Under the pieces are notes generated by a model, which had not been told where the DNA came from, did no database searches, and worked only from the letters and a program-made list of their open reading frames with translations. A DNA stretch of 64,000 nucleotides. Origin: Chitinispirillaceae bacterium (GTDB lineage: Bacteria > Fibrobacterota > Chitinivibrionia > Chitinivibrionales > Chitinispirillaceae). The translations under genes and the position numbers were made by a program. The stretch is taken from positions 1 through 64,000 of the forward strand of contig JAFGIN010000115.1 of assembly GCA_016929595.1 (NCBI GenBank), in the 5' to 3' direction. Positions 1 to 64,000 of the stretch are shown here, piece by piece (positions within the stretch are counted from its first letter, which is position 1; the number at the start of each line of letters is the position of its first letter).

Positions 1-172
1 ACAAATGTATTGTTAACAAATATAAGATCTGAAATCGTAAAAAAAGCTGATACTACACCAGGTCCACTAAAAAAACGCTACCAAATTTTTAAAATTAACA
101 AGGAGTGCTGCTGATGCGTCCACAAAAGTCTATAAGCTTTTTTTAAACACTGCGGTCTTCCGGTGCACCCGT

Positions 173-198
173 AGCGTTTTCTTCAACGCAACCACTTA
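173..198 (+). repeat. 26-nt direct repeat, copy 1
   Basis: A 26-nt segment beginning AGCGTTTTC and ending CAACCACTTA recurs at 4173-4198 in the same orientation with a single difference (CTTCAA here, CGTCAA there). Inside it GCGTT and AACGC can form a small hairpin. Both copies follow a GC-richer stretch. The two copies flank the DUF4388 gene and the pseudogene debris. The function is unknown; a dispersed intergenic repeat family is the simplest reading. Confidence 0.6.
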
Positions 199-216
199 TA
201 TCATGAATAAATAATT

Positions 217-1995
217 TTACTGTAAACTGGTTGTATCAGTGATAATGTCATTAATAACACCACTCTGAATACTGTCGCTACATGAAAAGTTACCGGTGCT
301 GCTGTCATGTGACTTTGGCTGGTTTGCGTTTACTAATGCAGAACTCTGCACATCTGTAGTGTCAGCGGTGGTAATCTTCCTGGGAGCATTTCCGATCAGC
401 TCAATTTCTCCGCAGTAACGTTTGAAGTCGATATTTACTAAAGATAGTGGATATTTATTCTGAAAACTCCTTATAGCACCATGTAGTTGTTCAAAATCAC
501 CATCAAACAAATACTGAAGATTTCTATTACGCATATTTAGGTAATCAACGGTTGAAACAGCTGTGTAACATAAATAAGTGATTATTGCTAAAAGAAGAAT
601 ACCTGATTGGGCAATCACAATTATTCTGCGTCTGCGACGTTTTTTCTTCAGATAAATCCCCGATTTCAACTCATCAAGTCGTTTGGATGCTTTAACCTCG
701 TCAGGATTGAGAGCCAGTATTTTTTCATAAATCCGGATGGCACTCTGAAAATTCTCCTGATTGGCAAAGAGTTCTGCGGCCGTGTAAAAATTTTCTGTTG
801 CACTCTTTTCATGACTCAATGATTGTTGCGCATCACCAAGCCGCTCGAAACAGAATGCATCATGATCATTATCCTCAATAATCTGCTTGAGAATCAGTAT
901 CTCATCACGACGCAAACCCAACCTTTTAAGTGTATCTGCCAATTCAAGCCCGACAGATTTCACATCCGGATCTTTTATATCGCGAAGCATTTCATAGAGG
1001 CGCTTCTGAAAATCGTATTCCGATGGATTCATTGCTATTATCTGACGGTAAAATAATCTGGCCCTGTCAAACTCTTTTTTTTCACGGGCAAATTGAGCCA
1101 GAGTCTTATATTCGTTAGTTGCTTCGTGATGCATTCCCATCTGGACGCAAAGATCAGCAAAACGGTGTCTGACTTCTACATTGCCACGATCTAATTCTAT
1201 TGCTCTTTTAAAATAGCGAAGTGCCTCAGTACGTTTATTATTTGAAAAAGATTTTTCAGCAAGATTTATCAGATCATTTGGTGTAATACGTCGGGCAACA
1301 TGGTTCTCCAGAGCATCACAGAGTATGCTTGCTGTTGTAAAAAGATCCTGGCCTGAACGATACGCAATCTCCTTTATGCTGTTTTCACCATTACAGAATC
1401 CAAAAATTGTTTTATGTGGATCAGGCAACTGTTCATCCGGGGGGCAGCCAGCAGCATCAATTGTAAATACATCATCCATGCTTGGGATTTGCTTTGCAAT
1501 GAGTTTCCATTCATCGATACGCCGCATAGATTCGAAGAGAATCATGTCGACTTCAAGCTTTAATCCGCAATTACGCTGGTCATCATCAAATATCGGCCCG
1601 GGAATGGTAGAATCTTCGAATGCAAAAGTCCCGCTCTGCCACATAAAGACATTGTATAGGGATTCTGTCAGATAGGTGCGATGAAGCTCATTTATTCTTG
1701 TAGCATTGGCAATGCGGGATTTTTGAAGACGATCTGCGATACTGAGTTTTAATTTCTTCTTAAATTCCCGATCGAGTACTTCTTCTGTAATTTCAAGAAA
1801 ATAACATAGTATCGGCGAAAAGTATTCCCTGCTTGGTTGTCCCGGATTGATGCCTGTAATTGCATCATTCTCAAAAAAAAGCGAAAATTCTTTTTTTCCA
1901 TCCAGCAGATTCAAAGTTCCGCATTGGTGATTGGCTCTTAAGGATTGAAGGATATCTGACAATGGCATGATCTTTAATTCTCCGTGCAACGCCAT
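217..1995 (-). CDS. DUF4388 domain-TPR membrane protein
   Basis: A 592-residue protein. Residues 1-120 match the DUF4388 (PatA N-terminal-like) family, with the typical opening MALHGELKIMPLSDILQSLR. Domains of this type are found on bacterial signalling and regulatory proteins. Residues about 255-445 form a helical tetratricopeptide-type region with recurring A-L-x-Y-F-x-x-A-I-x-L-x-P/D units. A basic stretch (KKKRRRRR) near residue 453 precedes one transmembrane helix at about 458-478, so most of the protein should be cytoplasmic with a tail of about 110 residues outside. The start has a clear AAGGAG six bases upstream. It stands alone: no operon partner lies within 200 bases. The family-level call is firm; the partner and signal are unknown. 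Confidence 0.8.
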   Translation of the reverse strand: MALHGELKIMPLSDILQSLRANHQCGTLNLLDGKKEFSLFFENDAITGINPGQPSREYFSPILCYFLEITEEVLDREFKKKLKLSIADRLQKSRIANATRINELHRTYLTESLYNVFMWQSGTFAFEDSTIPGPIFDDDQRNCGLKLEVDMILFESMRRIDEWKLIAKQIPSMDDVFTIDAAGCPPDEQLPDPHKTIFGFCNGENSIKEIAYRSGQDLFTTASILCDALENHVARRITPNDLINLAEKSFSNNKRTEALRYFKRAIELDRGNVEVRHRFADLCVQMGMHHEATNEYKTLAQFAREKKEFDRARLFYRQIIAMNPSEYDFQKRLYEMLRDIKDPDVKSVGLELADTLKRLGLRRDEILILKQIIEDNDHDAFCFERLGDAQQSLSHEKSATENFYTAAELFANQENFQSAIRIYEKILALNPDEVKASKRLDELKSGIYLKKKRRRRRIIVIAQSGILLLAIITYLCYTAVSTVDYLNMRNRNLQYLFDGDFEQLHGAIRSFQNKYPLSLVNIDFKRYCGEIELIGNAPRKITTADTTDVQSSALVNANQPKSHDSSTGNFSCSDSIQSGVINDIITDTTSLQ

Positions 1996-2275
1996 GTCCG
2001 CTCCTTAGGGAAAAAGGTAATCACTCAGTTTCAGGTATTGAAACCTTCGTGTCCTAAAAGATACATTTTTTCACAGCATGCTGTCACCAATGCTCATCAA
2101 ATATTTAAAATAAAGATTTCCTGTATCAAATCTGAACATGTAAATCTTTTATTTACTTTAATATCAATATCTTACAATGCATAAACACCATATCTTTATT
2201 ATATAAACAGATAAAATTTTCACCACATTGTTTATCACATTTATATTATATAGAGTTAGGCCCAGGCATTAATAA

Positions 2276-2461
2276 ACTATTTTATCGATTGGAATCTACG
2301 AAAACGGGCGCGGGCATATTGTAGTGGTCAACTGGGGGAATGATTTGATTGTGCAAGTTGATTTAGCCTCTTTATTACCTCTGAACACTGCATTCGTCAT
2401 TCATGATGTACTGAATATGTCAGGAGATCCTATCTACCGTGGTAGCTATTTGGGGGATTGA
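2276..2461 (+). pseudogene. C-terminal remnant of a secreted beta-rich protein
   Basis: An open frame with no start, following two TAA codons at 2270-2275, reads YENGRGHIVVVNW ... VDLASLL ... HDVLNMSGDPIYRGSY before a TGA at 2459-2461. This pattern (xNWxxxxxVxVDLxxLL ... xHDVxNxxGxPxxxGxY) resembles the conserved tail of large extracellular beta-helix/Ig-like proteins. The reading breaks in a run of five G at 2452-2456. Shifting by one base restores GLIDIPLTFSEYELSN, so a homopolymer frameshift is likely. No upstream part of the gene is present. Fragment status is clear; the family identification is from memory of the motif only. Confidence 0.45.
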
Positions 2462-2513
2462 TAGATATACCTCTAACTTTTTCTGAATATGAACTTTCAA
2501 ACAGAGCTGGGCT

Positions 2514-4004
2514 ATGTTTAATAGCGAAGAGATTAAACATACTCTGCCTGATTTCGCAGTGTTTGTGATCAGTGCAGCAAATGGTGGAACAACCGTATTT
2601 GATAAGAGCGGTGACAGCCTGGAAAACAGATTGCGTTTAACAACAGATATCGTGAAAGGAATCAAAGCTGCATGCGGCAAGGATTATCCTGTTTCATTAA
2701 GATTCAGCCTGAAAAGCTTTATGAAAGGTTTGCGTCAGGGAGCGCTTCCGGGTGAGAAATTTACAGAAGCAGGGCGTGATATCGAAGAAGGCATTGAAGC
2801 TGCCAGACTACTGGTTGCAGCTGGTTATGATGCTTTGAATGTTGATGCCGGAACGTATGATTCATGGTATTGGAATCATCCGCCAATGTATTTCGAAGAA
2901 GGAATGTATCGTGAATTCGGAAAGATATTGAAAGAGAATGTTGATATCCCGATAATTCTGGCAGGCCGGATGGAAAACCCTTAGATGGCAGTTGATGCTC
3001 TTGGAAAATGCTGCGATATCGTAAGCTACGGCAGGCAGTTACTGACTGATCCGCAATATCCTGAAAAGGTAAGAACCGGACGATTGGACGAAATAAGACC
3101 CTGCCTGGGGTGCCATGAAGGTTGTCTTGGTCGTATTTCAAAGGGGCCCATATGCTGTGCTGTAAACCCTGCCTGCGGCAGAGAAGAAATATATGGATTA
3201 AATCCGGTGAAAAAAAGCAAACGCGTTCTGGTTATCGGCGGGGGATTATCCGGAATGGAAGTTGCACGGGTATGTGCAGAACGCGGACACAACGTTACAC
3301 TTTGTGAAAAAACAAATCAGCCAGGCGGAAATCTGGTTCCGGGTGGAGTTCCGGATTTTAAGAGAAATGACAGGGCTTTAGTCAAGTGGTACATCAGGCA
3401 GCTTGAACTGCTTAATGTCGAGGTTAAGATGAACTGTTTGATTACAGCTGAATCTGTCCATGAATACAATACTGATATAATAATTACAGCAACCGGCTCT
3501 ATACCAAAATCAATCAGGGTTGATGGTGTTAAGGAGGTCGTAACTGCTAGTGATGTCCTGCTTGGAAATGTGAATATCGGAAATACCATTGCAATGATCG
3601 GCGGCGGCCTTGTTGGATGTGAGACCGCACTCTGGTTAGCCATGCAGGGAAAGAAAGTTACCGTTATAGAGATACTTCCGGAAATTTTAGGAGGTCCGCA
3701 CGAATTGCCTCATATGAATCGCTTCATGCTGGAAGATCTGCTCACATATAATGAAGTAAAAATCATGAAATCATCCAAAGTACAGAAGTCTGATGCAAAC
3801 GGGGTACTGGTATCGAATGAAAACGGAGAAATCCATGTGGATGCAGACACGGTTATCAGTGCTGTCGGTTATCAATCTGATGATAACCTTTACAATGCAA
3901 TAAATAAAATTGACATTCCAGTTCATAATGTCGGAGACTCAAGACTGGTGCATAATATTATGTATTCTATTTGGGATGCATATGAATTAGCAAGGAATAT
4001 ATAA
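2514..4004 (+). pseudogene. Enoate reductase/old yellow enzyme-like flavoenzyme, amber-interrupted and 5'-truncated
   Basis: Two consecutive open frames in the same phase (2514-2984 and 2985-4004) are separated only by TAG at 2982-2984. Together they read as the BaiCD/FldZ/2,4-dienoyl-CoA reductase family. The first part is the second half of the FMN TIM barrel (SLENRLR, NVDAGTYDSW, ILAGRMENP). The second part has the iron-sulfur ligands (CLGCHEGC, then CC and C) and the FAD/NAD domain (VLVIGGGLSGMEVARVCAE, and a second dinucleotide motif MIGGGLVGCETALWLAMQG). The stop falls at the family's ENP[D/E]-A position, explained by one substitution such as GAG to TAG. The first ~150 residues of the barrel are absent. 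The 339-residue downstream frame could still be made from ATG 2985 but lacks the barrel. Pseudogene is the best call. Confidence 0.8.
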
Positions 4005-4147
4005 AACACGGGAGCTCAAAAAATCTTACTCGGTTATGAATTCGTATTCGACAAGACAAGTGCAAGCTTTGAGCAGAACAGCATTTGAATGCTACTTTTG
4101 TTATAATAGCTTTAATAACCTCAGGGTTGTTTATTACCTTAACGTGC

Positions 4148-4166
4148 CGGCCGGCCAACCCGGCCG
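4148..4166. other. GC-rich hairpin
   Basis: CGGCCGG, a five-base loop CCAAC, and CCGGCCG form a perfect seven-pair stem in otherwise AT-rich intergenic DNA, immediately before copy 2 of the 26-nt repeat. No T-tract follows on either strand, so it is not an obvious intrinsic terminator. Confidence 0.5.
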
Positions 4167-4172
4167 CCCCGC

Positions 4173-4198
4173 AGCGTTTTCGTCAACGCAACCACTTA
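4173..4198 (+). repeat. 26-nt direct repeat, copy 2
   Basis: Second copy of the AGCGTTTTC...CAACCACTTA repeat, one mismatch from copy 1, preceded by a strong GC-rich hairpin. Confidence 0.6.
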
Positions 4199-4231
4199 GA
4201 ATTACGACCGTAAACTGCATGAAGCAACAAT

Positions 4232-4268
4232 AAAAAAGGCGAACTCTCATTTCTGAAAGTTCGCCTTT
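4232..4268 (-). terminator. Intrinsic terminator of tRNA-Glu
   Basis: On the minus strand AAAGGCGAACT, a loop of about 13 bases, and AGTTCGCCTTTTTT form an 11-pair stem with a T-tract. It starts directly at the CCA end of tRNA-Glu. Confidence 0.85.
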
Positions 4269-4342
4269 GGTAGTCCCAAGGGGAATTGAACCCCTGTTGC
4301 AGGAATGAAAATCCTGTGTCCTAACCACTAGACGATGGGACC
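4268..4342 (-). tRNA. tRNA-Glu (anticodon TTC)
   Basis: The minus strand folds as a tRNA. The acceptor is GGTCCCA/TGGGACT (with a G1-U72 wobble), the D-arm region is TCGTCTAGTGGTTAGGACA, the anticodon loop is ATTTTCATT with anticodon TTC, and the T-arm is AGGGGTTCAATTCCCCT. The discriminator is A and CCA is encoded. The tRNA reads GAA/GAG. It is followed directly by an intrinsic terminator. Confidence 0.95.
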
Positions 4343-4455
4343 GTCATTGAAGTGCATAGAATATAGTAATTTGAAGTTATTAAAGCAAATTATTTGTAAT
4401 TTTTTTAAAAAAATTATAGAGTGGGTTCAACGTTTGAAGTGTAAAGTGTGAAATA

Positions 4456-4567
4456 ATTCAACATTCAACATTCAACATTCAACATTCAACATTCAACATT
4501 CAACATTCAACATTCAACATTCAACATTCATAATTCATAATTCATAATTCATAATTCATAATTCATA
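4456..4567. repeat. Heptanucleotide tandem repeat (10 x ATTCAAC, 6 x ATTCATA)
   Basis: Positions 4456-4525 hold ten perfect copies of ATTCAAC. Positions 4526-4567 continue in the same phase with six perfect copies of ATTCATA. The last copies overlap the 3' end of the DUF2953 gene, whose TGA stop (minus strand, 4556-4558) lies inside a repeat unit. Copy-number change by multiples of seven would shift frame and alter the protein's last residues. Perfect copies imply recent expansion. Confidence 0.97.
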
Positions 4568-5551
4568 ATTTTTTCTAAGCTTTCGCGACTTCCAGAATAG
4601 CCATAGCACAGTAAAATATGGAAAAGTCATCAGTGCGACAATTCCAGGCCACAGAAGCATTAAAACCGAAGTTTTTAATGTGAATGTTGTATCACCTTCA
4701 AGGCAGTTTTTCATAAATACCGGCTCAAATGATAGTGCTGGTTTTCCTCTGGTTACGATTGCGGTGCTTCGTACCATGGTGTAGAGAGCGTATATTTTGC
4801 CCAGAAGTGCGGGCTCCTCTATGCCGGCTTTTACTGCAGCATTGAAGTGATCAAACCGGATGATTTTAAGTAGATTTTTAAGAACCCTCATCAGCCATCG
4901 AAACAATTTCTGAAACATTTTGTCCTGCCGAATCATGTAAATATAGCGATTCCGTTTGAGTTTCTCAAAAAAACCAGCTTTCGGCTCATTACCTTTCTTT
5001 TCCGATCTCTTTTCTTTGCCTCTTATCTTCTCTTTTTTCTTATTCTTTTTTTCCGCAACAGCCGCCTCACGCTCAACCTTCATCTCATCAACATCAACCA
5101 CTTCCTCAACCACTTCCTCAACCTGTTCCTCATCCTTAACCTCTTCCTCATCCCCTGGCTCCTGTTTCAGACGACTTTGATGTATCTCTGCATCCTGAGG
5201 CAGCTTTGAAGAAACGACGATTTCGGCTTCAGATTTATCACCCGAAGGCATGAGAGTTCCGGCTGTATCTGTTTGAACAGGTGCATCACTCTTCTTTTTC
5301 GTATCGGCAGCTTTCTTCCGAAACAGTTGAAACCCCAGAAGGGTCGCGCTTATTTTTTTAGTCAGTGGGTTAAATGAAAATGAAACTACGCGAGGATGGA
5401 GCCAGGATCCGACAACAAGTATTTTTTTTTGTGAAGGTCTGTACGCAGCAGATACCCCGAAGGTAATAACAGGAAAAAGTATCAATGATATAAGTATAAC
5501 CAGAAGCGATGCAAAGCAGATCAGAACAATAAGCAGAATGTCCCAGATCAT
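4556..5551 (-). CDS. DUF2953 membrane protein with acidic/basic insert
   Basis: A 331-residue protein. An N-terminal transmembrane helix (residues 5-27) is followed by a DUF2953-type segment (residues ~45-75). Residues ~115-190 are a highly charged Glu/Lys repeat region (EEVKDEEQVEEVVEEVV, then KKNKKKEKIRGKEKRSEKK). The C-terminal domain (~200-300) ends in a second hydrophobic segment (~297-322). DUF2953 proteins are small membrane proteins of unknown biochemical role, one of which is the sporulation-associated YtfI. Its ATG overlaps the stop of the upstream TatB/cyclo-ligase gene (ATGA), so it is translationally coupled as third gene of the tat operon. The stop codon lies in a heptamer repeat. 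Confidence 0.7.
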   Translation of the reverse strand: MIWDILLIVLICFASLLVILISLILFPVITFGVSAAYRPSQKKILVVGSWLHPRVVSFSFNPLTKKISATLLGFQLFRKKAADTKKKSDAPVQTDTAGTLMPSGDKSEAEIVVSSKLPQDAEIHQSRLKQEPGDEEEVKDEEQVEEVVEEVVDVDEMKVEREAAVAEKKNKKKEKIRGKEKRSEKKGNEPKAGFFEKLKRNRYIYMIRQDKMFQKLFRWLMRVLKNLLKIIRFDHFNAAVKAGIEEPALLGKIYALYTMVRSTAIVTRGKPALSFEPVFMKNCLEGDTTFTLKTSVLMLLWPGIVALMTFPYFTVLWLFWKSRKLRKNYEL

Positions 5552-6381
5552 ACAGCGTTTTCCGCCTGTGTTGCAGTCTCTTTTTTCTTTCTTACTTTAG
5601 GAGGAAGAATAAAGCCACTTTCGGTAATGATCTGATCCATCGGCACATCATGGTATTCAAAAGGAAGGGCTTCTGATGTCATCTGACAATCAAATGCAAA
5701 AGCAAATATCGGGACTTTTCCTCTCAGTTCCATAAAAAAGCGATCGTAACATCCTTTGCCGTTTCCCAACCGTCCGCCAAATTTGTCAAATGCGACTCCC
5801 GGAGCGATTATCAGGTCAAGATCACTTCTAAGAAACTTTCCCCGGAGAGAATGTGCCGGTTCTGTGATATTAAACTCCCCGGTAACACAATCCGCTTTGA
5901 GATCCCTGATTTCTGCAATTCCGATATCGTATGACGGCGCGGTGCAATACGGAAGGATAACCCGTTTTCCTTCACGCAACATCTCTTCGATAAGTTCGAC
6001 CGTTGACACTTCACTGCCGGTACTGTGATATATCATCACAACAGATGCTGCTTTGTACTCCTCAGTCGACTTAAGATGAGTATGCACTGCTGCAGATTTT
6101 TCCATCCGTTCGTTATGCTGAAGACTCTTGCGGGAAATTCTATGCTGTTTCCGAAGTTCCGTCTTTTTCTCAGACTGTACATTAACATAACTGTTCAGTT
6201 GTGTTTCAATAGGGTTTGTAATGGCGTTGAGCTCACTTTTAACCCGGTTACTGTATCTGCGGACCGTCGCCAGCAGCTGCGCACCTTTTTTCAGAAATGT
6301 CGGAAGTTCTTTCGAACCAAAAAAAATGAGGATGAGAAGGACAACCAGGATAAATTCGGAAAATCCGATTCCGGTATTCAT
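5548..6381 (-). CDS. TatA/B-like membrane domain fused to 5-formyltetrahydrofolate cyclo-ligase
   Basis: One 277-residue reading frame carries two recognisable parts. Residues 1-60 are a TatA/TatB-type module: a short N-terminal hydrophobic helix (FSEFILVVLLILIFFGSKELP) with the FGxKxLP hinge, then an amphipathic helix. Residues ~72-255 are a full 5-formyl-THF cyclo-ligase, starting KKTELRKQHRISRKSL. It contains EVSTVELIEEML..GKRVILPY and the ATP/substrate loop RLGNGKGCYDRF. That enzyme converts 5-formyl-THF to 5,10-methenyl-THF using ATP. No stop or slippery site separates the halves. The gene follows tatA and overlaps the DUF2953 start by ATGA. Either the chain is a bifunctional membrane-tethered enzyme, or TatB-like sequence has been captured as an anchor. 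Confidence 0.85.
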   Translation of the reverse strand: MNTGIGFSEFILVVLLILIFFGSKELPTFLKKGAQLLATVRRYSNRVKSELNAITNPIETQLNSYVNVQSEKKTELRKQHRISRKSLQHNERMEKSAAVHTHLKSTEEYKAASVVMIYHSTGSEVSTVELIEEMLREGKRVILPYCTAPSYDIGIAEIRDLKADCVTGEFNITEPAHSLRGKFLRSDLDLIIAPGVAFDKFGGRLGNGKGCYDRFFMELRGKVPIFAFAFDCQMTSEALPFEYHDVPMDQIITESGFILPPKVRKKKETATQAENAV

Positions 6382-6424
6382 GTGACGTTTCTACTCCGCT
6401 ATTGTGTTTATACTATTGACCAGT

Positions 6425-6625
6425 TCAGGATTTTTTCCCGGTAGTTTCATCCTTTTTCTCTTTCTCTTCCGATGTCAGCTGCTGTTCAGCATCAGAAGTT
6501 GCTTTCTTAAACTCTTTAAGTCCGGTACCTAATCCTTTTGCAAGTTCCGGAATTTTTTTTGCACCAAACAATACAATCACAATAACAAGTATCAGCACCA
6601 GTTCCTGAACACCAATAAATCCCAT
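6425..6625 (-). CDS. tatA: Twin-arginine translocase subunit TatA/E
   Basis: The start chosen at 6625 gives [20 protein letters not shown] and 66 residues. A GGAGG lies six bases upstream; the longer in-frame start at 6673 has no such signal. Sequence shows the single N-terminal membrane helix, the hinge [14 protein letters not shown], an amphipathic helix with FKKATSD, and a short charged tail. TatA polymers form the protein-conducting element for folded Tat substrates. TatC is not in the window. The gene leads the operon with the TatB-like/cyclo-ligase fusion. A candidate Tat substrate (11624-12001) lies 5 kb away. Confidence 0.93.
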
Positions 6626-6838
6626 TGCAAACCTCCATCTTTGATGTAGCCATTTTTTTAGCGCGGTTTCCATTTATAAAGGAAATTTTACCGCCGCCCG
6701 CCACCCGACAATCGGTGCGTAATTTTTTCGTTGCAGTACTAAATATACCGTAAATATTTCATAGAAGAAAGTTTAACCTGAAAAACGCAACAGTTTTGTG
6801 ATTCCAATTATTTATATTTCGATAAACAAAGGTAAAAA

Positions 6839-7585
6839 ATGGAACAAGAACAGATTATTTACGGCATACATGCCATTGAAGAGTTACTTCAAAACAGAAT
6901 TACATCAATAGATCACATTTATTTTGATCAAAGTAAAAAAAGTACCGCACTTTTTAGCCTTATGAAAACATGTCGGAAAGAGCGACTTTCGTACAATCTT
7001 ATACCGGAAGCCCGTCTTTCGCATCTTGCAGGAACAATGAAACATCAGGGGGTTGTTGCCCAGTGCAGTATGTTGCCATATCGTTCCATCGAGGAGATAC
7101 AGGAAAAGCTTTCAACCCAAAGCCATAAGCCACTTATGCTGATTCCTGCGTCGGTTGAGGATCCGGGAAACCTTGGCGCAATTATCCGTTCCTGTGCAGC
7201 ATTTAACGTTGATGCATTACTTCTTGAACGTAAAAATACCGCCCCGCTCAATGCATCAGTAGCAAAAAGCGCTGCTGGTATGCTGGAGCATGTTACAATC
7301 AGCCGTCCAAAGAATCTGGAGCAGATCGTAGAAAATTTTAAAAATCAGGGGTTTTCTATTATTGGTGCAGAGATGGAAGGTGGCAAAGAACCTGATAAGA
7401 TCGATTTTACCATTCCGAGTATCCTTATTCTCGGTGGTGAAAACAGGGGAATCCCCCCCTATCTCAAAAAACAATGTACCGGATTTGTCTCAATACCGAT
7501 TGCGCAGCATGTTCAGTCACTCAATGTTAGTGCTGCAACTGCGGTTTTGTTGTATGAGTGCAACAGACAGCGAAGCAGGATATAA
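6839..7585 (+). CDS. rlmB: TrmH-family 23S rRNA (guanosine-2'-O)-methyltransferase
   Basis: A 248-residue SPOUT methyltransferase. The N-terminal substrate-binding domain starts IIYGIHAIEELL. The three knotted-domain motifs follow: DPGNLGAIIRSCAAFNVDALLL, ILILGGENRGIPPYL, and SLNVSAATAVLLYE. RlmB methylates G2251 of 23S rRNA. The length and the GIHAI opening favour RlmB over other TrmH paralogues, but the target base cannot be read from the sequence. AAAGGT precedes the ATG. It is divergent from the tat operon and convergent with the next minus-strand gene, with five bases between stops. Confidence 0.85.
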   Translation: MEQEQIIYGIHAIEELLQNRITSIDHIYFDQSKKSTALFSLMKTCRKERLSYNLIPEARLSHLAGTMKHQGVVAQCSMLPYRSIEEIQEKLSTQSHKPLMLIPASVEDPGNLGAIIRSCAAFNVDALLLERKNTAPLNASVAKSAAGMLEHVTISRPKNLEQIVENFKNQGFSIIGAEMEGGKEPDKIDFTIPSILILGGENRGIPPYLKKQCTGFVSIPIAQHVQSLNVSAATAVLLYECNRQRSRI

Positions 7586-7590
7586 ACTAT

Positions 7591-8166
7591 CTACGCAAAG
7601 AGCTTATGGGCAAGCCAGATACAATTTTCCGCAAATCGATCTATTGTGGCGATCCCTTCCTGATCATTTGCAACTTCACCTGGTTCCCGTCCGATTGCTA
7701 CATTCCAGTAACTCGAACCGGGAACGACCATATCGTTAATCATGTACCAGTAAAGAAGTTGTGCAAAAGTAAAATTTTGTCCAGCCCGTCGTGCAACCGC
7801 AACAGGTCCACCAATTTTCCTTGCGAAAAGATTTCCATTGGAACGTGCAACATATCCGGCTCTGTCAAGAAACCCCATCAGATTCGGAGTTGCCGATCCA
7901 AAGTAGACTGGTGATCCACAAATGATAATTTCTGAATCGCACATAACTTCAAATATTCTGTGGAAATCATCATCGTTTATCACGCATTTTTTATCAGTTT
8001 TTTTTCTACAGACGCCACACGCCTTGCAAGGCATCACTGTTACATCTGCAAAAGATATGACCTCACCTTTAATTCCAGCCTTTTCAAAATGACCGGAAAT
8101 ACGATCCATCAACGCTTCCGTATTTCCATCTTTTCGTGGACTACCGCTTAAGAGGAGAGCTTTCAT
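7591..8166 (-). CDS. Iron-sulfur flavoprotein, NADPH-dependent FMN reductase family
   Basis: A 191-residue flavodoxin-like protein. The FMN phosphate loop is GSPRKDGNTEALM, and a second FMN motif is GSPVYFGSATPNLMGFLDR. Between them is CKACGVCRKKTDKKC, which fits the compact C-x2-C-x2-C-x(4-7)-C [4Fe-4S] motif of archaeal/bacterial iron-sulfur flavoproteins (Isf). The likely role is low-potential electron transfer or reduction of small oxidants in an anaerobe. Its ATG overlaps the stop of the upstream gene (ATGA), so the two are coupled. Confidence 0.85.
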   Translation of the reverse strand: MKALLLSGSPRKDGNTEALMDRISGHFEKAGIKGEVISFADVTVMPCKACGVCRKKTDKKCVINDDDFHRIFEVMCDSEIIICGSPVYFGSATPNLMGFLDRAGYVARSNGNLFARKIGGPVAVARRAGQNFTFAQLLYWYMINDMVVPGSSYWNVAIGREPGEVANDQEGIATIDRFAENCIWLAHKLFA

Positions 8167-9536
8167 TCTTTATCAAAACCAAAAAATGAATCAATCTGAT
8201 CGGCAACATCATCGCCGGTAATGCTATACTGCTCTCTGTCAGGATTGCTCTGATTTTTTTCCGGTATGATGCGATCGGTAATCAACGGAGATTTTTGAAT
8301 GACCTGTGGTTTAATATCGTTTTGAGATAACTGCGCTGACAATTCGGCTTTCTGTTTGCTAAAAGATGCAGGAGTCTTTATCTCCCCATCTGCAGAAGGC
8401 GATAGCCCCGAAACAGATTGAGGTGGAATCTTTTTTGTTTCCTGAGAAGAAAATTGTGGTTTCTGAGGTTCAAAACTGATTTCAGAGTCTTCCTCCTCAG
8501 TACTTTGAGCAGGCTTCAAACTCTGTGGCCTGATAGTTATTTTAGCTGTCTCAGAATGGAAATTGGGGATCTTGGTCATATCCAGATCCATTATCGTTTC
8601 CATAGAAAAATCACCATCATCGGAATCGACGCCCTTGATCTGCTTCTTCTGATCATCAAGCGGTTTATTTACAATTGATGAAAACCCTGCTTCGTTATCT
8701 TCATCAACTGTAAGAACATCCTTTGTCATTTCTTCAAAAGAAAATTCCGATTCCTGTTCCTGAGGAGTCGACGCGGAAGCGATCACAGCCGATTCTTCCT
8801 TTTGCAAATCAGCTGCATCTCCGGCAGAAACCTGATCCTGAGGTGTAAACACAGGAATATCAGCATCCTCAACCGGAAGAACTTCAAGGTGCGATACAGA
8901 AACCGGTTCAAGAGAGAATTCCTCCTCTTCATCATTATCAACAGGTTTCGTTTTTTCCGGAACAGGATCTGCAAGACGCATTATATCACTGATTTCTTCT
9001 TCATCTTCAGAGCCAAACATCGATTGAGCCAGAGCGGCGTTTCCTGGATTTACACTGTTGGGCGGCTCAGACTTCACGACAGTTGCTGGTATCGCAGGAG
9101 CAGCAACCGAAGCCCCTAATACCTCATCTCTCCCGATTGAAACAGTTTTGGGCTCACGATACACGGGTTCTTCTCTGACAGACTGAACAGAAAAGCTCTC
9201 TTTTATGTAACTTGCATAATAGTTAAGAAGCGTTTCGATATATTTGACGAAAAACACCTCAAAAAGATGAAGGTTGGGCTTGTAAAGTTTCCGGATTGTG
9301 TCGATGAGGCGGGCGATCTCGCTTTTCAACCGTTCTTTGGAAACAGATCCCATCGAATATGAGAGCAGTAATGAATCCGCTTCAGAAACATACTCCCCGA
9401 TCGAGACTATATAAGGATTTCTTTCGTTGATCATCGATTTTTCTTTGCTGTCGATAACCATTCTGACGATTATCCATATCAACGAGGCGACTACTCCGCC
9501 TGCGAGGATACCTAACAAAAAACTGACTGAGTCCAT
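8163..9536 (-). CDS. Membrane-anchored acidic protein of unknown function
   Basis: A 457-residue protein with no domain I recognise. Residues 5-27 are a transmembrane helix. Residues ~30-120 are predicted helical (KERLKSEIARLIDTIRKLY, then FFVKYIETLLNYYASYIKE). Residues ~125-440 are low-complexity and acidic, rich in Asp, Glu, Pro, Ser and Gln, likely disordered. The end is ordered-looking (DDVADQIDSFFGFDKE). It resembles a membrane scaffold with a long cytoplasmic linker and a short terminal docking peptide. It is translationally coupled to the iron-sulfur flavoprotein. Confidence 0.65.
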   Translation of the reverse strand: MDSVSFLLGILAGGVVASLIWIIVRMVIDSKEKSMINERNPYIVSIGEYVSEADSLLLSYSMGSVSKERLKSEIARLIDTIRKLYKPNLHLFEVFFVKYIETLLNYYASYIKESFSVQSVREEPVYREPKTVSIGRDEVLGASVAAPAIPATVVKSEPPNSVNPGNAALAQSMFGSEDEEEISDIMRLADPVPEKTKPVDNDEEEEFSLEPVSVSHLEVLPVEDADIPVFTPQDQVSAGDAADLQKEESAVIASASTPQEQESEFSFEEMTKDVLTVDEDNEAGFSSIVNKPLDDQKKQIKGVDSDDGDFSMETIMDLDMTKIPNFHSETAKITIRPQSLKPAQSTEEEDSEISFEPQKPQFSSQETKKIPPQSVSGLSPSADGEIKTPASFSKQKAELSAQLSQNDIKPQVIQKSPLITDRIIPEKNQSNPDREQYSITGDDVADQIDSFFGFDKE

Positions 9537-9903
9537 ATATGTCCGACCTCCATTTATTCGGTTAAGTCCAATATTCCAAATCTTAAGAGAAAAAACTAAG
9601 CACAGGTATTAATTATAGCAAAAAAAAGCAGTTTTGTCAAAAAAATACTGCTTAAGTCGTTATTTATTTATGATTTAACACCGCAAATTTCTCATTTTAT
9701 CCAATTTTGCATGGTATTTCTGACTTTTCCATGAGAACGTACCGGAAATGCCAAAAATTACAGCACCTGGCACTAACTGCATTTCGACATGCTTCCTGCA
9801 GTGACAATGAAAAACGTCGCTCATCTTTATCCCGCAACAGGCGGGAGAAACATTTTTATCACAGTTCCGGAAGCGACTCTAATCCCCCTCAAATAAATAG
9901 AGA
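9537..9903. other. Intergenic region, no gene seen
   Basis: Between the 5' end of the acidic membrane-protein gene and the terminator of gpmI. AT-rich at first; the middle (9700-9900) is less so. Short open frames here lack ribosome sites and family resemblance. The promoter of the minus-strand pair probably lies at 9540-9640. Confidence 0.4.
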
Positions 9904-9937
9904 TTAAAAAAGAGACGGCTGAAATTATTCAACCGTC
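9904..9937 (-). terminator. Intrinsic terminator downstream of gpmI
   Basis: On the minus strand GACGGTTGAA, a short loop, and TTCAGCCGTC pair over ten positions with one mismatch, followed by TCTTTTTTAATC. It lies about 130 bases past the gpmI stop, so it is a plausible end of that transcript. Confidence 0.6.
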
Positions 9938-10067
9938 AAAGAGCCGGAATTTCGTTTTTTTTCAGCAGCTCTTTATCCCCCCCCATCCACCATCGACACA
10001 ATAGAAGGGACAGGGGGATATAAATAATGATGCTATTGCAACTACACCATCAATTTTACTAAAAAAA

Positions 10068-11582
10068 TTACAGTTTTATCAACAAAGAATTACCTGTCAT
10101 ATCCGCCGGTTTTTCAACACCAAGAAGATCGAGTACTGTCGGCGCAATATCGCTCAGTTTCCCGTTTTCTCGTAACTTCACATTACCGGCACCAACTACC
10201 GTGAGCGGTACAGGATTAGTCGTATGAGCAGTCATTGGAGAGCCGTCCTCAAGCTGAGTCTGATCTGCATTTCCATGATCAGCAGTAAGTATGCAGACAC
10301 CGCCCAGAGACAGAGCAGCTTCAACAACATCATGCACGCATGTGTCGACTGTTTCCACAGCTTTGATAACAGCATTAAAAATACCAGTATGCCCAACCAT
10401 GTCACCATTGGCAAAATTACAGATTACAGCATCGTATTTATTGCTCTTTATCGCCTCAACAAGCTTATCCCGAACTTCAAAAGCGCTCATTTCCGGTTGT
10501 AAATCGTATGTGGCAACTTTGGGACTATTGACAAGAATACGATCTTCACCGGGGAAGGGATCGTTGAGCTGCCCATTGAAGAAAAAGGTCACGTGAGCAT
10601 ATTTTTCTGTCTCAGCACAGCGGAGCTGCTTCAATCCATTGTTTGCAAGAACTTCACCAAGAATATTTTTGTTTGACATCTCAGGATAGGCTTCAATAAA
10701 ATGTCCGTTGTCATAGTAATGAGTCATTGCAACAAAACATTTTACAAGTAATGTCTGCTTAAAGGTGTCGAAACCTGGTTCAACCATAGCTTTTGTTAAC
10801 TGGCGGGTTCTATCGAATCTGAAATTAAAAAAGAGAAACGAATCATTTTCATTAAAACCGTTATAACCAATAGTTCTGGGTTTAATAAATTCATCAGTTT
10901 CGCCCGCAGCGTATGCACCTTCAACAGCCTCTTTCCAGTTATTGACAGAAACACCCTTTCCTTCCATAATGAGGCGATACGCAGTTTCTGTTCTGTCCCA
11001 TCGATTGTCACGATCCATCGCAAAATAACGACCAACAACCGTTGCGATTTTACCAATCCCAACCTTATCGATGCCTTTCTGAAGGAGACTCATGTGTTCC
11101 ATCGCTGATTTCGGCGGTGTATCGCGTCCATCGGTAATCGCATGGATCAGAACATTGTGGAAATTAACTTTTTTGCACAGTTCAAGCAGTGAGATACAGT
11201 GCCGCGTTACAGCATGAACCCCCTCTTCCTGAATCAACCCCATCAGGTGAAGTGCGCTGTTATTCCTACGGGCAAACTCAATAGCCTGAAGAAATGCTTT
11301 ATTTTCAAAAAAATCACCATCAGAGACAGATTTATCTATTTTTGTCAGGCTCTGGTAAATAACTCTTCCTGCACCGATATTAAGATGTCCGACTTCACTG
11401 TTACCCTGATACCCTTCTGGTAACCCAACACTGAGTCCGGAGGTTTGAACAAGCGTGGTTGGTGAATTTGATTCGTATGCATCGGTAAAAGGTGTATTTG
11501 CAGTGTAAATAGCGTTACTTTTTTCGGGTTTTCCTCTGCCCCATCCATCACGGATTATAAGACAAACCGGACGTTTTTTCAT
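10068..11582 (-). CDS. gpmI: 2,3-bisphosphoglycerate-independent phosphoglycerate mutase
   Basis: A 504-residue alkaline-phosphatase-superfamily enzyme interconverting 3- and 2-phosphoglycerate in glycolysis, without a bisphosphoglycerate cofactor. Visible: metal ligand Asp12 in IIRDGWG, phospho-acceptor Ser62 in YQGNSEVGHLNIGAGR, substrate motifs HAITDGRDTPP and DRDNRWDRTE, and the second metal site NFANGDMVGHTG plus TADHGNAD. The length matches the family (~505-515). AGGAGAAG precedes the start. Single-gene transcript with its own terminator. Confidence 0.97.
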   Translation of the reverse strand: MKKRPVCLIIRDGWGRGKPEKSNAIYTANTPFTDAYESNSPTTLVQTSGLSVGLPEGYQGNSEVGHLNIGAGRVIYQSLTKIDKSVSDGDFFENKAFLQAIEFARRNNSALHLMGLIQEEGVHAVTRHCISLLELCKKVNFHNVLIHAITDGRDTPPKSAMEHMSLLQKGIDKVGIGKIATVVGRYFAMDRDNRWDRTETAYRLIMEGKGVSVNNWKEAVEGAYAAGETDEFIKPRTIGYNGFNENDSFLFFNFRFDRTRQLTKAMVEPGFDTFKQTLLVKCFVAMTHYYDNGHFIEAYPEMSNKNILGEVLANNGLKQLRCAETEKYAHVTFFFNGQLNDPFPGEDRILVNSPKVATYDLQPEMSAFEVRDKLVEAIKSNKYDAVICNFANGDMVGHTGIFNAVIKAVETVDTCVHDVVEAALSLGGVCILTADHGNADQTQLEDGSPMTAHTTNPVPLTVVGAGNVKLRENGKLSDIAPTVLDLLGVEKPADMTGNSLLIKL

Positions 11583-11623
11583 ATACTTCTCCTGACCTGG
11601 CTCGCAGCCGGTACTGATTCAGA

Positions 11624-12001
11624 TTAACTTTTTTTATCTTTTTTTCTTGATCTCAAAAATTCCCAGGAAGCTTCAACTTCGCCATGACCTGAACAGGCCC
11701 AGCAGATACCACTGCCATCACAATAGTGACAGGTACCCTTTCCCTTGCAGTATGGACACTCCTCAGTGTACGATGTTTTGTTAATATTTCCCTCGGTCAC
11801 ATGTGGTACGACTGTCTTTCGTTTACCGGTTCCTTCGCAGAAGCTGCATTTTTTTTCGCCGCCGCAATAGGAACAAACACCCTTCTTATCCTTGCAGAAA
11901 GGACACTCCTTTTCATCATACCGTGCTTCCCTTTTTTCAATTCGCGCACATGATGCTGCAACCACTGCAGATAATCCGGCAAGGAAATTTCGTCTCTTCA
12001 T
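11624..12001 (-). CDS. Small Tat-type lipoprotein with six CxxC (DnaJ-like zinc-finger) motifs
   Basis: A 125-residue protein. The N-terminus MKRRNFLAGLSAVVAASC has a twin-arginine start and a lipobox with Cys18, so it looks like a Tat-exported lipoprotein. The mature part is a chain of CxxC units with glycines: CPFC, CSYC, CSFC, then CPYC, CHYC and CWAC. This is the CxxCxGxG style of the DnaJ cysteine-rich domain, which binds two zinc ions. There is no J domain. Tat export would allow zinc loading before transport (inference). AGGAGG lies just upstream. It is divergent from the sheath-like gene at 12130. Confidence 0.75.
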   Translation of the reverse strand: MKRRNFLAGLSAVVAASCARIEKREARYDEKECPFCKDKKGVCSYCGGEKKCSFCEGTGKRKTVVPHVTEGNINKTSYTEECPYCKGKGTCHYCDGSGICWACSGHGEVEASWEFLRSRKKDKKS

Positions 12002-12129
12002 TAATCAGCCTCCTGAAATATATATTCAAAGGATTAAAATTGTTCTTCTCTTGTTTCAAATTCGATCCTATTTTTAGAATAGTCTCATAATATACCAAAT
12101 AGCACACTCAACCAGAAAGCTGTAATATT

Positions 12130-13749
12130 ATGGAAAAGGATAAATCTTCCATTCATTCGACAAACGTCTCCCTGGGAGTCATGTCTGAAGTGAGAAGAGA
12201 AACAGCTGCTTCGAAAGCACAACCCGCAATTCTCTTAATTTCTGGCGACTTTGGATTCCACTCGGATTCAGCATTGAAAATCAGCGCATCACAATGGAAC
12301 GATTTTTTTGGTGCAAACAAATTTGAACTCACCTGCTCAGTTGAACATAATCTTCCGGAATACATCAAACCCTTTTTCCTTGAGTATCCGGTAGAATCGA
12401 TAAATGATTTTTCGATTGATAATATAATCGAAAAAACTCCGCATCTTTCTCCAATTAAAACAGCACTCACTGTCACCGAACAACTCAGATTATCAAGAAT
12501 CGACAAATCTGAAGCCTACAGCCGCCTCGAGGCTCTTCAGGTACCGGAATCTTTGAAAAACAAGATTCTCATTAGTCTGAAACTCAGCCCCAACCGCGAC
12601 ACACCTTCAAGTAACCCGCACCAGATCGACTCGATTCTTTCCATGATAGACATTCAGGAGGAACCTGCAGCACCTCAAACCAGAACTGATAAATTTATCG
12701 CCACAGTTACCTCAAAGGACACATCAAACCCTGATTACGAGAGCGTCAAAACATTTCTTGCAGAGATTATGAAAAAAACCGCTGATGCAATAAGAAAAAC
12801 AGTGCGATTCACAGAAATTGCACGATCATGGCACTCCCTTAAAAATATTGTTAAGATCGCAGGGAGAAATGAGATCGTCGATATCTATTGTGCATCATCA
12901 CCCCGGGAAGAGGCTGTAGAATTACTCTCTTCAGTGCTTGGTGCCATGCCGGACGACCTGACTCCCGACCTCCTTTTATGGAATTATGACTATACCTTGA
13001 GCACCGCTTCCATGCAGGAACTTGAACAGGTGTCAATAATTGCTGAGAGATATAAAACAGTATTATGTACATCAATATGTAATTCTGAAGAGATTAACCG
13101 TGCGCTCTATTCAACTCAACCTGTCCGGATTGTAATGGAACACGATCAAATGATCCCTTATAATCGTTTTCGCAACAACACCGCATCCAGATCATGCATT
13201 CTCTGTTCAGCTCCTGAATATTCAGAATTGAACGCCAGCGAATTCAACCTTGCCAGCGGTGCGTGGATTATCACCGCCCAGTGGATGATATCTCTTGTGG
13301 AATCTGGTAATCCATTTCAGTGGCCCCTAAGAATTCAATCTATTACCGGTTTTGGTGCAACATCAAAAGTCGATGATTCCCGGATTGAGGAAGTTGCACA
13401 GTACGGAATAACTATCACAGAAAATTGCGAGTATCTTCATCGTGTCAGTCCGGTTTCAGCAATTGACATTTCGGAGGAATCCCCTTACCGAAGCGCCGGA
13501 TTTAATATTTTAGTAAACAAAACGGCTAGACTGGCTGCTACCCGGGTATCATCAAGAGAGATCACAGGTGAAAATGCCGCTTCAGTTTTGCATGATTTTC
13601 TTGTTACAAATCTCAAACCATATCATATTTTATCCAGTGATACAGCTTTGAGCGTCGACGTTTCAAACAATGTTGCTACCATTGAGCTTAATTCGGATTG
13701 TACAATTGACGGGTTTGGGATCGGGTTCCAATTTTCGATAAACATGTAA
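12130..13749 (+). CDS. Contractile-sheath-like protein, TssB and TssC related regions in one chain
   Basis: A 539-residue protein without a signal peptide. Residues ~1-130 follow the TssB (VipA) layout: AILLISGDFGF, then a conserved W-F stretch, a strand, and LEYPVESINDFSIDNIIEKTPHL, which mirrors TssB's L-x-F-x-S-x-x-DF-x-P-x-x-I-x-x-x-P-x-L. Residues ~220-539 follow TssC (VipB): WHSLKNIVKIAGRNEIVDIYC, DLLLWNYDYTLSTASMQELEQ, then the sheath core around NPFQWPLRIQSITGFGATSK and a C-terminal beta segment. TssB and TssC assemble the contractile tube of type VI secretion systems. No other T6SS gene is seen. It heads a five-gene run. Recognition is by pattern, not by a computed alignment. A divergent sheath-fold protein with another job is possible. 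Confidence 0.5.
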   Translation: MEKDKSSIHSTNVSLGVMSEVRRETAASKAQPAILLISGDFGFHSDSALKISASQWNDFFGANKFELTCSVEHNLPEYIKPFFLEYPVESINDFSIDNIIEKTPHLSPIKTALTVTEQLRLSRIDKSEAYSRLEALQVPESLKNKILISLKLSPNRDTPSSNPHQIDSILSMIDIQEEPAAPQTRTDKFIATVTSKDTSNPDYESVKTFLAEIMKKTADAIRKTVRFTEIARSWHSLKNIVKIAGRNEIVDIYCASSPREEAVELLSSVLGAMPDDLTPDLLLWNYDYTLSTASMQELEQVSIIAERYKTVLCTSICNSEEINRALYSTQPVRIVMEHDQMIPYNRFRNNTASRSCILCSAPEYSELNASEFNLASGAWIITAQWMISLVESGNPFQWPLRIQSITGFGATSKVDDSRIEEVAQYGITITENCEYLHRVSPVSAIDISEESPYRSAGFNILVNKTARLAATRVSSREITGENAASVLHDFLVTNLKPYHILSSDTALSVDVSNNVATIELNSDCTIDGFGIGFQFSINM

Positions 13750-13799
13750 GCAAATAGAAATTCTCTGTCATCACACTCATTAACAAGCGATTTTCAGAT

Positions 13800-14891
13800 A
13801 TGTTCAAATTTTCGAGTGATTCGGCACGGAAAAACAACAGATTCAAGAGTAAAAGCCTGATGAGGTTCACGGTTCCATCAGGTTTTCTGCTTGTAGTACT
13901 GCTATCAGCATTCATTTCCATTGCTCAATCATTATCCGGCACTGATGATTTCATTGATCACACGGTCAAAAAAGGTGAAACAATAAGTCTACTGTGCATT
14001 CAATATTACGGATATTATTCACAGTCACTTGGAAAGGCTCTGACCAGAGACAATCCTTCGTTGAAAAATATTGACATAATATCCATTGGTCAAAAGATTC
14101 TGTTCAAGAAACCTATAGAAAATGTTTCATCACCGGAGCAGTCAAACGCAGCAGATTCCACTACAACCGGAATGATTCCGGAGAATGATACAGTATTTAT
14201 AAAGCAGATCGACCTTAGCCAGGGAGTTGTTACGTACCTTGAAGGAACGTCATTCATCAAAAGGTCGCCTAACAACAGATCCGTTCGATTGGTTGTAAAC
14301 ACCATTGTGAACCCTGGTGACCGAATCGAAACAGGATCTGATGGCAGAGTCGAGATTCTCATAAACAGGGAATCGGTTGTCAGAATGAAAGAAAGCAGTA
14401 TTCTGGAGTTTGACTCATTAAGAAACATTGCTGAAAAAAAAGGTAAAACGCGTTTCAATTTTTCTCTTGGATCTGTCTGGACAAAAGTTAAAAAGTTCAA
14501 GGATTCCATTTCCCGTTTTGAGCTTGAACTTCCGACAGTCATTGCAGGCGTACACGGCACAGTGTATCAGACAAGCGTCAACAAAGACCGTTCCTCTGAA
14601 GTAAAAGTATTTGAAGGAGAGGTTGCAGTCAAACGCTTTCAACCTCCGTTACAGGTACATTCCGGTAATCTAAAGAGTGGGGAGATTGCAGGACCTCGTG
14701 AAGTGGCTGGTCCCAGGGAGGTTTCTCTGGAAAAATGGACCAGAATAGTCAAGAGCATGCAAATAATCCATATTGATGAAAATGGTATTCCGGACAGTAC
14801 ATCGGAAATAAAAGAGGTACCCCGGGACAGCTGGACATTATGGAACGAGGAACGGGACCGCAAAATTGCAGAAATCTTTTCGGAGTTATAA
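13800..14891 (+). CDS. LysM-FecR domain envelope protein
   Basis: A 363-residue protein; the start could also be ATG 13860 (MRFTVPSG). A signal/anchor helix (~26-42) is followed by a LysM module (~52-102: DHTVKKGETISLLCIQYYG ... ISIGQKILF), expected to bind peptidoglycan. A FecR-type beta domain follows (~135-290: VVTYLEGTSFIKRS ... VNPGDRIETGSDGRVEIL ... VIAGVHGTVYQTSV). FecR-type domains sit in the periplasm and pass envelope signals or organise surfaces. The stop is one base before the start of the CHASE2-kinase gene, so the two are coupled. Confidence 0.85.
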   Translation: MFKFSSDSARKNNRFKSKSLMRFTVPSGFLLVVLLSAFISIAQSLSGTDDFIDHTVKKGETISLLCIQYYGYYSQSLGKALTRDNPSLKNIDIISIGQKILFKKPIENVSSPEQSNAADSTTTGMIPENDTVFIKQIDLSQGVVTYLEGTSFIKRSPNNRSVRLVVNTIVNPGDRIETGSDGRVEILINRESVVRMKESSILEFDSLRNIAEKKGKTRFNFSLGSVWTKVKKFKDSISRFELELPTVIAGVHGTVYQTSVNKDRSSEVKVFEGEVAVKRFQPPLQVHSGNLKSGEIAGPREVAGPREVSLEKWTRIVKSMQIIHIDENGIPDSTSEIKEVPRDSWTLWNEERDRKIAEIFSEL

Positions 14892-14892
14892 A

Positions 14893-17265
14893 ATGAAAAA
14901 ATTTCTGATTCTCTGCGGAGCCACACTTATTCTATCAGTTATCTATTTTCTTAATCCATTGCGGTTCATCGACAACCTTTTCTATGATCTCAACTTTACA
15001 TTTCAATCCAAATCTTCTGTTGATTCGGTGGTTATTGTCGGTATCGATCGTCAGAGTATCAAAGTCCGGGGAGCATGGCCATGGCGGCGCTCGACAACAG
15101 CGCAGCTTATCAGGCAGATTGCATCTGCCCGACCAAAGGTGATTGCACTTGACTTTCAATTTCCCCGAAGGGATGATGCCGGAGAAAGTGACAGCCTCTC
15201 AAAGGTATTGTCTTCCCTGAACAATGTTGTTCTTCCTTTCAGTGTTGACGGGATCAGTACGGGCACTGCACCAGATGCAAACATCTCCCTCTCCCCTGTT
15301 CTCATGCAGCACATCATTCATCAACTGACTAACAAAAACCATCTGGAACAGATCCTTTTTTACAATGCATCGGGAATAGACCTTCCGGACTCGCTCTTTT
15401 TCAAGAGCACGAAATACAGCGGCTTTCTCAATATGTCGACAAGTAATTCCAGCCAGAAGCTCCGTGAAGCGATCCACGTTATCAAAGCCGGCGACTTTTA
15501 CCTTCCATCATTTGCAGTTGCTGCTGCTGCCGCTTTTTATGGAATCCCGATGGAGAAGATTGGACTTGACGGAATGGGTAGTGTCATCATAGGAGAGAAG
15601 CAGATACCGCTCAGTTCCTATGCGGCTTCACTTTTACTCAATTTCAGAAGTGAAAAGTATCCGATACCACACTACAGCGCATCCGAAATTATCGATGGTA
15701 CATTTGACATAAGTATTTTTCAGAATAAGGCTGTTTTTATAGGGGTAACCGATCCCCTGGCTGCAGCAGACTTTTTTACAACACCGGTGCAATCACAGTA
15801 TCCCGGTGTTGCAGTCTGGGCAACGGCAGTTCTGGATATAATTCACGGTACATGGATAAAAGCCGATGCACTGTTGCCCGCAATACTCCATTATCTGCTG
15901 GTCTTTCTGATTTTTCCCGGGCTTGCACTGTTCTTTCCACCAAAACACCAGCGGCTTGCTCTGGTTACCGGTATTTTTCTTATGATTTCAGGGGTTATTG
16001 GAAGCATTGTTCTTTTCAGAATTGCACATTATTTCGTAAGCCCTGCACCACCAGTCTATTCATGGGTGTGTTTACTTATCTGGCTTGCAGCAGTACGTGT
16101 TAATCCCACGCTTGCAGGAACACCACAACTGGAATTTGACCCTCCGGTAAATGCTTCAGCCGATGTACTTCCACCTCCACCACCCGAATCTCAAATAGTA
16201 TTTAAAGCGCTCCAATGCGATACAATGGATCATATTCTCCGTAAATCAAATCTTCCATTTGCAAAAATGTCCCAAAGCGACTCCGGTACATCGCTGATGC
16301 GGACCGTAGATGAAAGCTCTACTGATCTTTTATCAAAATTTCCTGATTCCGGAGATCTCACAACACTTCTTGAGTGTGGTGGCGGACAGATCATCGGGTT
16401 GCTCGGTTCCGGTGGCATGGCGGATGTCTATCTTATGTGGCACCCCCGACTTGAATCGTATCGGGCTGTAAAAGTGATGAAACCTTACATCTCAGAGAAC
16501 TTCCTCACCCGGTTTGAAACAGAGATAAGAATTTTTTCAAAACTTGATCATCCCAACATTGTTCGCTGTTTTGGTGCAGGTGACTGGCACTCGCTTCCAT
16601 ACCTTGAAATGGAATTCGTCAATGGTGCATCATTCGAAAACATTCTTCAGATCTGTAACTTCATTACTGTCAATCAGGCGATAGCAGTCGGAGTCCTTGT
16701 CTGCAAGGCACTGGAATATGCGCACAGCAGGACTATGCATATTTATGGCAAATCTACAGAGGGAATCATTCATAGAGACCTCAAACCAGCTAATATCATG
16801 ATGACAAAAAGTGGCCGGATAAAGCTGGCCGATTTTGGTATAGCTCGTCCTCAGGAGAACTCTTTTCATAGTGCCGAAGCAGAAAATGTTGCAGGTACCC
16901 TGCCTTATATCGCTCCGGAAGTTTTTGACAGAAATGAATATATGTCGAGAACCGATACCTACGCTCTGGGAGCAACTCTTTACGAATTGATCAGCGGTGA
17001 AAGAGTGTTTCCACAGACTACCGTTACCGAAATCATAAATGCAAAAATAAACGGAAAGTACAAACCGCTCTCATCATCGGTTAAAATACCACTTGAAGTT
17101 GAAGCAATTATCGATAAATCATTGAACGTTGAGCCATCCGGAAGGTATCAGTCTGCAAAGGAATTACGAACCGTGCTCGAAAAGGCATTTTTCAGTACAG
17201 GCGGTAGTGACGGTTTCGGACATCTCAGCGCACTTATAAAACGTATCTGGCCATCTCAACAGTAA
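14893..17265 (+). CDS. CHASE2 sensor-Ser/Thr protein kinase
   Basis: The start chosen is ATG 14893 (MKKFLILCG), nine bases after GGAG; a longer frame starts at 14866 inside the previous gene. 790 residues. An N-terminal helix, an extracytoplasmic CHASE2 domain (~25-310, VVIVGIDRQSIKVRGAWPWRR ... FIGVTDPLAAADFF), and three membrane helices (~325-415) are followed by a Pro-rich linker. The eukaryotic-type kinase domain is at ~500-765. The kinase is intact: LGSGGMADVY, catalytic Lys in YRAVKVMK, HRDLKPANI near residue 625, DFGIARP, and TLPYIAPEVF. It should phosphorylate Ser/Thr inside the cell in response to a periplasmic cue. The downstream FHA protein is the obvious candidate phosphothreonine reader. 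Confidence 0.9.
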   Translation: MKKFLILCGATLILSVIYFLNPLRFIDNLFYDLNFTFQSKSSVDSVVIVGIDRQSIKVRGAWPWRRSTTAQLIRQIASARPKVIALDFQFPRRDDAGESDSLSKVLSSLNNVVLPFSVDGISTGTAPDANISLSPVLMQHIIHQLTNKNHLEQILFYNASGIDLPDSLFFKSTKYSGFLNMSTSNSSQKLREAIHVIKAGDFYLPSFAVAAAAAFYGIPMEKIGLDGMGSVIIGEKQIPLSSYAASLLLNFRSEKYPIPHYSASEIIDGTFDISIFQNKAVFIGVTDPLAAADFFTTPVQSQYPGVAVWATAVLDIIHGTWIKADALLPAILHYLLVFLIFPGLALFFPPKHQRLALVTGIFLMISGVIGSIVLFRIAHYFVSPAPPVYSWVCLLIWLAAVRVNPTLAGTPQLEFDPPVNASADVLPPPPPESQIVFKALQCDTMDHILRKSNLPFAKMSQSDSGTSLMRTVDESSTDLLSKFPDSGDLTTLLECGGGQIIGLLGSGGMADVYLMWHPRLESYRAVKVMKPYISENFLTRFETEIRIFSKLDHPNIVRCFGAGDWHSLPYLEMEFVNGASFENILQICNFITVNQAIAVGVLVCKALEYAHSRTMHIYGKSTEGIIHRDLKPANIMMTKSGRIKLADFGIARPQENSFHSAEAENVAGTLPYIAPEVFDRNEYMSRTDTYALGATLYELISGERVFPQTTVTEIINAKINGKYKPLSSSVKIPLEVEAIIDKSLNVEPSGRYQSAKELRTVLEKAFFSTGGSDGFGHLSALIKRIWPSQQ

Positions 17266-17281
17266 ATTATATGAGGAACAA

Positions 17282-18922
17282 ATGAGTTACTATTATCTTG
17301 AGGTAATCAGGGGTACACAGACAGGAAAACGCTTTCTGCTCACCGATGGAGCGATAAGTATCGGACGAAACCCTCAAAATACCATTGTGCTGGATAATGA
17401 GAAATGTGTATCCGGACATCATTTGATAATCTACAAGTCACCAGAACGCATGTATCTTCAGGACCTTCAGAGCACCAATGGATCATATGTTAACGAACAT
17501 CAGGCAACAGAAATAGAACTCTCACCGGAGGACCAGATTGGTTTCGGAAAGACGGGGCCACGTCTTAAGGTCATCTGCTCCTCAGTTGAACTCCCGCTTG
17601 ATAACACCGGATTTGAAAACGCTCAACAGAAAACAGATGAAAAAGGTACATCGGCCTCCCTGCCATTGATGTCTGAACATGCTTCTACCTACGAAGAAAA
17701 TCAGAATACGATATTCAAAGCTAAAAATGGGCTGCATCCATCAGGAGATGGTCTCAATCCGTCAAAAACGATGGAATTTGAACAAAAAATCCTGAATAAA
17801 AATATCTGTTCCGAAGAGATGCAGGATTTGATGAACAATGACGAGCGGATGGAGAAAATTCTTGCAAGAGGTAATCTTGGCTCGACACAAACCAGTATGC
17901 TGCGAACGGTCCATAAAGCACACAAATCGATGCGTCGGCAATGGTATTATGTAGTAATCTCAATCCTTACAGTCAGTCTTTGTGTTATCGCCTTTTTTGG
18001 AATCCGTGCAATTCAGTACAAACAGATCATTTCCAAAGCAAAAATACTCAAAGAGGATATAGAGGAATATGACAAAAAAATCGCCTCTGCAAAAAGTAAA
18101 CCGACTAAAGATAAAAAGGAGCTGGAGCGGCTGATAAAAGAGCTTGAGGAAAAGCAGAAATCGCTTTCGACAATAAAAAACCAGATTGACGTCGCTGATT
18201 TTGGAAAATTTTACGAAGATCCTCTGGAGCAGCGGATTGATGAAGTACTGGTTAGATTTGGAGAAACAGATTATCAAATCCCCAAAGAGATGAAAGAACG
18301 GGTACAACACCACATAAACATATATTCGGGGAAAATGAAAAACACTATTACCCGTTACTTTCAAAGGAAAGAGAAATACTTCCCCTTCATTCAGAAGGTT
18401 TTCAGAGAAAAGAACATTCCGCTCGATCTTGCATATGTCTCGATGCTTGAAAGCGGATTTAACCCTATGGCTCTGAGCCATGCTGGAGCAAGGGGACTCT
18501 GGCAGTTCATGCCGCACACAGGACGACGGTTTGGTATGATTGTCAATGATAAAATTGACGAGCGAACAAACCCTGAAAAAGCAACTTACGCAGCCGCAGA
18601 GTATTTCAAGGAACTTATCGGAATGTTTGGTGGAAAAAGCGCTGTGATGCTTTGTATGGCTGCATACAATGCCGGCGAGGGCCGCATCATGGGCGCACTG
18701 CGAAAGATTGAGGATCCCATGAGAAACAGGGATTTCTGGTACATTTATAGAATGGGATATCTCGCGGAGGAAACCAATGAATACATTCCCAGAGTTATCT
18801 CGCTTATTATTCTTTCTGAGTACCCCGATGAGTATGGTTTCGGCAGTAGTGCAACGAAAGCTGCAGAGCAGCAGCTCGAAGAGGCCAGTGATTTTATCGA
18901 AGTTGATTATAAAGTTGAATGA
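17282..18922 (+). CDS. FHA domain-membrane-coiled coil-lytic transglycosylase
   Basis: A 546-residue protein of unusual make-up. Residues 1-95 are an FHA phosphothreonine-binding domain (ISIGRNPQNTIVLDN ... VSGHHLII ... LQDLQSTNGSYVNEH, with the binding R, S-x-x-H and N-G). A linker and one membrane helix (~222-243) follow, then a charged coiled coil (~248-300) and an SLT lytic transglycosylase domain (~365-500). The SLT domain has the catalytic Glu near 389 (AYVSMLESGFNPMALSHAGA), GLWQFMPHTGRRFG, and AAYNAGEGRI. Topology: FHA inside, peptidoglycan-cleaving domain in the periplasm. AGGAAC precedes the start, 16 bases after the kinase gene. Phosphorylation inside could thus gate wall cleavage outside (inference). 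Confidence 0.9.
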   Translation: MSYYYLEVIRGTQTGKRFLLTDGAISIGRNPQNTIVLDNEKCVSGHHLIIYKSPERMYLQDLQSTNGSYVNEHQATEIELSPEDQIGFGKTGPRLKVICSSVELPLDNTGFENAQQKTDEKGTSASLPLMSEHASTYEENQNTIFKAKNGLHPSGDGLNPSKTMEFEQKILNKNICSEEMQDLMNNDERMEKILARGNLGSTQTSMLRTVHKAHKSMRRQWYYVVISILTVSLCVIAFFGIRAIQYKQIISKAKILKEDIEEYDKKIASAKSKPTKDKKELERLIKELEEKQKSLSTIKNQIDVADFGKFYEDPLEQRIDEVLVRFGETDYQIPKEMKERVQHHINIYSGKMKNTITRYFQRKEKYFPFIQKVFREKNIPLDLAYVSMLESGFNPMALSHAGARGLWQFMPHTGRRFGMIVNDKIDERTNPEKATYAAAEYFKELIGMFGGKSAVMLCMAAYNAGEGRIMGALRKIEDPMRNRDFWYIYRMGYLAEETNEYIPRVISLIILSEYPDEYGFGSSATKAAEQQLEEASDFIEVDYKVE

Positions 18923-19933
18923 TTGACTGTTACCGTTTCAGAAAGGTGTCTTTTGCTTACGGGGTGTTACACATATCTGTCAGAAAATGACTGGAAAGAA
19001 AAAATATTTGCCTTCGATTCAATTGCACGATGTTGCACCTTATGCCCAAGAGAGTGCAGGATCGACCGGTTGAATGGCGAAAAAGGGTTTTGCGAAGCCC
19101 CTTCAACAATGATCATTTCGAGTATCTTTGCTCACCATGGTGAAGAACCACCTGTTTCCGGTAGTAAAGGATCGGGAACGGTATTTTTTTCATATTGCAC
19201 ACTTAAATGCTGTTTTTGTCAGAATTATCAGATTTCACATGAGTATGAAGGTGTGCGGTACACAGAGCAGGAACTCGCAGAGGCACTGCTGAGACTTCAG
19301 AATGAAGGTTGTCATAATATCAATCTCGTAACCGCAACGCATTTTCTTCCCTGGGTTTTAAAGTCGTTGAAAATTGCTGCCGAAAAGGGGCTTGAGATAC
19401 CAATCGTATACAATTGCGGTGGTTATGAACGTGTTGAAATAATAAAGCTTCTTGATGGAGTTGTTGACATATACCTGCCGGATATGAAATATGGTACCAG
19501 TCAGGCAGCCGCTCAGTTTTCACACGCAGCTGATTATGTTGAATGTAACCGCAATGCCATACGTGAGATGTTCCGTCAGACGGGCCCGCTCCGGATCAAC
19601 AAAGAAGGACTGGCAAAACGCGGATTATGCATCCGTCATCTTATACTTCCGGGGAATGTTCAAGGGAGTTCTTCAATTGTGGCATTTTTGAAAGAACATT
19701 TTGATCCTGAAGACATTACGATAAGTTTAATGGCTCAGTACAGCCCGCTTTACAAAGCAATGGAAACAGATTCAATCAACCGTCGAATAACGGAAGATGA
19801 ATACGAAGTCACTAAAAATGAATTCTCAGTTGCAGGATTCGATGGATTTTTCCAGGAATTTGAAAAAATGAACGAGAACTTTATCATCGATTTTAAAACA
19901 AGAAAGAGCGAACGGCTAATCGAGGAAGAGTAA
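18923..19933 (+). CDS. Radical SAM protein, PflA-like
   Basis: A 336-residue member of the radical SAM family often named putative pyruvate formate-lyase activating enzyme. An N-terminal cysteine cluster CTLCPRECRIDR...GFC precedes the radical SAM motif CTLKCCFCQN (C-x3-C-x2-C) near residue 92, then NINLVTATHF, YNCGGYE and DIYLPDMKYG. The substrate is unknown. The frame opens with TTG directly after the FHA-SLT stop. A second TTG at 18953 has AAAGGTG just upstream and may be the true start (326 residues). Last gene of the operon-like run. Confidence 0.8.
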   Translation: MTVTVSERCLLLTGCYTYLSENDWKEKIFAFDSIARCCTLCPRECRIDRLNGEKGFCEAPSTMIISSIFAHHGEEPPVSGSKGSGTVFFSYCTLKCCFCQNYQISHEYEGVRYTEQELAEALLRLQNEGCHNINLVTATHFLPWVLKSLKIAAEKGLEIPIVYNCGGYERVEIIKLLDGVVDIYLPDMKYGTSQAAAQFSHAADYVECNRNAIREMFRQTGPLRINKEGLAKRGLCIRHLILPGNVQGSSSIVAFLKEHFDPEDITISLMAQYSPLYKAMETDSINRRITEDEYEVTKNEFSVAGFDGFFQEFEKMNENFIIDFKTRKSERLIEEE

Positions 19934-19934
19934 A

Positions 19935-20072
19935 CTACTGCTTCGTCGTTTTTGCGTTCATTTTTTCAGATTTTTTTCTGAAAGCTATCGCGATTTTAAA
20001 AAAAATCAGGGCAAAAACCATTGCTTTAAATGGAGTCCTGAACCAATGTTGTTTTTTTTTGAACAGTCCCAT
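19935..20072 (-). CDS. Small membrane protein, 45 residues
   Basis: An ATG at 20072 with GGAGG six bases upstream opens a 45-codon frame ending TAG at 19935-19937. The peptide starts MGLFKKKQHWFRTPFKAM, has a hydrophobic stretch VFALIFFKIAIAF, and ends with a basic tail rich in Lys and Thr. It converges on the radical SAM gene, almost stop to stop. The ribosome site, the basic-hydrophobic-basic plan and the lack of internal stops support a real small protein. No homology can be claimed. Confidence 0.55.
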   Translation of the reverse strand: MGLFKKKQHWFRTPFKAMVFALIFFKIAIAFRKKSEKMNAKTTKQ

Positions 20073-20295
20073 ATTTAGCCTCCGTTACGTATATTCAAAA
20101 ATACCTGAAAGATGGAGTATACTCATAAAAATGAGTTATGCCTCACAAAAACGCGTCAAATTTTGTGATAAAATAGATACTCAGGAGAATGATCTGGTTA
20201 TTCAGAAGTTCACCAGATCACATTCACGGTTCAACAACAACCCAAAAAGTTGCGAACTCATTTTCTATCATTAAAAAAAGAAAGCACATCTATGT

Positions 20296-22359
20296 ATGCC
20301 AACAATTATGAGTCTTAAAAAAAATAGTGTCCTTTGCTTCACTGTAGTTTTCATCTTTATATGTTCACTTCATACACATGCAGGCCAGAGCAGAAGGAGT
20401 GCCACTACAGGAGAATTGGATAAAATCCTTAAAGCATATGCCCGCAACATCGAGAATGAATCCAGAAAGCATCCGATCCGCTTTGCAGTAATCCCGTTTA
20501 CTTCATCCGTACAGACACCATCAGACCCCAATTCATTTGGGAATTACATCTCAGAAAAACTCCTGAATTACCTGCCTGCATCAAACGATAAAATAAAACT
20601 CTTTGAAAGAAACAGACTTGATGCACTTATTAAAGAATACCAGCTTGAATTAAGCGGTTTACTGTCCGAAGCGCAGGCATTGAAAATTGGAGAACTTGCC
20701 CCTATCGATTTTATCCTGACAGGTACCTATGCCGTTTTAAAAACCAGAGTATCCATAACAGGAAGGCTCATTGATGTTACCACTGGAGAAATTGTTTTCA
20801 GCACAACAAATGAGTGTGCTATCGGTGAGGAATTTAAAGATCTTCTACCGCAGGAAACATTTCAGCAAACCGGATCTGCAAAATCTCAAAACAGTGTTCA
20901 ATCTGTGTGTGAAAAAAAAAATTCGGAATTTAAGAAAAAAGTTAATGCCCTTCCGGCAGAAAAACAGTTTTCGTTTCTAATTACTGAAGCGATCAGGCAC
21001 CCGTTTGATACCATCTGCCCGGAAATCCATTTGTCAACAATAAAAAAATGTTCGCAGACACACCAGAATCCATCGTTGTATTCAGAATTTCTTATACAAA
21101 CTCTCGCATCGTTGAAAGATCCTGAGAATGATTTCAGAACCGATCAGATATTCAGCTATTTTCTTGCAGATAATGTAATCGACTCTAAAGAGTGGAATGC
21201 GGGAATTAAGGCACTTTCTAAAATCAAACGGGTTGACCGTTATTTTCCCAGACTCATAATAGCCGATTCACTCACCGATGAATTTGAATCCAGACTTTCA
21301 TCCCTTGTTCGGTTATGTAATCAAGGAAAAGTTGGTGTTCCGCCTGTTCCCTTCGACATTCTGTTTTACGAGTCACTCAGATCCCTTGGTATAACAAATC
21401 AATCTAATTACACCAACAGGGGTAATTACGACATTCTCAGCAGACAGGCGCACGTATTATTGCATCTTCTCAAAAAACATACAAAGAACCTTACTGATAC
21501 GATCTCATACCGTTTCGCGGATATACTGGATGATTACTGGCGATCTTTACGATATACAGAAACCAGTGACTCCCTGCAGGCGCAACTTTTTTCCATGATA
21601 AACAGATCTGATCTTAAAAAGTCATCTTCTGAGATACGATCAATCGCAAGCACACTTATCAGTGATCTCTTTGAAAAAGACACTGCATCTTTACAATATC
21701 ATACAAAAGCATCAAAAGCGGCTCATGAATTTGTATTTTTTTGTAAAAAGATACTTCTTTCACTTGCATCCGAAATGAATCAGCAGGAAGCTCGTAACTC
21801 ACCTCTTCCTGCATTGTTTTTATTTACTAACACAAAATCGTCAATTACCCCATCAATCGATTCTCTTTCGTTCTGGATCTCATCGGAAGATAAGTATTTG
21901 CGCCAGAAAAGTGTGAACTATGTTGTCTATATGGATAAGCACGCAATACTGCTTGAAAAAAAATTGATCCGTGTTTTACGCCAGCGAGTTCAGGGAATAA
22001 AAAGTAATGATTATGAAAACAATCGTATTGTCAGAGCTCTTGGCCAGAGCAGGACCAGAAACCCTGAGGCTCACCAGCTGTTGATACTTTGTCTTGACAG
22101 TCTTAATCACCGTTTTTCATCCGGCGACGTAGTACGGGCGCTATATACAATTGGAACGCCTGTCATACCTCTTGTTAAAATTTTTTTTGAAAAGGATATT
22201 GATTCGCATGTATTTTATACTGCGGCTTTTTTTGAACACCTGGGTGCCAGTGCAACAGAAGAAATTCCTTATCTTGAAAAATGGGCCTTCAGGGCCGGAA
22301 ATCTCAAGACTAAATATCGAATTGAAGATGCTGTCGAAAGAATTAAAAAGAATAAGTAA
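20296..22359 (+). CDS. CsgG-like/HEAT-like exported protein, paralogue A
   Basis: A 687-residue protein. The start is ATG 20296 or 20308 (MSLKKNSVLCF), neither with a strong ribosome site. A signal peptide (~1-34, no clear lipobox) is followed by a CsgG/FlgO/LpoB-like domain (~50-185). The domain shows IRFAVIPFTS, FGNYISEKLLNYL, KLFERNRLDALIKE, IGELAPIDFILTGTYAVLK and GRLIDVTTGEIVFS. The remaining ~450 residues are helical and end in HEAT-like units. CsgG-like domains occur in outer-membrane secretion and envelope-assembly lipoproteins. Followed at once by a diverged copy. Confidence 0.7.
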   Translation: MPTIMSLKKNSVLCFTVVFIFICSLHTHAGQSRRSATTGELDKILKAYARNIENESRKHPIRFAVIPFTSSVQTPSDPNSFGNYISEKLLNYLPASNDKIKLFERNRLDALIKEYQLELSGLLSEAQALKIGELAPIDFILTGTYAVLKTRVSITGRLIDVTTGEIVFSTTNECAIGEEFKDLLPQETFQQTGSAKSQNSVQSVCEKKNSEFKKKVNALPAEKQFSFLITEAIRHPFDTICPEIHLSTIKKCSQTHQNPSLYSEFLIQTLASLKDPENDFRTDQIFSYFLADNVIDSKEWNAGIKALSKIKRVDRYFPRLIIADSLTDEFESRLSSLVRLCNQGKVGVPPVPFDILFYESLRSLGITNQSNYTNRGNYDILSRQAHVLLHLLKKHTKNLTDTISYRFADILDDYWRSLRYTETSDSLQAQLFSMINRSDLKKSSSEIRSIASTLISDLFEKDTASLQYHTKASKAAHEFVFFCKKILLSLASEMNQQEARNSPLPALFLFTNTKSSITPSIDSLSFWISSEDKYLRQKSVNYVVYMDKHAILLEKKLIRVLRQRVQGIKSNDYENNRIVRALGQSRTRNPEAHQLLILCLDSLNHRFSSGDVVRALYTIGTPVIPLVKIFFEKDIDSHVFYTAAFFEHLGASATEEIPYLEKWAFRAGNLKTKYRIEDAVERIKKNK

Positions 22360-22373
22360 CAGGATTGAAATCA

Positions 22374-24389
22374 ATGATCGCACATACAATTTCACGCATT
22401 ATCACTTGTTTCACATTACTGATTCTTATCGTTTTTTCCACACCGCTTTCGCGCCCGAAAAATGATTCCCCAATTGCATTTGATGAGTGTATCAGTGTTA
22501 TTGTAAAAAAATCAGCAGAGCTTTCCCCGAAAAAACGTATTCGTCTTGCTGTCATACAATTTTCATCAACCCAGGATTCCTCGTATTATCCGTTTGGGAA
22601 TTATCTTTCGGAAAATCTGATTTCTGCACTCAGTGCAACTGGCAAATTTGGTCTGTTCGAGCGAAACCGTCTTGATGCCATTACGAAGGAACTATCATTA
22701 AATCAATCTGGTCTCATTGATGAAGATGTTGCGAAGAGAATTGGAGAACTTGCTCCGATTGATTACATTGTAACGGGATCTTTTACCCGGATGAAATCAT
22801 CTGTTGAGATTTCCGGCAGAATTCTGGATGTAGTAACCGGGGAAATAAAGCTACAATTTTCACAGCAGGTGGCTCTGACCGAAAATCTCAAAGTGCTCTT
22901 TCCATCCACTGTTACCTCTTCCACTGTTACCGGTTCAACAACATCAACATCCACTTCTCATGGGCCTGAAAATTCTTGTGTCAGGTATATAACAGAAGGC
23001 AAAATGCATCTAAAGAATGATGATGCCAGGAGTTTGATAAAACTGGCTATGAAGATCCCTTTTTCAAATACGTGTGCACACCTTCACCGGGACATCGTCG
23101 ATTTTCTTATCAAAGCAAAATTTAATGATAAAGAATATCACCACTATCTCCTGAGCGAATTACAAAAAACCGGTGATCCTGATCACACCCGAGGAGCTGT
23201 GGGTGCAGCAATCGAGTATTTTCTGTTGGATCAGACTGTTACTGCGGAAGAATGGGAAAGTATCAAATCGATGCTTTCTTTTTCTAAAAATCAATCATTT
23301 CATTTAAGAATCATTTTTGATTATAATGCCGGGCGAATTCCTCATCAGAAGCTATTCTCACTAATGGATGATTTCATAGTCAAAACCACCAGTGCCCCCC
23401 CAAACAAAAAAACCATTTCAGATCGTGTGGCTGCATTCTATTTTCTTATTCCCGATATAGACGAATATGATAGCAGCAGTACTCTATTTAACTACTGGTT
23501 CACCACCCACCAGGATAAGCTTAAAGGAAACGATCTTGATATGGTGATTGGGAAATTAATTGACAGTTATACACTATCTTACATCCATAAAATTGACACA
23601 ACAATATTCTTATCAATTATGAGCAAAATAGTTTTACTTGAGAACCACTCAACACCTGGTGAAAATAACGCAAAACTGATGTATAAGTTTATTAACAAAT
23701 TCGACGACATTTCATTCCGTATCCCTGATCAGTGGCAATCTTTTTTCATCCGGCAAAGGGACGAACTGGGGAATGGATGCCGTAATCAATTACAAAAAGT
23801 ATTTCCATTTTTACCGGCCAGATATATGGAATATATTACACCATTCTGTCTCAGGTATGATATTGCTGTTCCAGGGAAAATTCCTTCAATCGAAGAACTC
23901 TCGTCAAAATTATCCTCTGATAAGCTTCAGGAGCAGACTAAAGCGGCCGAATTGCTTTCAGGGGCAGGCACCAATACACTTTCGGTCCTCCCGGCATTAA
24001 CCAGAGCCCTCAAACGATCAATTGTCAATAAAGGTGTTTACGGTAACCCTAATTTTCAATACGCATTGATCAAAGCAATTGCAGCAAGCAAAACTGAAGA
24101 TTACTCCACGCACCAGTTACTTATCTCGATGCTTGAGCAACGATCGAGTACAGGGGTTCCGGATGAAGCAAAAAAGGCTATCGCATCAATGGGAAAAACG
24201 GTTGTACCTTCGATTCAGAAGATTTTCCCTGAGAAAAACAGTGACGTTCAATTGATGATGTTTGAAATTCTCAAAATGATGCGAAAAGATGGCAGTGGTG
24301 CAATCTCCTGGCTTAAGGAGCTGCAATCATCTTCAGTTGATACAATTATGAAAGATGCAATTGAGAATGCAATAGAATCGATACGGTGA
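22374..24389 (+). CDS. CsgG-like/HEAT-like exported protein, paralogue B
   Basis: The start chosen is ATG 22374, about nine bases after AGGA; an in-frame TTG at 22365 is also possible. 671 residues. Same plan as the preceding gene: signal peptide, CsgG-like domain (IRLAVIQFSS, FGNYLSENLISAL, GLFERNRLDAITKELSLN, IGELAPIDYIVTGSFTRMKS, GRILDVVTGEIKL), a Thr/Ser-rich hinge, then a long helical region. The C-terminal HEAT-like repeat region is around 505-640 (AAELLSGAGTNTLSVLPAL). The CsgG-like part is clearly similar between the two genes, the rest much less, which points to an old tandem duplication. Confidence 0.7.
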   Translation: MIAHTISRIITCFTLLILIVFSTPLSRPKNDSPIAFDECISVIVKKSAELSPKKRIRLAVIQFSSTQDSSYYPFGNYLSENLISALSATGKFGLFERNRLDAITKELSLNQSGLIDEDVAKRIGELAPIDYIVTGSFTRMKSSVEISGRILDVVTGEIKLQFSQQVALTENLKVLFPSTVTSSTVTGSTTSTSTSHGPENSCVRYITEGKMHLKNDDARSLIKLAMKIPFSNTCAHLHRDIVDFLIKAKFNDKEYHHYLLSELQKTGDPDHTRGAVGAAIEYFLLDQTVTAEEWESIKSMLSFSKNQSFHLRIIFDYNAGRIPHQKLFSLMDDFIVKTTSAPPNKKTISDRVAAFYFLIPDIDEYDSSSTLFNYWFTTHQDKLKGNDLDMVIGKLIDSYTLSYIHKIDTTIFLSIMSKIVLLENHSTPGENNAKLMYKFINKFDDISFRIPDQWQSFFIRQRDELGNGCRNQLQKVFPFLPARYMEYITPFCLRYDIAVPGKIPSIEELSSKLSSDKLQEQTKAAELLSGAGTNTLSVLPALTRALKRSIVNKGVYGNPNFQYALIKAIAASKTEDYSTHQLLISMLEQRSSTGVPDEAKKAIASMGKTVVPSIQKIFPEKNSDVQLMMFEILKMMRKDGSGAISWLKELQSSSVDTIMKDAIENAIESIR

Positions 24390-24612
24390 ATGGAATTTTG
24401 CCAAAACAAAAAGAATGATGGCATGCGGGTCAACAATAATTTAAACGGATACTACTATTCTTGAACACCAGCAGGAAAAAAAGTGACTAAAACTTTGGCT
24501 TAGTGCACAATAATTAGTTAAAAGTTAGAATCTGTGGATTTTTTTATTATATATTAGAGATTTTCGCGATTAAATGATATAGATACTATTTGACCAAAGG
24601 GAAGAGTACGAA

Positions 24613-26259
24613 ATGATTAGAAAGCATTCAGGCTTTTTAGCCGCAGCGATCTGTTCGATTCTCTGTTTCACTACTTTAAAAACGTATGCAATGTCAGAAG
24701 GGTATGTTTTAACAGGAGCCTACGGGGGTACGTCAACAATGCTTCTTGGTTCACAGGGGAACGTCGAGTTCAAATGGGATCACAGTACCCTCGAGAACCC
24801 TAAAAATGGGTATTCATGTTATCTTCTGAAAAATGGTAACCTGCTGCGATCAGCTTCAGTTCCTGATGGATCGGTAATTCAATCAATGGCACCGATACAG
24901 GGAATTATTCAGGAGATAGATCGTGATGGAAATATTGTCTGGAGCTATAAGCTGGCAGATAATAATGAAGGTATGCTTCATCATGACATGAAAATAATGC
25001 CTAACGGAAATATAATAGGTGTAGTTTTTGTTCCACTTACCAAAACAAAGATGATTGAAAAAGGCATTGATACCGTGTTATTAAAAGGTATGACAGGAAC
25101 AAAGTTTATTCTTTCTGAGAAAATTATTGAAATTGATCCAAAGGCAGAAGGTGGTCCAAAGATTATCTGGGAGTGGTGTATTCATGACCATGTCATCCCG
25201 GATGCTCAGGCAGCAGATCATCCCGAACTTATCAGTGGATCTATTGTAAATGCCCCGTTTTATACAAACCAGTGGGTTCATCTGAATGGAATAGACTACA
25301 ATGCAGAACTCGATATGATTCTTTTCTCCTCCCGGGTTTTCAGTGAATGTTTTATCATCGATCATGGAACAACAACTCAGGAAGCAGCCGGCCATACAGG
25401 TGGAGCAAGAGGTAAAGGTGGCGACATTCTGTACCGCTGGGGAAATCCGGCAAATTATAAGGCAACCGGTGCAACAAAAATTACTGTTCTTCATTGCGTG
25501 AACTGGATTCCAAATGGCTATCCAGGTGCAGGCAATATTATCTTCTTCCATAATAATACTGAATCGCAACAAACAAGCCATGGCTCAGCAAGAACATGCT
25601 CACAAGTAATTGAAATCAAGCCTCCGATGGATGCTCAGGGTAAATTTGAAAAAACAGCAGCTCAGCCATACGCTCCGACAACACCAACCTGGTTGTTTGC
25701 TCCAACCGATACCTTTTTCTCATCGTTTGCAATGAGCAGTGCGTTTCGTATGCCCAATGGAAATACCCTTGCACATGTTGCTTATCCTCCTTCTACGAAC
25801 AGCTCCCCCTGGAGTCTTGGTGGCAGCAGTATGATTTGTGAAATTGACAAAAACAAAAACTTTGTCTGGAAGTATACACTGAAAATGGAAGAAGCTACCA
25901 CCAACCCTGGAATGGGAATGATGCAGCAATCTTTTAACCCGGCTAAAATTATGTATTATAATAAGGATTATGAGGGGGTCAAAAAACTTTTAAACAATAC
26001 ATCAATTCAAGATCAGAAAAAGAATAGATCTTCAATGAATCCTGTTTTGACTCAATCCTCAGGATTAATACACATATCCGGTATTGATGGAGCAAAAGTA
26101 GATATTATCAATATGCAGGGAAAGAAAATCAGGTCTGTTAAAGTAACTTCAAATTCTTTAGAACTCAGTTTGCATGGATATTCTGCTGGGCATTACTATG
26201 CCAGAATAGTTATGAATAATAGAACAGAGATGATTTCAACTTTTAATGTGATCAAATAA
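24613..26259 (+). CDS. Secreted arylsulfotransferase-family protein with T9SS-type tail
   Basis: A 548-residue protein. Signal peptide ~1-26. The body is a beta-propeller-like arylsulfotransferase (ASST, PF05935-type) domain. It has HHDMKIMPNGNIIGVVFVPL, IIEIDPKAEGGPKIIWEW, VHLNGIDYNAELDMILFSSR, and FRMPNGNTLAHVAY. ASST enzymes transfer sulfate between phenols. Residues ~475-548 form a C-terminal beta domain (GLIHISGIDGAKVDIINMQG ... YYARIVM) of the T9SS sorting type. First of three neighbouring genes for exported proteins with such tails. The activity is inferred from family only. Confidence 0.75.
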   Translation: MIRKHSGFLAAAICSILCFTTLKTYAMSEGYVLTGAYGGTSTMLLGSQGNVEFKWDHSTLENPKNGYSCYLLKNGNLLRSASVPDGSVIQSMAPIQGIIQEIDRDGNIVWSYKLADNNEGMLHHDMKIMPNGNIIGVVFVPLTKTKMIEKGIDTVLLKGMTGTKFILSEKIIEIDPKAEGGPKIIWEWCIHDHVIPDAQAADHPELISGSIVNAPFYTNQWVHLNGIDYNAELDMILFSSRVFSECFIIDHGTTTQEAAGHTGGARGKGGDILYRWGNPANYKATGATKITVLHCVNWIPNGYPGAGNIIFFHNNTESQQTSHGSARTCSQVIEIKPPMDAQGKFEKTAAQPYAPTTPTWLFAPTDTFFSSFAMSSAFRMPNGNTLAHVAYPPSTNSSPWSLGGSSMICEIDKNKNFVWKYTLKMEEATTNPGMGMMQQSFNPAKIMYYNKDYEGVKKLLNNTSIQDQKKNRSSMNPVLTQSSGLIHISGIDGAKVDIINMQGKKIRSVKVTSNSLELSLHGYSAGHYYARIVMNNRTEMISTFNVIK

Positions 26260-26495
26260 GTTCCGAATTAAAGAATCTGTTTGATTCCAATTTTACAAAG
26301 GTTTTAAATGTTTTTTTTGCAGATTACGTACATTTACTATTTTTTAAAGAAGGATAGTATTGTTCGGCTTTAATTACTAACGTTAAAACCAGGTATTTTA
26401 TTATTTCATTTTGCTGTTGCAAAACGCATCAGAAAATCTAAAACAACGTGAATTTCAGTAACTTTCTAATATCATCAGCAGCTCGGGGGGAGTAC

Positions 26496-27980
26496 ATGTA
26501 TCACAAACTGATAATTCCTGCACTTTTTTTATTTATCTCCATACCATGTGCACAAACAATTGATCTGAAGGGAACAGTAAAAAAAGAGAGCGGCGATCCG
26601 ATTTCCAATGCACGGGTATCATTGAAAAATCACAGTTCACTAGTCAGTATTACAAATTCTTCTGGAGAATTTTCACTTTCGGGAACAAAATTATCACAAG
26701 TCTCTACAGATTCTCTTGTTGTAATAACTCAAGGGTACAGAACAGTTCTGGAAGAAGTTGACAATTTTGAAAAGGCTGATTACGCTGTCATACAGAAAGC
26801 ATCAAACCCCTGGATTCCTGATGGACCATTGGAACGCATGAATGGAATGGTAAAAATCAAGGCCAAAGGGCACGATTTTGAAATGGGCCAGCCAAGTGAC
26901 ACCATCCGTGGCTTGTTTCTTGGAGAAACAACAACTCCTAATGAACAACCGGTGCACACGGTAAATTTTACTTACGATTTCTGGATGGATACGACCGAAG
27001 TTCGTCAGAGTAAATACGATTCGCTGATGAAGTTAGTCTATGGAGACAGTTATATCAGACCGACCTGGAATGCAACGAATGGAATGGGACCAGAATTCGC
27101 TGCATACGCGATTGAATGGGGAAGCGCAGCACTGTTCTGCAACGCCCGAAGCAAAGCAGAAGGTTTGCCTGATACTGCTTATTCCTACACAAAAGTAATT
27201 GGAAAGCTTGGGGATATCTGTACACTCCAGAACGTTTCTGTAAAGCCTCATGCAAATGCCTACCGTCTTCCAACTGAAGCTGAATGGGAGTATTCCTGTA
27301 AAGGTGGTACCTTTACCGATTTTTATTGGGGTAAAAATTACAAACCATATGGATCATCATCTGCTGACAATGCTGAGATTGGCCAGTATGCGATATTCAG
27401 TTACAATTCATCAAGCTTGCCAAAAGACAAAAAAACTGATACGGCTTACTACGGAGTAAACGAAGTTGCAAGAAAAAAACCTAATAATTATGGCCTCTAC
27501 GATATGGTTGGTAATGTATCGGAATGGTGTGAAGACTGGGACAATTACTACTCCTGGGGAGAAGCTACTGATCCAGTCAGTGCGACTACTTCATTACTAA
27601 GAATACGAAAGGGCGGTAATTGGGGAAATGTAGCATCATATCTGCGAGCGGCAGAGCGAACATTCAATACACCCGATTATGAGTTTCTCTTTTGTGGTTT
27701 CAGATGCGTCAGTTCAGGCATACAAACCGGTATCAAAAAATTTAACAGGCAACATTCGCAAAAACATCCATCAATAAATTTTTCTTCTGGTCTTCTGAAA
27801 TTTTCAAACGTTTCAGGTTCAAAAATCGGCATATATACTTTAACTGGAAAAGAAGTGTATTCAAGCAGACCGACTCAAAACAGTGTACTTTTTTCATCCG
27901 GTAGCCTTCCAGCCGGATCATATATTGTAAAAATTCAGTCTCATGCTATTACAAATGCGATGATAACTGTCATTCCCTGA
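26496..27980 (+). CDS. Secreted SUMF1/FGE-fold protein with T9SS-type tail
   Basis: The start chosen is ATG 26496 (MYHKLIIPALF), just after GGGGGAG; a GTG at 26448 is possible. 494 residues. Signal peptide, then a carboxypeptidase-regulatory-like beta domain (~20-90), the formylglycine-generating-enzyme fold (~105-405) and a C-terminal sorting domain (~425-494). The FGE fold shows FWMDTTEVRQSKYD, YRLPTEAEWEYSCKGG, LYDMVGNVSEWCEDWD, RKGGNWGN, and FCGFRCV. The Cys pair that does catalysis in true FGE is missing: the segment reads SYLRAAERTFNTP. It is therefore probably a binding or structural relative, not a sulfatase activator. Confidence 0.8.
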   Translation: MYHKLIIPALFLFISIPCAQTIDLKGTVKKESGDPISNARVSLKNHSSLVSITNSSGEFSLSGTKLSQVSTDSLVVITQGYRTVLEEVDNFEKADYAVIQKASNPWIPDGPLERMNGMVKIKAKGHDFEMGQPSDTIRGLFLGETTTPNEQPVHTVNFTYDFWMDTTEVRQSKYDSLMKLVYGDSYIRPTWNATNGMGPEFAAYAIEWGSAALFCNARSKAEGLPDTAYSYTKVIGKLGDICTLQNVSVKPHANAYRLPTEAEWEYSCKGGTFTDFYWGKNYKPYGSSSADNAEIGQYAIFSYNSSSLPKDKKTDTAYYGVNEVARKKPNNYGLYDMVGNVSEWCEDWDNYYSWGEATDPVSATTSLLRIRKGGNWGNVASYLRAAERTFNTPDYEFLFCGFRCVSSGIQTGIKKFNRQHSQKHPSINFSSGLLKFSNVSGSKIGIYTLTGKEVYSSRPTQNSVLFSSGSLPAGSYIVKIQSHAITNAMITVIP

Positions 27981-28026
27981 ATTTCAATTTTCAGGTAAAG
28001 AATTAAATAATTGAATCGGTTATTTA

Positions 28027-28056
28027 CTCATGAACCGTAATTGAAATAATCATGAG
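28027..28056. promoter_or_regulatory. Inverted repeat upstream of CotH-like gene
   Basis: CTCATGA and TCATGAG form a perfect seven-base inverted repeat with a 16-base spacer, 20-50 bases before the CotH-like start. It could be an operator; no known regulator motif is recognised. Confidence 0.25.
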
Positions 28057-28075
28057 CATATATAAACTATAAAAT

Positions 28076-29659
28076 ATGGGACAACCTATGTTTAAATCAA
28101 ACAAAATTGCTTTCTTTCTCATAATTGCCGCCGGATACAGTTTCTGCCAGGTGCAGGATTCTTCACAACTAATTTTTAACGATACCATTGTTAATCGTTA
28201 TCGTATCAATTTTTACATTCCCAACTGGCGCGACAGTCTTATTTATTGGAAAAGTAATGGTGAAGAATATATTCCGGCAAAATTTACATGGTATAGTCCT
28301 TCGGGGGACAGCATCGTACTTGATAGTATCGGTGTGCGATACAAAGGCAATTCATCTTATGCTGTAGGATCAGAAAAAAAGCCTTTCAAATTCTCTTTTG
28401 ATAAATATCGTAAGAAACAGCGATTTTTTTCAATTGAGAAACTTAACTTCAGTAATATCATAGAAGACCCTTCGATGATGAGGGAAAAAATTGCGTACGA
28501 CATCCTGAAAAAATATATGCCATCTCCGAGGTCTGCGTTCGCCGTTTTGACAATAGAAGACAGCCTCGTTAATTGTCTGTATACCCAGGTGGAACAGGTT
28601 GACAAAATATTTCTTACACGTCATTACACAAACGATAAAGACAATCTCTATAAGGCCGCCGATCAGGGTGCATCACTGGATTACCTGTCAGCAAACAAAG
28701 ATGACTACAAGGAGTACTACGAATTAAAAACGAATGAAAAGAAAGATGACTGGACTGGTCTTATCAACCTGCTCGAAAAGCTTAAAAATACTCCTGATGC
28801 TGATTTTGTCAACGTCGTCGGCGGCATACTTGATCTTGATAATTGTATCCGTTATCTCGCATTTAATATGGTCAATGGGAATTTTGACAGTTACACCGGC
28901 TCCGGAAGAAACTTTTATATCTATGAAGATAAAACATACGGGAAATTCAGATGGATACCATGGGATCTTAACCTCTCATTTGGAGCATACACCTATTCCT
29001 GGCAAAGCGAAATAACAACTCTCAATCCATTCACCCCGAACAATCTTGATCAGCGTTTATTAGCGATGAGAATTCTTGGAATCGATTCGTTAAAAAAAGT
29101 GTACGTACAGTATATGAGAAATATGATCGAAGGCCCGTTGAGTGCGGATTCGGTCGCCGTTCTCGGACACAAATACGCGTCCGTCATTGGTCCGCATGTT
29201 CAGGCCGACACTAAGAAATTTTATACCTATGAACAGTTTCAGCGCAATATTGACAGTAATGTCGTTATCCAGGCCGGAACTAAAAAGATAATCCTGCTTG
29301 GACTAAAATGGTATACTGCCGAAAGAAATAAAAATGTACTTACTCACATCGAAAACTTGTCACCTGTTATAGATAAATCCAGAAACTGTCGCATTAACGG
29401 GTCCAGCATTACTATTCCAGGACGTATTTCAGGTAGAAATCTCTCTATCAATTACACTCTTGAATCAAATGTTTCTGCGGCATCGATAACCATGTTTAAT
29501 GCAAAAGGAGAAAAACTGCATAAACTGAATGAAGGCCCGAAAGAACGAGGTGCTCATACTGCAAACCTCAATATTCATTCAATGCCTTCAGGATACTATC
29601 TTCTCGTTCTCGATGCAGAAAATATATCACTCTCTAACCGTGTGTTAATTTTACAATAG
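28076..29659 (+). CDS. Secreted CotH kinase-family protein with T9SS-type tail
   Basis: A 527-residue protein (523 if ATG 28088 is used). Signal peptide ~5-27. The CotH domain spans ~30-400, with VRYKGNSSYAVGSEKKPFKF, REKIAYDILKKYMPSPRSAF, YTQVEQVDKIFL and RWIPWDLNLSFG. CotH family members are atypical secreted protein kinases, and in anaerobes the domain is also found on surface and polysaccharide-degradation proteins. Residues ~445-527 form a beta sorting tail (LESNVSAASITMFNAKGEKL ... SGYYLLVLD). Last gene before a strong bidirectional terminator. Confidence 0.8.
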   Translation: MGQPMFKSNKIAFFLIIAAGYSFCQVQDSSQLIFNDTIVNRYRINFYIPNWRDSLIYWKSNGEEYIPAKFTWYSPSGDSIVLDSIGVRYKGNSSYAVGSEKKPFKFSFDKYRKKQRFFSIEKLNFSNIIEDPSMMREKIAYDILKKYMPSPRSAFAVLTIEDSLVNCLYTQVEQVDKIFLTRHYTNDKDNLYKAADQGASLDYLSANKDDYKEYYELKTNEKKDDWTGLINLLEKLKNTPDADFVNVVGGILDLDNCIRYLAFNMVNGNFDSYTGSGRNFYIYEDKTYGKFRWIPWDLNLSFGAYTYSWQSEITTLNPFTPNNLDQRLLAMRILGIDSLKKVYVQYMRNMIEGPLSADSVAVLGHKYASVIGPHVQADTKKFYTYEQFQRNIDSNVVIQAGTKKIILLGLKWYTAERNKNVLTHIENLSPVIDKSRNCRINGSSITIPGRISGRNLSINYTLESNVSAASITMFNAKGEKLHKLNEGPKERGAHTANLNIHSMPSGYYLLVLDAENISLSNRVLILQ

Positions 29660-29693
29660 AGCTAAAATAATTTTTCACAATACAGTTAAAAAA

Positions 29694-29728
29694 AAAGCCG
29701 TCATCAAAAAGATTGACGGCTCTTTTTC
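29694..29728. terminator. Bidirectional intrinsic terminator
   Basis: GCCGTCA, a ten-base loop and TGACGGC (29697-29720) are flanked by a run of A on the left and TCTTTTTC on the right. It can stop transcription from both the CotH-like gene and the convergent alcohol dehydrogenase gene. Confidence 0.85.
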
Positions 29729-29883
29729 TTTATTCGCCTGATTTCATTATAGGATTTCTGCCCATTTCCTAATTCTACATTGTTAGAATACCAAAATAGC
29801 ATCACCCTGAAAAGCAGCTGATAAAGGGCGAACCGACAAATAGACGGCCAGTCTGCCGGGAAAAAAAGAATGTAACGTCAGAG

Positions 29884-31077
29884 TTAAATAATTCTCTCAA
29901 GAAGAATCGCGCGTACCTCACTATCAGTCAATTGAACAGGATTGTTTTTATTGACATTTTCTGTGATAAACCGATCGATATCGTTTTTTGTGATTCCAAA
30001 TTCTGACAGCTTTGGTATAGATAACTTCTCGGTAAGCTCATAAAGATAATCACAAAGTACGGTATGAGCTGTTATTTCGTTTGAGAAGCTCTTCCCAATC
30101 AGAAGCGATGCCGCATAAGCATATTTTTTTAATGACAGAGCATCGTTCCTCTGCTCTGTCAATTTATCAATAGTAGCCCTGACCGATTCGGCAAGAAGTG
30201 TACCGCAGACAACACCGTGAGGAACGGGATACAGAGCACCAATCAATGATGCAAGCCCGTGTACGACTCCCAGACCAGCATTGGCAAGTGCGATTCCAGA
30301 TACCAGTGATGCATAAGCCATTCCACTGCGGGCATCGAGGGCTGTTGCGCCATGATGCACGGCATTGACAAGATACATTCCGGCAAGCGGCAGCGCACTT
30401 TCACATAAGGCATCAGTAAAAGGACTCGCTTTTACCGAAACATACGCCTCAAGCAGCTGTGTAAGTGCATCCATTCCACAGGCAGCAGTCACCTGTGCGG
30501 GACAGGATAATGCAAGTGTCGGATCGACAAGAGCTATATCAGGAACATAATTTTCATGCCGTAGTGATCGTTTAAAACCATTCTCCCCTATCCTGCTGAT
30601 CACCGCATTTGCAGTCGCTTCACTGCCAGTTCCTGCAGTCGTGGGAACAGCAATTAGCGGTATCTTGTGGCCATCAGGTTTTCGAGTACCAATCACTTCC
30701 AGAAACTCTACCACCTTACCCTTTCCCGGTAGCATCGCTGAAATAGCTTTCCCTGCATCGATCACGCTACCGCCGCCGATCGCTATTACACAATCCGGTG
30801 CAGAACCAGAGTGAAGCTCTACAGCATTATCAACCAATTCAATGGAAGGTTCTCCCTTTATCTGAAATTCTGACCAGCCGATACGATATTCCCGCAGTGA
30901 TTCAACTATTGAATTCCAGTATCCGCTATTTTGCAGTGATGATCCGCCTCTGACAAGCAGTATATTTTTACCAAAAGCACCTGCCAGCTTACCAACATTG
31001 CTGATTTCACCTGAGCCAAAGATGATCTTTGGTGACCTCTGAAAAATAAAAGGTGTCTTAATGTTCATGAATTTCAC
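29884..31077 (-). CDS. Iron-containing alcohol dehydrogenase
   Basis: A 397-residue group III NAD(P)-dependent alcohol/aldehyde oxidoreductase. Visible: GGGSVIDAGKAI, PTTAGTGSEAT, GMDALTQLLEAYVS, and HGLASLIGALYPVPHG. Of the usual four metal ligands, Asp (GMDA) and the two later His are present. The position normally His in GMDALTH is Gln, as I recall for a common subfamily. Start is GTG 31077, overlapping the upstream stop (GTGA), or ATG 31068. The substrate is unknown. Coupled to the ABM-domain gene. Confidence 0.88.
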   Translation of the reverse strand: MKFMNIKTPFIFQRSPKIIFGSGEISNVGKLAGAFGKNILLVRGGSSLQNSGYWNSIVESLREYRIGWSEFQIKGEPSIELVDNAVELHSGSAPDCVIAIGGGSVIDAGKAISAMLPGKGKVVEFLEVIGTRKPDGHKIPLIAVPTTAGTGSEATANAVISRIGENGFKRSLRHENYVPDIALVDPTLALSCPAQVTAACGMDALTQLLEAYVSVKASPFTDALCESALPLAGMYLVNAVHHGATALDARSGMAYASLVSGIALANAGLGVVHGLASLIGALYPVPHGVVCGTLLAESVRATIDKLTEQRNDALSLKKYAYAASLLIGKSFSNEITAHTVLCDYLYELTEKLSIPKLSEFGITKNDIDRFITENVNKNNPVQLTDSEVRAILLERII

Positions 31078-31367
31078 TCAGGCCAAATTGACTTATAGGA
31101 TATTCCACGGCGGGGAACTTCCATCATTGGTGCGACAGCCTCTCTCCAGGCTTCATAATGTGCCGTTTTCTTATGTGCAGCCGCATCCTCTGTCGTTTCA
31201 TACGCTTCATAGAGTAGAAAATCAGCCGGATCATCAGAACTCTGTAAGATATCAAATCGCCTGTTACCTGACTCTTGTATTGAATTTTGATGATTTTCTG
31301 TACATTCAGCGATAAATCCAGAGATGCATTCTGGTTTTACCTTTACCAATACTGTAGTGACAACCAT
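31074..31367 (-). CDS. ABM-domain (quinol monooxygenase-like) protein
   Basis: A 97-residue antibiotic-biosynthesis-monooxygenase fold protein (VTTVLVKVKPECISGFIAEC ... RFDILQSSDDPADFLLYEAYE ... HKKTAHYEAWREAV), close to the YgiN/LsrG class. GGAGG lies six bases before ATG. It overlaps the Fe-dehydrogenase start, so the two proteins are probably made together and may act on one reactive carbonyl or quinone substrate. Confidence 0.85.
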   Translation of the reverse strand: MVVTTVLVKVKPECISGFIAECTENHQNSIQESGNRRFDILQSSDDPADFLLYEAYETTEDAAAHKKTAHYEAWREAVAPMMEVPRRGISYKSIWPE

Positions 31368-31588
31368 TGAATCCTCCGCGAAAAAAATCTAAAAAGAAAA
31401 ATATATAATCTGCTCCAAATCATAATTGGTGATAAATTGTATTCAAATAAATTAATAGTTCACGGGTAACACAACCTAAGTACCTTGTAAAGGCAGGCTT
31501 TGCTTATCTTCAAAATCAGGCACAATGTACCTGATTTTCGGAGTTAGAATCTGACTGGTCGGTCCTTAACATATAGTGAATAAAATTT

Positions 31589-32368
31589 TTACTCACTATA
31601 TGCAGTCAATTCAAATAATGAATCGACAGTAACCGGTTTGAGTCCCGTTTCCTGTATCCTGATAAACAGTTTTTCCAGATTTTTCAGATAAAGTTCGGAA
31701 CTGTTATTTGCAGGAAGCATATCATGAAGTAAAATTACCGACCCTGGGCGAGCCAGTTCCGGAAGGTGGGTAAACGTTTTCGGGAACCTGTTCCCACCAT
31801 CACGCACACTGCTACTCCAGCCTATGCACTCCATGGAGAGATCCTTCAGAGCTTTCCGCAGATTTCTGTTTGTCAAACCAACAGGAGGACGGTAAAGCAG
31901 AGGTTTTTTTCCTGTAATTTCTTTGATTATTCTCTGTGCTTCCCCTATTTCGCGTACCAATCTTTTATAAAGTCTAAAATTTAAAGCCATCTTATAATCA
32001 AGGTCATAACAGGCAATACAATGCCCTTGTTTAATGCATTCCCTTATGATCTCCGGATATGCCTGCGCTATTTTTGCAGCGACAAAAAACGTCGCCTTAA
32101 AATTGTATTTTTTCAGAAGGTCAAGAATATGAGGTGTAAATTGAGGATCCGGTCCGCCATCAAATGTTAAAGAACACTCGCTGCTCTTTTTTTTGTTGTG
32201 ACAGTGTGCTTTGCAGAAAAAGCAGTTCTGTATTTCGAGGATGCCATATATAAATACCGGGATATGAAGAATTGTCGCAAACAAAAAGATTAACTTAAAC
32301 CAGGGAACAACTAACAATAACACAATCGAAATAACAAATGAAATGAGCCACCGTGTATCTTTTTTCAT
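31589..32368 (-). CDS. NodB-fold polysaccharide deacetylase-like protein, metal ligands replaced
   Basis: A 259-residue protein with two N-terminal hydrophobic segments (~9-50) and a NodB domain (~65-255). The fold motifs are present: CSLTFDGGPDPQFTPHIL, KATFFVAAKIAQ, LLYRPPVGLTN, and VILLHD. The metal triad Asp-His-His is not: TFDDG has become TFDGG, and the H-x(3)-H pair expected around GHCIACYDLDY is Tyr-x(3)-Tyr. So it should not bind the catalytic metal in the normal way. It may bind glycans or be a dead enzyme. Monocistronic. Confidence 0.75.
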   Translation of the reverse strand: MKKDTRWLISFVISIVLLLVVPWFKLIFLFATILHIPVFIYGILEIQNCFFCKAHCHNKKKSSECSLTFDGGPDPQFTPHILDLLKKYNFKATFFVAAKIAQAYPEIIRECIKQGHCIACYDLDYKMALNFRLYKRLVREIGEAQRIIKEITGKKPLLYRPPVGLTNRNLRKALKDLSMECIGWSSSVRDGGNRFPKTFTHLPELARPGSVILLHDMLPANNSSELYLKNLEKLFIRIQETGLKPVTVDSLFELTAYSE

Positions 32369-33291
32369 ATCAATCCAACCATTTCTAATAACTACAACAG
32401 ATGTTTAAAAAACAATAATTCCACCCTCTTTTTACTCTCCCCGCAATCCCTACTTCTGCATACGATTCGATATAACTCCCAATGATCTGCGTGCCGGGTG
32501 CGCCAGTCCGGGAAATACGGTTTGCTTCAAGCCAGATTTAACACTTTTTTATCAAAATACTACTTGTTTTGAAATTATACGATAAAGATTTATGACATCA
32601 TTGTTGTTATTTGCTCAATTCTGATTTTTTGTTTTCTATTTCACAATATTCATGAATATTTTTTAATGAAGATTGAAAGAATTTTCCGAGCGGAAAAAAG
32701 TGGTTACATATGCAAATGACTGGTTTTGAGTCTTTATCTTTATCAAAATCAATCAATTGTGGTGACCAGCTCCTTACAACTGAAACCATCAGAAAAATCT
32801 GGATAAGTGCCGGATTGGAAAGATTGACATTATTGAGACATATGGAGTGAACATTTAAGTTATGTACCTTTAATTGTAAAAAAATGAATGATGATTCTTT
32901 TAACCCAGAGCAATGTTCAGATGAACTGTACGAATACATGAATATACCAGGAGGATTAATTCAAATTAAAGCATACGAAATACCGAAAGCAGAAGAGATA
33001 AATGCTTCATTTTGACTCTGTTTTACATATACAACTATTGATACATGTATTGAAGACGTGATTAAATTGGCATTTTTAAATATCTTCAGTGCTAAATGAT
33101 AGATTTAGATATATATTCTTAAGTAATAGAGGTGTGTCTTCAGTCTGAATTCTCGTTCTTCCGGGGATTGCTGACACTATTCCGGTCTTTTGAGGGTAAC
33201 TGTTTAACAGAAAACAAAATTGAACCAATGAGAGGAATCGTCCTTTCGGGATGTTTACTTTTGTAAATGAGATTTCATCAAAGGAAGAGTT
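32369..33291. other. Gene-poor intergenic region
   Basis: AT-rich. On the plus strand the phase of 32677-33015 is open except for one TGA near 32849. It reads KNFPSGKKWLHMQMTGFE ... KIWISAGLERLTLL, then, from an ATG at 32878, MNDDSFNPEQCSDELYEYM, ending at 33015. No good ribosome site precedes either part and no family is recognised. This could be a decayed small gene. The segment 33100-33290 probably carries the sigma-factor promoter. Confidence 0.3.
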
Positions 33292-33336
33292 ATTAAAACC
33301 AAGAATCTAAGTAACAGTTCAATTTCAGATGCAAGT

Positions 33337-34158
33337 TTGGATCATTATTTCAGGGAAATAAAAAACAATAAGCCTCTTTCTCGTGATGAAGAATCGATGC
33401 TGATGGCACGAATTCGTAATAATGAACCGGAAGCACGCAATATATTAATAAAAGCAAATCTCAGGTTTGTAGTCGGTGTAAGCCGTAACTATCAGCATCA
33501 GGGCTTGCCATTGTGTGATTTAATTAATGAGGGAAATCTTGGACTCATCAGGGCATCCCTGCACTTTGATGAAACGAAGAATTTTAAATTCATTTCTTAT
33601 GCAGTCTGGTGGATACGACAATCAATTTTGACTGCAATTTCGGAACAGTCACGAATTGTCAGGTTGCCGATAAATCGAACTGGTGATCTTTTCAAGGTTA
33701 ATGTTGTTTCTTGTAAACTAGAGCAGCGATTGCAGCGAACACCTATGGTCTGCGAAATTGCACAGGAAATGGGTATGGAAGAGAGAATGGTTAACAATAC
33801 CATTAACGTTAGCAATACCCATCTTTCCCTGGATGCTCCTGCCGGGAATTCTAGTTCATCTGATTTTGTTGATCTGATCGAAGATAAAAATCTTGAAAGC
33901 CCCGATAAGTGGGTTAGTGAAAATTCTTTTAGAAAAGTTATAGAAAAAGCCCTTGAAACGCTCCCATCCCGTGAAAAGGAGATAATAAAACTTTATTTTG
34001 GGATCGGCAGTAACAATCCATCAACACTTGACAGTATTGCCCAACGTTTTAATTTGACACGTGAACGCATTCGACAAATCAAGAGTACTGCAATCTTACG
34101 TCTCAAAAAAAATACCACTTTGGAATATCTAAAAAATAATGGATATGAAAATTGTTAA
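33337..34158 (+). CDS. RpoD/RpoS-like sigma-70 family factor
   Basis: 273 residues from TTG 33337. Region 1.2 (LDHYFREIKNNKPLSRDEE), region 2 (NLRFVVGVSRNYQHQGL, DLINEGNLGLIRA, FISYAVWWIRQSI), region 3 and region 4 (TLPSREKEIIKLYFGIG ... LTRERIRQIKSTAILRLKK) are complete, and region 1.1 is missing. This is a group-2, alternative primary-like sigma factor. The frame stays open upstream to 33271. An ATT at 33292, preceded by AAGGAAG, would give 288 residues starting (M)KTKNLSNSS. Either start is possible. No anti-sigma gene adjoins. Confidence 0.88.
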   Translation: MDHYFREIKNNKPLSRDEESMLMARIRNNEPEARNILIKANLRFVVGVSRNYQHQGLPLCDLINEGNLGLIRASLHFDETKNFKFISYAVWWIRQSILTAISEQSRIVRLPINRTGDLFKVNVVSCKLEQRLQRTPMVCEIAQEMGMEERMVNNTINVSNTHLSLDAPAGNSSSSDFVDLIEDKNLESPDKWVSENSFRKVIEKALETLPSREKEIIKLYFGIGSNNPSTLDSIAQRFNLTRERIRQIKSTAILRLKKNTTLEYLKNNGYENC

Positions 34159-34280
34159 TTATGTTGGAACCTTTGCTCCAGTAAGGTATATTCGGGAGCA
34201 TGTTCAATTTCATTTAATGCAAAGTAGACAATCTGAAAAACTATCATGGGAGAATACTTCCCAACCAAATCCAAAAATCC

Positions 34281-34970
34281 GTGTATAACGTTCCAGGCAC
34301 TCAAGAATACACCATTTCAGCCTCCGACTTAGACGCTTGTGCGAACCACGAGGACATCTGTTCTCCATACAAAAGATTCCCGTTGAAAATTAGAATTCGA
34401 AGATTCTTTTTTAAAATACTCTTACGAAAGCGGGCCAGGCGTCTTACTCAGCATATTGTTGCTTCAACAAAAGATTGTACTTCACTTCTGGATCTTGGTT
34501 GTGGTGATATGATTCTCACCGAATTTATTCATCACCACTCAGACATGAATGTAACAGGTATCGATACGATTGATTCCAACTTGTCGCGCCTGCCTGTCAC
34601 TCTTTACAATGGTGACCGTATCCCATTTTCAGACAAGTCATTCGATGCAACTATGGTTGCATATGTACTTCACCATTGCAGTGATATTTCAGCTGTACTT
34701 GGTGAGATCAAGCGGGTGACAAACAAGAAAATACTGGTATTCGAAGAAGTTTATAACCACAAGGTTTCAAGGCACATACTCCAGATGCATGATTTCGGTA
34801 ATCGGTTTCTCTCATCGAAAATGAATATTCCATGCAATTTTCTGAGAATCGATCAATGGTACGATACATTTGCAAATCTTGGACTGAAAGTGGAAAAATG
34901 CACTCGCATTTATCAATATCCAATACTGAATCTGACACATCAGATACTGTTTGAATTGACAATACAATGA
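34281..34970 (+). CDS. SAM-dependent methyltransferase
   Basis: A 229-residue class I methyltransferase starting at GTG. The SAM-binding motif is SLLDLGCGDMILTEFI, the acidic loop GIDTI, and a later motif DKSFDATMVAYVLHHCSD (Methyltransf_11 type). An N-terminal basic stretch (KIRIRRFFFKILLRKRARR) could sit on a membrane. The substrate is unknown. It lies 122 bases after the sigma gene on the same strand. Confidence 0.75.
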   Translation: MYNVPGTQEYTISASDLDACANHEDICSPYKRFPLKIRIRRFFFKILLRKRARRLTQHIVASTKDCTSLLDLGCGDMILTEFIHHHSDMNVTGIDTIDSNLSRLPVTLYNGDRIPFSDKSFDATMVAYVLHHCSDISAVLGEIKRVTNKKILVFEEVYNHKVSRHILQMHDFGNRFLSSKMNIPCNFLRIDQWYDTFANLGLKVEKCTRIYQYPILNLTHQILFELTIQ

Positions 34971-35787
34971 GAAATTGTCTGTAGTTTTTCTGTGACGCAG
35001 GGACCCTCCTTACAACTTCATAGATAAAGCGGAAACGCCAGGAGTTGTTTTCGACTATTTTTTAAATAGACGGAAGGAGTGGCAGGCCGATTTGGATTGA
35101 TTTCTCATGGAGGTAATCATTAACGGATTGGTCTGAAACCATACCGGCTCCAATCACAAGCATTCTGCCCCCCCTGAAAAAGGTCGGATTTCCGTCTCAA
35201 AAAAAGGCAAAAAGAGGTTAAACTGGTTGTTCAGACTGATGTCAAGAGAGTATATTATGGCAGTAATTCATTATATGGCACGATTGCAGTTCGATAGACC
35301 TTGTTATTGAATTCAGATGTTCTTGCGGTGATGGTCTTTTTTTGAATTCTTTCATTTTCAACTTTCACAGATCAATTTTATACCATTTAGCAGTGCAAGT
35401 GGTGGTGCTCTCTGTATTCTGAGCTCCCTGTCCATTTTTTTTCTTTTTTAGTGACCTTGTTAAAACGAATTCATCAGACCACACGCGTTTCGCTCTGAAT
35501 CACTTATGAAGTGGTGCTTTATTCTTATGAATGTCATTGAGAATAAAACCCGGTTATGATAAAATTGTTAATTAACCTGGCTCGCGATAACTTGACGTGA
35601 ATGACACGCAACCTATTGCCCGTCCTCCAGATCTCGAGGTTTTTTGAACAAAAGACTATGGAGAATGGACGTATGAAGGATTTCAGACTTTTCGGTTTTG
35701 GTACTGTACAAAAACCGCCAAAGGCCTTTAACCCTTTCTGCAGCAATAACTTACGGTTCTTCAATGCCACTTTGTCATCGGTTCAGG
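34971..35787. other. Intergenic region with protein-like debris
   Basis: No intact gene. Two short open stretches look protein-like. One, near 35013-35100, reads NFIDKAETPGVVFDYF then LNRRKEWQADLD and a stop. Another, near 35213-35300, reads KEVKLVVQTDVKRVYYGSNS. They are out of phase and without starts, consistent with remains of a deleted gene, possibly mobile. The family could not be named. The rest is AT-rich. Confidence 0.3.
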
Positions 35788-35830
35788 TTAGATGTATCTA
35801 ACATTAGTAATAACGCACGGATAGTGCGTT
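35788..35830 (+). promoter_or_regulatory. Two palindromes upstream of pta
   Basis: TTAGAT-GT-ATCTAA (35788-35801) is a perfect 6+6 inverted repeat, operator-like. AACGCAC-GGATA-GTGCGTT (35812-35830) is a seven-pair hairpin ending eight bases before the pta ribosome site AGGAG. Together they suggest control of pta-ackA at transcript start or leader level. No regulator is identified. Confidence 0.4.
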
Positions 35831-35848
35831 TAATACAGGAGCTGTTTT

Positions 35849-36847
35849 ATGGAGTTGATGAATTCGTTCTATGAAAAGGCAAAGAATCTCAACAAGACGA
35901 TTCTTTTTCCGGAGGGTACAGAAACACGTACGATCAAAGCTGTTTCTGAAATCAAAAAAACAGGTGTTGCGATACCGGTTTTACTTGGAGTAGAGTCTGA
36001 AGTCCAGGCAAAAGCCGCTTCAGAAGGTGTTTCACTTGAGGGCATTGCAGTAATTGATCCGATTACCGATTCCCGCTACAAGGATCTGTGTGAGAATTTT
36101 TTTGAAATGCGTAAAGCAAAAGGTATGACAGCTGAAAAATCATACGAAACTTTGAAAGATCCTATCTATTTCGCAACAATGATGGTTCAGATGAATCTGG
36201 CAGACGGACTCGTTTCCGGGGCAGAACATTCAACCGCGCACACAATTCGCCCGGCACTTCAGATAATTAAGACAAAACCTGGAATAAGTGTCGTTTCGGG
36301 TTGTTTTATAATGCTTGTTCCCAATTCAACATACGGAGATAACGGATTATTTGTTTTCGCGGACTGTGCAGTGAATCCTGACCCGACCAGCGAACAACTC
36401 GCTGAAATCGCCATAGCCTCTGCAGATACAGCAAAAAGCCTCTGCGACATGAATCCTCGTGTTGCCATGCTGTCATTTTCAACAAAGCGCAGTGCAGACC
36501 ACCCCAATGTTGACAAAGTTATTAAAGCGTTCGAGATTGCAAAAGCAAAAGCACCTGCACTTGAAATTGACGGAGAACTTCAGGCAGATGCAGCACTTGT
36601 CGAATCGGTTGGCCAGAAAAAATCTCCGGGAAGCAGCGTTGCAGGAAAAGCAAACGTTCTTGTTTTTCCCGATCTTCAAAGCGGTAACATCGGTTACAAA
36701 CTGGTTGAGCGGCTTGCCGGAGCACAGGCAATCGGCCCGTTCCTTCAGGGACTTAACAAACCAGTTAACGATCTCTCACGAGGGTGTTCTGTTCAGGACA
36801 TCATTGATGTAACAGCGGTAACAGCAATTCAGGCCAGTGCACAATAA
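35849..36847 (+). CDS. pta: Phosphate acetyltransferase
   Basis: A 332-residue single-domain Pta converting acetyl-CoA and phosphate to acetyl phosphate. Typical motifs: KTILFPEGTETRTIKAVSEI, DGLVSGAEHSTAHTIRPALQ, SFSTKRSADHPNVDKV, DGELQADAALV, NVLVFPDLQSGNIGYKL. AGGAG precedes the start. It pairs with ackA, 24 bases downstream, for acetate production with ATP gain. That fits a fermentative anaerobe. Confidence 0.97.
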   Translation: MELMNSFYEKAKNLNKTILFPEGTETRTIKAVSEIKKTGVAIPVLLGVESEVQAKAASEGVSLEGIAVIDPITDSRYKDLCENFFEMRKAKGMTAEKSYETLKDPIYFATMMVQMNLADGLVSGAEHSTAHTIRPALQIIKTKPGISVVSGCFIMLVPNSTYGDNGLFVFADCAVNPDPTSEQLAEIAIASADTAKSLCDMNPRVAMLSFSTKRSADHPNVDKVIKAFEIAKAKAPALEIDGELQADAALVESVGQKKSPGSSVAGKANVLVFPDLQSGNIGYKLVERLAGAQAIGPFLQGLNKPVNDLSRGCSVQDIIDVTAVTAIQASAQ

Positions 36848-36871
36848 CGAAAATAGGATGGAGCAACTTTT

Positions 36872-38209
36872 ATGATTCTAAGTATTAATTCCGGCAGTTC
36901 ATCCTTGAAGTTCATGTTATACAGCTATAAAAAACATGAGACAGTATCGACAGGCATAGTAGAGCGTGTCGGCATGGATGGAAGTTTCATTGAGTTTACC
37001 TGTCAAGGTAAGAACAAAATAAAAATTGAGCACCATTGTGTAAATCACGAAGTCGCAATAGAGCTCATGATAAAAACAATGCTTAACCCTGAATATGAGA
37101 TCCTTTCTACGATCGATGAGATAAAAGCGGTTGGTCACAGGGTTCTTCACGGCGGAGATATTATTAAACACTCTGTTGTGATAAATGATACGATTTTGAA
37201 GGCTTTCAAGGACCTTGTTGACCTTGGTCCATTACATATGCCACCAAACATTACCGGTATTGAAGCTGCAAAAGCGGTGCTGCCTAATGTACCGCACATG
37301 GCAATAATGGATACCGCTTTTCATCAGACAATGCCGCCCCACACCTATATGTATGCCCTCCCCTATGAGTGGTATGAGAAGAATAAAGTAAGAAGATACG
37401 GTTTTCATGGCACCAGCCACCTTTACGTTTCAAGGCGAACTGCAGTTTTACTGGGTAAGGAACCCAAAGACACAAACGCGGTGATCCTTCACATCGGAAA
37501 CGGCGCATCAGCATGTGCTATCAAAAAAGGACGCTGCTATGATACCAGCATGGGACTTACACCCCTTGAAGGGCTTGTCATGGGAACACGTTCCGGAGAT
37601 TTCGATCCTGCGATAGTTGAGTATATAATCGGTAAAGAAAACCTTACGCCATCACAAGTAAATAACATTCTAAACAAAAAAAGTGGTCATATCGGCATTT
37701 CCGGGAAATATTCAGACAGACGCGACATCGTGGATAATGCAGAAAAAGGAGATGAACGGTGTAAACTCTCTCTGGAAATGGAGTGCTATCGTCTTAGAAA
37801 ATATATCGGAGCTTATATAGCCGGGCTTGGCGGAGCTGATGCTGTCGTGTTTACTGCCGGAGTCGGTGAAATGAGTCCTATAATACGTGAAAAAGCCTGT
37901 GAAGGACTTGAATGCATAGGTCTTAAACTCGACAAGGAAAAAAACAGAATATGCCGGAACAGAAACGCAGAGTTTGAAATCAGCGCTTCCGATTCAAAAA
38001 TAAAAATTTTTGTAATTCCGACCGATGAAGAGATCGTTTTCATTGAAGATGTCGTCGCACTTCTTCACGGAACGTATAAAGATCATGATGAGTATGTCTA
38101 TTCATTCCAGGACAAACATTACGTAAATCAACAGAGACGTGAAGCGTTTACGGCAGACCTTAAAACGAAACCAGAACTTAAAGATATCGTCGCCATTCAA
38201 CCAGAGTAG
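36872..38209 (+). CDS. ackA: Acetate kinase with C-terminal extension
   Basis: A 445-residue ASKHA-fold kinase making ATP and acetate from acetyl phosphate. Visible: ILSINSGSSSLKFML, GHRVLHGGD, DTAFHQTMPP, RYGFHGTSHLYVSRR, HIGNGASACAI, DTSMGLTPLEGLVMGTRSGD, FTAGVGEMSPIIR, VIPTDEEIVFIEDVVALL. Ordinary AckA ends about there (~400 residues). This one runs ~45 residues further with a charged helix-like tail (YVYSFQDKHYVNQQRREAF...). GGAG precedes the ATG. Confidence 0.97.
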   Translation: MILSINSGSSSLKFMLYSYKKHETVSTGIVERVGMDGSFIEFTCQGKNKIKIEHHCVNHEVAIELMIKTMLNPEYEILSTIDEIKAVGHRVLHGGDIIKHSVVINDTILKAFKDLVDLGPLHMPPNITGIEAAKAVLPNVPHMAIMDTAFHQTMPPHTYMYALPYEWYEKNKVRRYGFHGTSHLYVSRRTAVLLGKEPKDTNAVILHIGNGASACAIKKGRCYDTSMGLTPLEGLVMGTRSGDFDPAIVEYIIGKENLTPSQVNNILNKKSGHIGISGKYSDRRDIVDNAEKGDERCKLSLEMECYRLRKYIGAYIAGLGGADAVVFTAGVGEMSPIIREKACEGLECIGLKLDKEKNRICRNRNAEFEISASDSKIKIFVIPTDEEIVFIEDVVALLHGTYKDHDEYVYSFQDKHYVNQQRREAFTADLKTKPELKDIVAIQPE

Positions 38210-38280
38210 AAACGCCTCTGCTTTGCAGGGTTTCGGTATATAGAGCTTAACAATGTACATTCCGTTATTTTCGATCAAAT

Positions 38281-38302
38281 GCCCTGTCAAAAGTGACAGG
38301 GC
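38281..38302. terminator. Strong hairpin between convergent ackA and GT2 genes
   Basis: GCCCTGTCA, loop AAAG, TGACAGGGC: nine perfect pairs. No real T-tract on either side, so termination is plausible from position (70 bases past the ackA stop) but not proven by sequence. Confidence 0.45.
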
Positions 38303-38467
38303 CACACAATTTCCATTAATTTCGGCATACAATATTGTTATACCCAATAAGTGCAAGAATCGATTTTAATGTGACAGACGTTTGTGTAAACCGCTATTAT
38401 TACCAAAAACGCTCTTGTTTTTCTTCCACCTTTTGTGAATTTAACACGAGGATATTTTAAATGTCTT

Positions 38468-39301
38468 TTAAGCTTCAGAACGTTTCTCAATACCGTATGG
38501 TGTCCAGTAGTGCGGTGGATTACAGTATTCACGAATGGTATCACTGCTGTGCGGAATCGGATCGAAAGAGTGGAACAGATGATATTGCAGAGCCTCCCGC
38601 ACAATGCTCTTTATCTTAATACTTTTTAATAATGCCCGCTCGTTCAAATTGCTATCCTCCATCCCTCTTCCGACAATCCGTTCATCATAGCCGTTTAGCG
38701 ACAGATAATCTTCGCGATGAATCGAAAAATTACAACCAAGAATCCGCCACGTTTTTACTCTGAAAAGATTTTCAAGAAAGAAAAAACAGGGCAGATAGAT
38801 CCCGTGCTTAATATCTTTTGTCCGGGAGTTCCGTACCCAGAACAGAACATTTTCCATTTTTCCGGAACTTATATCATCACATGTCAACTTATTCGTAATT
38901 ACGTTGTCTAGCCTTACCCGTCTACCAGCCAGGATACGATTGAGCTTTCTATATTTCCAGTGATTTTCGAGGAATTTGCGATGAAGAATACAGTCTCCAT
39001 CGATGAAAACGATATATTCAGCTTTTGAAATCACCACTGCCCGATTTACAATTATCGTTTTTCTGAACCCCTCATCTTTATGCCAGCAATGAACTACAGG
39101 GTATTTAAACAACTCACGATAGCGTCCGATCATTTCAGTGATATCATCACCAGACCCATCATCGGCAATAATAATTTCAAAATCGTTGAACGTCTGCCTC
39201 AGGCAGGATAGTAATACCAGCTCAAGAAACCCTGGTTCTTTATATACTGCGATTATCAGACTGAGTAACGGTTTTCCAGAGGTAATTGTCAAATTATTCA
39301 T
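38468..39301 (-). CDS. GT2 family glycosyltransferase
   Basis: A 277-residue GT-A glycosyltransferase starting at ATG 39301, which overlaps the regulator's stop; an in-frame TTG at 39310 adds three residues. Motifs: SLIIAVYKEPGFLELVLLSC, FEIIIADDGSGDDITEMI, EYIVFIDGDCILHRKFLENH (DxD-type) and the C-terminal GYDERIVGRGMEDSNLNERAL (galactosyltransferase/GT7C-like acceptor site with the ED pair). Probably envelope polysaccharide synthesis. Last gene of the two-component run. Confidence 0.85.
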   Translation of the reverse strand: MNNLTITSGKPLLSLIIAVYKEPGFLELVLLSCLRQTFNDFEIIIADDGSGDDITEMIGRYRELFKYPVVHCWHKDEGFRKTIIVNRAVVISKAEYIVFIDGDCILHRKFLENHWKYRKLNRILAGRRVRLDNVITNKLTCDDISSGKMENVLFWVRNSRTKDIKHGIYLPCFFFLENLFRVKTWRILGCNFSIHREDYLSLNGYDERIVGRGMEDSNLNERALLKSIKIKSIVREALQYHLFHSFDPIPHSSDTIREYCNPPHYWTPYGIEKRSEA

Positions 39302-40682
39302 AAGCTGCAATAATATTATAAAGCTTCATTTTAAGGTAGAGTGTCTTGGCATTGATATCGAGAATTTTTGCCGCATTCCCCTTATGTCCATTTACAAGCC
39401 CAAGAACATGAATGATATGGCGCCGTTCCATCTCCCGCAGTGTTAGATTTGATGGGTCAATTTCGGGCAAATCAGCAATCTCCGGCTGCACTGAAACTGT
39501 TGCGATCGGTTGTTCTGTTCTCTTTGAGGTACGAAGAAACGACAGATCCTCTGCGGTAATGACTCTTCCTGAGGTGAGAATACATGTACGTTCGATCACA
39601 TTTTTAAGCTCCCGAACATTACCTTTCCAATCGTAGGCTTCAAGAACCTCCATTGCAGAAGGGTCAAATTCCTTTTGAAATCCCTGTGCCAGAATGAAAT
39701 TATCAACAAGCAAAGAGATGTCGCCTACTCTGTCTTTAAGTGGCGGAACAACTACCGACAATACATTTAATCTGTAAAATAGATCCGCTCTGAATTTGTT
39801 TTCTTCAACCAGTTTTTCCAGAGGCTGGTTTGTAGCACAGATAATCCGTACATTCAGAGTAATATCTTTTGTACCCCCGACTCTGCGTATCTCTCCGGTT
39901 TCGAGAAATCGCAGTAATTTAGCCTGGAAGTGGAGCGGAATTTCACCAACCTCATCCAGAAAGAGCGTCCCACCATCAGCGATCTCCGCAAGTCCACGTT
40001 TCTGAGTTTTTGCATCAGTAAAAGCTCCTTTTTCGTATCCAAAAAGCTCACTCTCCAGAAGTGTTTCGGAAAAGGATGCACAGTTAATGGCTATAAACGA
40101 TTTATCGATACGCGGGCTCATCTCATGAATTGAACGGGCAACCAGTTCTTTACCTGTACCACTTTCTCCCAAAACGAGAACCGTCGATTGTGTTGGAGCA
40201 ATTCGCGCGATAATTGCCTGAAGGTCAAGAATTTCTTTGCTTTTACCAATTATTTTTCCGCCATGACCGCTTTTCCGTAACTCATCTTTGAGTATCTTAA
40301 GATCAAGTTTGGAACGCTGATGATCGATTGCTCTTTCAATCTGAATCAAAAGTTCATTCAACTGATAGGGTTTTCGGATATATTCGAAAGCACCAAGCTT
40401 CATACTCTCTATTGCTGTTTCCAGAGAGGCATTTCCTGTCAGAATAATCACTTCAGACGGAATACCATCTGCTTTCATAATACGAAGAATTTCGATTCCA
40501 TCAGTATTGGGCATCACGATATCAAGCAGCACCACATGAAAAGAATCTTCACGCAGTCTTGCCAGAGCCGCATCTCCATCATTTGCAGCCTCAACAGTAT
40601 ATCCCATACGTATAAGCTCTTTTGTCAAAAGAAGCCGCAACGACGCTTCATCATCAACTACGAGTATCTTCCCTTTACTCAT
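39294..40682 (-). CDS. NtrC-type sigma-54-dependent response regulator
   Basis: A 462-residue protein. Receiver (1-120) with phospho-acceptor Asp in VVLLDIVMPNTDG and Lys in IRKPYQ. The AAA+ domain (~140-370) has Walker A GESGTGKELVARSIHE, sigma-54 loop ELFGYEKGAFTDAKTQKRG, and Walker B GGTLFLDEVGEI. A Fis-type HTH (~420-462) ends HKGNAAKILDINAKTLYLKM. The loop is GAFTDA instead of GAFTGA, a variant known in active family members. Its start overlaps the kinase stop (ATGA), so the two form a cognate pair. Confidence 0.93.
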   Translation of the reverse strand: MSKGKILVVDDEASLRLLLTKELIRMGYTVEAANDGDAALARLREDSFHVVLLDIVMPNTDGIEILRIMKADGIPSEVIILTGNASLETAIESMKLGAFEYIRKPYQLNELLIQIERAIDHQRSKLDLKILKDELRKSGHGGKIIGKSKEILDLQAIIARIAPTQSTVLVLGESGTGKELVARSIHEMSPRIDKSFIAINCASFSETLLESELFGYEKGAFTDAKTQKRGLAEIADGGTLFLDEVGEIPLHFQAKLLRFLETGEIRRVGGTKDITLNVRIICATNQPLEKLVEENKFRADLFYRLNVLSVVVPPLKDRVGDISLLVDNFILAQGFQKEFDPSAMEVLEAYDWKGNVRELKNVIERTCILTSGRVITAEDLSFLRTSKRTEQPIATVSVQPEIADLPEIDPSNLTLREMERRHIIHVLGLVNGHKGNAAKILDINAKTLYLKMKLYNIIAAYE

Positions 40683-42220
40683 TCTTCACCGGTATCCTCT
40701 GTTTTTTTTTTCATCACAGTAAAATTCAAAATTACCGAAGTTCCCGCCCCTTCTTCACTTGTAATGTCGATAGTTCCATTGTTTTCTTCCATAATTTTAT
40801 GACAGATCGCCAGTCCCATTCCGGTTCCATTTCCTACTGTTTTAGTAGTAAAAAAAGGATCAAACACGATGGGAAGGATCTCCTGCTTTATCCCAGGACC
40901 ATTGTCCAGAATTTTGATCGTAAATCCTTTTGTATAATCAACGGGCACAGAAGCAAAAATTCTGACAGCTGCGCCTTGCTGACAAAATTCAACAGAATTC
41001 GATAAAATATTAACAAAAACCTGTTCTAGTTTATTCTGATCTGCATATACTTCGATCACTTCTTTTATTTCGTTGACTATCGAAATATTTGCCCGCGAAG
41101 CTTTGGATCGTACAAGCTGTATCGCATCATTGATACAGTTGGTAAGTGAAAAATGTGTCTGAGTCGTATCTGCTTCACGGGCAAAACGCGAAAGATTTTC
41201 AACAATATCCCTGCAACGCAATGCTTCAACATTGATTATCCTGAGATACTGGTCGAGTTCTTCATCATCAATTTTTTCATCATGTTCAACTCTATCAAGA
41301 AGCGCACTCGAAAAGCCAAGAATCGCTGTAAGCGGATTGTTCATTTCGTGAGCAACTCCTGAAGCAAGTGTACCGATCGATGCAAGCCGTGCTGAACGAT
41401 AGAGTTGTTTCCGGGCAATTTTTTTCTCTTCCTGAAGCCCCATCTGCCTGGTCACATCCTCCATCGCCACAACAATGGACAACCCTGAAGACTCCGCACC
41501 CATATACACTGCGTTGAGTTTTACAAATACCGGATGATTATGCTGTGGAACCAGCAATGTGAATATCCGTTCGTGCGATGAAGATCGTTTACTGTTTTCA
41601 AGAGAGGTAAGAAAATCCTTAAGAATAGGCTGGTCTTCTTCTACAAAAAATGACAGAATGTCTTTACCAATGATTTCAGGCTTGCAGGACCTGAATATCT
41701 CCCTGAACGATCGGTTACATTCGTTAATTTTCCGATCAGGATCTATTGACAGATAAAAGTGCGGAATATTTTCGTACAGACACTCATATCGCAGCTTGGA
41801 CTGTGATAACTGGATGTGAAGCCTCCGGATCCTCAGCAGTGACTTTACACGCGCTATGAGTTCATCCCCGAAAAACGGCTTCGTTAAATAATCATCCGCA
41901 TATTTGAGCCCTGCTACCTTATCTTCTGCAGTACATAACGCACTCACCATGATAATAGGCAGAAACAGTGATGCTGCAAGTGTTTTAATGTTCGCTGCGA
42001 CTTCAATACCGTTCATATCCGGCATTACTACATCGAGCACAACAATGTCAATTCTCTGTTCCCTTGCGATTTGAAGTGCATCACGTCCAGTCAAAGCAAC
42101 CACAGAATTAAAACCATCCTCCAGAAGGAGACACCTGATAAATTCAGCTGTCTGCGGGTTATCATCCACGATAAGAACCGTTTCACCATTCAAAGGCGGA
42201 GTGTTGCTTTTTTCAATCAT
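40679..42220 (-). CDS. Receiver-PAS-histidine kinase
   Basis: The start chosen is ATG 42220 (MIEKSNTPPL), seven bases after GGAG. 513 residues. An N-terminal receiver (~13-130) has Asp in IVVLDVVMPDMNG and Lys in YLTKPFF. A PAS domain (~150-270) follows, then HisKA with the phospho-His in GTLASGVAHEMNNPLTAILG (near 290). The HATPase part has N-box EQVFVNILSNSVEF, ILDNGPGIKQEI, DPFFTTK, and GTGMGLAICHKIM. Soluble, no membrane segment. It signals to the NtrC-type regulator encoded next. The rdgB-like stop overlaps its start. Confidence 0.93.
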   Translation of the reverse strand: MIEKSNTPPLNGETVLIVDDNPQTAEFIRCLLLEDGFNSVVALTGRDALQIAREQRIDIVVLDVVMPDMNGIEVAANIKTLAASLFLPIIMVSALCTAEDKVAGLKYADDYLTKPFFGDELIARVKSLLRIRRLHIQLSQSKLRYECLYENIPHFYLSIDPDRKINECNRSFREIFRSCKPEIIGKDILSFFVEEDQPILKDFLTSLENSKRSSSHERIFTLLVPQHNHPVFVKLNAVYMGAESSGLSIVVAMEDVTRQMGLQEEKKIARKQLYRSARLASIGTLASGVAHEMNNPLTAILGFSSALLDRVEHDEKIDDEELDQYLRIINVEALRCRDIVENLSRFAREADTTQTHFSLTNCINDAIQLVRSKASRANISIVNEIKEVIEVYADQNKLEQVFVNILSNSVEFCQQGAAVRIFASVPVDYTKGFTIKILDNGPGIKQEILPIVFDPFFTTKTVGNGTGMGLAICHKIMEENNGTIDITSEEGAGTSVILNFTVMKKKTEDTGEE

Positions 42221-42812
42221 TGAGCAACTCCATTTTTTTTCGTAATTCTTCAAGAGCAGAGCTTCTATGACTGATCCTGTTTTTTATATCTGCGGAAAGT
42301 TCTCCAAACGAGCGATCATAACCATCAGGCATAAATAAAGGATCGTAGCCAAATCCCCCTGCCCCACTAACCACTCTTAAGATTTTACCTTCACATGTTC
42401 CTTCAGTCGTGATTATCCTGTCATGACCACATTTCAACACCATTACACATTTAAACCTGGCAGATCTATGCGTATCAGAAACAGTATCCATAAGTTCCAG
42501 GAGTTTTTTATTATTCTTATCACTATCCGAAGTCAGCCCTGCAAATCTGGCGCTGTAAACTCCCGGTGCTCCATGGAGTGCATCAACTTCAAGCCCCGAA
42601 TCATCAGCTAAAGTCCAGCAATCACACATTTCGTAGATGAACTCCGCTTTTAATAGCGCATTTTCATAAAACGTGGATCCGTTCTCTTCTATCTCTGGTA
42701 CATAGCCGAACTCATCTTTCATAGAAACGAACTGATAATCCAGCCCCTGCATGATCTGTTTTATCTCAGTCAGTTTACCCTTATTGCCTGAAGCGATGAC
42801 TATTTTTCTCAT
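42213..42812 (-). CDS. rdgB: XTP/dITP diphosphatase (RdgB/HAM1 family)
   Basis: 199 residues. Removes non-canonical purine nucleoside triphosphates. Motifs: IVIASGNKGKLTEIKQIM, EENGSTFYENALLKAEFI, LADDSGLEVDALHGAPGVYSAR, GGFGYDPLF, KNRISHRSSALEEL. Length as expected. Eight bases after leuS and overlapping the histidine kinase start. Confidence 0.95.
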   Translation of the reverse strand: MRKIVIASGNKGKLTEIKQIMQGLDYQFVSMKDEFGYVPEIEENGSTFYENALLKAEFIYEMCDCWTLADDSGLEVDALHGAPGVYSARFAGLTSDSDKNNKKLLELMDTVSDTHRSARFKCVMVLKCGHDRIITTEGTCEGKILRVVSGAGGFGYDPLFMPDGYDRSFGELSADIKNRISHRSSALEELRKKMELLND

Positions 42813-42820
42813 ATCTTTTT

Positions 42821-45343
42821 TTAATTGGCTACAATATTAACCAGTTTTCCCGGAACGACAACTACTTTACGAACAGTTTTTCCCTCAAGAAACGGTTTTA
42901 CCTTTTCCTGAACAAGTGCAATTTTCTCGAGATCCTCACGTGAAGCATTTCGATCTGCCATGAAATCTCCACGCAACTTACCATTGATCTGAACAACAAT
43001 CGTTATCACCGAATCTACGGTATGAGTTTCATCCCATGATGGCCACTGAGCCTGAACAAGAAAACCTTTACCACCAAGTTTTTCCCACATTTCATCACCG
43101 ATATGAGGTGCACAGGGACCGAGCAGTTTTACAATAGTTACCAGGTCTTCTTTAACCGCACCGGAGGAATACATTTCATTTACATATTCCATCATCGCCG
43201 CGATAGCAGTATTGAACTTCATTGCTTCAATATCACTGGTAACTTTTTTAATTGTTTTGTGCCGCACTTTCAATAATGGATCACCGGATGGTTGACGTAA
43301 TTCATCGAATTCATCGACAAGACGCCATATTCTCTTCAGAAAACGATTGCAGCCCTCGATGGCTCGTGGATCCCATGGTTTGGGCAGCTCGAATTCACCC
43401 ATGAAGAGCTCATAAAGCCGCAAAACATCCGCACCATAATTGGCAATGACATCATCGGGATTAACACCGTTGAGCTTTGATTTCGCCATCTTCTCGATCT
43501 CTGATTTCAGTCTTTCACCTGTTTTTCGACTGATAACAGTATCATTTTTGAACTCGATATCGGCGAACTCATAATATTTACCATACTCATCTTTGTAGGT
43601 TGCTGCCAGCACTGTACCCTGATGACGTAATTTTTTGAATGGTTCCTTTGTGCTTACATATCCCAGATCGTAAAGAACTTTATGCCAGAAACGAGAGTAT
43701 AACAGATGCAGTACAGCATGTTCAGCACCGCCCACATAAAGATCAACATTCATCCATTGCTTCTCGATCTCTTTTGACCAGGGTTCACTACTGTTTTTGG
43801 GATCAAGGTATCGTAAATAATACCAGCAGCTTCCAGCCCATTGTGGCATGGTGTTTGTCTCCCGCTTTGCAGGACCACCGCATGATGGACAGGTAGTATT
43901 GAGCCAGTCAGTAATTCCCGCAAGAGGTGACTCACCGGTTCCGGACGGTTCATATCTGTCTACCTCAGGTAGCTTTACAGGAAGTTCGTTTTCAGGAACA
44001 GGAACGGTACCGCATTTTTTACAATGTACAATCGGTATCGGCTCACCCCAGTACCTCTGCCGTGAAAAAATCCAGTCTCTCAACCGGTAACTGACAGTAC
44101 CTTTTCCGATTCCTTCACTTTCAAGAAATTCGTTCATTTTCTTTTTGGCATCCGCAGTAGTAAGCCCGGAAATAAATCCCGAATTTATTGAAATCCCCTC
44201 TTCAGTAAAAGCCTGCCCCTGCTGCGAAATTGAACCATCAGCCCCCTGGACAACCTCAATTATAGGAATCGAATATTTTGTAGCGAATTCATAATCGCGC
44301 TGATCGTGTGCCGGAACTGCCATTATTGCACCAGTGCCATATCCGGCTAATACATAGTCGGCTATCCAGATCGGTATTTTTGTGTTATTCACAGGATTTA
44401 CAGCATACCCTCCGGTAAAAACACCTGTCTTATCTTTTGATAACTCTGTTCGCTCGAGGTCGCTTTTCCTGCGAGCAGATATCTTATACACCTCAACTGC
44501 ATCTTTCTGACTATCGATAGTTACTTTTGCCACCAGCGGATGCTCCGGAGCAAGTACAAGATAGGTCGCACCAAATAGAGTGTCGGGCCGTGTTGTAAAC
44601 ACTTTTATCTCTTCCCCGGCGCAATCTCCACCATCAACTTTGAAGCAGACCTCAGCGCCTTCTGAGCGACCGATCCAGTTACGCTGCATCATAAGCGTTG
44701 ATTCCGGCCAGTCAACTTCCGAGAGATCCTCCAGAAGCCTGTCTGCGTATTTTGTAATTCTCAGTATCCATTGACGAAGATCCTTACGTTCAACCTGAGT
44801 AGCGCATCGTTCACATTTTCCGCTGGTCACTTCTTCATTAGCAAGACCAGTTTTGCATGATGGACACCAGTTGATCGGCATTACCCCCTCATAAGCAAGC
44901 CCCAACTTGTAAAGTTGAAGAAATATCCATTGTGTCCATTTGTAATAGGTAGGATCTGTTGTATTTATCTCCCTGTCCCAGTCATACGCAAATCCAACTG
45001 AATTAATCTGTCTTTTGAAATTGTTGACAGCATTTTCAGTTGTCACCGAAGGATGGATACCCGTTTTTATTGCATAATTCTCCGCAGGTAAACCAAACGC
45101 ATCCCACCCCATCGGATGAAGTACATTCCAGCCCTGCATTCGTTTGAGTCTTGTTATTACATCTGTCGCAGTATACCCTTCACAATGCCCAACGTGTAAC
45201 CCAGACCCTGATGGATAGGGGAACATATCGAGAGCGTAGAATTTCGGTTTTGATGAGTCGAAATTTGTTTTATGAAGCTCCGCCTGTTTCCAGCGTTCCT
45301 GCCATTTTTTTTCATTTATTACATGATCGTACGTACCCAACAA
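42821..45343 (-). CDS. leuS: Leucyl-tRNA synthetase
   Basis: An 840-residue class I synthetase. HIGH region is [21 protein letters not shown]. The zinc-type insert has CPSC...CERC. The editing domain has [20 protein letters not shown] and [19 protein letters not shown]. The second motif is [14 protein letters not shown] (KMAKS in place of KMSKS). A C-terminal anticodon-binding region follows. The start is TTG 45343 (then [14 protein letters not shown]), just after GGAGGA. Confidence 0.98.
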
Positions 45344-45412
45344 AATCCTCCAGCGAAATATTAGAAATAGTATTTACTTACATTACAACATCATTAAACA
45401 GCGTATGATTTT

Positions 45413-46357
45413 TCATTTTTCTGAAACGATGTTACGAAAATATTCTATTGTTTTATCTAAACCCTGCTCAAGAGCAATAGTCGGTTCCCATTGCAGCTTT
45501 TCCTTTGCAAGTCTGATATCGGGCTTCCTTTGCTTGGGATCATCAGACGGAAGATCCCGAAATACCAGTTTTGATCCATTTGCAACCTTTTGAACCACCA
45601 TTTCAGCCAGTTCCTTTATAGTAAACTCTGACGGATTACCGATATTGACCGGACCGATGAAACCTTCCACATTCATCAGCCTGACCATACCTTCGATCAA
45701 ATCATCAACATAACAGAAAGAGCGGGTCTGACTCCCATTTCCATAAATAGTAAGATCGTGCCCCTGAAGAGCCTGAACTATAAAATTCGAAACAACACGC
45801 CCGTCATTAGGGTGCATTCGCGGTCCATAGGTATTAAAAATCCTTATAATTCTTATGTCAACCTTGTTCATCCGGTGATAATCGTAAAACAGTGTCTCTG
45901 CAACTCTTTTACCCTCATCATAACATGAACGTATCCCAATTGGATTCACATTTCCCCAATAACTTTCTGTCTGAGGATGCACAACCGGATCACCATACAC
46001 CTCTGATGTGGATGCCTGAAGAACTCTAGCGCGTACCCGTTTGGCAAGTCCAAGAACATTAATCGCACCCATAACACTGGTTTTTACCGTCTTTACAGCG
46101 TTGTACTGATAATATACCGGTGAGGCCGGACATGCGAGATTATATATCTGGTCAACTTCAACAAAAACCGGAAACGTAACATCATGACGCATCAATTCAA
46201 AATTTTTGAAATCCATCAGATGTTCAACATTCTTTTTTGAACCTGTAAAAAAATTATCCAGACAGATTACATCATGTCCCTGCTTAACGAGCCTCTCACA
46301 CAAGTGTGAACCTAAAAAACCGGCCCCGCCAGTCACCAGTATTCTCAATCTTTTCAT
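45413..46357 (-). CDS. UDP-glucuronate decarboxylase-like NAD-dependent epimerase
   Basis: The start chosen is ATG 46357 (MKRLRILV), six bases after AGGGG; 314 residues. An extended short-chain dehydrogenase with [43 protein letters not shown], catalytic Tyr-x3-Lys in [11 protein letters not shown], and [21 protein letters not shown]. This pattern is typical of UDP-xylose synthase (UXS), which makes UDP-xylose from UDP-glucuronate. Substrate from family only. Likely feeds envelope glycans, as may the GT2 gene downstream. Confidence 0.87.
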
Positions 46358-46372
46358 AATCATCCCCTGTTT

Positions 46373-47302
46373 TTATACAGCTGTTATATTTACATCTTCC
46401 ATTAACTGCCATACTTCATCACGAAAGACAATACCTGGCCCCCTATGTAAAGCTTTCGATACTCCGCATGCGACTGCCATCCTGCAGGTTTCATGAAATG
46501 AAAACTCCCGCTTTCTTGCCACTATAATCCCCGCAACCAGAGCATCACCACAGCCCACAGTATCGACAATTGTCACTGATGGTGGAACACAGAGGAGGCA
46601 ATCATTATTCTGTATTGCAATCATCCCATCGCCACCAAGCGATATGAATGCGTTTGAAATACCCATATCAATCAATCTTTTTGCTTTTAATGCAATATGA
46701 TGTACCCCAAGGATCGATTCATCAAAGATCTGCTCGAGCTCCGCATGATTGGGTTTAACCATCTCTGGCCTCATTCGTAAACCCAGCCTGAGCGGTGCGC
46801 CCCTGCTGTCAAGAAGTGTATGCGCCCCGGCATCATTACACGTTTTTATCATCCTTCCATACACGTCATTATCAAACCCCTCGGGAATACTACCGCTGAA
46901 GCACCAGTAGGAACCTGTATTACAACATTGGTGGATCTTTTCGATAAATTCATCCTGAAATCTTACCGAAACGGCTGCTCCGGCACTGTTTAGATGTGTT
47001 ACAGCACTTGTAGCCACATTTAAAACAGTTGTATTTACTCTTACGCTGCCCGGGACCGGAAGTATTTTATGCCTGATTTCCTTCTCTTCAAGAAACCTGG
47101 TATATCGCAACAGATCTATTTCGGGAATAATGGCATGAAGTGTAACATCTTCGCCAAGCTCTCGGACAACACTGGCGACATTCAGACCTTTTCCGGCAGG
47201 AGTGACACAAATCGGAAGATCAGTCAGTGTTTGATCGATGAGTGGTTCTGATACGATATACGAAACATCGATCGCAGGGCTGAGTAAAGTGCAATGTATC
47301 AA
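46373..47302 (-). CDS. PfkB-family sugar-phosphate kinase (1-phosphofructokinase-like)
   Basis: A 309-residue ribokinase-fold kinase. N-terminal TLLSPAIDVSYIV, substrate loop VTPAGKGLNVASVVRELGE, and C-terminal DTVGCGDALVAGIIVARK with the catalytic Asp. The NPA-D and GKG-N signatures fit the FruK/LacC subgroup (1-phosphofructokinase or tagatose-6-phosphate kinase). The frame starts at TTG 47302, overlapping the stop of a small membrane ORF (TTGA), so translation is probably coupled. Confidence 0.85.
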   Translation of the reverse strand: MIHCTLLSPAIDVSYIVSEPLIDQTLTDLPICVTPAGKGLNVASVVRELGEDVTLHAIIPEIDLLRYTRFLEEKEIRHKILPVPGSVRVNTTVLNVATSAVTHLNSAGAAVSVRFQDEFIEKIHQCCNTGSYWCFSGSIPEGFDNDVYGRMIKTCNDAGAHTLLDSRGAPLRLGLRMRPEMVKPNHAELEQIFDESILGVHHIALKAKRLIDMGISNAFISLGGDGMIAIQNNDCLLCVPPSVTIVDTVGCGDALVAGIIVARKREFSFHETCRMAVACGVSKALHRGPGIVFRDEVWQLMEDVNITAV

Positions 47303-47433
47303 TGAACAACTTCTCCATTGAGAAAAACAAATAACAGTTTCATCGCATTAATCATCATTACCGTTAAAACACCAGCGATAATCAGCTGTGCAAAACGTAA
47401 CACCATCATAATGATTTTGTGATGATTTTTCAT
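47299..47433 (-). CDS. Small membrane protein, 44 residues
   Basis: From ATG 47433 the frame reads MKNHHKIIMMVLRF, then a membrane helix (AQLIIAGVLTVMMINAMKLLFVFL) and a short acidic end. No clear ribosome site; a longer frame reaches 47517. The stop overlaps the TTG of the PfkB gene, which argues that it is translated and helps set the kinase's expression. Function unknown. Confidence 0.4.
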   Translation of the reverse strand: MKNHHKIIMMVLRFAQLIIAGVLTVMMINAMKLLFVFLNGEVVH

Positions 47434-47494
47434 TCGAATAACAAAAATACTATCATTTATCGTGAAACGCGACAAAAATGGAAATAATTGGCAG

Positions 47495-47526
47495 GAAAAA
47501 CAGAAGAAACCCGCCATAAGAGGCGG
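47495..47526 (-). terminator. Terminator of the ECF sigma/anti-sigma operon
   Basis: On the minus strand CCGCC, loop, GGCGG then GTTTCTTCTGTTTTT, starting just past the anti-sigma stop at 47533. The stem is short but GC-rich and the T-tract interrupted. Confidence 0.55.
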
Positions 47527-47532
47527 ATTTAT

Positions 47533-48090
47533 TTATTTAGTAATGAGATCTACAGGCACAACACCGGTAGCATCGAGATTACCACGATTTTTTGAAAAGG
47601 ATCTGTTTGAATCAAGGGGCGTACTGTTTATAGAATCGGCTGAATCGGGATTAGCTTTTAAGATCTCTGCAACATTTACCATCTGGTTGGACTCAGAACC
47701 TGAAGGATCGTTTGTCTGAATTGTTTTTGCTTTAACTACCTCTGAATGCTGCACGTTTATCATCAGATATCCGATTACCACAAATCCAATCAGAAAGAAA
47801 CTAACGGAAATAATCGATTTCTTAGCAAAAGCAGGGAAAACGGCAATATTTGTATACTGTTTTTTACTGCTCTCACAAACCCGTTTTACCTCCAGATCAA
47901 CCTTTTCGGACGGAGCCGCTCCAAGCGCCTCGATCGAAAATAAGGATTCCCGGTCCTTTTGATACTGTTCTAAAAACGCTTTACAGCTTTCACATTGTGC
48001 AATATGTGACTTAAATTCCACCTCATGGTCTTCATCCAGTTCTCCGGAACTGTACAACAGAGCTGTTTCTTCCCAATCACTGCACGCCAT
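47533..48090 (-). CDS. Zinc-finger anti-sigma factor
   Basis: 185 residues. N-terminal ZAS domain with the H-x3-C-x2-C motif in FKSHIAQCESCKAFLEQY (Cys near 35-38), a linker, one membrane helix (~98-117, IISVSFFLIGFVVIGYLMI), and a Ser/Asn-rich outer tail. It should bind and hold the ECF sigma encoded upstream, whose gene it overlaps by 14 bases, and release it on an envelope signal. GGGGGAT precedes the start. Confidence 0.88.
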   Translation of the reverse strand: MACSDWEETALLYSSGELDEDHEVEFKSHIAQCESCKAFLEQYQKDRESLFSIEALGAAPSEKVDLEVKRVCESSKKQYTNIAVFPAFAKKSIISVSFFLIGFVVIGYLMINVQHSEVVKAKTIQTNDPSGSESNQMVNVAEILKANPDSADSINSTPLDSNRSFSKNRGNLDATGVVPVDLITK

Positions 48091-48646
48091 CGATCCCCCT
48101 TTTCTTTAGTTCTTTTCTAATGTTTTTTAGTGCTAATCTCATTCTTCCAAGTGCTGTATTGATAGGGCAATCCATTATTACTGCAATCTCCTTAAACGCT
48201 ACACCACCCAACTCCCGTAAGAGAAAAACTTCCCTCTGGAGCGGATCCAACTCTTCGACAGCTTCGTTAATCACTTTTCTGAGACTCTGATTCGATAACT
48301 GCTGATCCGGTGCTTCTATCTTGCTCCCGATTGCTGTTTCAGCGTCTTCCTTGTGATCTGATTCTACTTTTGCATGTCTGAAAAAGTCGATTGTTCTTTT
48401 ATGCGCTATACCAAATAACCAACTCAAAAAATTTCTTGAACGATCAAACTGATCAGCATTACGTAACGCTGCCAGAAATGTCTCCTGCAAAAGATCTTCC
48501 GCAATTTCACGATCTCCGGTCATTCTCAGTAAAAAACCAAAAACCCTGTTTTTATATTTGTCATATAGACCAGAAAATCCGCTTGGTTTTCCTCCAAGCC
48601 ACAGGTCGAACAACTTTTGATCTTCATTCATTTCTGTTTCTTCCAT
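48077..48646 (-). CDS. ECF sigma factor (RpoE-like)
   Basis: A 189-residue sigma with region 2 (FSGLYDKYKNRVFGFLLRMTG, AEDLLQETFLAALRNADQF, FLSWLFGIAHKRTIDFFR) and region 4 (LDPLQREVFLLRELGGVAFKEIA, INTALGRMRLALKNIRKEL). Start at 48646 or ATG 48631 (MNEDQKLF). Overlaps the anti-sigma gene. Probably autoregulated from the AT-rich region 48660-48800. Confidence 0.93.
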   Translation of the reverse strand: MEETEMNEDQKLFDLWLGGKPSGFSGLYDKYKNRVFGFLLRMTGDREIAEDLLQETFLAALRNADQFDRSRNFLSWLFGIAHKRTIDFFRHAKVESDHKEDAETAIGSKIEAPDQQLSNQSLRKVINEAVEELDPLQREVFLLRELGGVAFKEIAVIMDCPINTALGRMRLALKNIRKELKKRGIDGVQ

Positions 48647-48814
48647 AACTACGTCTTTTCTACATCAATATTGTCTTGGATATATTTTTTAAAATTTTTT
48701 TTGCCCTTTAGACAGCAAAAAATCAAATTCTCAAATAAAAACTGTTTATCTAATAAGATACTTATATTCTGTATAATTTCAAAACTGAATATGTGCAAAA
48801 ATAAGACCCCAATA

Positions 48815-48838
48815 ATTTAAACGGCACTCAGTTTAAAT
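48815..48838. promoter_or_regulatory. Inverted repeat between folC and the ECF sigma gene
   Basis: ATTTAAAC and GTTTAAAT are perfect eight-base arms around an eight-base spacer. It lies past the folC stop and upstream of the sigma gene. Either an operator or a weak folC terminator; the sequence does not decide. Confidence 0.35.
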
Positions 48839-48896
48839 AAATGAAACCCGTTCGTTTTACTGTAACTAAACACTGGATTCGTATTTCCCATATTCT

Positions 48897-50165
48897 CTAC
48901 TCACAGTCCGTTTGTGAGAATGGATCAATCACCAATGCAGGACATGCTTCACAAACAGTATGGAAGGATCCGGTTATGCAGACAACCTCTTCCGGTCCGT
49001 TAATCGCTTCAGTGCACGCCAGAGAGACGCTTTTAATTGACACAAACTTTACAGAATTATTTACACATAACTCTAAAGATTCAACTGAAGCTGCTCTGGG
49101 AACATCTGGTTGAGTAAATACTATTCTATCTGCAACTGAACAATATGTCTGAATCATTGATTGATAATCCTTGTCTTTCATGATTCCCACAACCATACAC
49201 ACACTTTTTTTATCAAATCGTTTAACAATTTCATGTGCAACCATTGATGCAGCCTGAGGATTGTGCCCGACATCAATAATTACAGTTTTATTTTTCGCCC
49301 GAATTACCTGAAAGCGACATGGCAGAAACACTTTCATCAATCCATCGATCACCTTCTTGTTTAAAGTGAAACCAGCAGATTTAAAAGCTGCGGAAGCAAG
49401 CAGCAGATTAGCAATCTGGAATGTACCCCTCATGGCAACATTTAATGTATCCCCGGAGAAATCACGAACCGACACACCCGGCCCAGATTCCTGAACCGCA
49501 TGTATCTCAGGATCAATAATTATCAAACTGGCATTTTTTGCATCACTTACCCGAGCAGCTAAACGCATCACTTCCTGGTTTTTATTTTTCAGCAGCACCA
49601 CAGGTTTGTTCCCTTTGATGATCCCAAGCTTTTCTAACGCAATTTTTTCAATACTGTCTCCCAGATACTCACTATGATCAATGTCAATGGCAGTAATAAC
49701 TGAAACCTCCGGGCAGATAATGTTTGTCGCATCCAACCGCCCTCCCAATCCGGTCTCTATAACAGCCCAGGACACATTATTGCGCTTAAACAGTTCAAAT
49801 GCCATCAAAGTGGCAGCTTCAAAAAAAGTTAATTCATGGAGTTCAATTATCTCTTTCAAATCAGAATAAACTTCGATCCAGAGATTCTCTGTTATTATTT
49901 TCCCATTGAGCTGAAAACGTTCCTCAAAATTTATGATATGTGGTGATGTGTAAAGCCCCGTCGAATATCCGCTGTTTCGAAGCATTGACTCAAGATAAGT
50001 ACATGTTGACCCTTTCCCATTAGTTCCAGCTACATGGAAGGATTTAAATGCATTCTGAGGATTACCGAGAGCTGCTGCAGCTTTGACCATTCTTTCCAGA
50101 TCATATTTGATTCCATACCCGGTACGCAAAAATAACCTTTTACGGATCTCATCCGCATCACTCAT
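48897..50165 (-). CDS. folC: Folylpolyglutamate synthase/dihydrofolate synthase
   Basis: A 422-residue Mur-ligase-family enzyme adding glutamate to folates. Motifs: FHVAGTNGKGSTCTYLESML (P-loop), TSPHIINFEERFQLNG, VIETGLGGRLDATNII, DIDHSEYLGDSIEKIALEK, DVGHNPQAASM. GGAGAAG precedes the ATG. It serves the same cofactor pool as the formyl-THF cyclo-ligase fusion. Confidence 0.95.
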   Translation of the reverse strand: MSDADEIRKRLFLRTGYGIKYDLERMVKAAAALGNPQNAFKSFHVAGTNGKGSTCTYLESMLRNSGYSTGLYTSPHIINFEERFQLNGKIITENLWIEVYSDLKEIIELHELTFFEAATLMAFELFKRNNVSWAVIETGLGGRLDATNIICPEVSVITAIDIDHSEYLGDSIEKIALEKLGIIKGNKPVVLLKNKNQEVMRLAARVSDAKNASLIIIDPEIHAVQESGPGVSVRDFSGDTLNVAMRGTFQIANLLLASAAFKSAGFTLNKKVIDGLMKVFLPCRFQVIRAKNKTVIIDVGHNPQAASMVAHEIVKRFDKKSVCMVVGIMKDKDYQSMIQTYCSVADRIVFTQPDVPRAASVESLELCVNNSVKFVSIKSVSLACTEAINGPEEVVCITGSFHTVCEACPALVIDPFSQTDCE

Positions 50166-50188
50166 AATTCTTCTCCATTAGTAACTTA

Positions 50189-50791
50189 TCAGAAAATCAG
50201 ATTCTGTTGAAACATCGCAGCCAGGCCTTTTCTGACAAGCATGACAGCAATTGCAGCAAGAAACAGGCTTGCAACCTTGGAAATAATTTTTGTACCGGAT
50301 TTACCGATCCATTTCAGAATAAATTCTGACATTAGAAAAAACAAACCGGCAATCGATATATTAGCGATAGTTGCAAGCGCAGTATGTAAATATCCATATT
50401 CACGTACAAGAAGCATGATCGTTGTCAGAACTGCCGGGCCAACTATCAACGGGACACCAATTGGCACAGGCCCAAGCGCTTCGTGGTTAACTTTTCGCAA
50501 TACTTTTTCAACATTGACAATATCACCAACTGCGATCAGGAAAAGAATGATTCCACCTGCAACCATAAAATCCGCAACGGTAATTCCCATAATTCTTAAA
50601 ATGATATCACCAACAAACAAAAAAAGCATACCAACGGCACTGGCAGTCAGAGTTGATGTAAAAATGGTCATTCTCTTTTCTTTTATCTGCGCGCCATCGG
50701 TTAAGGACAGGTAAAGAGGTAATACCCCAATTGCATCCACAGCAACAAACAATGGAACAAAACACATCCAGAAAGAGTGAAAGTCAAACAT
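50189..50791 (-). CDS. MarC-family integral membrane protein
   Basis: A 200-residue protein with about six membrane helices and the family signatures VAVDAIGVLPLYLSLTDG, ADFMVAGGIILFLIAVGDI, and GVPLIVGPAVLTTIMLLV. Function of MarC proteins is unsettled; they are not shown to be drug exporters. AGGAG precedes the start, three bases after the inositol-phosphatase gene. Confidence 0.9.
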   Translation of the reverse strand: MFDFHSFWMCFVPLFVAVDAIGVLPLYLSLTDGAQIKEKRMTIFTSTLTASAVGMLFLFVGDIILRIMGITVADFMVAGGIILFLIAVGDIVNVEKVLRKVNHEALGPVPIGVPLIVGPAVLTTIMLLVREYGYLHTALATIANISIAGLFFLMSEFILKWIGKSGTKIISKVASLFLAAIAVMLVRKGLAAMFQQNLIF

Positions 50792-50794
50792 GTA

Positions 50795-51565
50795 TCAATG
50801 CTCCTGATTAAAATATGGCAGTACACTCTTATGCAGAAGTCCATTTGAGGCAACAAATTTCCTGCTTTTTATCGTAATGGGTAAGTTATCATGATCGGTG
50901 ATCACACCTCCGGCTTCCTGAACTATAGTTAAACCACCGGCATAGTCCCATAAATGCTCATCAAATTCGATAAGTATATCACCTTTTCCTTCGGCAAGCA
51001 GTGTCATATTCTGAACTGATGCACCAAACATCCGAACATTAAAAACGTTTGATGCAATTGTTGACAAAAACTTTAATTTAGGAGCGGGATCAAGGCGCAA
51101 CCCTGAATCAAAAAGCAATGTGGCATCTTTGAGTTCTGCAATTTGAGATACATGGATCTTTTTTCCGTTACAAAATGCCCCGGACCCTTTTTCTGCTGCA
51201 AATAGTTTATCTGAACAGGGCATATAGATCACACCGCCACAGAATTCGTTTCCTTTAAGCAATCCAATGGAAACACCAAACATAGGTATTCCACGAATAA
51301 AATTATGCGTTCCATCTATCGGATCAATTACCCAGGTAAACTCTGATGATGGTTCCGAAACCCCATGTTCTTCACCAATGATACCATGATGAGGCCACTT
51401 CCCCAGAATTGCGTTCCGTACCATCTCCTCAACTTGCTTGTCACACTCAGTAACACGACTCAGGTCCGCTTTTATTTCAGACTCTATCTGATTTCCGAAA
51501 TACTCCAGAAGATAGTTCCCGGATTCTTTCGCAACATCTATTGCGGTTTGTATATAATCAACCAC
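50795..51565 (-). CDS. Inositol monophosphatase family protein
   Basis: A 256-residue Mg-dependent sugar-phosphatase fold. Metal motifs: GIIGEEHG, WVIDPIDGTHNFIRGIPMFGVSIG, and WDYAGGLTIVQEAGG. Substrate could be inositol phosphate, fructose-1,6-bisphosphate or 3'-phosphoadenosine phosphate; sequence alone does not decide. GTG start after AAAGGAG. Confidence 0.9.
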   Translation of the reverse strand: MVDYIQTAIDVAKESGNYLLEYFGNQIESEIKADLSRVTECDKQVEEMVRNAILGKWPHHGIIGEEHGVSEPSSEFTWVIDPIDGTHNFIRGIPMFGVSIGLLKGNEFCGGVIYMPCSDKLFAAEKGSGAFCNGKKIHVSQIAELKDATLLFDSGLRLDPAPKLKFLSTIASNVFNVRMFGASVQNMTLLAEGKGDILIEFDEHLWDYAGGLTIVQEAGGVITDHDNLPITIKSRKFVASNGLLHKSVLPYFNQEH

Positions 51566-51575
51566 ACAAACTCCT

Positions 51576-52286
51576 TTATGCTATAGATTCGTTCTTTTCA
51601 ATGGTCTCCCACACCTCAAGATTCCAGTTGTAACGTTCGTAAGGGTAAAAACGGATCTTATATTCCATAACAGCGTTACCCTTTACATAGTAGCCAAGAT
51701 AATAATAATCCAACCCCATCTCTTTACAATATTCTATCTCTCTAAGAATACTATAGTTTCCAAGCCCGAGATGTCGATATCTGTCTCTGAATACAAAGTA
51801 CACACTACTTAACCCTCCTGATGATACATCAAGAAAACCAGCACCCACCAGCTCATCATCTGCATAATATCTGGAAAGCAATGAAGGACATGAAATCGAA
51901 CAGAAATTGTTCTTAAACTCTTCCCTGTTAACCTTTTTTCGAAATCGTATTTCAGAATGATCTTTATACACACTGAAAACATCATCCGCATATTCAAGCG
52001 GACCAAATGAGTGGTTCGTGGTACTGTTTTTTTTCAGCAGGCGTTTCTGACTCTTCGACATTTTAAATTGATTCACTGGAATTCGTACCGGAATACACAT
52101 CCTGCACTGAACACAGACCGGACGGAAAAAAAAATACCCGAACTTCCTCCATCCTGTAGAAAAGAGCAGTTCAGCTTCATCATGGTTGAGTTCTGATGCA
52201 AAAAAATAAGCTTGCGTAAACATTTTATCAGGAAGATACGGGCATTGAACAGGATTACTGTATGTAATTTCTTGATGAAGTACCAT
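51576..52286 (-). CDS. bpt: Aspartate/glutamate leucyltransferase (arginyltransferase family)
   Basis: 236 residues. The N-terminal cysteine motif CPYLPDKMFTQAYFF and FRPVCVQCRMCIPVRIPVNQF, followed by the GNAT-like half (YFVFRDRYRHLGLGNYSILREI, YYLGYYVKGNAVMEYKIRFYPYE), identify the Bpt/ATE family. These tag N-terminal acidic residues for the N-degron pathway. ClpS is not in the window. Confidence 0.9.
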   Translation of the reverse strand: MVLHQEITYSNPVQCPYLPDKMFTQAYFFASELNHDEAELLFSTGWRKFGYFFFRPVCVQCRMCIPVRIPVNQFKMSKSQKRLLKKNSTTNHSFGPLEYADDVFSVYKDHSEIRFRKKVNREEFKNNFCSISCPSLLSRYYADDELVGAGFLDVSSGGLSSVYFVFRDRYRHLGLGNYSILREIEYCKEMGLDYYYLGYYVKGNAVMEYKIRFYPYERYNWNLEVWETIEKNESIA

Positions 52287-52351
52287 GGTGAAGATTCAGC
52301 TTTTTAACGGGAATTTAAGGAGGCGAAAAATGGAATATATTACGAGAGATT

Positions 52352-52378
52352 ACGGAATCTCCATAAAGGAGACTCCGT
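52352..52378 (-). terminator. Hairpin downstream of the PpiD-type gene
   Basis: ACGGAGTCTCC and GGAGATTCCGT on the minus strand pair over 11 positions with one mismatch, ten bases past the stop of the foldase gene. No T-tract follows. Attenuator or processing site is as likely as terminator. Confidence 0.4.
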
Positions 52379-52387
52379 GATTTCAAA

Positions 52388-54226
52388 TCAATCAAGATAG
52401 AATTTGTCAAGATTACTTTGAATTTTTGCCTGATTCTTTAAATTTACGCTCCATTCACCAAGGACTTTCTGTTTCCCGTACTGCAGAGTTGTCGCAGCAA
52501 GCTGTTTACCCTCATCAGATTGCCAGTCAATTTTCGAAGGTGCATTTTTCCAGAGAGTTTTTACAATGTAAAATGCTTCCCCCTGTTTAAATACTTTAGA
52601 AATTTTACCTGGACTCAGAACAGCTGCAACCGCTGCTGCTTTAGATTGATATCCAATACCCGGAATATATGAACCGATCGCAACCGTATCAGTCACTGAA
52701 GTTGTCGCTTTGTTAGTCACAGTATCTTTTAGAGGCAGCAATGATCCACCATCAGATACCCTTGCTCTGAGATCATTTGCATAAGAATCTGCCATCGCTA
52801 GCTGTATCGAATCCTTCAGGATCCCTTTGATTCGATCCTGAACAACATCAAGAGGAGCAACCCCCTTCTTGAGCTTGTTTTTCAAAACAAAAATGAAAAA
52901 CGATTCATCATTTTCCATGCGTTCAGAAACATTCTGATCTTCATTACCAAAAACAAACTGACCAACGCCCGAAATATAACCAGCTTTGGGAATCACCTCG
53001 CCCTTCCTGAAATACCCGGTTGAATCAAAAGTAAAACCGGTAAGCATTTTTGATGCTTCATGAATACCCTTATCAAGAATAAGTCCCCGCAGACTGTCGG
53101 CTTTTTCAGATAACAGATCGATGGTTTCAACGGTAGCTGTGATTTTTCGAAGTATGTGTTTCGCTTTCACCTGCTCCTTGCCATCCTTTACCTCTTTTGC
53201 CTCAACAAATATAAGATGATATCCAAAATTGGATTTTACAGGATCAGAGATCGTCCCGACCGGGATAGAAAAGGCAACAGAATCGAATTCCGGCACCATT
53301 GCGCCTCTGCCAAACCATCCAAGTTCACCCCCGTTTTCCCCGCTTCCAGGGTCATCAGACTCTATCCTGGCATCATTTGCAAAAGAAACAGAGAGCGAAT
53401 CTTTTGATGACAGTATCCTTTTTTTCATGTCGACCATCTCATTATAATAAAACTTTTCGTCTGCAGCAGTCGGCTCTTTGGAAAATTTAACAAAATAAAG
53501 ATCTGCCATTTCCGGCTCCATGAAGCTGTCTTTATTCGCAGTATAATAGGCTTTAATTTTATCATCTGTAATTTCATTTGTATCTACATTGAACACAGCA
53601 CTGTTAATCCTGGCGTATTCAAAAACGACTTTCTGATTCTCCTGAGTATGCATATATTCGACTTCCGCTTTTGACGGATTTGCCATTGTACCAAGCAGAG
53701 TCTCGAGTTTTGTATACGGTACTGCAATTGTCTGTGCATGCCTTTCAATTTCTCTTAGCCAGGGATAATGAGTGTAGTTTTCCGCGCTGTTAAGAAATTG
53801 TTCATACTTGGAAGTATCAAATACTCCATTGGTAGTAAATACCGATACGGTGTCGATTCCTGGCAGTGGATTTCTTTTTATATGGTCAAATACTTCATCA
53901 GCCGATGCTCCAAGCTGCAGTTTCTTAAAAGCTGCAGTTACCAGACTACGTTCAACTTCCCTGTCCCAAACCTGCTGCGGTATCATCCTGTACTGTGATG
54001 GGTGAACATTCTGGCCACCTTCCTGAAGTCTCTGACGCTCTGCGTTTACCTGGTAGTCAAAAGTTGACAGTGGTATTTCCTTACCGTTGATTTTTCCAGC
54101 TGACGCAGATCTGTTTCTGCCACTGGAGGCATTCATACCCCAATCAAGGAAAATTGTTCCTCCAACAAAGGTAACAATTATGATTATCATTATGGTTGGC
54201 GCCATTTCGCGCATCTTATTAATCAT
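52388..54226 (-). CDS. PpiD/SurA-type peptidyl-prolyl isomerase
   Basis: 612 residues. One N-terminal membrane anchor (~9-30, MAPTIMIIIIVTFVGGTIF), SurA_N-like chaperone region (~45-225), parvulin domain (~245-360; GGELGWFGRGAMVPEFDSVAFS, SNFGYHLIFVEAKE), then a second, degenerate parvulin-like/C-terminal region. A periplasmic, membrane-held foldase for exported proteins, PpiD-like by topology. GGGAG precedes the start. Confidence 0.88.
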   Translation of the reverse strand: MINKMREMAPTIMIIIIVTFVGGTIFLDWGMNASSGRNRSASAGKINGKEIPLSTFDYQVNAERQRLQEGGQNVHPSQYRMIPQQVWDREVERSLVTAAFKKLQLGASADEVFDHIKRNPLPGIDTVSVFTTNGVFDTSKYEQFLNSAENYTHYPWLREIERHAQTIAVPYTKLETLLGTMANPSKAEVEYMHTQENQKVVFEYARINSAVFNVDTNEITDDKIKAYYTANKDSFMEPEMADLYFVKFSKEPTAADEKFYYNEMVDMKKRILSSKDSLSVSFANDARIESDDPGSGENGGELGWFGRGAMVPEFDSVAFSIPVGTISDPVKSNFGYHLIFVEAKEVKDGKEQVKAKHILRKITATVETIDLLSEKADSLRGLILDKGIHEASKMLTGFTFDSTGYFRKGEVIPKAGYISGVGQFVFGNEDQNVSERMENDESFFIFVLKNKLKKGVAPLDVVQDRIKGILKDSIQLAMADSYANDLRARVSDGGSLLPLKDTVTNKATTSVTDTVAIGSYIPGIGYQSKAAAVAAVLSPGKISKVFKQGEAFYIVKTLWKNAPSKIDWQSDEGKQLAATTLQYGKQKVLGEWSVNLKNQAKIQSNLDKFYLD

Positions 54227-54355
54227 TAAAAACTCCCGGAAAATATATTTTCAAATGTTTATTTCAAAAGGCACTATTTTAAAAGATCATTTTTTTTCTT
54301 TATATAAAGCAAGCCCCGCAATTCACTACAGAACCTGCCACCTAAAGACACCAGC

Positions 54356-56224
54356 TTATTTCTGCTGTTTTTGAGTTTCTCCCTGGATAATAGACTTCGG
54401 CTTCAGCAGTTCTGCATATTGTGTTTTATTAGAGAGAAGGCCTACCGCAGCTTTGAGCTGAATATCCTGAGATAATCTTAACTTGTGAAATACCTCATTA
54501 TCCTGACCGAATTCTCTAGTCACAATCGCTTCTTTCAGAAAACTTTTAATTTCAGCTTCATTTTCCACGAGTTCTCTCTGACTCTCAGCAGACAGTATCG
54601 AATCCACCCTTGATGCGACCTTTTTGAGTTCTTCAAGCTCAGCGGCAGCGAAAGTTAATGAATCAGGATAAATTGATATCTTTTTACCCGTTGAATCCAG
54701 TGTGTCTTTTATGCCAGTTCCAAGCTTGAACTCATTAAATCTCATCTGAGCAAAAGTCTGATAGTTAAATTTTATACTATCAAGGAAAGTATGGAAATTT
54801 TTCATAATTACAGGAGTAACTTTGAATGAGGAATCTATCTTGATTTTTTGTTTTTTCAGCCTGGGATAATGAAGGTTTGCAAACTGGAAAAAAGCATCTT
54901 TTATAAGCATTGACCGCACAGGCAAACTAATTAGTTTCTGCTCTACAATCGTGTCTGGCACTATCCCTCCACCACCGTATACTATCCTTCCATTTTTTGT
55001 TTTATAAGCAGTGGTATCGTTTACATTTTTACCCGCAGTTTTCAGTGAATCTTTTTTAACCACAGAAGAATCTTCAGACTGTTCTTCACTTTCATCTGCA
55101 CTCATTTCATCATCTGAGCCAGCACCTCTTACAGCATTTTCCGGCCTGTTTATACATCGTCCGGCGGGTGTATAGTAAAACGCAGTCGTCAGTTTCAGGT
55201 GATATGTCTTATCAAGCGGAAGAATGCTCTGAACCGATCCCTTACCAAATGTTGTATCTCCCAGAATTATCCCTCTGTCCCAGTCCTGTATGGCACCTGA
55301 AACGATTTCTGAAGCACTGGCACTTGCATAATCGACAAGCACAGCCAGCGGAATGTCCAGCGGTAAAACTGGTTGTGATGATGACCAGTACTCTTTATTC
55401 TGACCATGTACCCTTCCGCGTGTAGAAACAACCAGAGATTTACGAGCAATAAATTTTTCAGCTACTTCGATCGCCTGAGGTAACAACCCGCCAGGATTGT
55501 GTCTTAGGTCAAAGACCATACCTTTAAGATTTTTTTTCATCAGTTCCTTGATAGCTTTCTCTACTTCGCTACCAGCATCCTGTGAAAAAGTCTGCAATTG
55601 TATGTAACCAATATTACTGTCAAGCATCCCATAATATGGAACAGATTTAATATGGATGACTTCTCTGCCGATTGTATAATCCATATCCTTGGGCTCACCT
55701 TTACGACGTATCGTAATAGTGACCCTGGTTCCAGGTTCACCACGCAGTTTATTAACAGCATTATCAACAGTAATACCGGCAGTAGATTTCCCATCAATTT
55801 TTACGATCTGGTCACCGGATTGTATTCCGGCACGAAACGCAGGTGTTCCGGATATTGGCGTCATAACCGTCAGTACCTTATCGCGAATCGATATCTGGAT
55901 ACCGAGCCCACCGAACTTTCCATCAGTATGAATTTTCAAATCTTCATACTGTTTAGGTTCAAAATAGGTGGTATGAGGATCAAGAATACGCATCATCCCT
56001 TTAATTGCGTTATCTATAAGATCCTTTGAAGACATCTCTTCAACGTAATTCTGATGAATCTTCTGGGTGACGTTATCCAGACGGATAATATCAGCATAAA
56101 AATTATCGGCATCAGCTTTTGTTACGTCAATCACCAATCCTGCGACGATGATTATCATAACAATAACTCCAGCGATAGGTACCTTCCCAAAAAGATTCAT
56201 CTTTTTACCCTGCATGCTCATCAT
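54356..56224 (-). CDS. C-terminal processing protease (S41, CtpA/Prc type)
   Basis: 622 residues. Membrane anchor/signal (~14-30), PDZ domain (~95-185; GGLGIQISIRDKVLTVMTPI, GDQIVKIDGKSTAG), protease core with nucleophile Ser in YASASASEIVSGAIQDWDRG and Lys in TTFGKGSVQSILPL, and a long C-terminal helical region. Several clustered ATGs follow AGGAG; 56221 or 56215 are also possible. A periplasmic tail-specific protease. Confidence 0.92.
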   Translation of the reverse strand: MMSMQGKKMNLFGKVPIAGVIVMIIIVAGLVIDVTKADADNFYADIIRLDNVTQKIHQNYVEEMSSKDLIDNAIKGMMRILDPHTTYFEPKQYEDLKIHTDGKFGGLGIQISIRDKVLTVMTPISGTPAFRAGIQSGDQIVKIDGKSTAGITVDNAVNKLRGEPGTRVTITIRRKGEPKDMDYTIGREVIHIKSVPYYGMLDSNIGYIQLQTFSQDAGSEVEKAIKELMKKNLKGMVFDLRHNPGGLLPQAIEVAEKFIARKSLVVSTRGRVHGQNKEYWSSSQPVLPLDIPLAVLVDYASASASEIVSGAIQDWDRGIILGDTTFGKGSVQSILPLDKTYHLKLTTAFYYTPAGRCINRPENAVRGAGSDDEMSADESEEQSEDSSVVKKDSLKTAGKNVNDTTAYKTKNGRIVYGGGGIVPDTIVEQKLISLPVRSMLIKDAFFQFANLHYPRLKKQKIKIDSSFKVTPVIMKNFHTFLDSIKFNYQTFAQMRFNEFKLGTGIKDTLDSTGKKISIYPDSLTFAAAELEELKKVASRVDSILSAESQRELVENEAEIKSFLKEAIVTREFGQDNEVFHKLRLSQDIQLKAAVGLLSNKTQYAELLKPKSIIQGETQKQQK

Positions 56225-56374
56225 GTCTCCTGTGATTGTTTAAAGTAAATCTCCGGTAAATTCAAGCCAATCAAATATTTAAAATCGACCAGAGGAGACT
56301 AATTTCAATCAGTCTCGAAAAATACATCAGGAAGCAATAACAATTCCCGAATTTTTACAGAATTTTTTTTAAAG

Positions 56375-56998
56375 TTAAAGAAAAGGTATAATTCTCTCTA
56401 TTACTTCATTCTGAACCTCTTCGATCGACCTGCTCGCATCGATTATAGAGACTCTCTGGGGGTCCCTTCTTCCCAGTTCAAGGTATCCATTGTGAATTCG
56501 ATGAAAGAACTCATCCCCTGCCGATTCGAGTCGATCCTTTAACTTATTCATTTTTCTCATTCTGTTGAATGCCTCTTCAACAGGAATATCAAATACAAAC
56601 GTTACATCCGGCACATTTGCACCCATCGCGAACTCATTCAATTCAATCAAACGCTCCATCGGAAAACCTCTGCCAAATCCCTGATAGGCAAATGTCGCCA
56701 ATTGAAATCTGTCACAAAGAACTATATCTCCATTTTCAAGAGCCGGAACAATTCTCTGGCGAACATGTTGCGCCCTTGCCGCAAGATAGAGAAGAATCTC
56801 ACATTCATCAGTCATTTCGGAGTGTTTTGGATCGATAAGGATCTCCCGAATCCGCTCTGAAATCACAGTTCCACCCGGTTCCCTTGTTACATCAACTGTG
56901 TACCCCATCCTCGATAGTTTTTCTCTCAGCAACGCGACCTGTGTGCTTTTTCCACACCCATCAATTCCCTCAAATGCAATAAAAGAACCCCGTTTCAT
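56375..56998 (-). CDS. tmk: Thymidylate kinase
   Basis: The start chosen is ATG 56998 ([14 protein letters not shown]), preceded by GGAG; it overlaps the secA stop. 207 residues. P-loop [52 protein letters not shown]. Makes dTDP from dTMP. Confidence 0.96.
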
Positions 56999-59900
56999 AA
57001 TGCTCCATGACACTTTTTATATTTTTTCCCGCTCCCGCATGGACAAGGGTCGTTTCGTCCGATCTGTTCCGCAGTATTCACGACCGGCATCTTCTGCCCA
57101 CCCTCAGTACGATTTGTTGTAACCCGCATTGGCTGCGAACGAACTGCGGAAGGTCTGAGATTCTGTGCCGGTGCCGATGTGGAGAAAAGATTATCATCAC
57201 TTGACTTATGAGGCGGATCGATCCTCTGCGGCGCAGGCTGCTCTACAACACGTTCCAATCTGAAAATGTAATTGGAAACTTCTTTTGCAATGGCATCCCT
57301 TAACTCCTCAAAGAGCTTCAATCCCTCTTTCTGATATTCAAAAAGCGGATTTTTCTGTCCAAAAGCCCTGTACTGAACACCACTTTTAAGATGATCCATT
57401 TCATAAAGATGGTCTTTCCACAGATTATCGATAACCATGAGGAATACCTGACGTTCAAACTGCCTCATGATCGCTTCGCTAAACCTTTTCTCTTTCTCCT
57501 GATACCGTTCTTTGATTTTTTTCCATACATCATCAAACAGCGTATCGTTTGACATTTCACCTTCTGGCATTTTATAAATAATACCAAATGTGGTCTGTAA
57601 TTCGGTTATTAAGGTTTGAGTATCCCAGTTTTCAGAGTACTTCCCGCTTTCTGTAACTCTCAAAATCATATCTTCAAGACATGCTGCGATCTGATCCAGT
57701 ATTTCATCACGAAGATCTTCACCGCGGAGAATTCTCTGCCGTAAACCATATATCTCTTTCCTCTGGAAATTCATCACATCATCATACTGTTTGAGATGTT
57801 TACGAATTTCAAAATTTCGTCCCTCAACACGTTTCTGTGCATTTCCAATTGCCCCTGAAACGAGAGGATGAGAGATAACCTCCCCATCTTCTGCTCCGAG
57901 ACGATCCATGATCGCCGCAATTCTTTCTGACCCGAATATACGCATCAGGTCATCATCAAGAGAAAGGTAAAACTTACTTGATCCAGGATCACCCTGACGA
58001 CCGGCACGACCTCTGAGCTGATTATCGATACGACGGCTCTCATGCCTTTCTGTGCCAATGATATGCAGACCGCCGAGTTCCTTTACTTTTTGATTTTCCT
58101 CTTTTGTCTGCTGAAACAGCTTGCTGAACTTCACCCGTTTTTCTTCAAGAGTCAGCGACTCTACATCGATGTCATCTTTAAGCAGTTCCTGATTTGCAAG
58201 AATCTCAAAATTTCCACCAAGAACGATATCTGTTCCACGACCAGCCATATTTGTTGCAATAGTCACAGCACCAATACGCCCCGCCTGTGCCACAATCGTC
58301 GCTTCTTTTGCGTGCTGCTTTGCATTTAAAACCTCGTGCTCGACTCCAGCCCTCTGAAGCTGCTTGCTTATGAGCTCTGACTTTTCAATTGATGTTGTTC
58401 CAACAAGACACGGACGCCCCAACTTATGCATTTCCTGAATATCTTTTACAACCGCATTGTACTTTTCACGTTGCGTTTTATAGATTTCGTCATGATGGTC
58501 CTGACGAACAAGCGGACGGTTTGTCGGTATCGTGATAACATCGAGCTTGTATATCTCATGAAACTCCCCAGCTTCTGTGATTGCAGTACCGGTCATACCG
58601 GCAACTTTTGCATACATTTTGAAAAAGTTCTGGAAAGTAATTGTCGCCAGTGTCTGGTTTTCACCCGCAACTTTAACCCCCTCTTTCGCTTCAAGCGCCT
58701 GATGAAGCCCCTCACTGTAGCGCCTTCCATGAAGAATACGGCCGGTAAACTCGTCCACGATGAGAATCTGCCCGTCCTGAACAACATAATCGACATCCCG
58801 TTCGAAAAGCGAAAATGCACGCACGAGCTGGCTCACACTATGAATGCGCTCGGTCCGATCAGCATACGCCCGGTGAACTTCTTCACGTTTCTGAGCCTTT
58901 TCTTCTTCACTCAAAGAACTATTGTTATCAATCGCCCCGATGGTCTCCGCAAGATCGGGAACAACAAAGAAATCGGGATCATTGCCACTTATAAGAACAC
59001 GCCCTTTTTCAGCGAGTTCTGCACTGTGCCCGGACTCATCGATTGTATAAAATAGTTCTTCATTAATTTCATGCAGTTTGCGATCCCGGAGATAATCGGT
59101 CTCTACGGTTTTCATATACTTTGCAACCCCGGGTTCCTTAAGCATCTTAACCAGCCGCTCATTCTTAGGCGCCCCTTTCTGTGCAATAAGCACTTTCAGA
59201 CCGCACTCATACTCTTTACCCGGTTGCTTAAGAAGCTCCTCCGCTTCGGCGATTATTTTATTAACAAAAGTATTCTGAACCATTACCAGCTTTGAAACCC
59301 GCGGTTTAAGCTCCTCATACTCCTGGTTTGAACGTGTCACCTGACCGGAGATAATAAGCGGCGTCCTTGCCTCATCAACAAGGATATTGTCAACTTCGTC
59401 AACGACAGCAAAGTTTAACTCCCGCTGAACACAATGTTCCGGTGATGAAGCCATGTTATCACGAAGATAATCAAACCCGAATTCATTATTTGTACCAAAG
59501 GTAATATCACAGAAATACGCATCCCTGCGGTCCGGGCTGTGCGGCTCTGTTGTGTCAAGACACCCAACCGTCAATCCAAGAAACCTGAAAATCTTCCCCA
59601 TCCACTCGCTGTCACGACGGGCAAGGTAATCATTGACAGTTATAACATGAACACCTTTTCCGGACAAGGCATTAAGATAAGCTGCCATGGCTGCTACCTG
59701 CGTTTTACCTTCACCGGTTCTCATTTCAGAAATCTTTCCCTGATGCAAAGCAATTGCACCCATTACCTGCACGTCAAAGTGCGCCATGAACGGGATCTCT
59801 TTCTGCAAATACTGGTCAAATACCATCCGGCGCTCACCCAATACACGATGAGTAGCTTCCCGAACTACAGCAAACGCCTCAGGAAGAATGTCATCCAGAG

Positions 59901-60078
59901 TCTCACCAGCAGCAAGTCGTTTTCGAAATTCCATTGTTTTTGAGCGCAAACCGTCATCATCAAGAGCCCGGATTGTATCACCGCAGCTGTTGACAAGTTT
60001 AAGGATCGGCTGTAATTTTTTAACATCTCTATCCTGTTTGGAACCAAAGAATAATTTCAGTATGTCTAAAAAAATCAT
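56995..60078 (-). CDS. secA: Preprotein translocase ATPase SecA
   Basis: 1027 residues, longer than the ~840-900 of proteobacterial SecA and closer to FCB forms. Walker [81 protein letters not shown]. The C-terminal zinc motif is [17 protein letters not shown]. An insert of ~100 residues (around 265-360, [17 protein letters not shown]...) lies in the first nucleotide domain. Coupled to the FliL-like gene by ATGA. Confidence 0.98.
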
Positions 60079-60743
60079 TTTCCTGTTACCTTTTCTATAT
60101 TAAATTCTGTAAATTTCATATCCTTAAAAATTTCTTTTCCTGTGTATTCATTCACCGATTTGATAATGTCATTTTTCAATAGCTCTTTGTTTAACAAACT
60201 AAATTCACTGTTCCGGACAATTTTCTGAATAATAACTTTAAACTCGTTGCGCATTACCAGAACCCTGCTTTCAAGCACTGGAATATCACTCAACAACTGC
60301 ACTGACAGAAACAGCAATAAGTCATTCCGGTCAGAAGTATGACATTTTATGGACGAAATAACTAACGAGGAAACTGTTCGGTTAGTTACGAGAATATCTT
60401 TTTCGGACTGGGAATCAAATCTTTCATTCTCAGCCACTTGTTGTAACTCTGAAATTGCAGCCGAAACGTTATGTGACTGCGAAGGAATACCTTGCGAATC
60501 GACAAGCATCATTCCTGAAGAACCAGCAGTCCCGTTATTTTCGGCAGAACTTAGCCTGGCCTGCTGCACCTCATCCGTATCGACTATTTTTCTCTCACCC
60601 TCTGGCGTCTTAGTGCTAATTATATCCCAGTTATTATATATAAAAAAACCGCAAAGTAACAATACCGGTATACCGACGCCTATACTATATATTATCCGGT
60701 TTTTAACTTTTTTATTAATTGACTCCCATTCAGAATCAGCCAT
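60075..60743 (-). CDS. FliL-like single-pass membrane protein
   Basis: 222 residues. Membrane helix ~17-36 ([19 protein letters not shown]), Ser/Gln-rich linker, and a C-terminal domain (~115-222). The end of that domain, [20 protein letters not shown] ... [15 protein letters not shown] ... [11 protein letters not shown], recalls FliL, the stator-associated flagellar protein. No flagellar genes are nearby; a TolQ/ExbB-type stator module lies just upstream, and FliL-like proteins might assist that. Tentative. Confidence 0.5.
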
Positions 60744-60770
60744 TCGCTGCTACCCTGGTAGTAACCGAAT

Positions 60771-60776
60771 ATTATA
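60771..60776 (-). promoter_or_regulatory. Candidate -10 box for the FliL-like/secA transcript
   Basis: A perfect TATAAT on the minus strand lies 28 bases upstream of the start codon. TTGATA occurs 20 bases further upstream, a longer spacer than ideal. CTACC-CT-GGTAG between it and the start could fold. Suggestive only. Confidence 0.35.
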
Positions 60777-60895
60777 CGGTATAAATATTAAAAAATTATC
60801 AACGTTATAAATTACTAAATATACCAAAATATACCAAATTTTCGAACTGGTGGAAATGGGAATATCTTTAAAAATGTATCATTTTAGAAGATTTA

Positions 60896-61954
60896 TCAGG
60901 ATTGTCCCTCAAAAACGAATGGATACACGACTTCAACAGGCCCACTTTCGGGCACTGCAGGGAATTGCCAGCGTTTGATATACCTGATAATTGTGCCATC
61001 GAAATCTGAGTTATTGGTTGATGATTTAACCACAGAAACATTCGAGACCGCACCCGAGGGTAAAATTACAAATTTTACCGTAATACTTCCACTCAAAGAT
61101 GGATCGCGTTTTAACCAGCCCTCATAGACTCTCTTCAAACGTTGTACCTCACGATTAACGATTCGCTGAATGGCAGATTGACTTCTATCCGAATGACTGG
61201 CGGATTCACCGGTAACTTCCGGTGGCTGTGAGGTGATATTTACGGCACCGGTTGAAGCTACCTGAGTTACCGACGCACGCTCAAGCGCATGTTTTTCTAT
61301 CCCGACATCTTTTACTGCAGACCCTCTTTTCGCTGTAAGCCCGGTACTCACATCATTTTTTGTAGCGAATGATCCTTTTGAAATCGAAAGATTTCCCAGA
61401 TCCCCGGTGCTGCTGCTCACACTTCCCAATAAATCCGATTCCCCGCTGCTCGCACTGTTTCCTGCCGCAGTGATCGCCGCAAAAATTCCTGATGACTGAA
61501 TCTGTTTTGCGACCTCTTCCCTGGCCTGCCTGCGTTGCTCTTCACCAGACTCTTTTCGTTTCTGTTTTTCTACGAAAGTCTCTTTTTCTCTCTCAATTTT
61601 TGGTTTTTCAACAATCTCTTCCTCTTTTTTTTCTTCAACGGTTTTCGTTTTTGTAACAGTAGTCGTAGTCTCTTCAACTTTTTTAATTTCAGTTTTAGGC
61701 TGGTTCAGAACAAGTCTGGCATACCGTTCCTGAATTTTGATAATCTCTTTTTCACTTACTTCAGTCTGGGGCTTCTGCATTGAAAGTATCCCGAATATCG
61801 AAAAAATAACGACCGCACAGGACGCCAGAATAATCGCAAAACGTTTATCAAACCGCGAATAAATTGTACGATTAAACTCTCTTGGAAAAGCAGACATTCC
61901 CAGAGACTTCCCTTGCGTACCTGAAAAAACGATGCTGTTTTGTTCGTTAGCCAT
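60896..61954 (-). CDS. TonB-like energy transducer with AgmX/PglI-type C-terminus
   Basis: 352 residues. N-terminal membrane helix (~33-53, FAIILASCAVVIFSIFGIL), a Lys/Glu-rich helical stretch (~65-155), a Ser/Gly-rich linker, and a C-terminal TonB-type domain (~270-352) with SITVKFVILPSGAVSNVSVV and IIRYIKRWQFPAV. Its start overlaps the exbD stop (TGATG). It should span the periplasm and pass force from the ExbB/ExbD motor to an outer-membrane partner. Confidence 0.85.
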   Translation of the reverse strand: MANEQNSIVFSGTQGKSLGMSAFPREFNRTIYSRFDKRFAIILASCAVVIFSIFGILSMQKPQTEVSEKEIIKIQERYARLVLNQPKTEIKKVEETTTTVTKTKTVEEKKEEEIVEKPKIEREKETFVEKQKRKESGEEQRRQAREEVAKQIQSSGIFAAITAAGNSASSGESDLLGSVSSSTGDLGNLSISKGSFATKNDVSTGLTAKRGSAVKDVGIEKHALERASVTQVASTGAVNITSQPPEVTGESASHSDRSQSAIQRIVNREVQRLKRVYEGWLKRDPSLSGSITVKFVILPSGAVSNVSVVKSSTNNSDFDGTIIRYIKRWQFPAVPESGPVEVVYPFVFEGQS

Positions 61955-62457
61955 CAGCCCTGCCGGTAAACAAAAAGGTTCATTTTAGGATAACCGGCCT
62001 GACCACAGGTATACATCACACGGGTCAAAATGTTATAAGGAATCTCTACATCACCTTGAATAGTGATTTCACCGGAAAAATCCTTGCCTGAAATTTCAGC
62101 CATTTTTTTTGCTTCTTCAGCATATTTTACAAGAACATCATGCAATGTTTGAATCATGAAATCTTTTTGCTTGAGAATCTCATCAAAATGTTTTTGATCA
62201 ACTACTAGCACATTTTCAACAATAATAGAATTTTTTGATACCTGAACGCTCAAAGCCTCATTTGCATGTTTTTCAACAGTGGACCTGGGCAATGTAAGAT
62301 TATCTGCAGGTGTTACAATAGCTCCTTCGGTCGAAAAGTTTTTAATCAGGAAAACAAGAATGATAGTGAACATGTCCATCATTGAAGTAATGTTCAATTT
62401 AACTTCTTCACCACCCCGCCGTCTTCTCGCCTGCCTTGCTGCACGTGGATTAGCCAT
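61954..62457 (-). CDS. ExbD/TolR-family protein (Asp retained)
   Basis: 167 residues. Single membrane helix LNITSMMDMFTIILVFLIKN with the conserved Asp thought to carry protons, then the periplasmic domain (VQVSKNSIIVENVLV...). ATG overlaps the stop of the ExbB-ExbD fusion gene (TAATG). Confidence 0.92.
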   Translation of the reverse strand: MANPRAARQARRRRGGEEVKLNITSMMDMFTIILVFLIKNFSTEGAIVTPADNLTLPRSTVEKHANEALSVQVSKNSIIVENVLVVDQKHFDEILKQKDFMIQTLHDVLVKYAEEAKKMAEISGKDFSGEITIQGDVEIPYNILTRVMYTCGQAGYPKMNLFVYRQG

Positions 62458-63743
62458 TACTGAACAATACCTCCAGCTATGGAAACATTCGGAAACATCG
62501 TCACATTACCGTTCGATGTCATGATACCCCTTGACGCATCCATCACAGAAATAACCGCCTGATACTGAATTTTGTCTTCAGCAACAATCTTGACACTTTC
62601 ATGATCTTCAAATAATTTCAAGGTGGAAAAGTCATGTTTAAGATATTCAGAATAAAGAGTAGCCAGTGGTATATCGGCAGAAAGATCTGCTTTTAGCGTT
62701 CTCAGTATCTCAATTAAAACCAACTGCTTAACTTCACTTAACTTTTTATTGAGCAGCTCATAATCGTAAGAATCATTTTTTTTGGGAACATCGACAACTC
62801 CCTGAGCCGGAGGTTCTTTTCTGAAGTAGTGAAGGATATTAAAACCTTTTGCGGTAATTACCACTCCAAGATCAAGTTTCACATTTTTTTCAACATCATC
62901 TCCCGCACCACCAGCCCCGCCACCCTGTGCCGATTCCGGCAACTTTAATTCGATCATTCCAATTTTCACAAATTCCGATGATGACAGCAGCAGAGGTATC
63001 AACACAACCATGAGATTCATAAATGGAACCATGTTGGGCTCAGTTTCAACTTCCTCTTTGATTCTTCGATTTGATACTTTATATGATTTCTGAACAGCAT
63101 CATCAGGCAACGCAACTTTTAACATCACTACTGCATACCTGTCAATATCTGCAATTGTTTCGTCTATTCTGGTCCTGAAAATCGAGTAGATAAGCACACA
63201 TGGAACAGCTATAACCAACCCAAGAAGCGTCGTATTCATAGCGGCAGAAATACCAACTGCAAGAAGCGATGATTTTTCCACTGGAGAAACATCAGGTTGA
63301 GCAACCGCTGCAAAAGCCAGAATCAACCCATAGATCGTACCCATAAGACCAAGCAATGTGGCAATATTACCACATGCAACTATCAGATTGAGTCGTTTTT
63401 CGAGTGCAGGTATTACCGATATCGATTCCTGCTCCATAGCACTCTGCATCAACTCCGGTACCGTCAATGCTTTACTGATTCCAGCTCCCAGAATTCTTGG
63501 TAAAGCAAGTTTCTTCCCTGAAAAACAGAGCGCTATCGCATCATCAAACTTTTTTACTTTGATGAGTTCAACAAGCCTGTCTACAAACTTATCAGAATCG
63601 ATATTTGTTTTAGAACCAAGGCAAATCCACCGATCGATCATGATTGCCAAAGCAGTAAATGCGATTCCCAGAAGAACCCACATGAAAAACCAGCCGCTCT
63701 GAGTGGGACTGAATGCCTTTAAAAATTCTTTTAATGTATCCAT
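62457..63743 (-). CDS. ExbB(TolQ/MotA)-ExbD fusion protein
   Basis: 428 residues. Residues 1-215 are a MotA/TolQ/ExbB channel protein with three helices (WFFMWVLLGIAFTALAIMID; IATLLGLMGTIYGLILAFAA; AAMNTTLLGLVIAVPCVLIY). Residues ~235-428 are ExbD-like: helix VPFMNLMVVLIPLLLSSSEF, then a periplasmic domain with a Gly/Ala-rich loop. The ExbD helix has Asn where family members have the proton-carrying Asp. No frameshift or stop between the parts. It sits between a separate ExbB-type gene and a separate ExbD with an intact Asp, so the operon encodes two ExbB-like and two ExbD-like modules. Confidence 0.9.
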   Translation of the reverse strand: MDTLKEFLKAFSPTQSGWFFMWVLLGIAFTALAIMIDRWICLGSKTNIDSDKFVDRLVELIKVKKFDDAIALCFSGKKLALPRILGAGISKALTVPELMQSAMEQESISVIPALEKRLNLIVACGNIATLLGLMGTIYGLILAFAAVAQPDVSPVEKSSLLAVGISAAMNTTLLGLVIAVPCVLIYSIFRTRIDETIADIDRYAVVMLKVALPDDAVQKSYKVSNRRIKEEVETEPNMVPFMNLMVVLIPLLLSSSEFVKIGMIELKLPESAQGGGAGGAGDDVEKNVKLDLGVVITAKGFNILHYFRKEPPAQGVVDVPKKNDSYDYELLNKKLSEVKQLVLIEILRTLKADLSADIPLATLYSEYLKHDFSTLKLFEDHESVKIVAEDKIQYQAVISVMDASRGIMTSNGNVTMFPNVSIAGGIVQ

Positions 63744-63764
63744 CGGATAAAACCATCAATCCTC

Positions 63765-64000
63765 TTAGATGCTGATCTCTTTTATAAGTTTATTATCGGT
63801 GAAGATCTTGATATTATTGTGTGTTACGTGCAACCCGACACCATCTTTAAGATCCGATGTTTTGATATGGTATTTGTGGGTCCTGTACGATCTTTCAACC
63901 AGAACATTGACTAATTTAAGTGAGTACTGGTCGATCTGATCAATCAGACTTTGCGTTTTATTACGAAAAATAGTATACAAAGTAATACAGGGAATAGCGA
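63765..64000 (-). CDS. MotA/TolQ/ExbB-family protein, C-terminal part only
   Basis: An open frame runs in from the window end. It reads AIPCITLYTIFRNKTQSLIDQIDQ, the end of the third ExbB/TolQ helix and the following cytoplasmic helix, then a tail of ~40 residues (LKDGVGLHVTHNNIKIF...). The 5' part lies beyond 64000. It precedes the ExbB-ExbD fusion by 21 bases in the same operon. Confidence 0.75.
   Translation of the reverse strand, partial: AIPCITLYTIFRNKTQSLIDQIDQYSLKLVNVLVERSYRTHKYHIKTSDLKDGVGLHVTHNNIKIFTDNKLIKEISI

What the first reader, a model, noticed from the sequence alone, without database searches (positions are those of the whole stretch)
12130..13749. TssB- and TssC-like sheath regions fused in one 539-residue protein, without a T6SS
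The N-terminal ~130 residues follow the TssB layout (…LEYPVESINDFSIDNIIEKT…), and residues ~220-539 follow TssC (W-x-x-L-x-x-I-V…, DLLLWNYDYTLS…, the NPFQWPLRI core). In known systems TssB and TssC are separate chains. No Hcp, VgrG, ClpV, TssJLM or baseplate gene is in the window. If real, it may be a single-chain contractile or sheath-fold polymer of an undescribed type.
Basis: partly seen in the sequence, partly recalled or inferred. Interest (0 to 1): 0.75.

Follow-up and report, generated by a model that had tools for sequence, protein, structure and literature searches.

The report
Single-chain T6SS sheath paralogue with kinase module
The two proteins that normally make up the spring of the bacterial type VI injection machine are joined here into one chain, and this joined protein belongs to a family, for which I found no published description, that sits beside phosphorylation-signalling genes and in relatives inside the injection machine's own gene cluster, so it is probably an added part or regulator of that machine and not a machine of its own.

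Summary
ORF 12130-13749 (539 aa) is TssB (res ~30-150), a disordered linker, then TssC (from ~166 to the end). Profile comparison gives E 7e-10 for TssB and 9e-11 for TssC. The AlphaFold model (pTM 0.81) matches T6SS sheaths first in the PDB. "Without a T6SS" is true of the window only: the genome carries TssB/C, Hcp, TssA/F/K/M, VgrG and ClpV on other contigs, and all 15 fusion-carrying genomes of the order have TssC. The fusion family extends to a second phylum and, in a shorter form, to Rhodobacterales. There 13 of 22 copies sit directly beside an FHA gene (10 with PP2C, 9 with a Ser/Thr kinase nearby), and others lie between ClpV and VgrG. The window operon fits this: fusion, LysM-FecR, CHASE2-kinase, FHA-transglycosylase. 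The last is a 38% identical paralogue of the FHA-transglycosylase beside TssM in this genome's own T6SS cluster. The linker keeps a near-invariant DxIL motif where TssC has its ClpV-binding helix. Best reading: a T6SS-derived accessory sheath subunit under FHA/kinase control, not a stand-alone polymer. Its exact action (sheath end-subunit or docking platform) is inferred. I found no published description.

The parts
12130..13749 (+). single-chain TssB-TssC sheath paralogue, 539 aa
12163..12189 (+). N-terminal strand-like segment around NVSLGV (res ~12-20), placed like the TssB N-terminal handshake strand; kept in clade A, missing in clade B and type I fusions
   Evidence: alignment, by eye; low pLDDT in the monomer model
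12217..12579 (+). TssB (VipA) domain, res ~30-150
   Evidence: hhalign to TssB; Foldseek 5urw_1A
12625..12654 (+). linker motif IDSILSMIDI (res 166-175), near-invariant DxI[LM]xM, aligns with the TssC N-terminal ClpV-binding helix
   Evidence: disordered in the model
12655..13746 (+). TssC (VipB) domains, res ~176-539; the C-terminal three-stranded handshake region is res 507-538
13800..14891 (+). LysM + FecR protein
   Evidence: Pfam; same place in relatives L019, L020, L021, L024, L025
14866..17265 (+). CHASE2 sensor + Ser/Thr kinase; the true start is probably the internal ATG
   Evidence: Pfam; same place in relatives
17282..18922 (+). FHA - membrane helix - coiled coil - SLT lytic transglycosylase; paralogue (38% over 361 aa) of the FHA-SLT beside TssM in this genome's T6SS cluster
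18923..19933 (+). radical SAM protein, downstream in most clade A loci; role in the module unknown

Best explanation
P0001 is a duplicated T6SS sheath protein in which TssB and TssC are one chain. It is an accessory part of the cell's T6SS, not an independent machine. Most likely mechanism: the fusion, as a sheath-shaped subunit, binds the sheath or its assembly platform, probably at an end where it starts or stops the polymer. The neighbouring CHASE2 kinase senses the envelope and phosphorylates a partner; the FHA domain of the membrane-spanning FHA-transglycosylase reads the phosphate, and its periplasmic SLT domain opens peptidoglycan where the machine is to be built. ClpV later removes the fusion through the DxIL linker motif. 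Shown: homology, fold, single chain, C-terminal handshake strands, linker motif, co-occurrence with T6SS genes, gene linkage with FHA/kinase/T6SS genes. Inferred: physical contact with the sheath, end-subunit role, phosphorylation, ClpV binding, local wall opening. My estimates: identity as TssB-TssC fusion 0.97; T6SS-linked accessory under FHA/kinase control 0.65; the specific end-subunit mechanism 0.3.
For: Homology and fold. T6SS genes elsewhere in the genome, and in all 15 fusion-carrying genomes of the order for TssC and ClpV-like genes, 14 of 14 checked for Hcp and TssK; chance of the TssC overlap ~0.002-0.004 ignoring relatedness. In a second phylum 13 of 22 fusions have an FHA gene as immediate neighbour (14 of 44 adjacent genes against 6 of 258 others, Fisher p 5e-9, relatedness not removed), 10 have PP2C and 9 a kinase within five genes, and 21 of 22 have one of these or a core T6SS gene within five genes. 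Fusions between ClpV and VgrG or beside TssJKLM. FHA-SLT directly beside a fusion in the second phylum (L142, 26% over its length), and FHA-SLT plus two kinases beside TssM in this genome. Three of the six closest paralogues of the window kinase lie near T6SS genes. Linker motif among the top 3 ClpV-helix-like 10-mers in 28 of 37 fusions by my tally of the printed lists.
Against: No core T6SS gene was found in the window or in the other clade A loci. Clade B loci in the same order lie beside unrelated genes (MFS transporter, histidinol-dehydrogenase-like gene, a CsgG/LpoB-like gene), without FHA or kinase seen. Clade A is on a long branch, so its function may have shifted. L022 and L023 lack parts of the operon. 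No contact, phosphorylation or polymer has been shown. The genomes are MAGs, so absences are soft.
Confidence: 0.6

Rival explanations
1. The fusion builds its own sheath-like homopolymer (scaffold or filament) in the cytoplasm, regulated by the FHA/kinase genes, unrelated to injection.
For: Clade A keeps both N-terminal and C-terminal strand segments on one chain, the topology of single-chain phage sheaths; no core T6SS gene seen beside clade A or clade B loci.
Against: All fusion-carrying genomes of the order have T6SS genes; homologues sit inside T6SS clusters in two other groups; the FHA-SLT partner is a T6SS-cluster paralogue; ClpV-type motif kept.
Confidence: 0.17
2. The fusion is an inhibitor or decoy: it binds TssB/TssC ends or occupies ClpV and keeps the T6SS off until the kinase module releases it.
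For: Most family members lack one handshake element: type I and clade B lack the N-terminal TssB strand, type II lacks the TssC C-terminal domain, as expected of subunits that stop growth; the DxIL motif could occupy ClpV.
Against: Clade A, including P0001, appears to keep both ends; no direct evidence of inhibition.
Confidence: 0.15
3. A true sheath of an independent, minimal contractile injection system with unrecognised tube and baseplate.
For: Sheath fold with C-terminal handshake strands.
Against: No Hcp-, VgrG- or baseplate-like gene found in the operon or conserved beside it; neighbours are signalling and envelope proteins; no phage match.
Confidence: 0.04
4. A decaying duplicate without function.
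For: Low similarity to canonical TssC and a long branch.
Against: Intact full-length ORFs in 15 genomes of the order, invariant residues over large divergence, conserved operon order.
Confidence: 0.03

Closest known systems
T6SS contractile sheath proteins TssB/VipA and TssC/VipB
   Same: Same fold and domain order, N-terminal ClpV-helix-like motif of TssC, C-terminal handshake strands
   Different: One chain; TssC part shortened; very low identity; extra copy beside canonical tssBC; not in a tss operon in this genome
Single-chain phage, pyocin or eCIS tail sheath proteins
   Same: One-chain sheath topology; weaker fold match (6j0n, 8kee, P1 sheath)
   Different: Sequence and best fold match are to T6SS sheaths; no match in phage genomes
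T6SS threonine phosphorylation pathway (PpkA, PppA, Fha/TagH)
   Same: Ser/Thr kinase and FHA gene beside the fusion; kinase, PP2C phosphatase and FHA together in the second phylum; FHA, PP2C and kinase in annotated clusters with type II. PpkA/Fha act on TssL in Agrobacterium (PMC3953482)
   Different: Known pathway members do not include a sheath fusion as far as I know; in the window the FHA protein carries a transglycosylase and the kinase a CHASE2 sensor; no PP2C found in the window operon
RefSeq 'type VI secretion system contractile sheath large subunit' between tssH and tssI in Rhodobacterales (NZ_CP081053.1, NZ_CP042263.1)
   Same: TssB + TssC N-domain in one chain beside a canonical tssC
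   Different: Type II: no TssC C-terminal domain, large N-terminal extension; second-phylum type II forms a separate branch in the tree

Membership tests
T6SS sheath protein TssB/TssC (as a homologue) | profile similarity to TssB | tested here: met
   hhalign E 6.6e-10
T6SS sheath protein TssB/TssC (as a homologue) | profile similarity to TssC | tested here: met
   hhalign E 8.8e-11
T6SS sheath protein TssB/TssC (as a homologue) | sheath fold with C-terminal handshake strands | tested here: met
   (monomer model only)
canonical TssB/TssC | two separate chains encoded side by side in a tss cluster | tested here: not met
   one 539-aa chain, no tss genes found nearby; canonical copies on C84 and C193
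canonical TssB/TssC | score above curated Pfam/NCBIfam cut-offs | tested here: not met
canonical TssB/TssC | forms a contractile tube around Hcp | not testable with these tools
   needs biochemistry or cryo-EM
ClpV substrate | N-terminal TssC helix motif | tested here: met
   linker motif near-invariant and aligned with it; binding itself not tested
T6SS threonine phosphorylation pathway | kinase and FHA protein encoded together | tested here: met
   window 14866-18922
T6SS threonine phosphorylation pathway | PP2C phosphatase in the locus | tested here: not met
   none found in the window operon; present in 10 of 22 second-phylum loci
phage/eCIS sheath | tube and baseplate genes alongside | tested here: not met

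The most novel reading that the evidence does not exclude
Single-chain TssBC proteins are an unrecognised class of T6SS parts: dedicated sheath end-subunits. Types lacking the TssB strand or the TssC C-terminal domain would start or stop the polymer, gated by FHA/kinase signalling and, here, coupled to local wall opening by an FHA-transglycosylase.
Probability: 0.3. Interest if true: 0.82.

Novelty: new variant of a known kind. Interest (0 to 1): 0.66.

Why it matters
T6SS sheath initiation, length control and its link to threonine phosphorylation and wall opening are open questions. A sheath-fold subunit inherited with the FHA/kinase genes, and sitting between ClpV and VgrG in other lineages, is a candidate for the missing physical link. 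The family is hidden by annotation (for the Rhodobacterales form, just 'sheath large subunit'), so it can be counted and tested at once.

Tried and rejected
Stand-alone contractile machine: no tube or baseplate genes found, T6SS genes elsewhere in the genome. Fusion by assembly or frameshift error: intact single ORFs of similar length in 15 genomes of the order. Chance similarity: excluded by family-level profiles and fold. Phage origin: no match in phage genomes. Literature: nine searches of the open-access library found no natural TssB-TssC fusion and nothing on T6SS in Fibrobacterota; subscription papers are not held, so this is not proof. First alignment A1 was too diverse for the genome-contig scan; A3 worked but reached close relatives only. 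Promoter and terminator scans gave no more than chance.

Full report
What is there. The ORF at 12130-13749 is real and intact. Alone it gives only sub-threshold hits to TssB and TssC. As a family it is clear. Seven full-length homologues at 22-32% identity were found in the same family and order; named members are Chitinispirillaceae / Fibrobacter sp. MAGs. The HMM of these and the window protein picks out canonical TssB and adjacent canonical TssC in the right order, and profile comparisons reach 7e-10 (TssB) and 9e-11 (TssC). Two AlphaFold models (pLDDT 80 and 83, pTM 0.78 and 0.81) find T6SS sheaths first in the PDB, phage and eCIS sheaths next. The global superposition is loose (TM 0.4-0.6, 12-14% identity), as expected for a flexible multi-domain sheath subunit.

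Is there a T6SS? The window has no T6SS core gene that I could find, but the genome (6.6 Mb, 224 contigs) has TssC on two contigs, Hcp, TssK and ClpV. The cluster on contig 193 holds VgrG, TssF, Hcp, TssC, TssB, TssA, TssK and TssM, by order also TssG, TssE and TssL, and next to TssM an FHA-lytic transglycosylase and two Ser/Thr kinases. All 15 fusion-carrying genomes of the order have canonical TssC and a ClpV-like gene (13 of 15 over the curated ClpV cut-off); Hcp and TssK were checked in 14 and found in all. Overall 50 of 168 genomes of the phylum match TssC.

How far does the family go? Clade A (8 genomes, the window) has an N-terminal strand segment and the C-terminal handshake strands. 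Clade B (7 genomes, 573-609 aa) mostly lacks the N-terminal strand. Type I, in a second, unnamed phylum, also lacks the N-terminal strand. Type II, in the same second phylum and in Rhodobacterales plasmids, keeps an N-terminal segment but ends before the TssC C-terminal domain. The full-length profiles of clade A and of clade B plus the second-phylum copy from G190 match at E 2e-33 over 514 columns. In an unrooted tree of the TssC part, A+B (0.999) and II (1.0) are clades and canonical TssC groups with II (0.97); fusions may have arisen more than once. One sequence labelled canonical that falls among type I is probably L161, a contig-truncated fusion beside an FHA gene.

Genomic company. In the second phylum, 13 of 22 fusions have an FHA gene as direct neighbour, 10 PP2C and 9 a kinase within five genes; others lie between ClpV and VgrG or beside TssJKLM; 21 of 22 have at least one of these within five genes. 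In Leisingera the type II gene sits between tssH and tssI, with TagH, PP2C and a kinase in the same cluster. In clade A the operon is fusion, LysM-FecR, CHASE2-kinase, FHA-SLT, radical SAM. The FHA-SLT is 38% identical over 361 residues to the one beside TssM in this genome, and homologous to an FHA-SLT directly beside a fusion in the second phylum. Thus the window operon holds two T6SS-type paralogues, the fusion and the FHA-SLT. This moves the case from orphan sheath to T6SS satellite module.

The linker. Between TssB and TssC lies a disordered stretch with one island, IDSILSMIDI; D167 and M172 are invariant over clades A and B and nearly so when type I is added. It aligns without gaps with the TssC N-terminal helix of canonical copies in the same phylum (VNEILEFMDI, LDYIYQTMDL), the helix that recruits ClpV (PMC5048182). 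The motif scan was built from canonical sequences only, but I chose the canonical 10-mers with a simple hand-written pattern. By my tally of the printed top-3 lists it ranks in the top 3 of ~520 windows in 28 of 37 fusions; it fails in 9.

How it probably works. See Best explanation. In a sheath lattice each subunit lends strands to its neighbours (general knowledge of sheath structures); subunits lacking one lending strand can bind but not pass on the lattice, which suggests end-subunits or stoppers. Clade A appears to keep both, so it could be an internal or starting subunit. The FHA-SLT spans the membrane (FHA inside, transglycosylase outside, judged from the sequence), which would tie phosphate reading to wall opening. 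All of this is inference.

Limits. The genomes are MAGs; handles in the second phylum are unnamed. Neighbour statistics are not corrected for relatedness (several loci share a family). Neighbour domains outside the Pfam-scanned proteins come from small home-made HMMs. The complex itself could not be modelled.

Noticed in passing
G000 contig 193 (L079:3555-5411 + and L079:5422-10243 -): Own T6SS cluster carries an FHA-lytic transglycosylase beside TssM plus two Ser/Thr kinases, an uncommon make-up for a T6SS cluster as far as I know.
   Followed up: partly
L143, L144, L146, L156 and L166 15111-18728: Type II sheath fusions between ClpV and VgrG, with variable genes just upstream (a Peptidase_C58 domain in L156) and in Rhodobacterales a ~500-600 aa N-terminal extension without Pfam match.
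   Followed up: partly
L026, L027, L028: Clade B fusions in one family are followed by an MFS transporter gene; in L074 and L075 the fusion lies beside a histidinol-dehydrogenase-like gene (by eye) and a CsgG/LpoB-like or similar gene.
   Followed up: no
window 11624-12001 (-): Small CxxCxGxG zinc-finger-like protein with a leader-like start, divergent from the fusion and in the same place in one relative (L020).
   Followed up: no
window 20296-24389: Tandem pair of ~680-aa proteins with CsgG/FlgO-like N-terminal domains.
   Followed up: no
window 24613-29659: Secreted-looking proteins in a row: arylsulfotransferase-like, FGE-sulfatase-like, and CotH kinase; two of them with weak matches to the Por secretion tail.
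   Followed up: no
window 4271-4342 (-): tRNA gene, the only Rfam match in the window.
   Followed up: no

What the first reader, a model, noticed from the sequence alone, without database searches (positions are those of the whole stretch)
12130..19933. Operon linking sheath-like protein, LysM-FecR, receptor kinase, FHA-transglycosylase and radical SAM enzyme
Five same-strand genes with gaps of 50, 1, 16 and 0 bases. Together they offer peptidoglycan binding (LysM), envelope sensing (CHASE2, FecR), Thr phosphorylation, phospho-reading (FHA) and wall cutting (SLT). Kinase plus FHA control is known from post-translational regulation of type VI secretion (PpkA/Fha1). Here it would gate local wall opening for a sheath-like machine. 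This is inference from gene order and domains.
Basis: partly seen in the sequence, partly recalled or inferred. Interest (0 to 1): 0.72.

Follow-up and report, generated by a model that had tools for sequence, protein, structure and literature searches.

The report
Phospho-signalling operon serving a type VI injector
Five neighbouring genes in a little-studied Fibrobacterota bacterium appear to form a control and cell-wall-opening kit for the type VI injection machine, including a wall-cutting enzyme joined to a phosphate-reading domain and an unusual one-piece version of the machine's normally two-piece contractile sheath.

Summary
The five genes are real. Their order is complete in four relatives (G001, G017, G025, G031), split by a contig end in G011, and partly lost in G008 and G003. 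The genome belongs to Fibrobacterota, near Chitinispirillaceae. Shown: TssB and TssC profiles and the predicted fold match its two halves. Its linker keeps a [VILA]DxI[LM]xM motif (15/15) that aligns with TssC's N-terminal ClpV-binding motif. All 15 fusion genomes carry canonical tssBC. The FHA-lytic transglycosylase occurs in 30/30 order members with tssBC and is absent from 8/10 without; the two exceptions still have ClpV. It lies beside tss genes in about eight genomes. In G032 the four-gene module stands divergently next to tssA-tssB-tssC-hcp. Inferred: envelope-sensed phosphorylation controls FHA-SLT wall opening for T6SS assembly. The fusion's job is unresolved (minor sheath subunit or ClpV-directed regulator); it lost most TssC invariants and is probably not bulk sheath. 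New variant of a known kind.

The parts
12130..13749 (+). Single-chain TssB-TssC fusion-like sheath-family protein (539 aa); TssB-like about residues 29-153, linker about 154-200, TssC-like about 205-539
   Evidence: dN/dS 0.22 in a close pair of relatives
12625..12654 (+). Linker motif QIDSILSMID (residues 166-175), equivalent to the TssC N-terminal ClpV-recognition motif
   Evidence: 15/15 fusions carry [VILA]DxI[LM]xM; hhalign register for the unlinked fusions; PMC4239648 for the LLDEII motif
13800..14891 (+). LysM-FecR protein, one predicted N-terminal membrane segment or signal anchor, presumably periplasmic
   Evidence: adjacent to the CHASE2 kinase wherever the strong orthologue was mapped
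14893..17265 (+). CHASE2 receptor Ser/Thr kinase (PknB-like), catalytic motifs intact
   Evidence: GSGGMADVY, RAVK, HRDLKPAN, DFG, APE
17282..18922 (+). FHA (cytoplasmic) - one predicted TM segment (about 220-238) - SLT lytic transglycosylase; FHA and SLT motifs intact
18923..19933 (+). Radical SAM enzyme (CxxxCxxC), accompanies FHA-SLT in several relatives

Best explanation
The locus is a T6SS accessory operon. SHOWN by sequence comparison: gene 1 is a diverged single-chain TssB-TssC protein with both sheath halves and a TssC-type N-terminal motif in its linker; genes 2-5 are a conserved module (LysM-FecR, CHASE2-Ser/Thr kinase, FHA-SLT lytic transglycosylase, radical SAM) whose FHA-SLT gene tracks T6SS and often sits in tss clusters. 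INFERRED: the periplasmic LysM-FecR protein docks on peptidoglycan and signals envelope state through CHASE2 to the cytoplasmic kinase. The kinase phosphorylates a threonine target (perhaps TssL, TssM, FHA-SLT or the fusion itself), as in the PpkA-Fha pathway. The FHA domain binds the phosphosite and brings the tethered periplasmic transglycosylase to the membrane-complex assembly site, where it cuts peptidoglycan, a role played elsewhere by MltE or TagX. The fusion most likely engages the canonical sheath or ClpV as a low-copy sheath-like subunit or regulator rather than forming its own sheath.
For: Profile A1 built from the fusion family hits canonical TssB (columns about 32-160) and TssC (about 190-395) genes across the phylum; hhalign E 2e-10 to TssC and 7.5e-9 to TssB. 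AF2 model pLDDT 80, pTM 0.79; best PDB match TssC E 8e-8, VIA Z 25.1 to TssC and Z 22.0 to a single-chain sheath over residues 30-529. All 15 fusion genomes carry canonical tssBC; Fisher p 0.006 within the order. FHA-SLT (over 300 bits) in 30/30 order genomes with tssBC and 2/10 without (Fisher p 6e-7); both exceptions carry ClpV. FHA-SLT within a few kb of tss genes in G003, G004, G006, G007, G012, G032, next to tssM in G033, and as a paralogue next to tssM in this genome. G032: rSAM, FHA-SLT, CHASE2-kinase, LysM-FecR divergent from tssA-B-C-hcp. LysM-FecR pairs with the CHASE2 kinase wherever mapped, and G003 lost LysM-FecR, its local FHA-SLT and the kinase's CHASE2 domain. Own genome has a bona fide ClpV with I6, L10 and S86 by alignment to 3zri, uncharged as in the class that reads LLDEII-type motifs (PMC4239648).
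Against: In this genome the operon is on a different contig from the mapped tss genes (C184 versus C84, C123 and C193). LysM-FecR plus a CHASE2-kinase fragment occurs in G026, where no T6SS marker was found (83% complete genome). The fusion is absent from module-bearing loci in G010, G016 and G028. No PP2C phosphatase or TagF is in the operon. No phosphosite or physical interaction can be shown from sequence. Fusion-ClpV co-occurrence (14/18 versus 1/14) is confounded by phylogeny: only 2-3 independent pairs, not significant. The other co-occurrence p-values also treat related genomes as independent.
Confidence: 0.7

Rival explanations
1. Genes 2-5 are a general envelope or wall-maintenance signalling operon; the sheath-like gene is a passenger and proximity to T6SS genes in some genomes is incidental.
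For: The fusion moves in and out of the locus; LysM-FecR/CHASE2-kinase in G026 without detected T6SS; in this genome the operon is unlinked to tss genes.
Against: FHA-SLT tracks tssBC 30/30 versus 2/10 in the order and lies beside tss genes in about eight genomes, in several different placements.
Confidence: 0.2
2. Within the T6SS reading: the fusion is a minor sheath subunit that copolymerises with canonical TssB/TssC, for instance in a terminal ring, as eCIS use several sheath paralogues.
For: Both halves fold as one sheath protomer; the operon-type fusions keep a TssB-like N-terminal strand (SIHSTNVSLG versus IPAARINLKL) and TssC-like C-terminal strands.
Against: Only 7-25% of invariant canonical TssC residues are kept per region in operon-type fusions, and the unlinked type lacks the N-terminal strand.
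Confidence: 0.3
3. Within the T6SS reading: the fusion is a ClpV-directed decoy or adaptor that tunes sheath recycling.
For: Invariant D, I and M of the linker motif in an otherwise variable linker; ClpV in 14 of 15 fusion genomes; compatible ClpV groove residues.
Against: G025 has a fusion but no ClpV over the cut-off; G028 and G013 have ClpV and no fusion found; not significant after correcting for phylogeny.
Confidence: 0.25
4. Gene 1 is a decaying remnant of an old tssBC locus without function.
For: Low identity (about 30%) within the family and loss of most TssC invariants.
Against: Open in all 15 genomes, dN/dS 0.22-0.24 in two pairs, invariant motif residues, operonic position kept in two families.
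Confidence: 0.05

Closest known systems
TssB/TssC (VipA/VipB) contractile sheath of T6SS
   Same: Fold, domain order, TssC-type N-terminal motif, sheath-type N- and C-terminal strands
   Different: One polypeptide, about 140 aa shorter than TssB plus TssC of this genome, most TssC invariants lost, not encoded with hcp or tssA, coexists with canonical tssBC
PpkA-Fha1 (TagQRST) threonine-phosphorylation pathway of T6SS
   Same: Membrane Ser/Thr kinase with periplasmic sensor part, next to an FHA protein, tied to T6SS loci
   Different: CHASE2 and LysM-FecR inputs instead of TagQRST; FHA fused to a transglycosylase; no PppA or TagF in the operon; TagH model TIGR03354 only 29 bits (cut-off 120)
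MltE / TagX, wall enzymes for T6SS assembly (EAEC, Acinetobacter)
   Same: Wall hydrolase proposed to serve T6SS membrane-complex insertion
   Different: MltE is a housekeeping enzyme recruited by TssM and TagX is an L,D-endopeptidase; here an SLT domain is membrane-tethered to an FHA reader
Single-chain sheaths of phages and eCIS (gp18, Pvc2/Afp2)
   Same: Whole sheath protomer in one chain
   Different: No Phage_sheath Pfam hit; closer to TssC by Foldseek and profile; this genome's real phage/eCIS-type sheath is on C40

Membership tests
T6SS sheath (TssB/TssC) | Sheath fold with TssB-like and TssC-like parts | tested here: met
T6SS sheath (TssB/TssC) | Scores over the VipA and VipB family cut-offs | tested here: not met
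   VipA 16.3 bits (cut-off 24), TIGR03358 15.7 bits (cut-off 97), no VipB hit
T6SS sheath (TssB/TssC) | Two separate subunits encoded with hcp or tssA | tested here: not met
   Single ORF; no tss gene recognised near the 15 fusion genes in the stretches fetched
T6SS sheath (TssB/TssC) | LLDEII-type ClpV-recognition motif before the TssC part | tested here: met
   15/15 fusions in the linker; register by hhalign in the unlinked type; binding itself untested
T6SS sheath (TssB/TssC) | Assembles into contractile tubes | not testable with these tools
   -
PpkA-Fha threonine-phosphorylation pathway | Membrane Hanks-type kinase with intact catalytic residues | tested here: met
PpkA-Fha threonine-phosphorylation pathway | FHA protein with intact phospho-binding motifs, genetically tied to T6SS | tested here: met
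PpkA-Fha threonine-phosphorylation pathway | PppA phosphatase, TagF or TagQRST partners in the operon | tested here: not met
   None of the five products matched these; rest of the genome not searched
PpkA-Fha threonine-phosphorylation pathway | Kinase phosphorylates an Fha or Tss protein | not testable with these tools
   -
T6SS-dedicated wall hydrolase (MltE/TagX role) | Catalytic wall-hydrolase domain on the periplasmic side | tested here: met
   SLT with ESGF, GLWQFM and AYNAGE, after one predicted TM segment; topology inferred
T6SS-dedicated wall hydrolase (MltE/TagX role) | Encoded with or strictly accompanying T6SS | tested here: met
   30/30 versus 2/10 in the order; beside tss genes in about eight genomes
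Phage/eCIS sheath | Phage_sheath_1 domain | tested here: not met
   No hit; in this genome PF04984 matches only C40

The most novel reading that the evidence does not exclude
A phosphorylation cascade that senses the wall directly controls both a dedicated FHA-tethered lytic transglycosylase and a single-chain TssB-TssC paralogue recognised by ClpV, so that wall opening and sheath nucleation or recycling are gated together.
Probability: 0.25. Interest if true: 0.82.

Novelty: new variant of a known kind. Interest (0 to 1): 0.62.

Why it matters
How a large T6SS membrane complex crosses peptidoglycan, and how its opening is timed, is only partly understood; a 2023 review (PMC10433429) notes that wall hydrolases are not commonly encoded in T6SS clusters. 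Here one polypeptide joins the phospho-reader to the wall cutter and tracks T6SS in an order of bacteria, which makes the link directly testable. A natural TssB-TssC single chain that coexists with the ordinary two-piece sheath is a ready tool for asking what sheath paralogues do outside the tube, and how ClpV recognises substrates.

Tried and rejected
(1) Gene 1 as a phage/eCIS sheath: no PF04984 match, no informative PHROG. (2) Separate contractile machine at this locus: no tube, baseplate or spike genes recognised near any of the eight operon-type loci. (3) Pseudogene: disfavoured by dN/dS and conservation. (4) search for related loci with the divergent sheath alignment failed for lack of conserved stretches; the FHA-SLT alignment was used instead and returned only Fibrobacterota. 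(5) Fusion-ClpV co-occurrence looked strong (14/18 versus 1/14; Fisher p 8e-5) but did not survive correction for phylogeny. (7) Promoter/terminator scan uninformative. (8) Literature searches found no report of a natural TssB-TssC fusion (hits were fluorescent-protein fusions). A T6SS in Chitinispirillum is mentioned once (PMC4814513). Only open-licence papers were searched. (9) The fusion was searched for only within the phylum, so its absence elsewhere is not shown.

Full report
OBSERVATION. The window is G000:C184:1-64000 of a 6.6 Mb genome.

GENE 1. Pfam and NCBIfam give only sub-threshold TssB hits. A profile from 11 relatives (A1) retrieved, in one search of 167 phylum genomes, four further fusions and canonical TssB genes over columns about 32-160 and canonical TssC genes over columns about 190-395. 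Using only the eight operon-type sequences, hhalign gives E 2e-10 to TssC and 7.5e-9 to TssB; the unlinked fusions give E 7e-40 to TssC. The AF2 model (pLDDT 80, pTM 0.79) matches TssC best (VIA Z 25.1 to 9n4v_A) and single-chain sheaths over residues 30-529 (Z 22.0 to 8kee_C). On a tree of TssC-like parts, operon-type and unlinked fusions are each one group, and canonical TssC lies on the other side of a supported branch; branches are long, so a single origin is consistent rather than proven. Each genome has one fusion: eight operon-type, seven unlinked.

LINKER MOTIF. Every fusion has [VILA]DxI[LM]xM between the two halves, inside a linker that is otherwise variable and disordered in the model. 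hhalign aligns this stretch of the unlinked fusions with the N terminus of canonical TssC, for example LDYIYEAMDL. In V. cholerae that helix carries LLDEIM, and P. aeruginosa HsiC2 has ILDSII, bound by ClpV when its groove lacks charged residues (PMC4239648). This genome has a bona fide ClpV (1171 bits, cut-off 885) whose groove positions 6, 10 and 86 are I, L and S by alignment to 3zri. ClpV binding of the fusion remains an inference.

DEGENERACY. Per region, operon-type fusions keep 7-25% of residues invariant in canonical TssC and the unlinked type 10-56%; the operon type keeps a TssB-like N-terminal strand that the unlinked type lacks. dN/dS is 0.22 and 0.24 in two pairs. The fusion is thus constrained, but under different rules from a bulk sheath subunit.

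GENES 2-5. Kinase, FHA, SLT and radical-SAM motifs are intact. FHA-SLT has one predicted TM segment, which would place FHA in the cytoplasm and SLT in the periplasm (inferred). LysM-FecR is adjacent to the CHASE2 kinase wherever its strong orthologue was mapped. In G003, LysM-FecR is gone, the kinase has lost CHASE2, and an FHA-SLT lies in a T6SS cluster instead; in G008 LysM-FecR and the kinase are absent from the operon.

LINK TO T6SS. Own genome: tssA-B-C-hcp on C84, tssF-tssG-clpV on C123, and a second system on C193 with tssM, L, K, A, B, C, hcp, E, F, G, vgrG. All 15 fusion carriers have canonical tssBC. FHA-SLT (over 300 bits; stand-alone SLT proteins score about 156 or less) is in 30 of 30 order genomes with tssBC and in 2 of 10 without; these two, G014 and G035, carry ClpV, in G014 next to tssM. 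Outside the order only some T6SS genomes have FHA-SLT, so it is not universal in the phylum. Gene maps place FHA-SLT beside tss genes in G003, G004, G006, G007, G012 and G032, next to tssM in G033, and as a paralogue next to tssM in this genome's C193 system. G032 has rSAM, FHA-SLT, CHASE2-kinase and LysM-FecR divergent from tssA-tssB-tssC-hcp. The iPGM-flanked locus exists without the fusion in G016, G028 and G030, so the fusion is the optional member.

INTERPRETATION. The pattern resembles PpkA-Fha control (reviewed in PMC10482370) combined with a wall-opening enzyme (MltE, TagX; PMC10433429, and PMC5061870), but with different sensors, FHA and transglycosylase in one chain, and a sheath paralogue at the head of the operon. 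It works like those systems; it is not filed as a member of any, because cut-offs or partner genes that define them were not met. Co-occurrence counts treat related genomes as independent and are therefore optimistic; for fusion versus ClpV the phylogenetic test had only 2-3 pairs.

Noticed in passing
window 33337-34158; L024:7068-7904; L065:5909-6745: Sigma-70-family factor in the window with a relative 0.5 kb upstream of tssA on own contig C84 and another upstream of tssA in G025: possible dedicated T6SS sigma factor.
   Followed up: partly
L025:11061-12566 (G000:C40): A true phage/eCIS-type sheath protein with Phage_sheath domains, so this genome holds two T6SS sheath sets, one phage/eCIS sheath and the single-chain paralogue.
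   Followed up: no
L063, L065, L079, L080 and other TssC N-termini: The acidic residue of the TssC N-terminal motif (LDYIY/LEYIY) is kept in eight ClpV-bearing genomes but replaced in several without ClpV (LQYIY, LKYIY, LGYIY); G013 is an exception.
   Followed up: partly
L082:5323-10144 (G000:C193): Two further protein-kinase-like genes next to tssM and a second FHA-SLT paralogue in this genome's other T6SS.
   Followed up: no
window 24613-29659: Arylsulfotransferase, FGE-sulfatase and CotH proteins with weak Por secretion (T9SS) sorting-domain hits.
   Followed up: no
window 56995-60078; L024:14075-16465: Two SecA-like proteins: one in the window, one about 1.5 kb downstream of the T6SS hcp gene on C84.
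   Followed up: no
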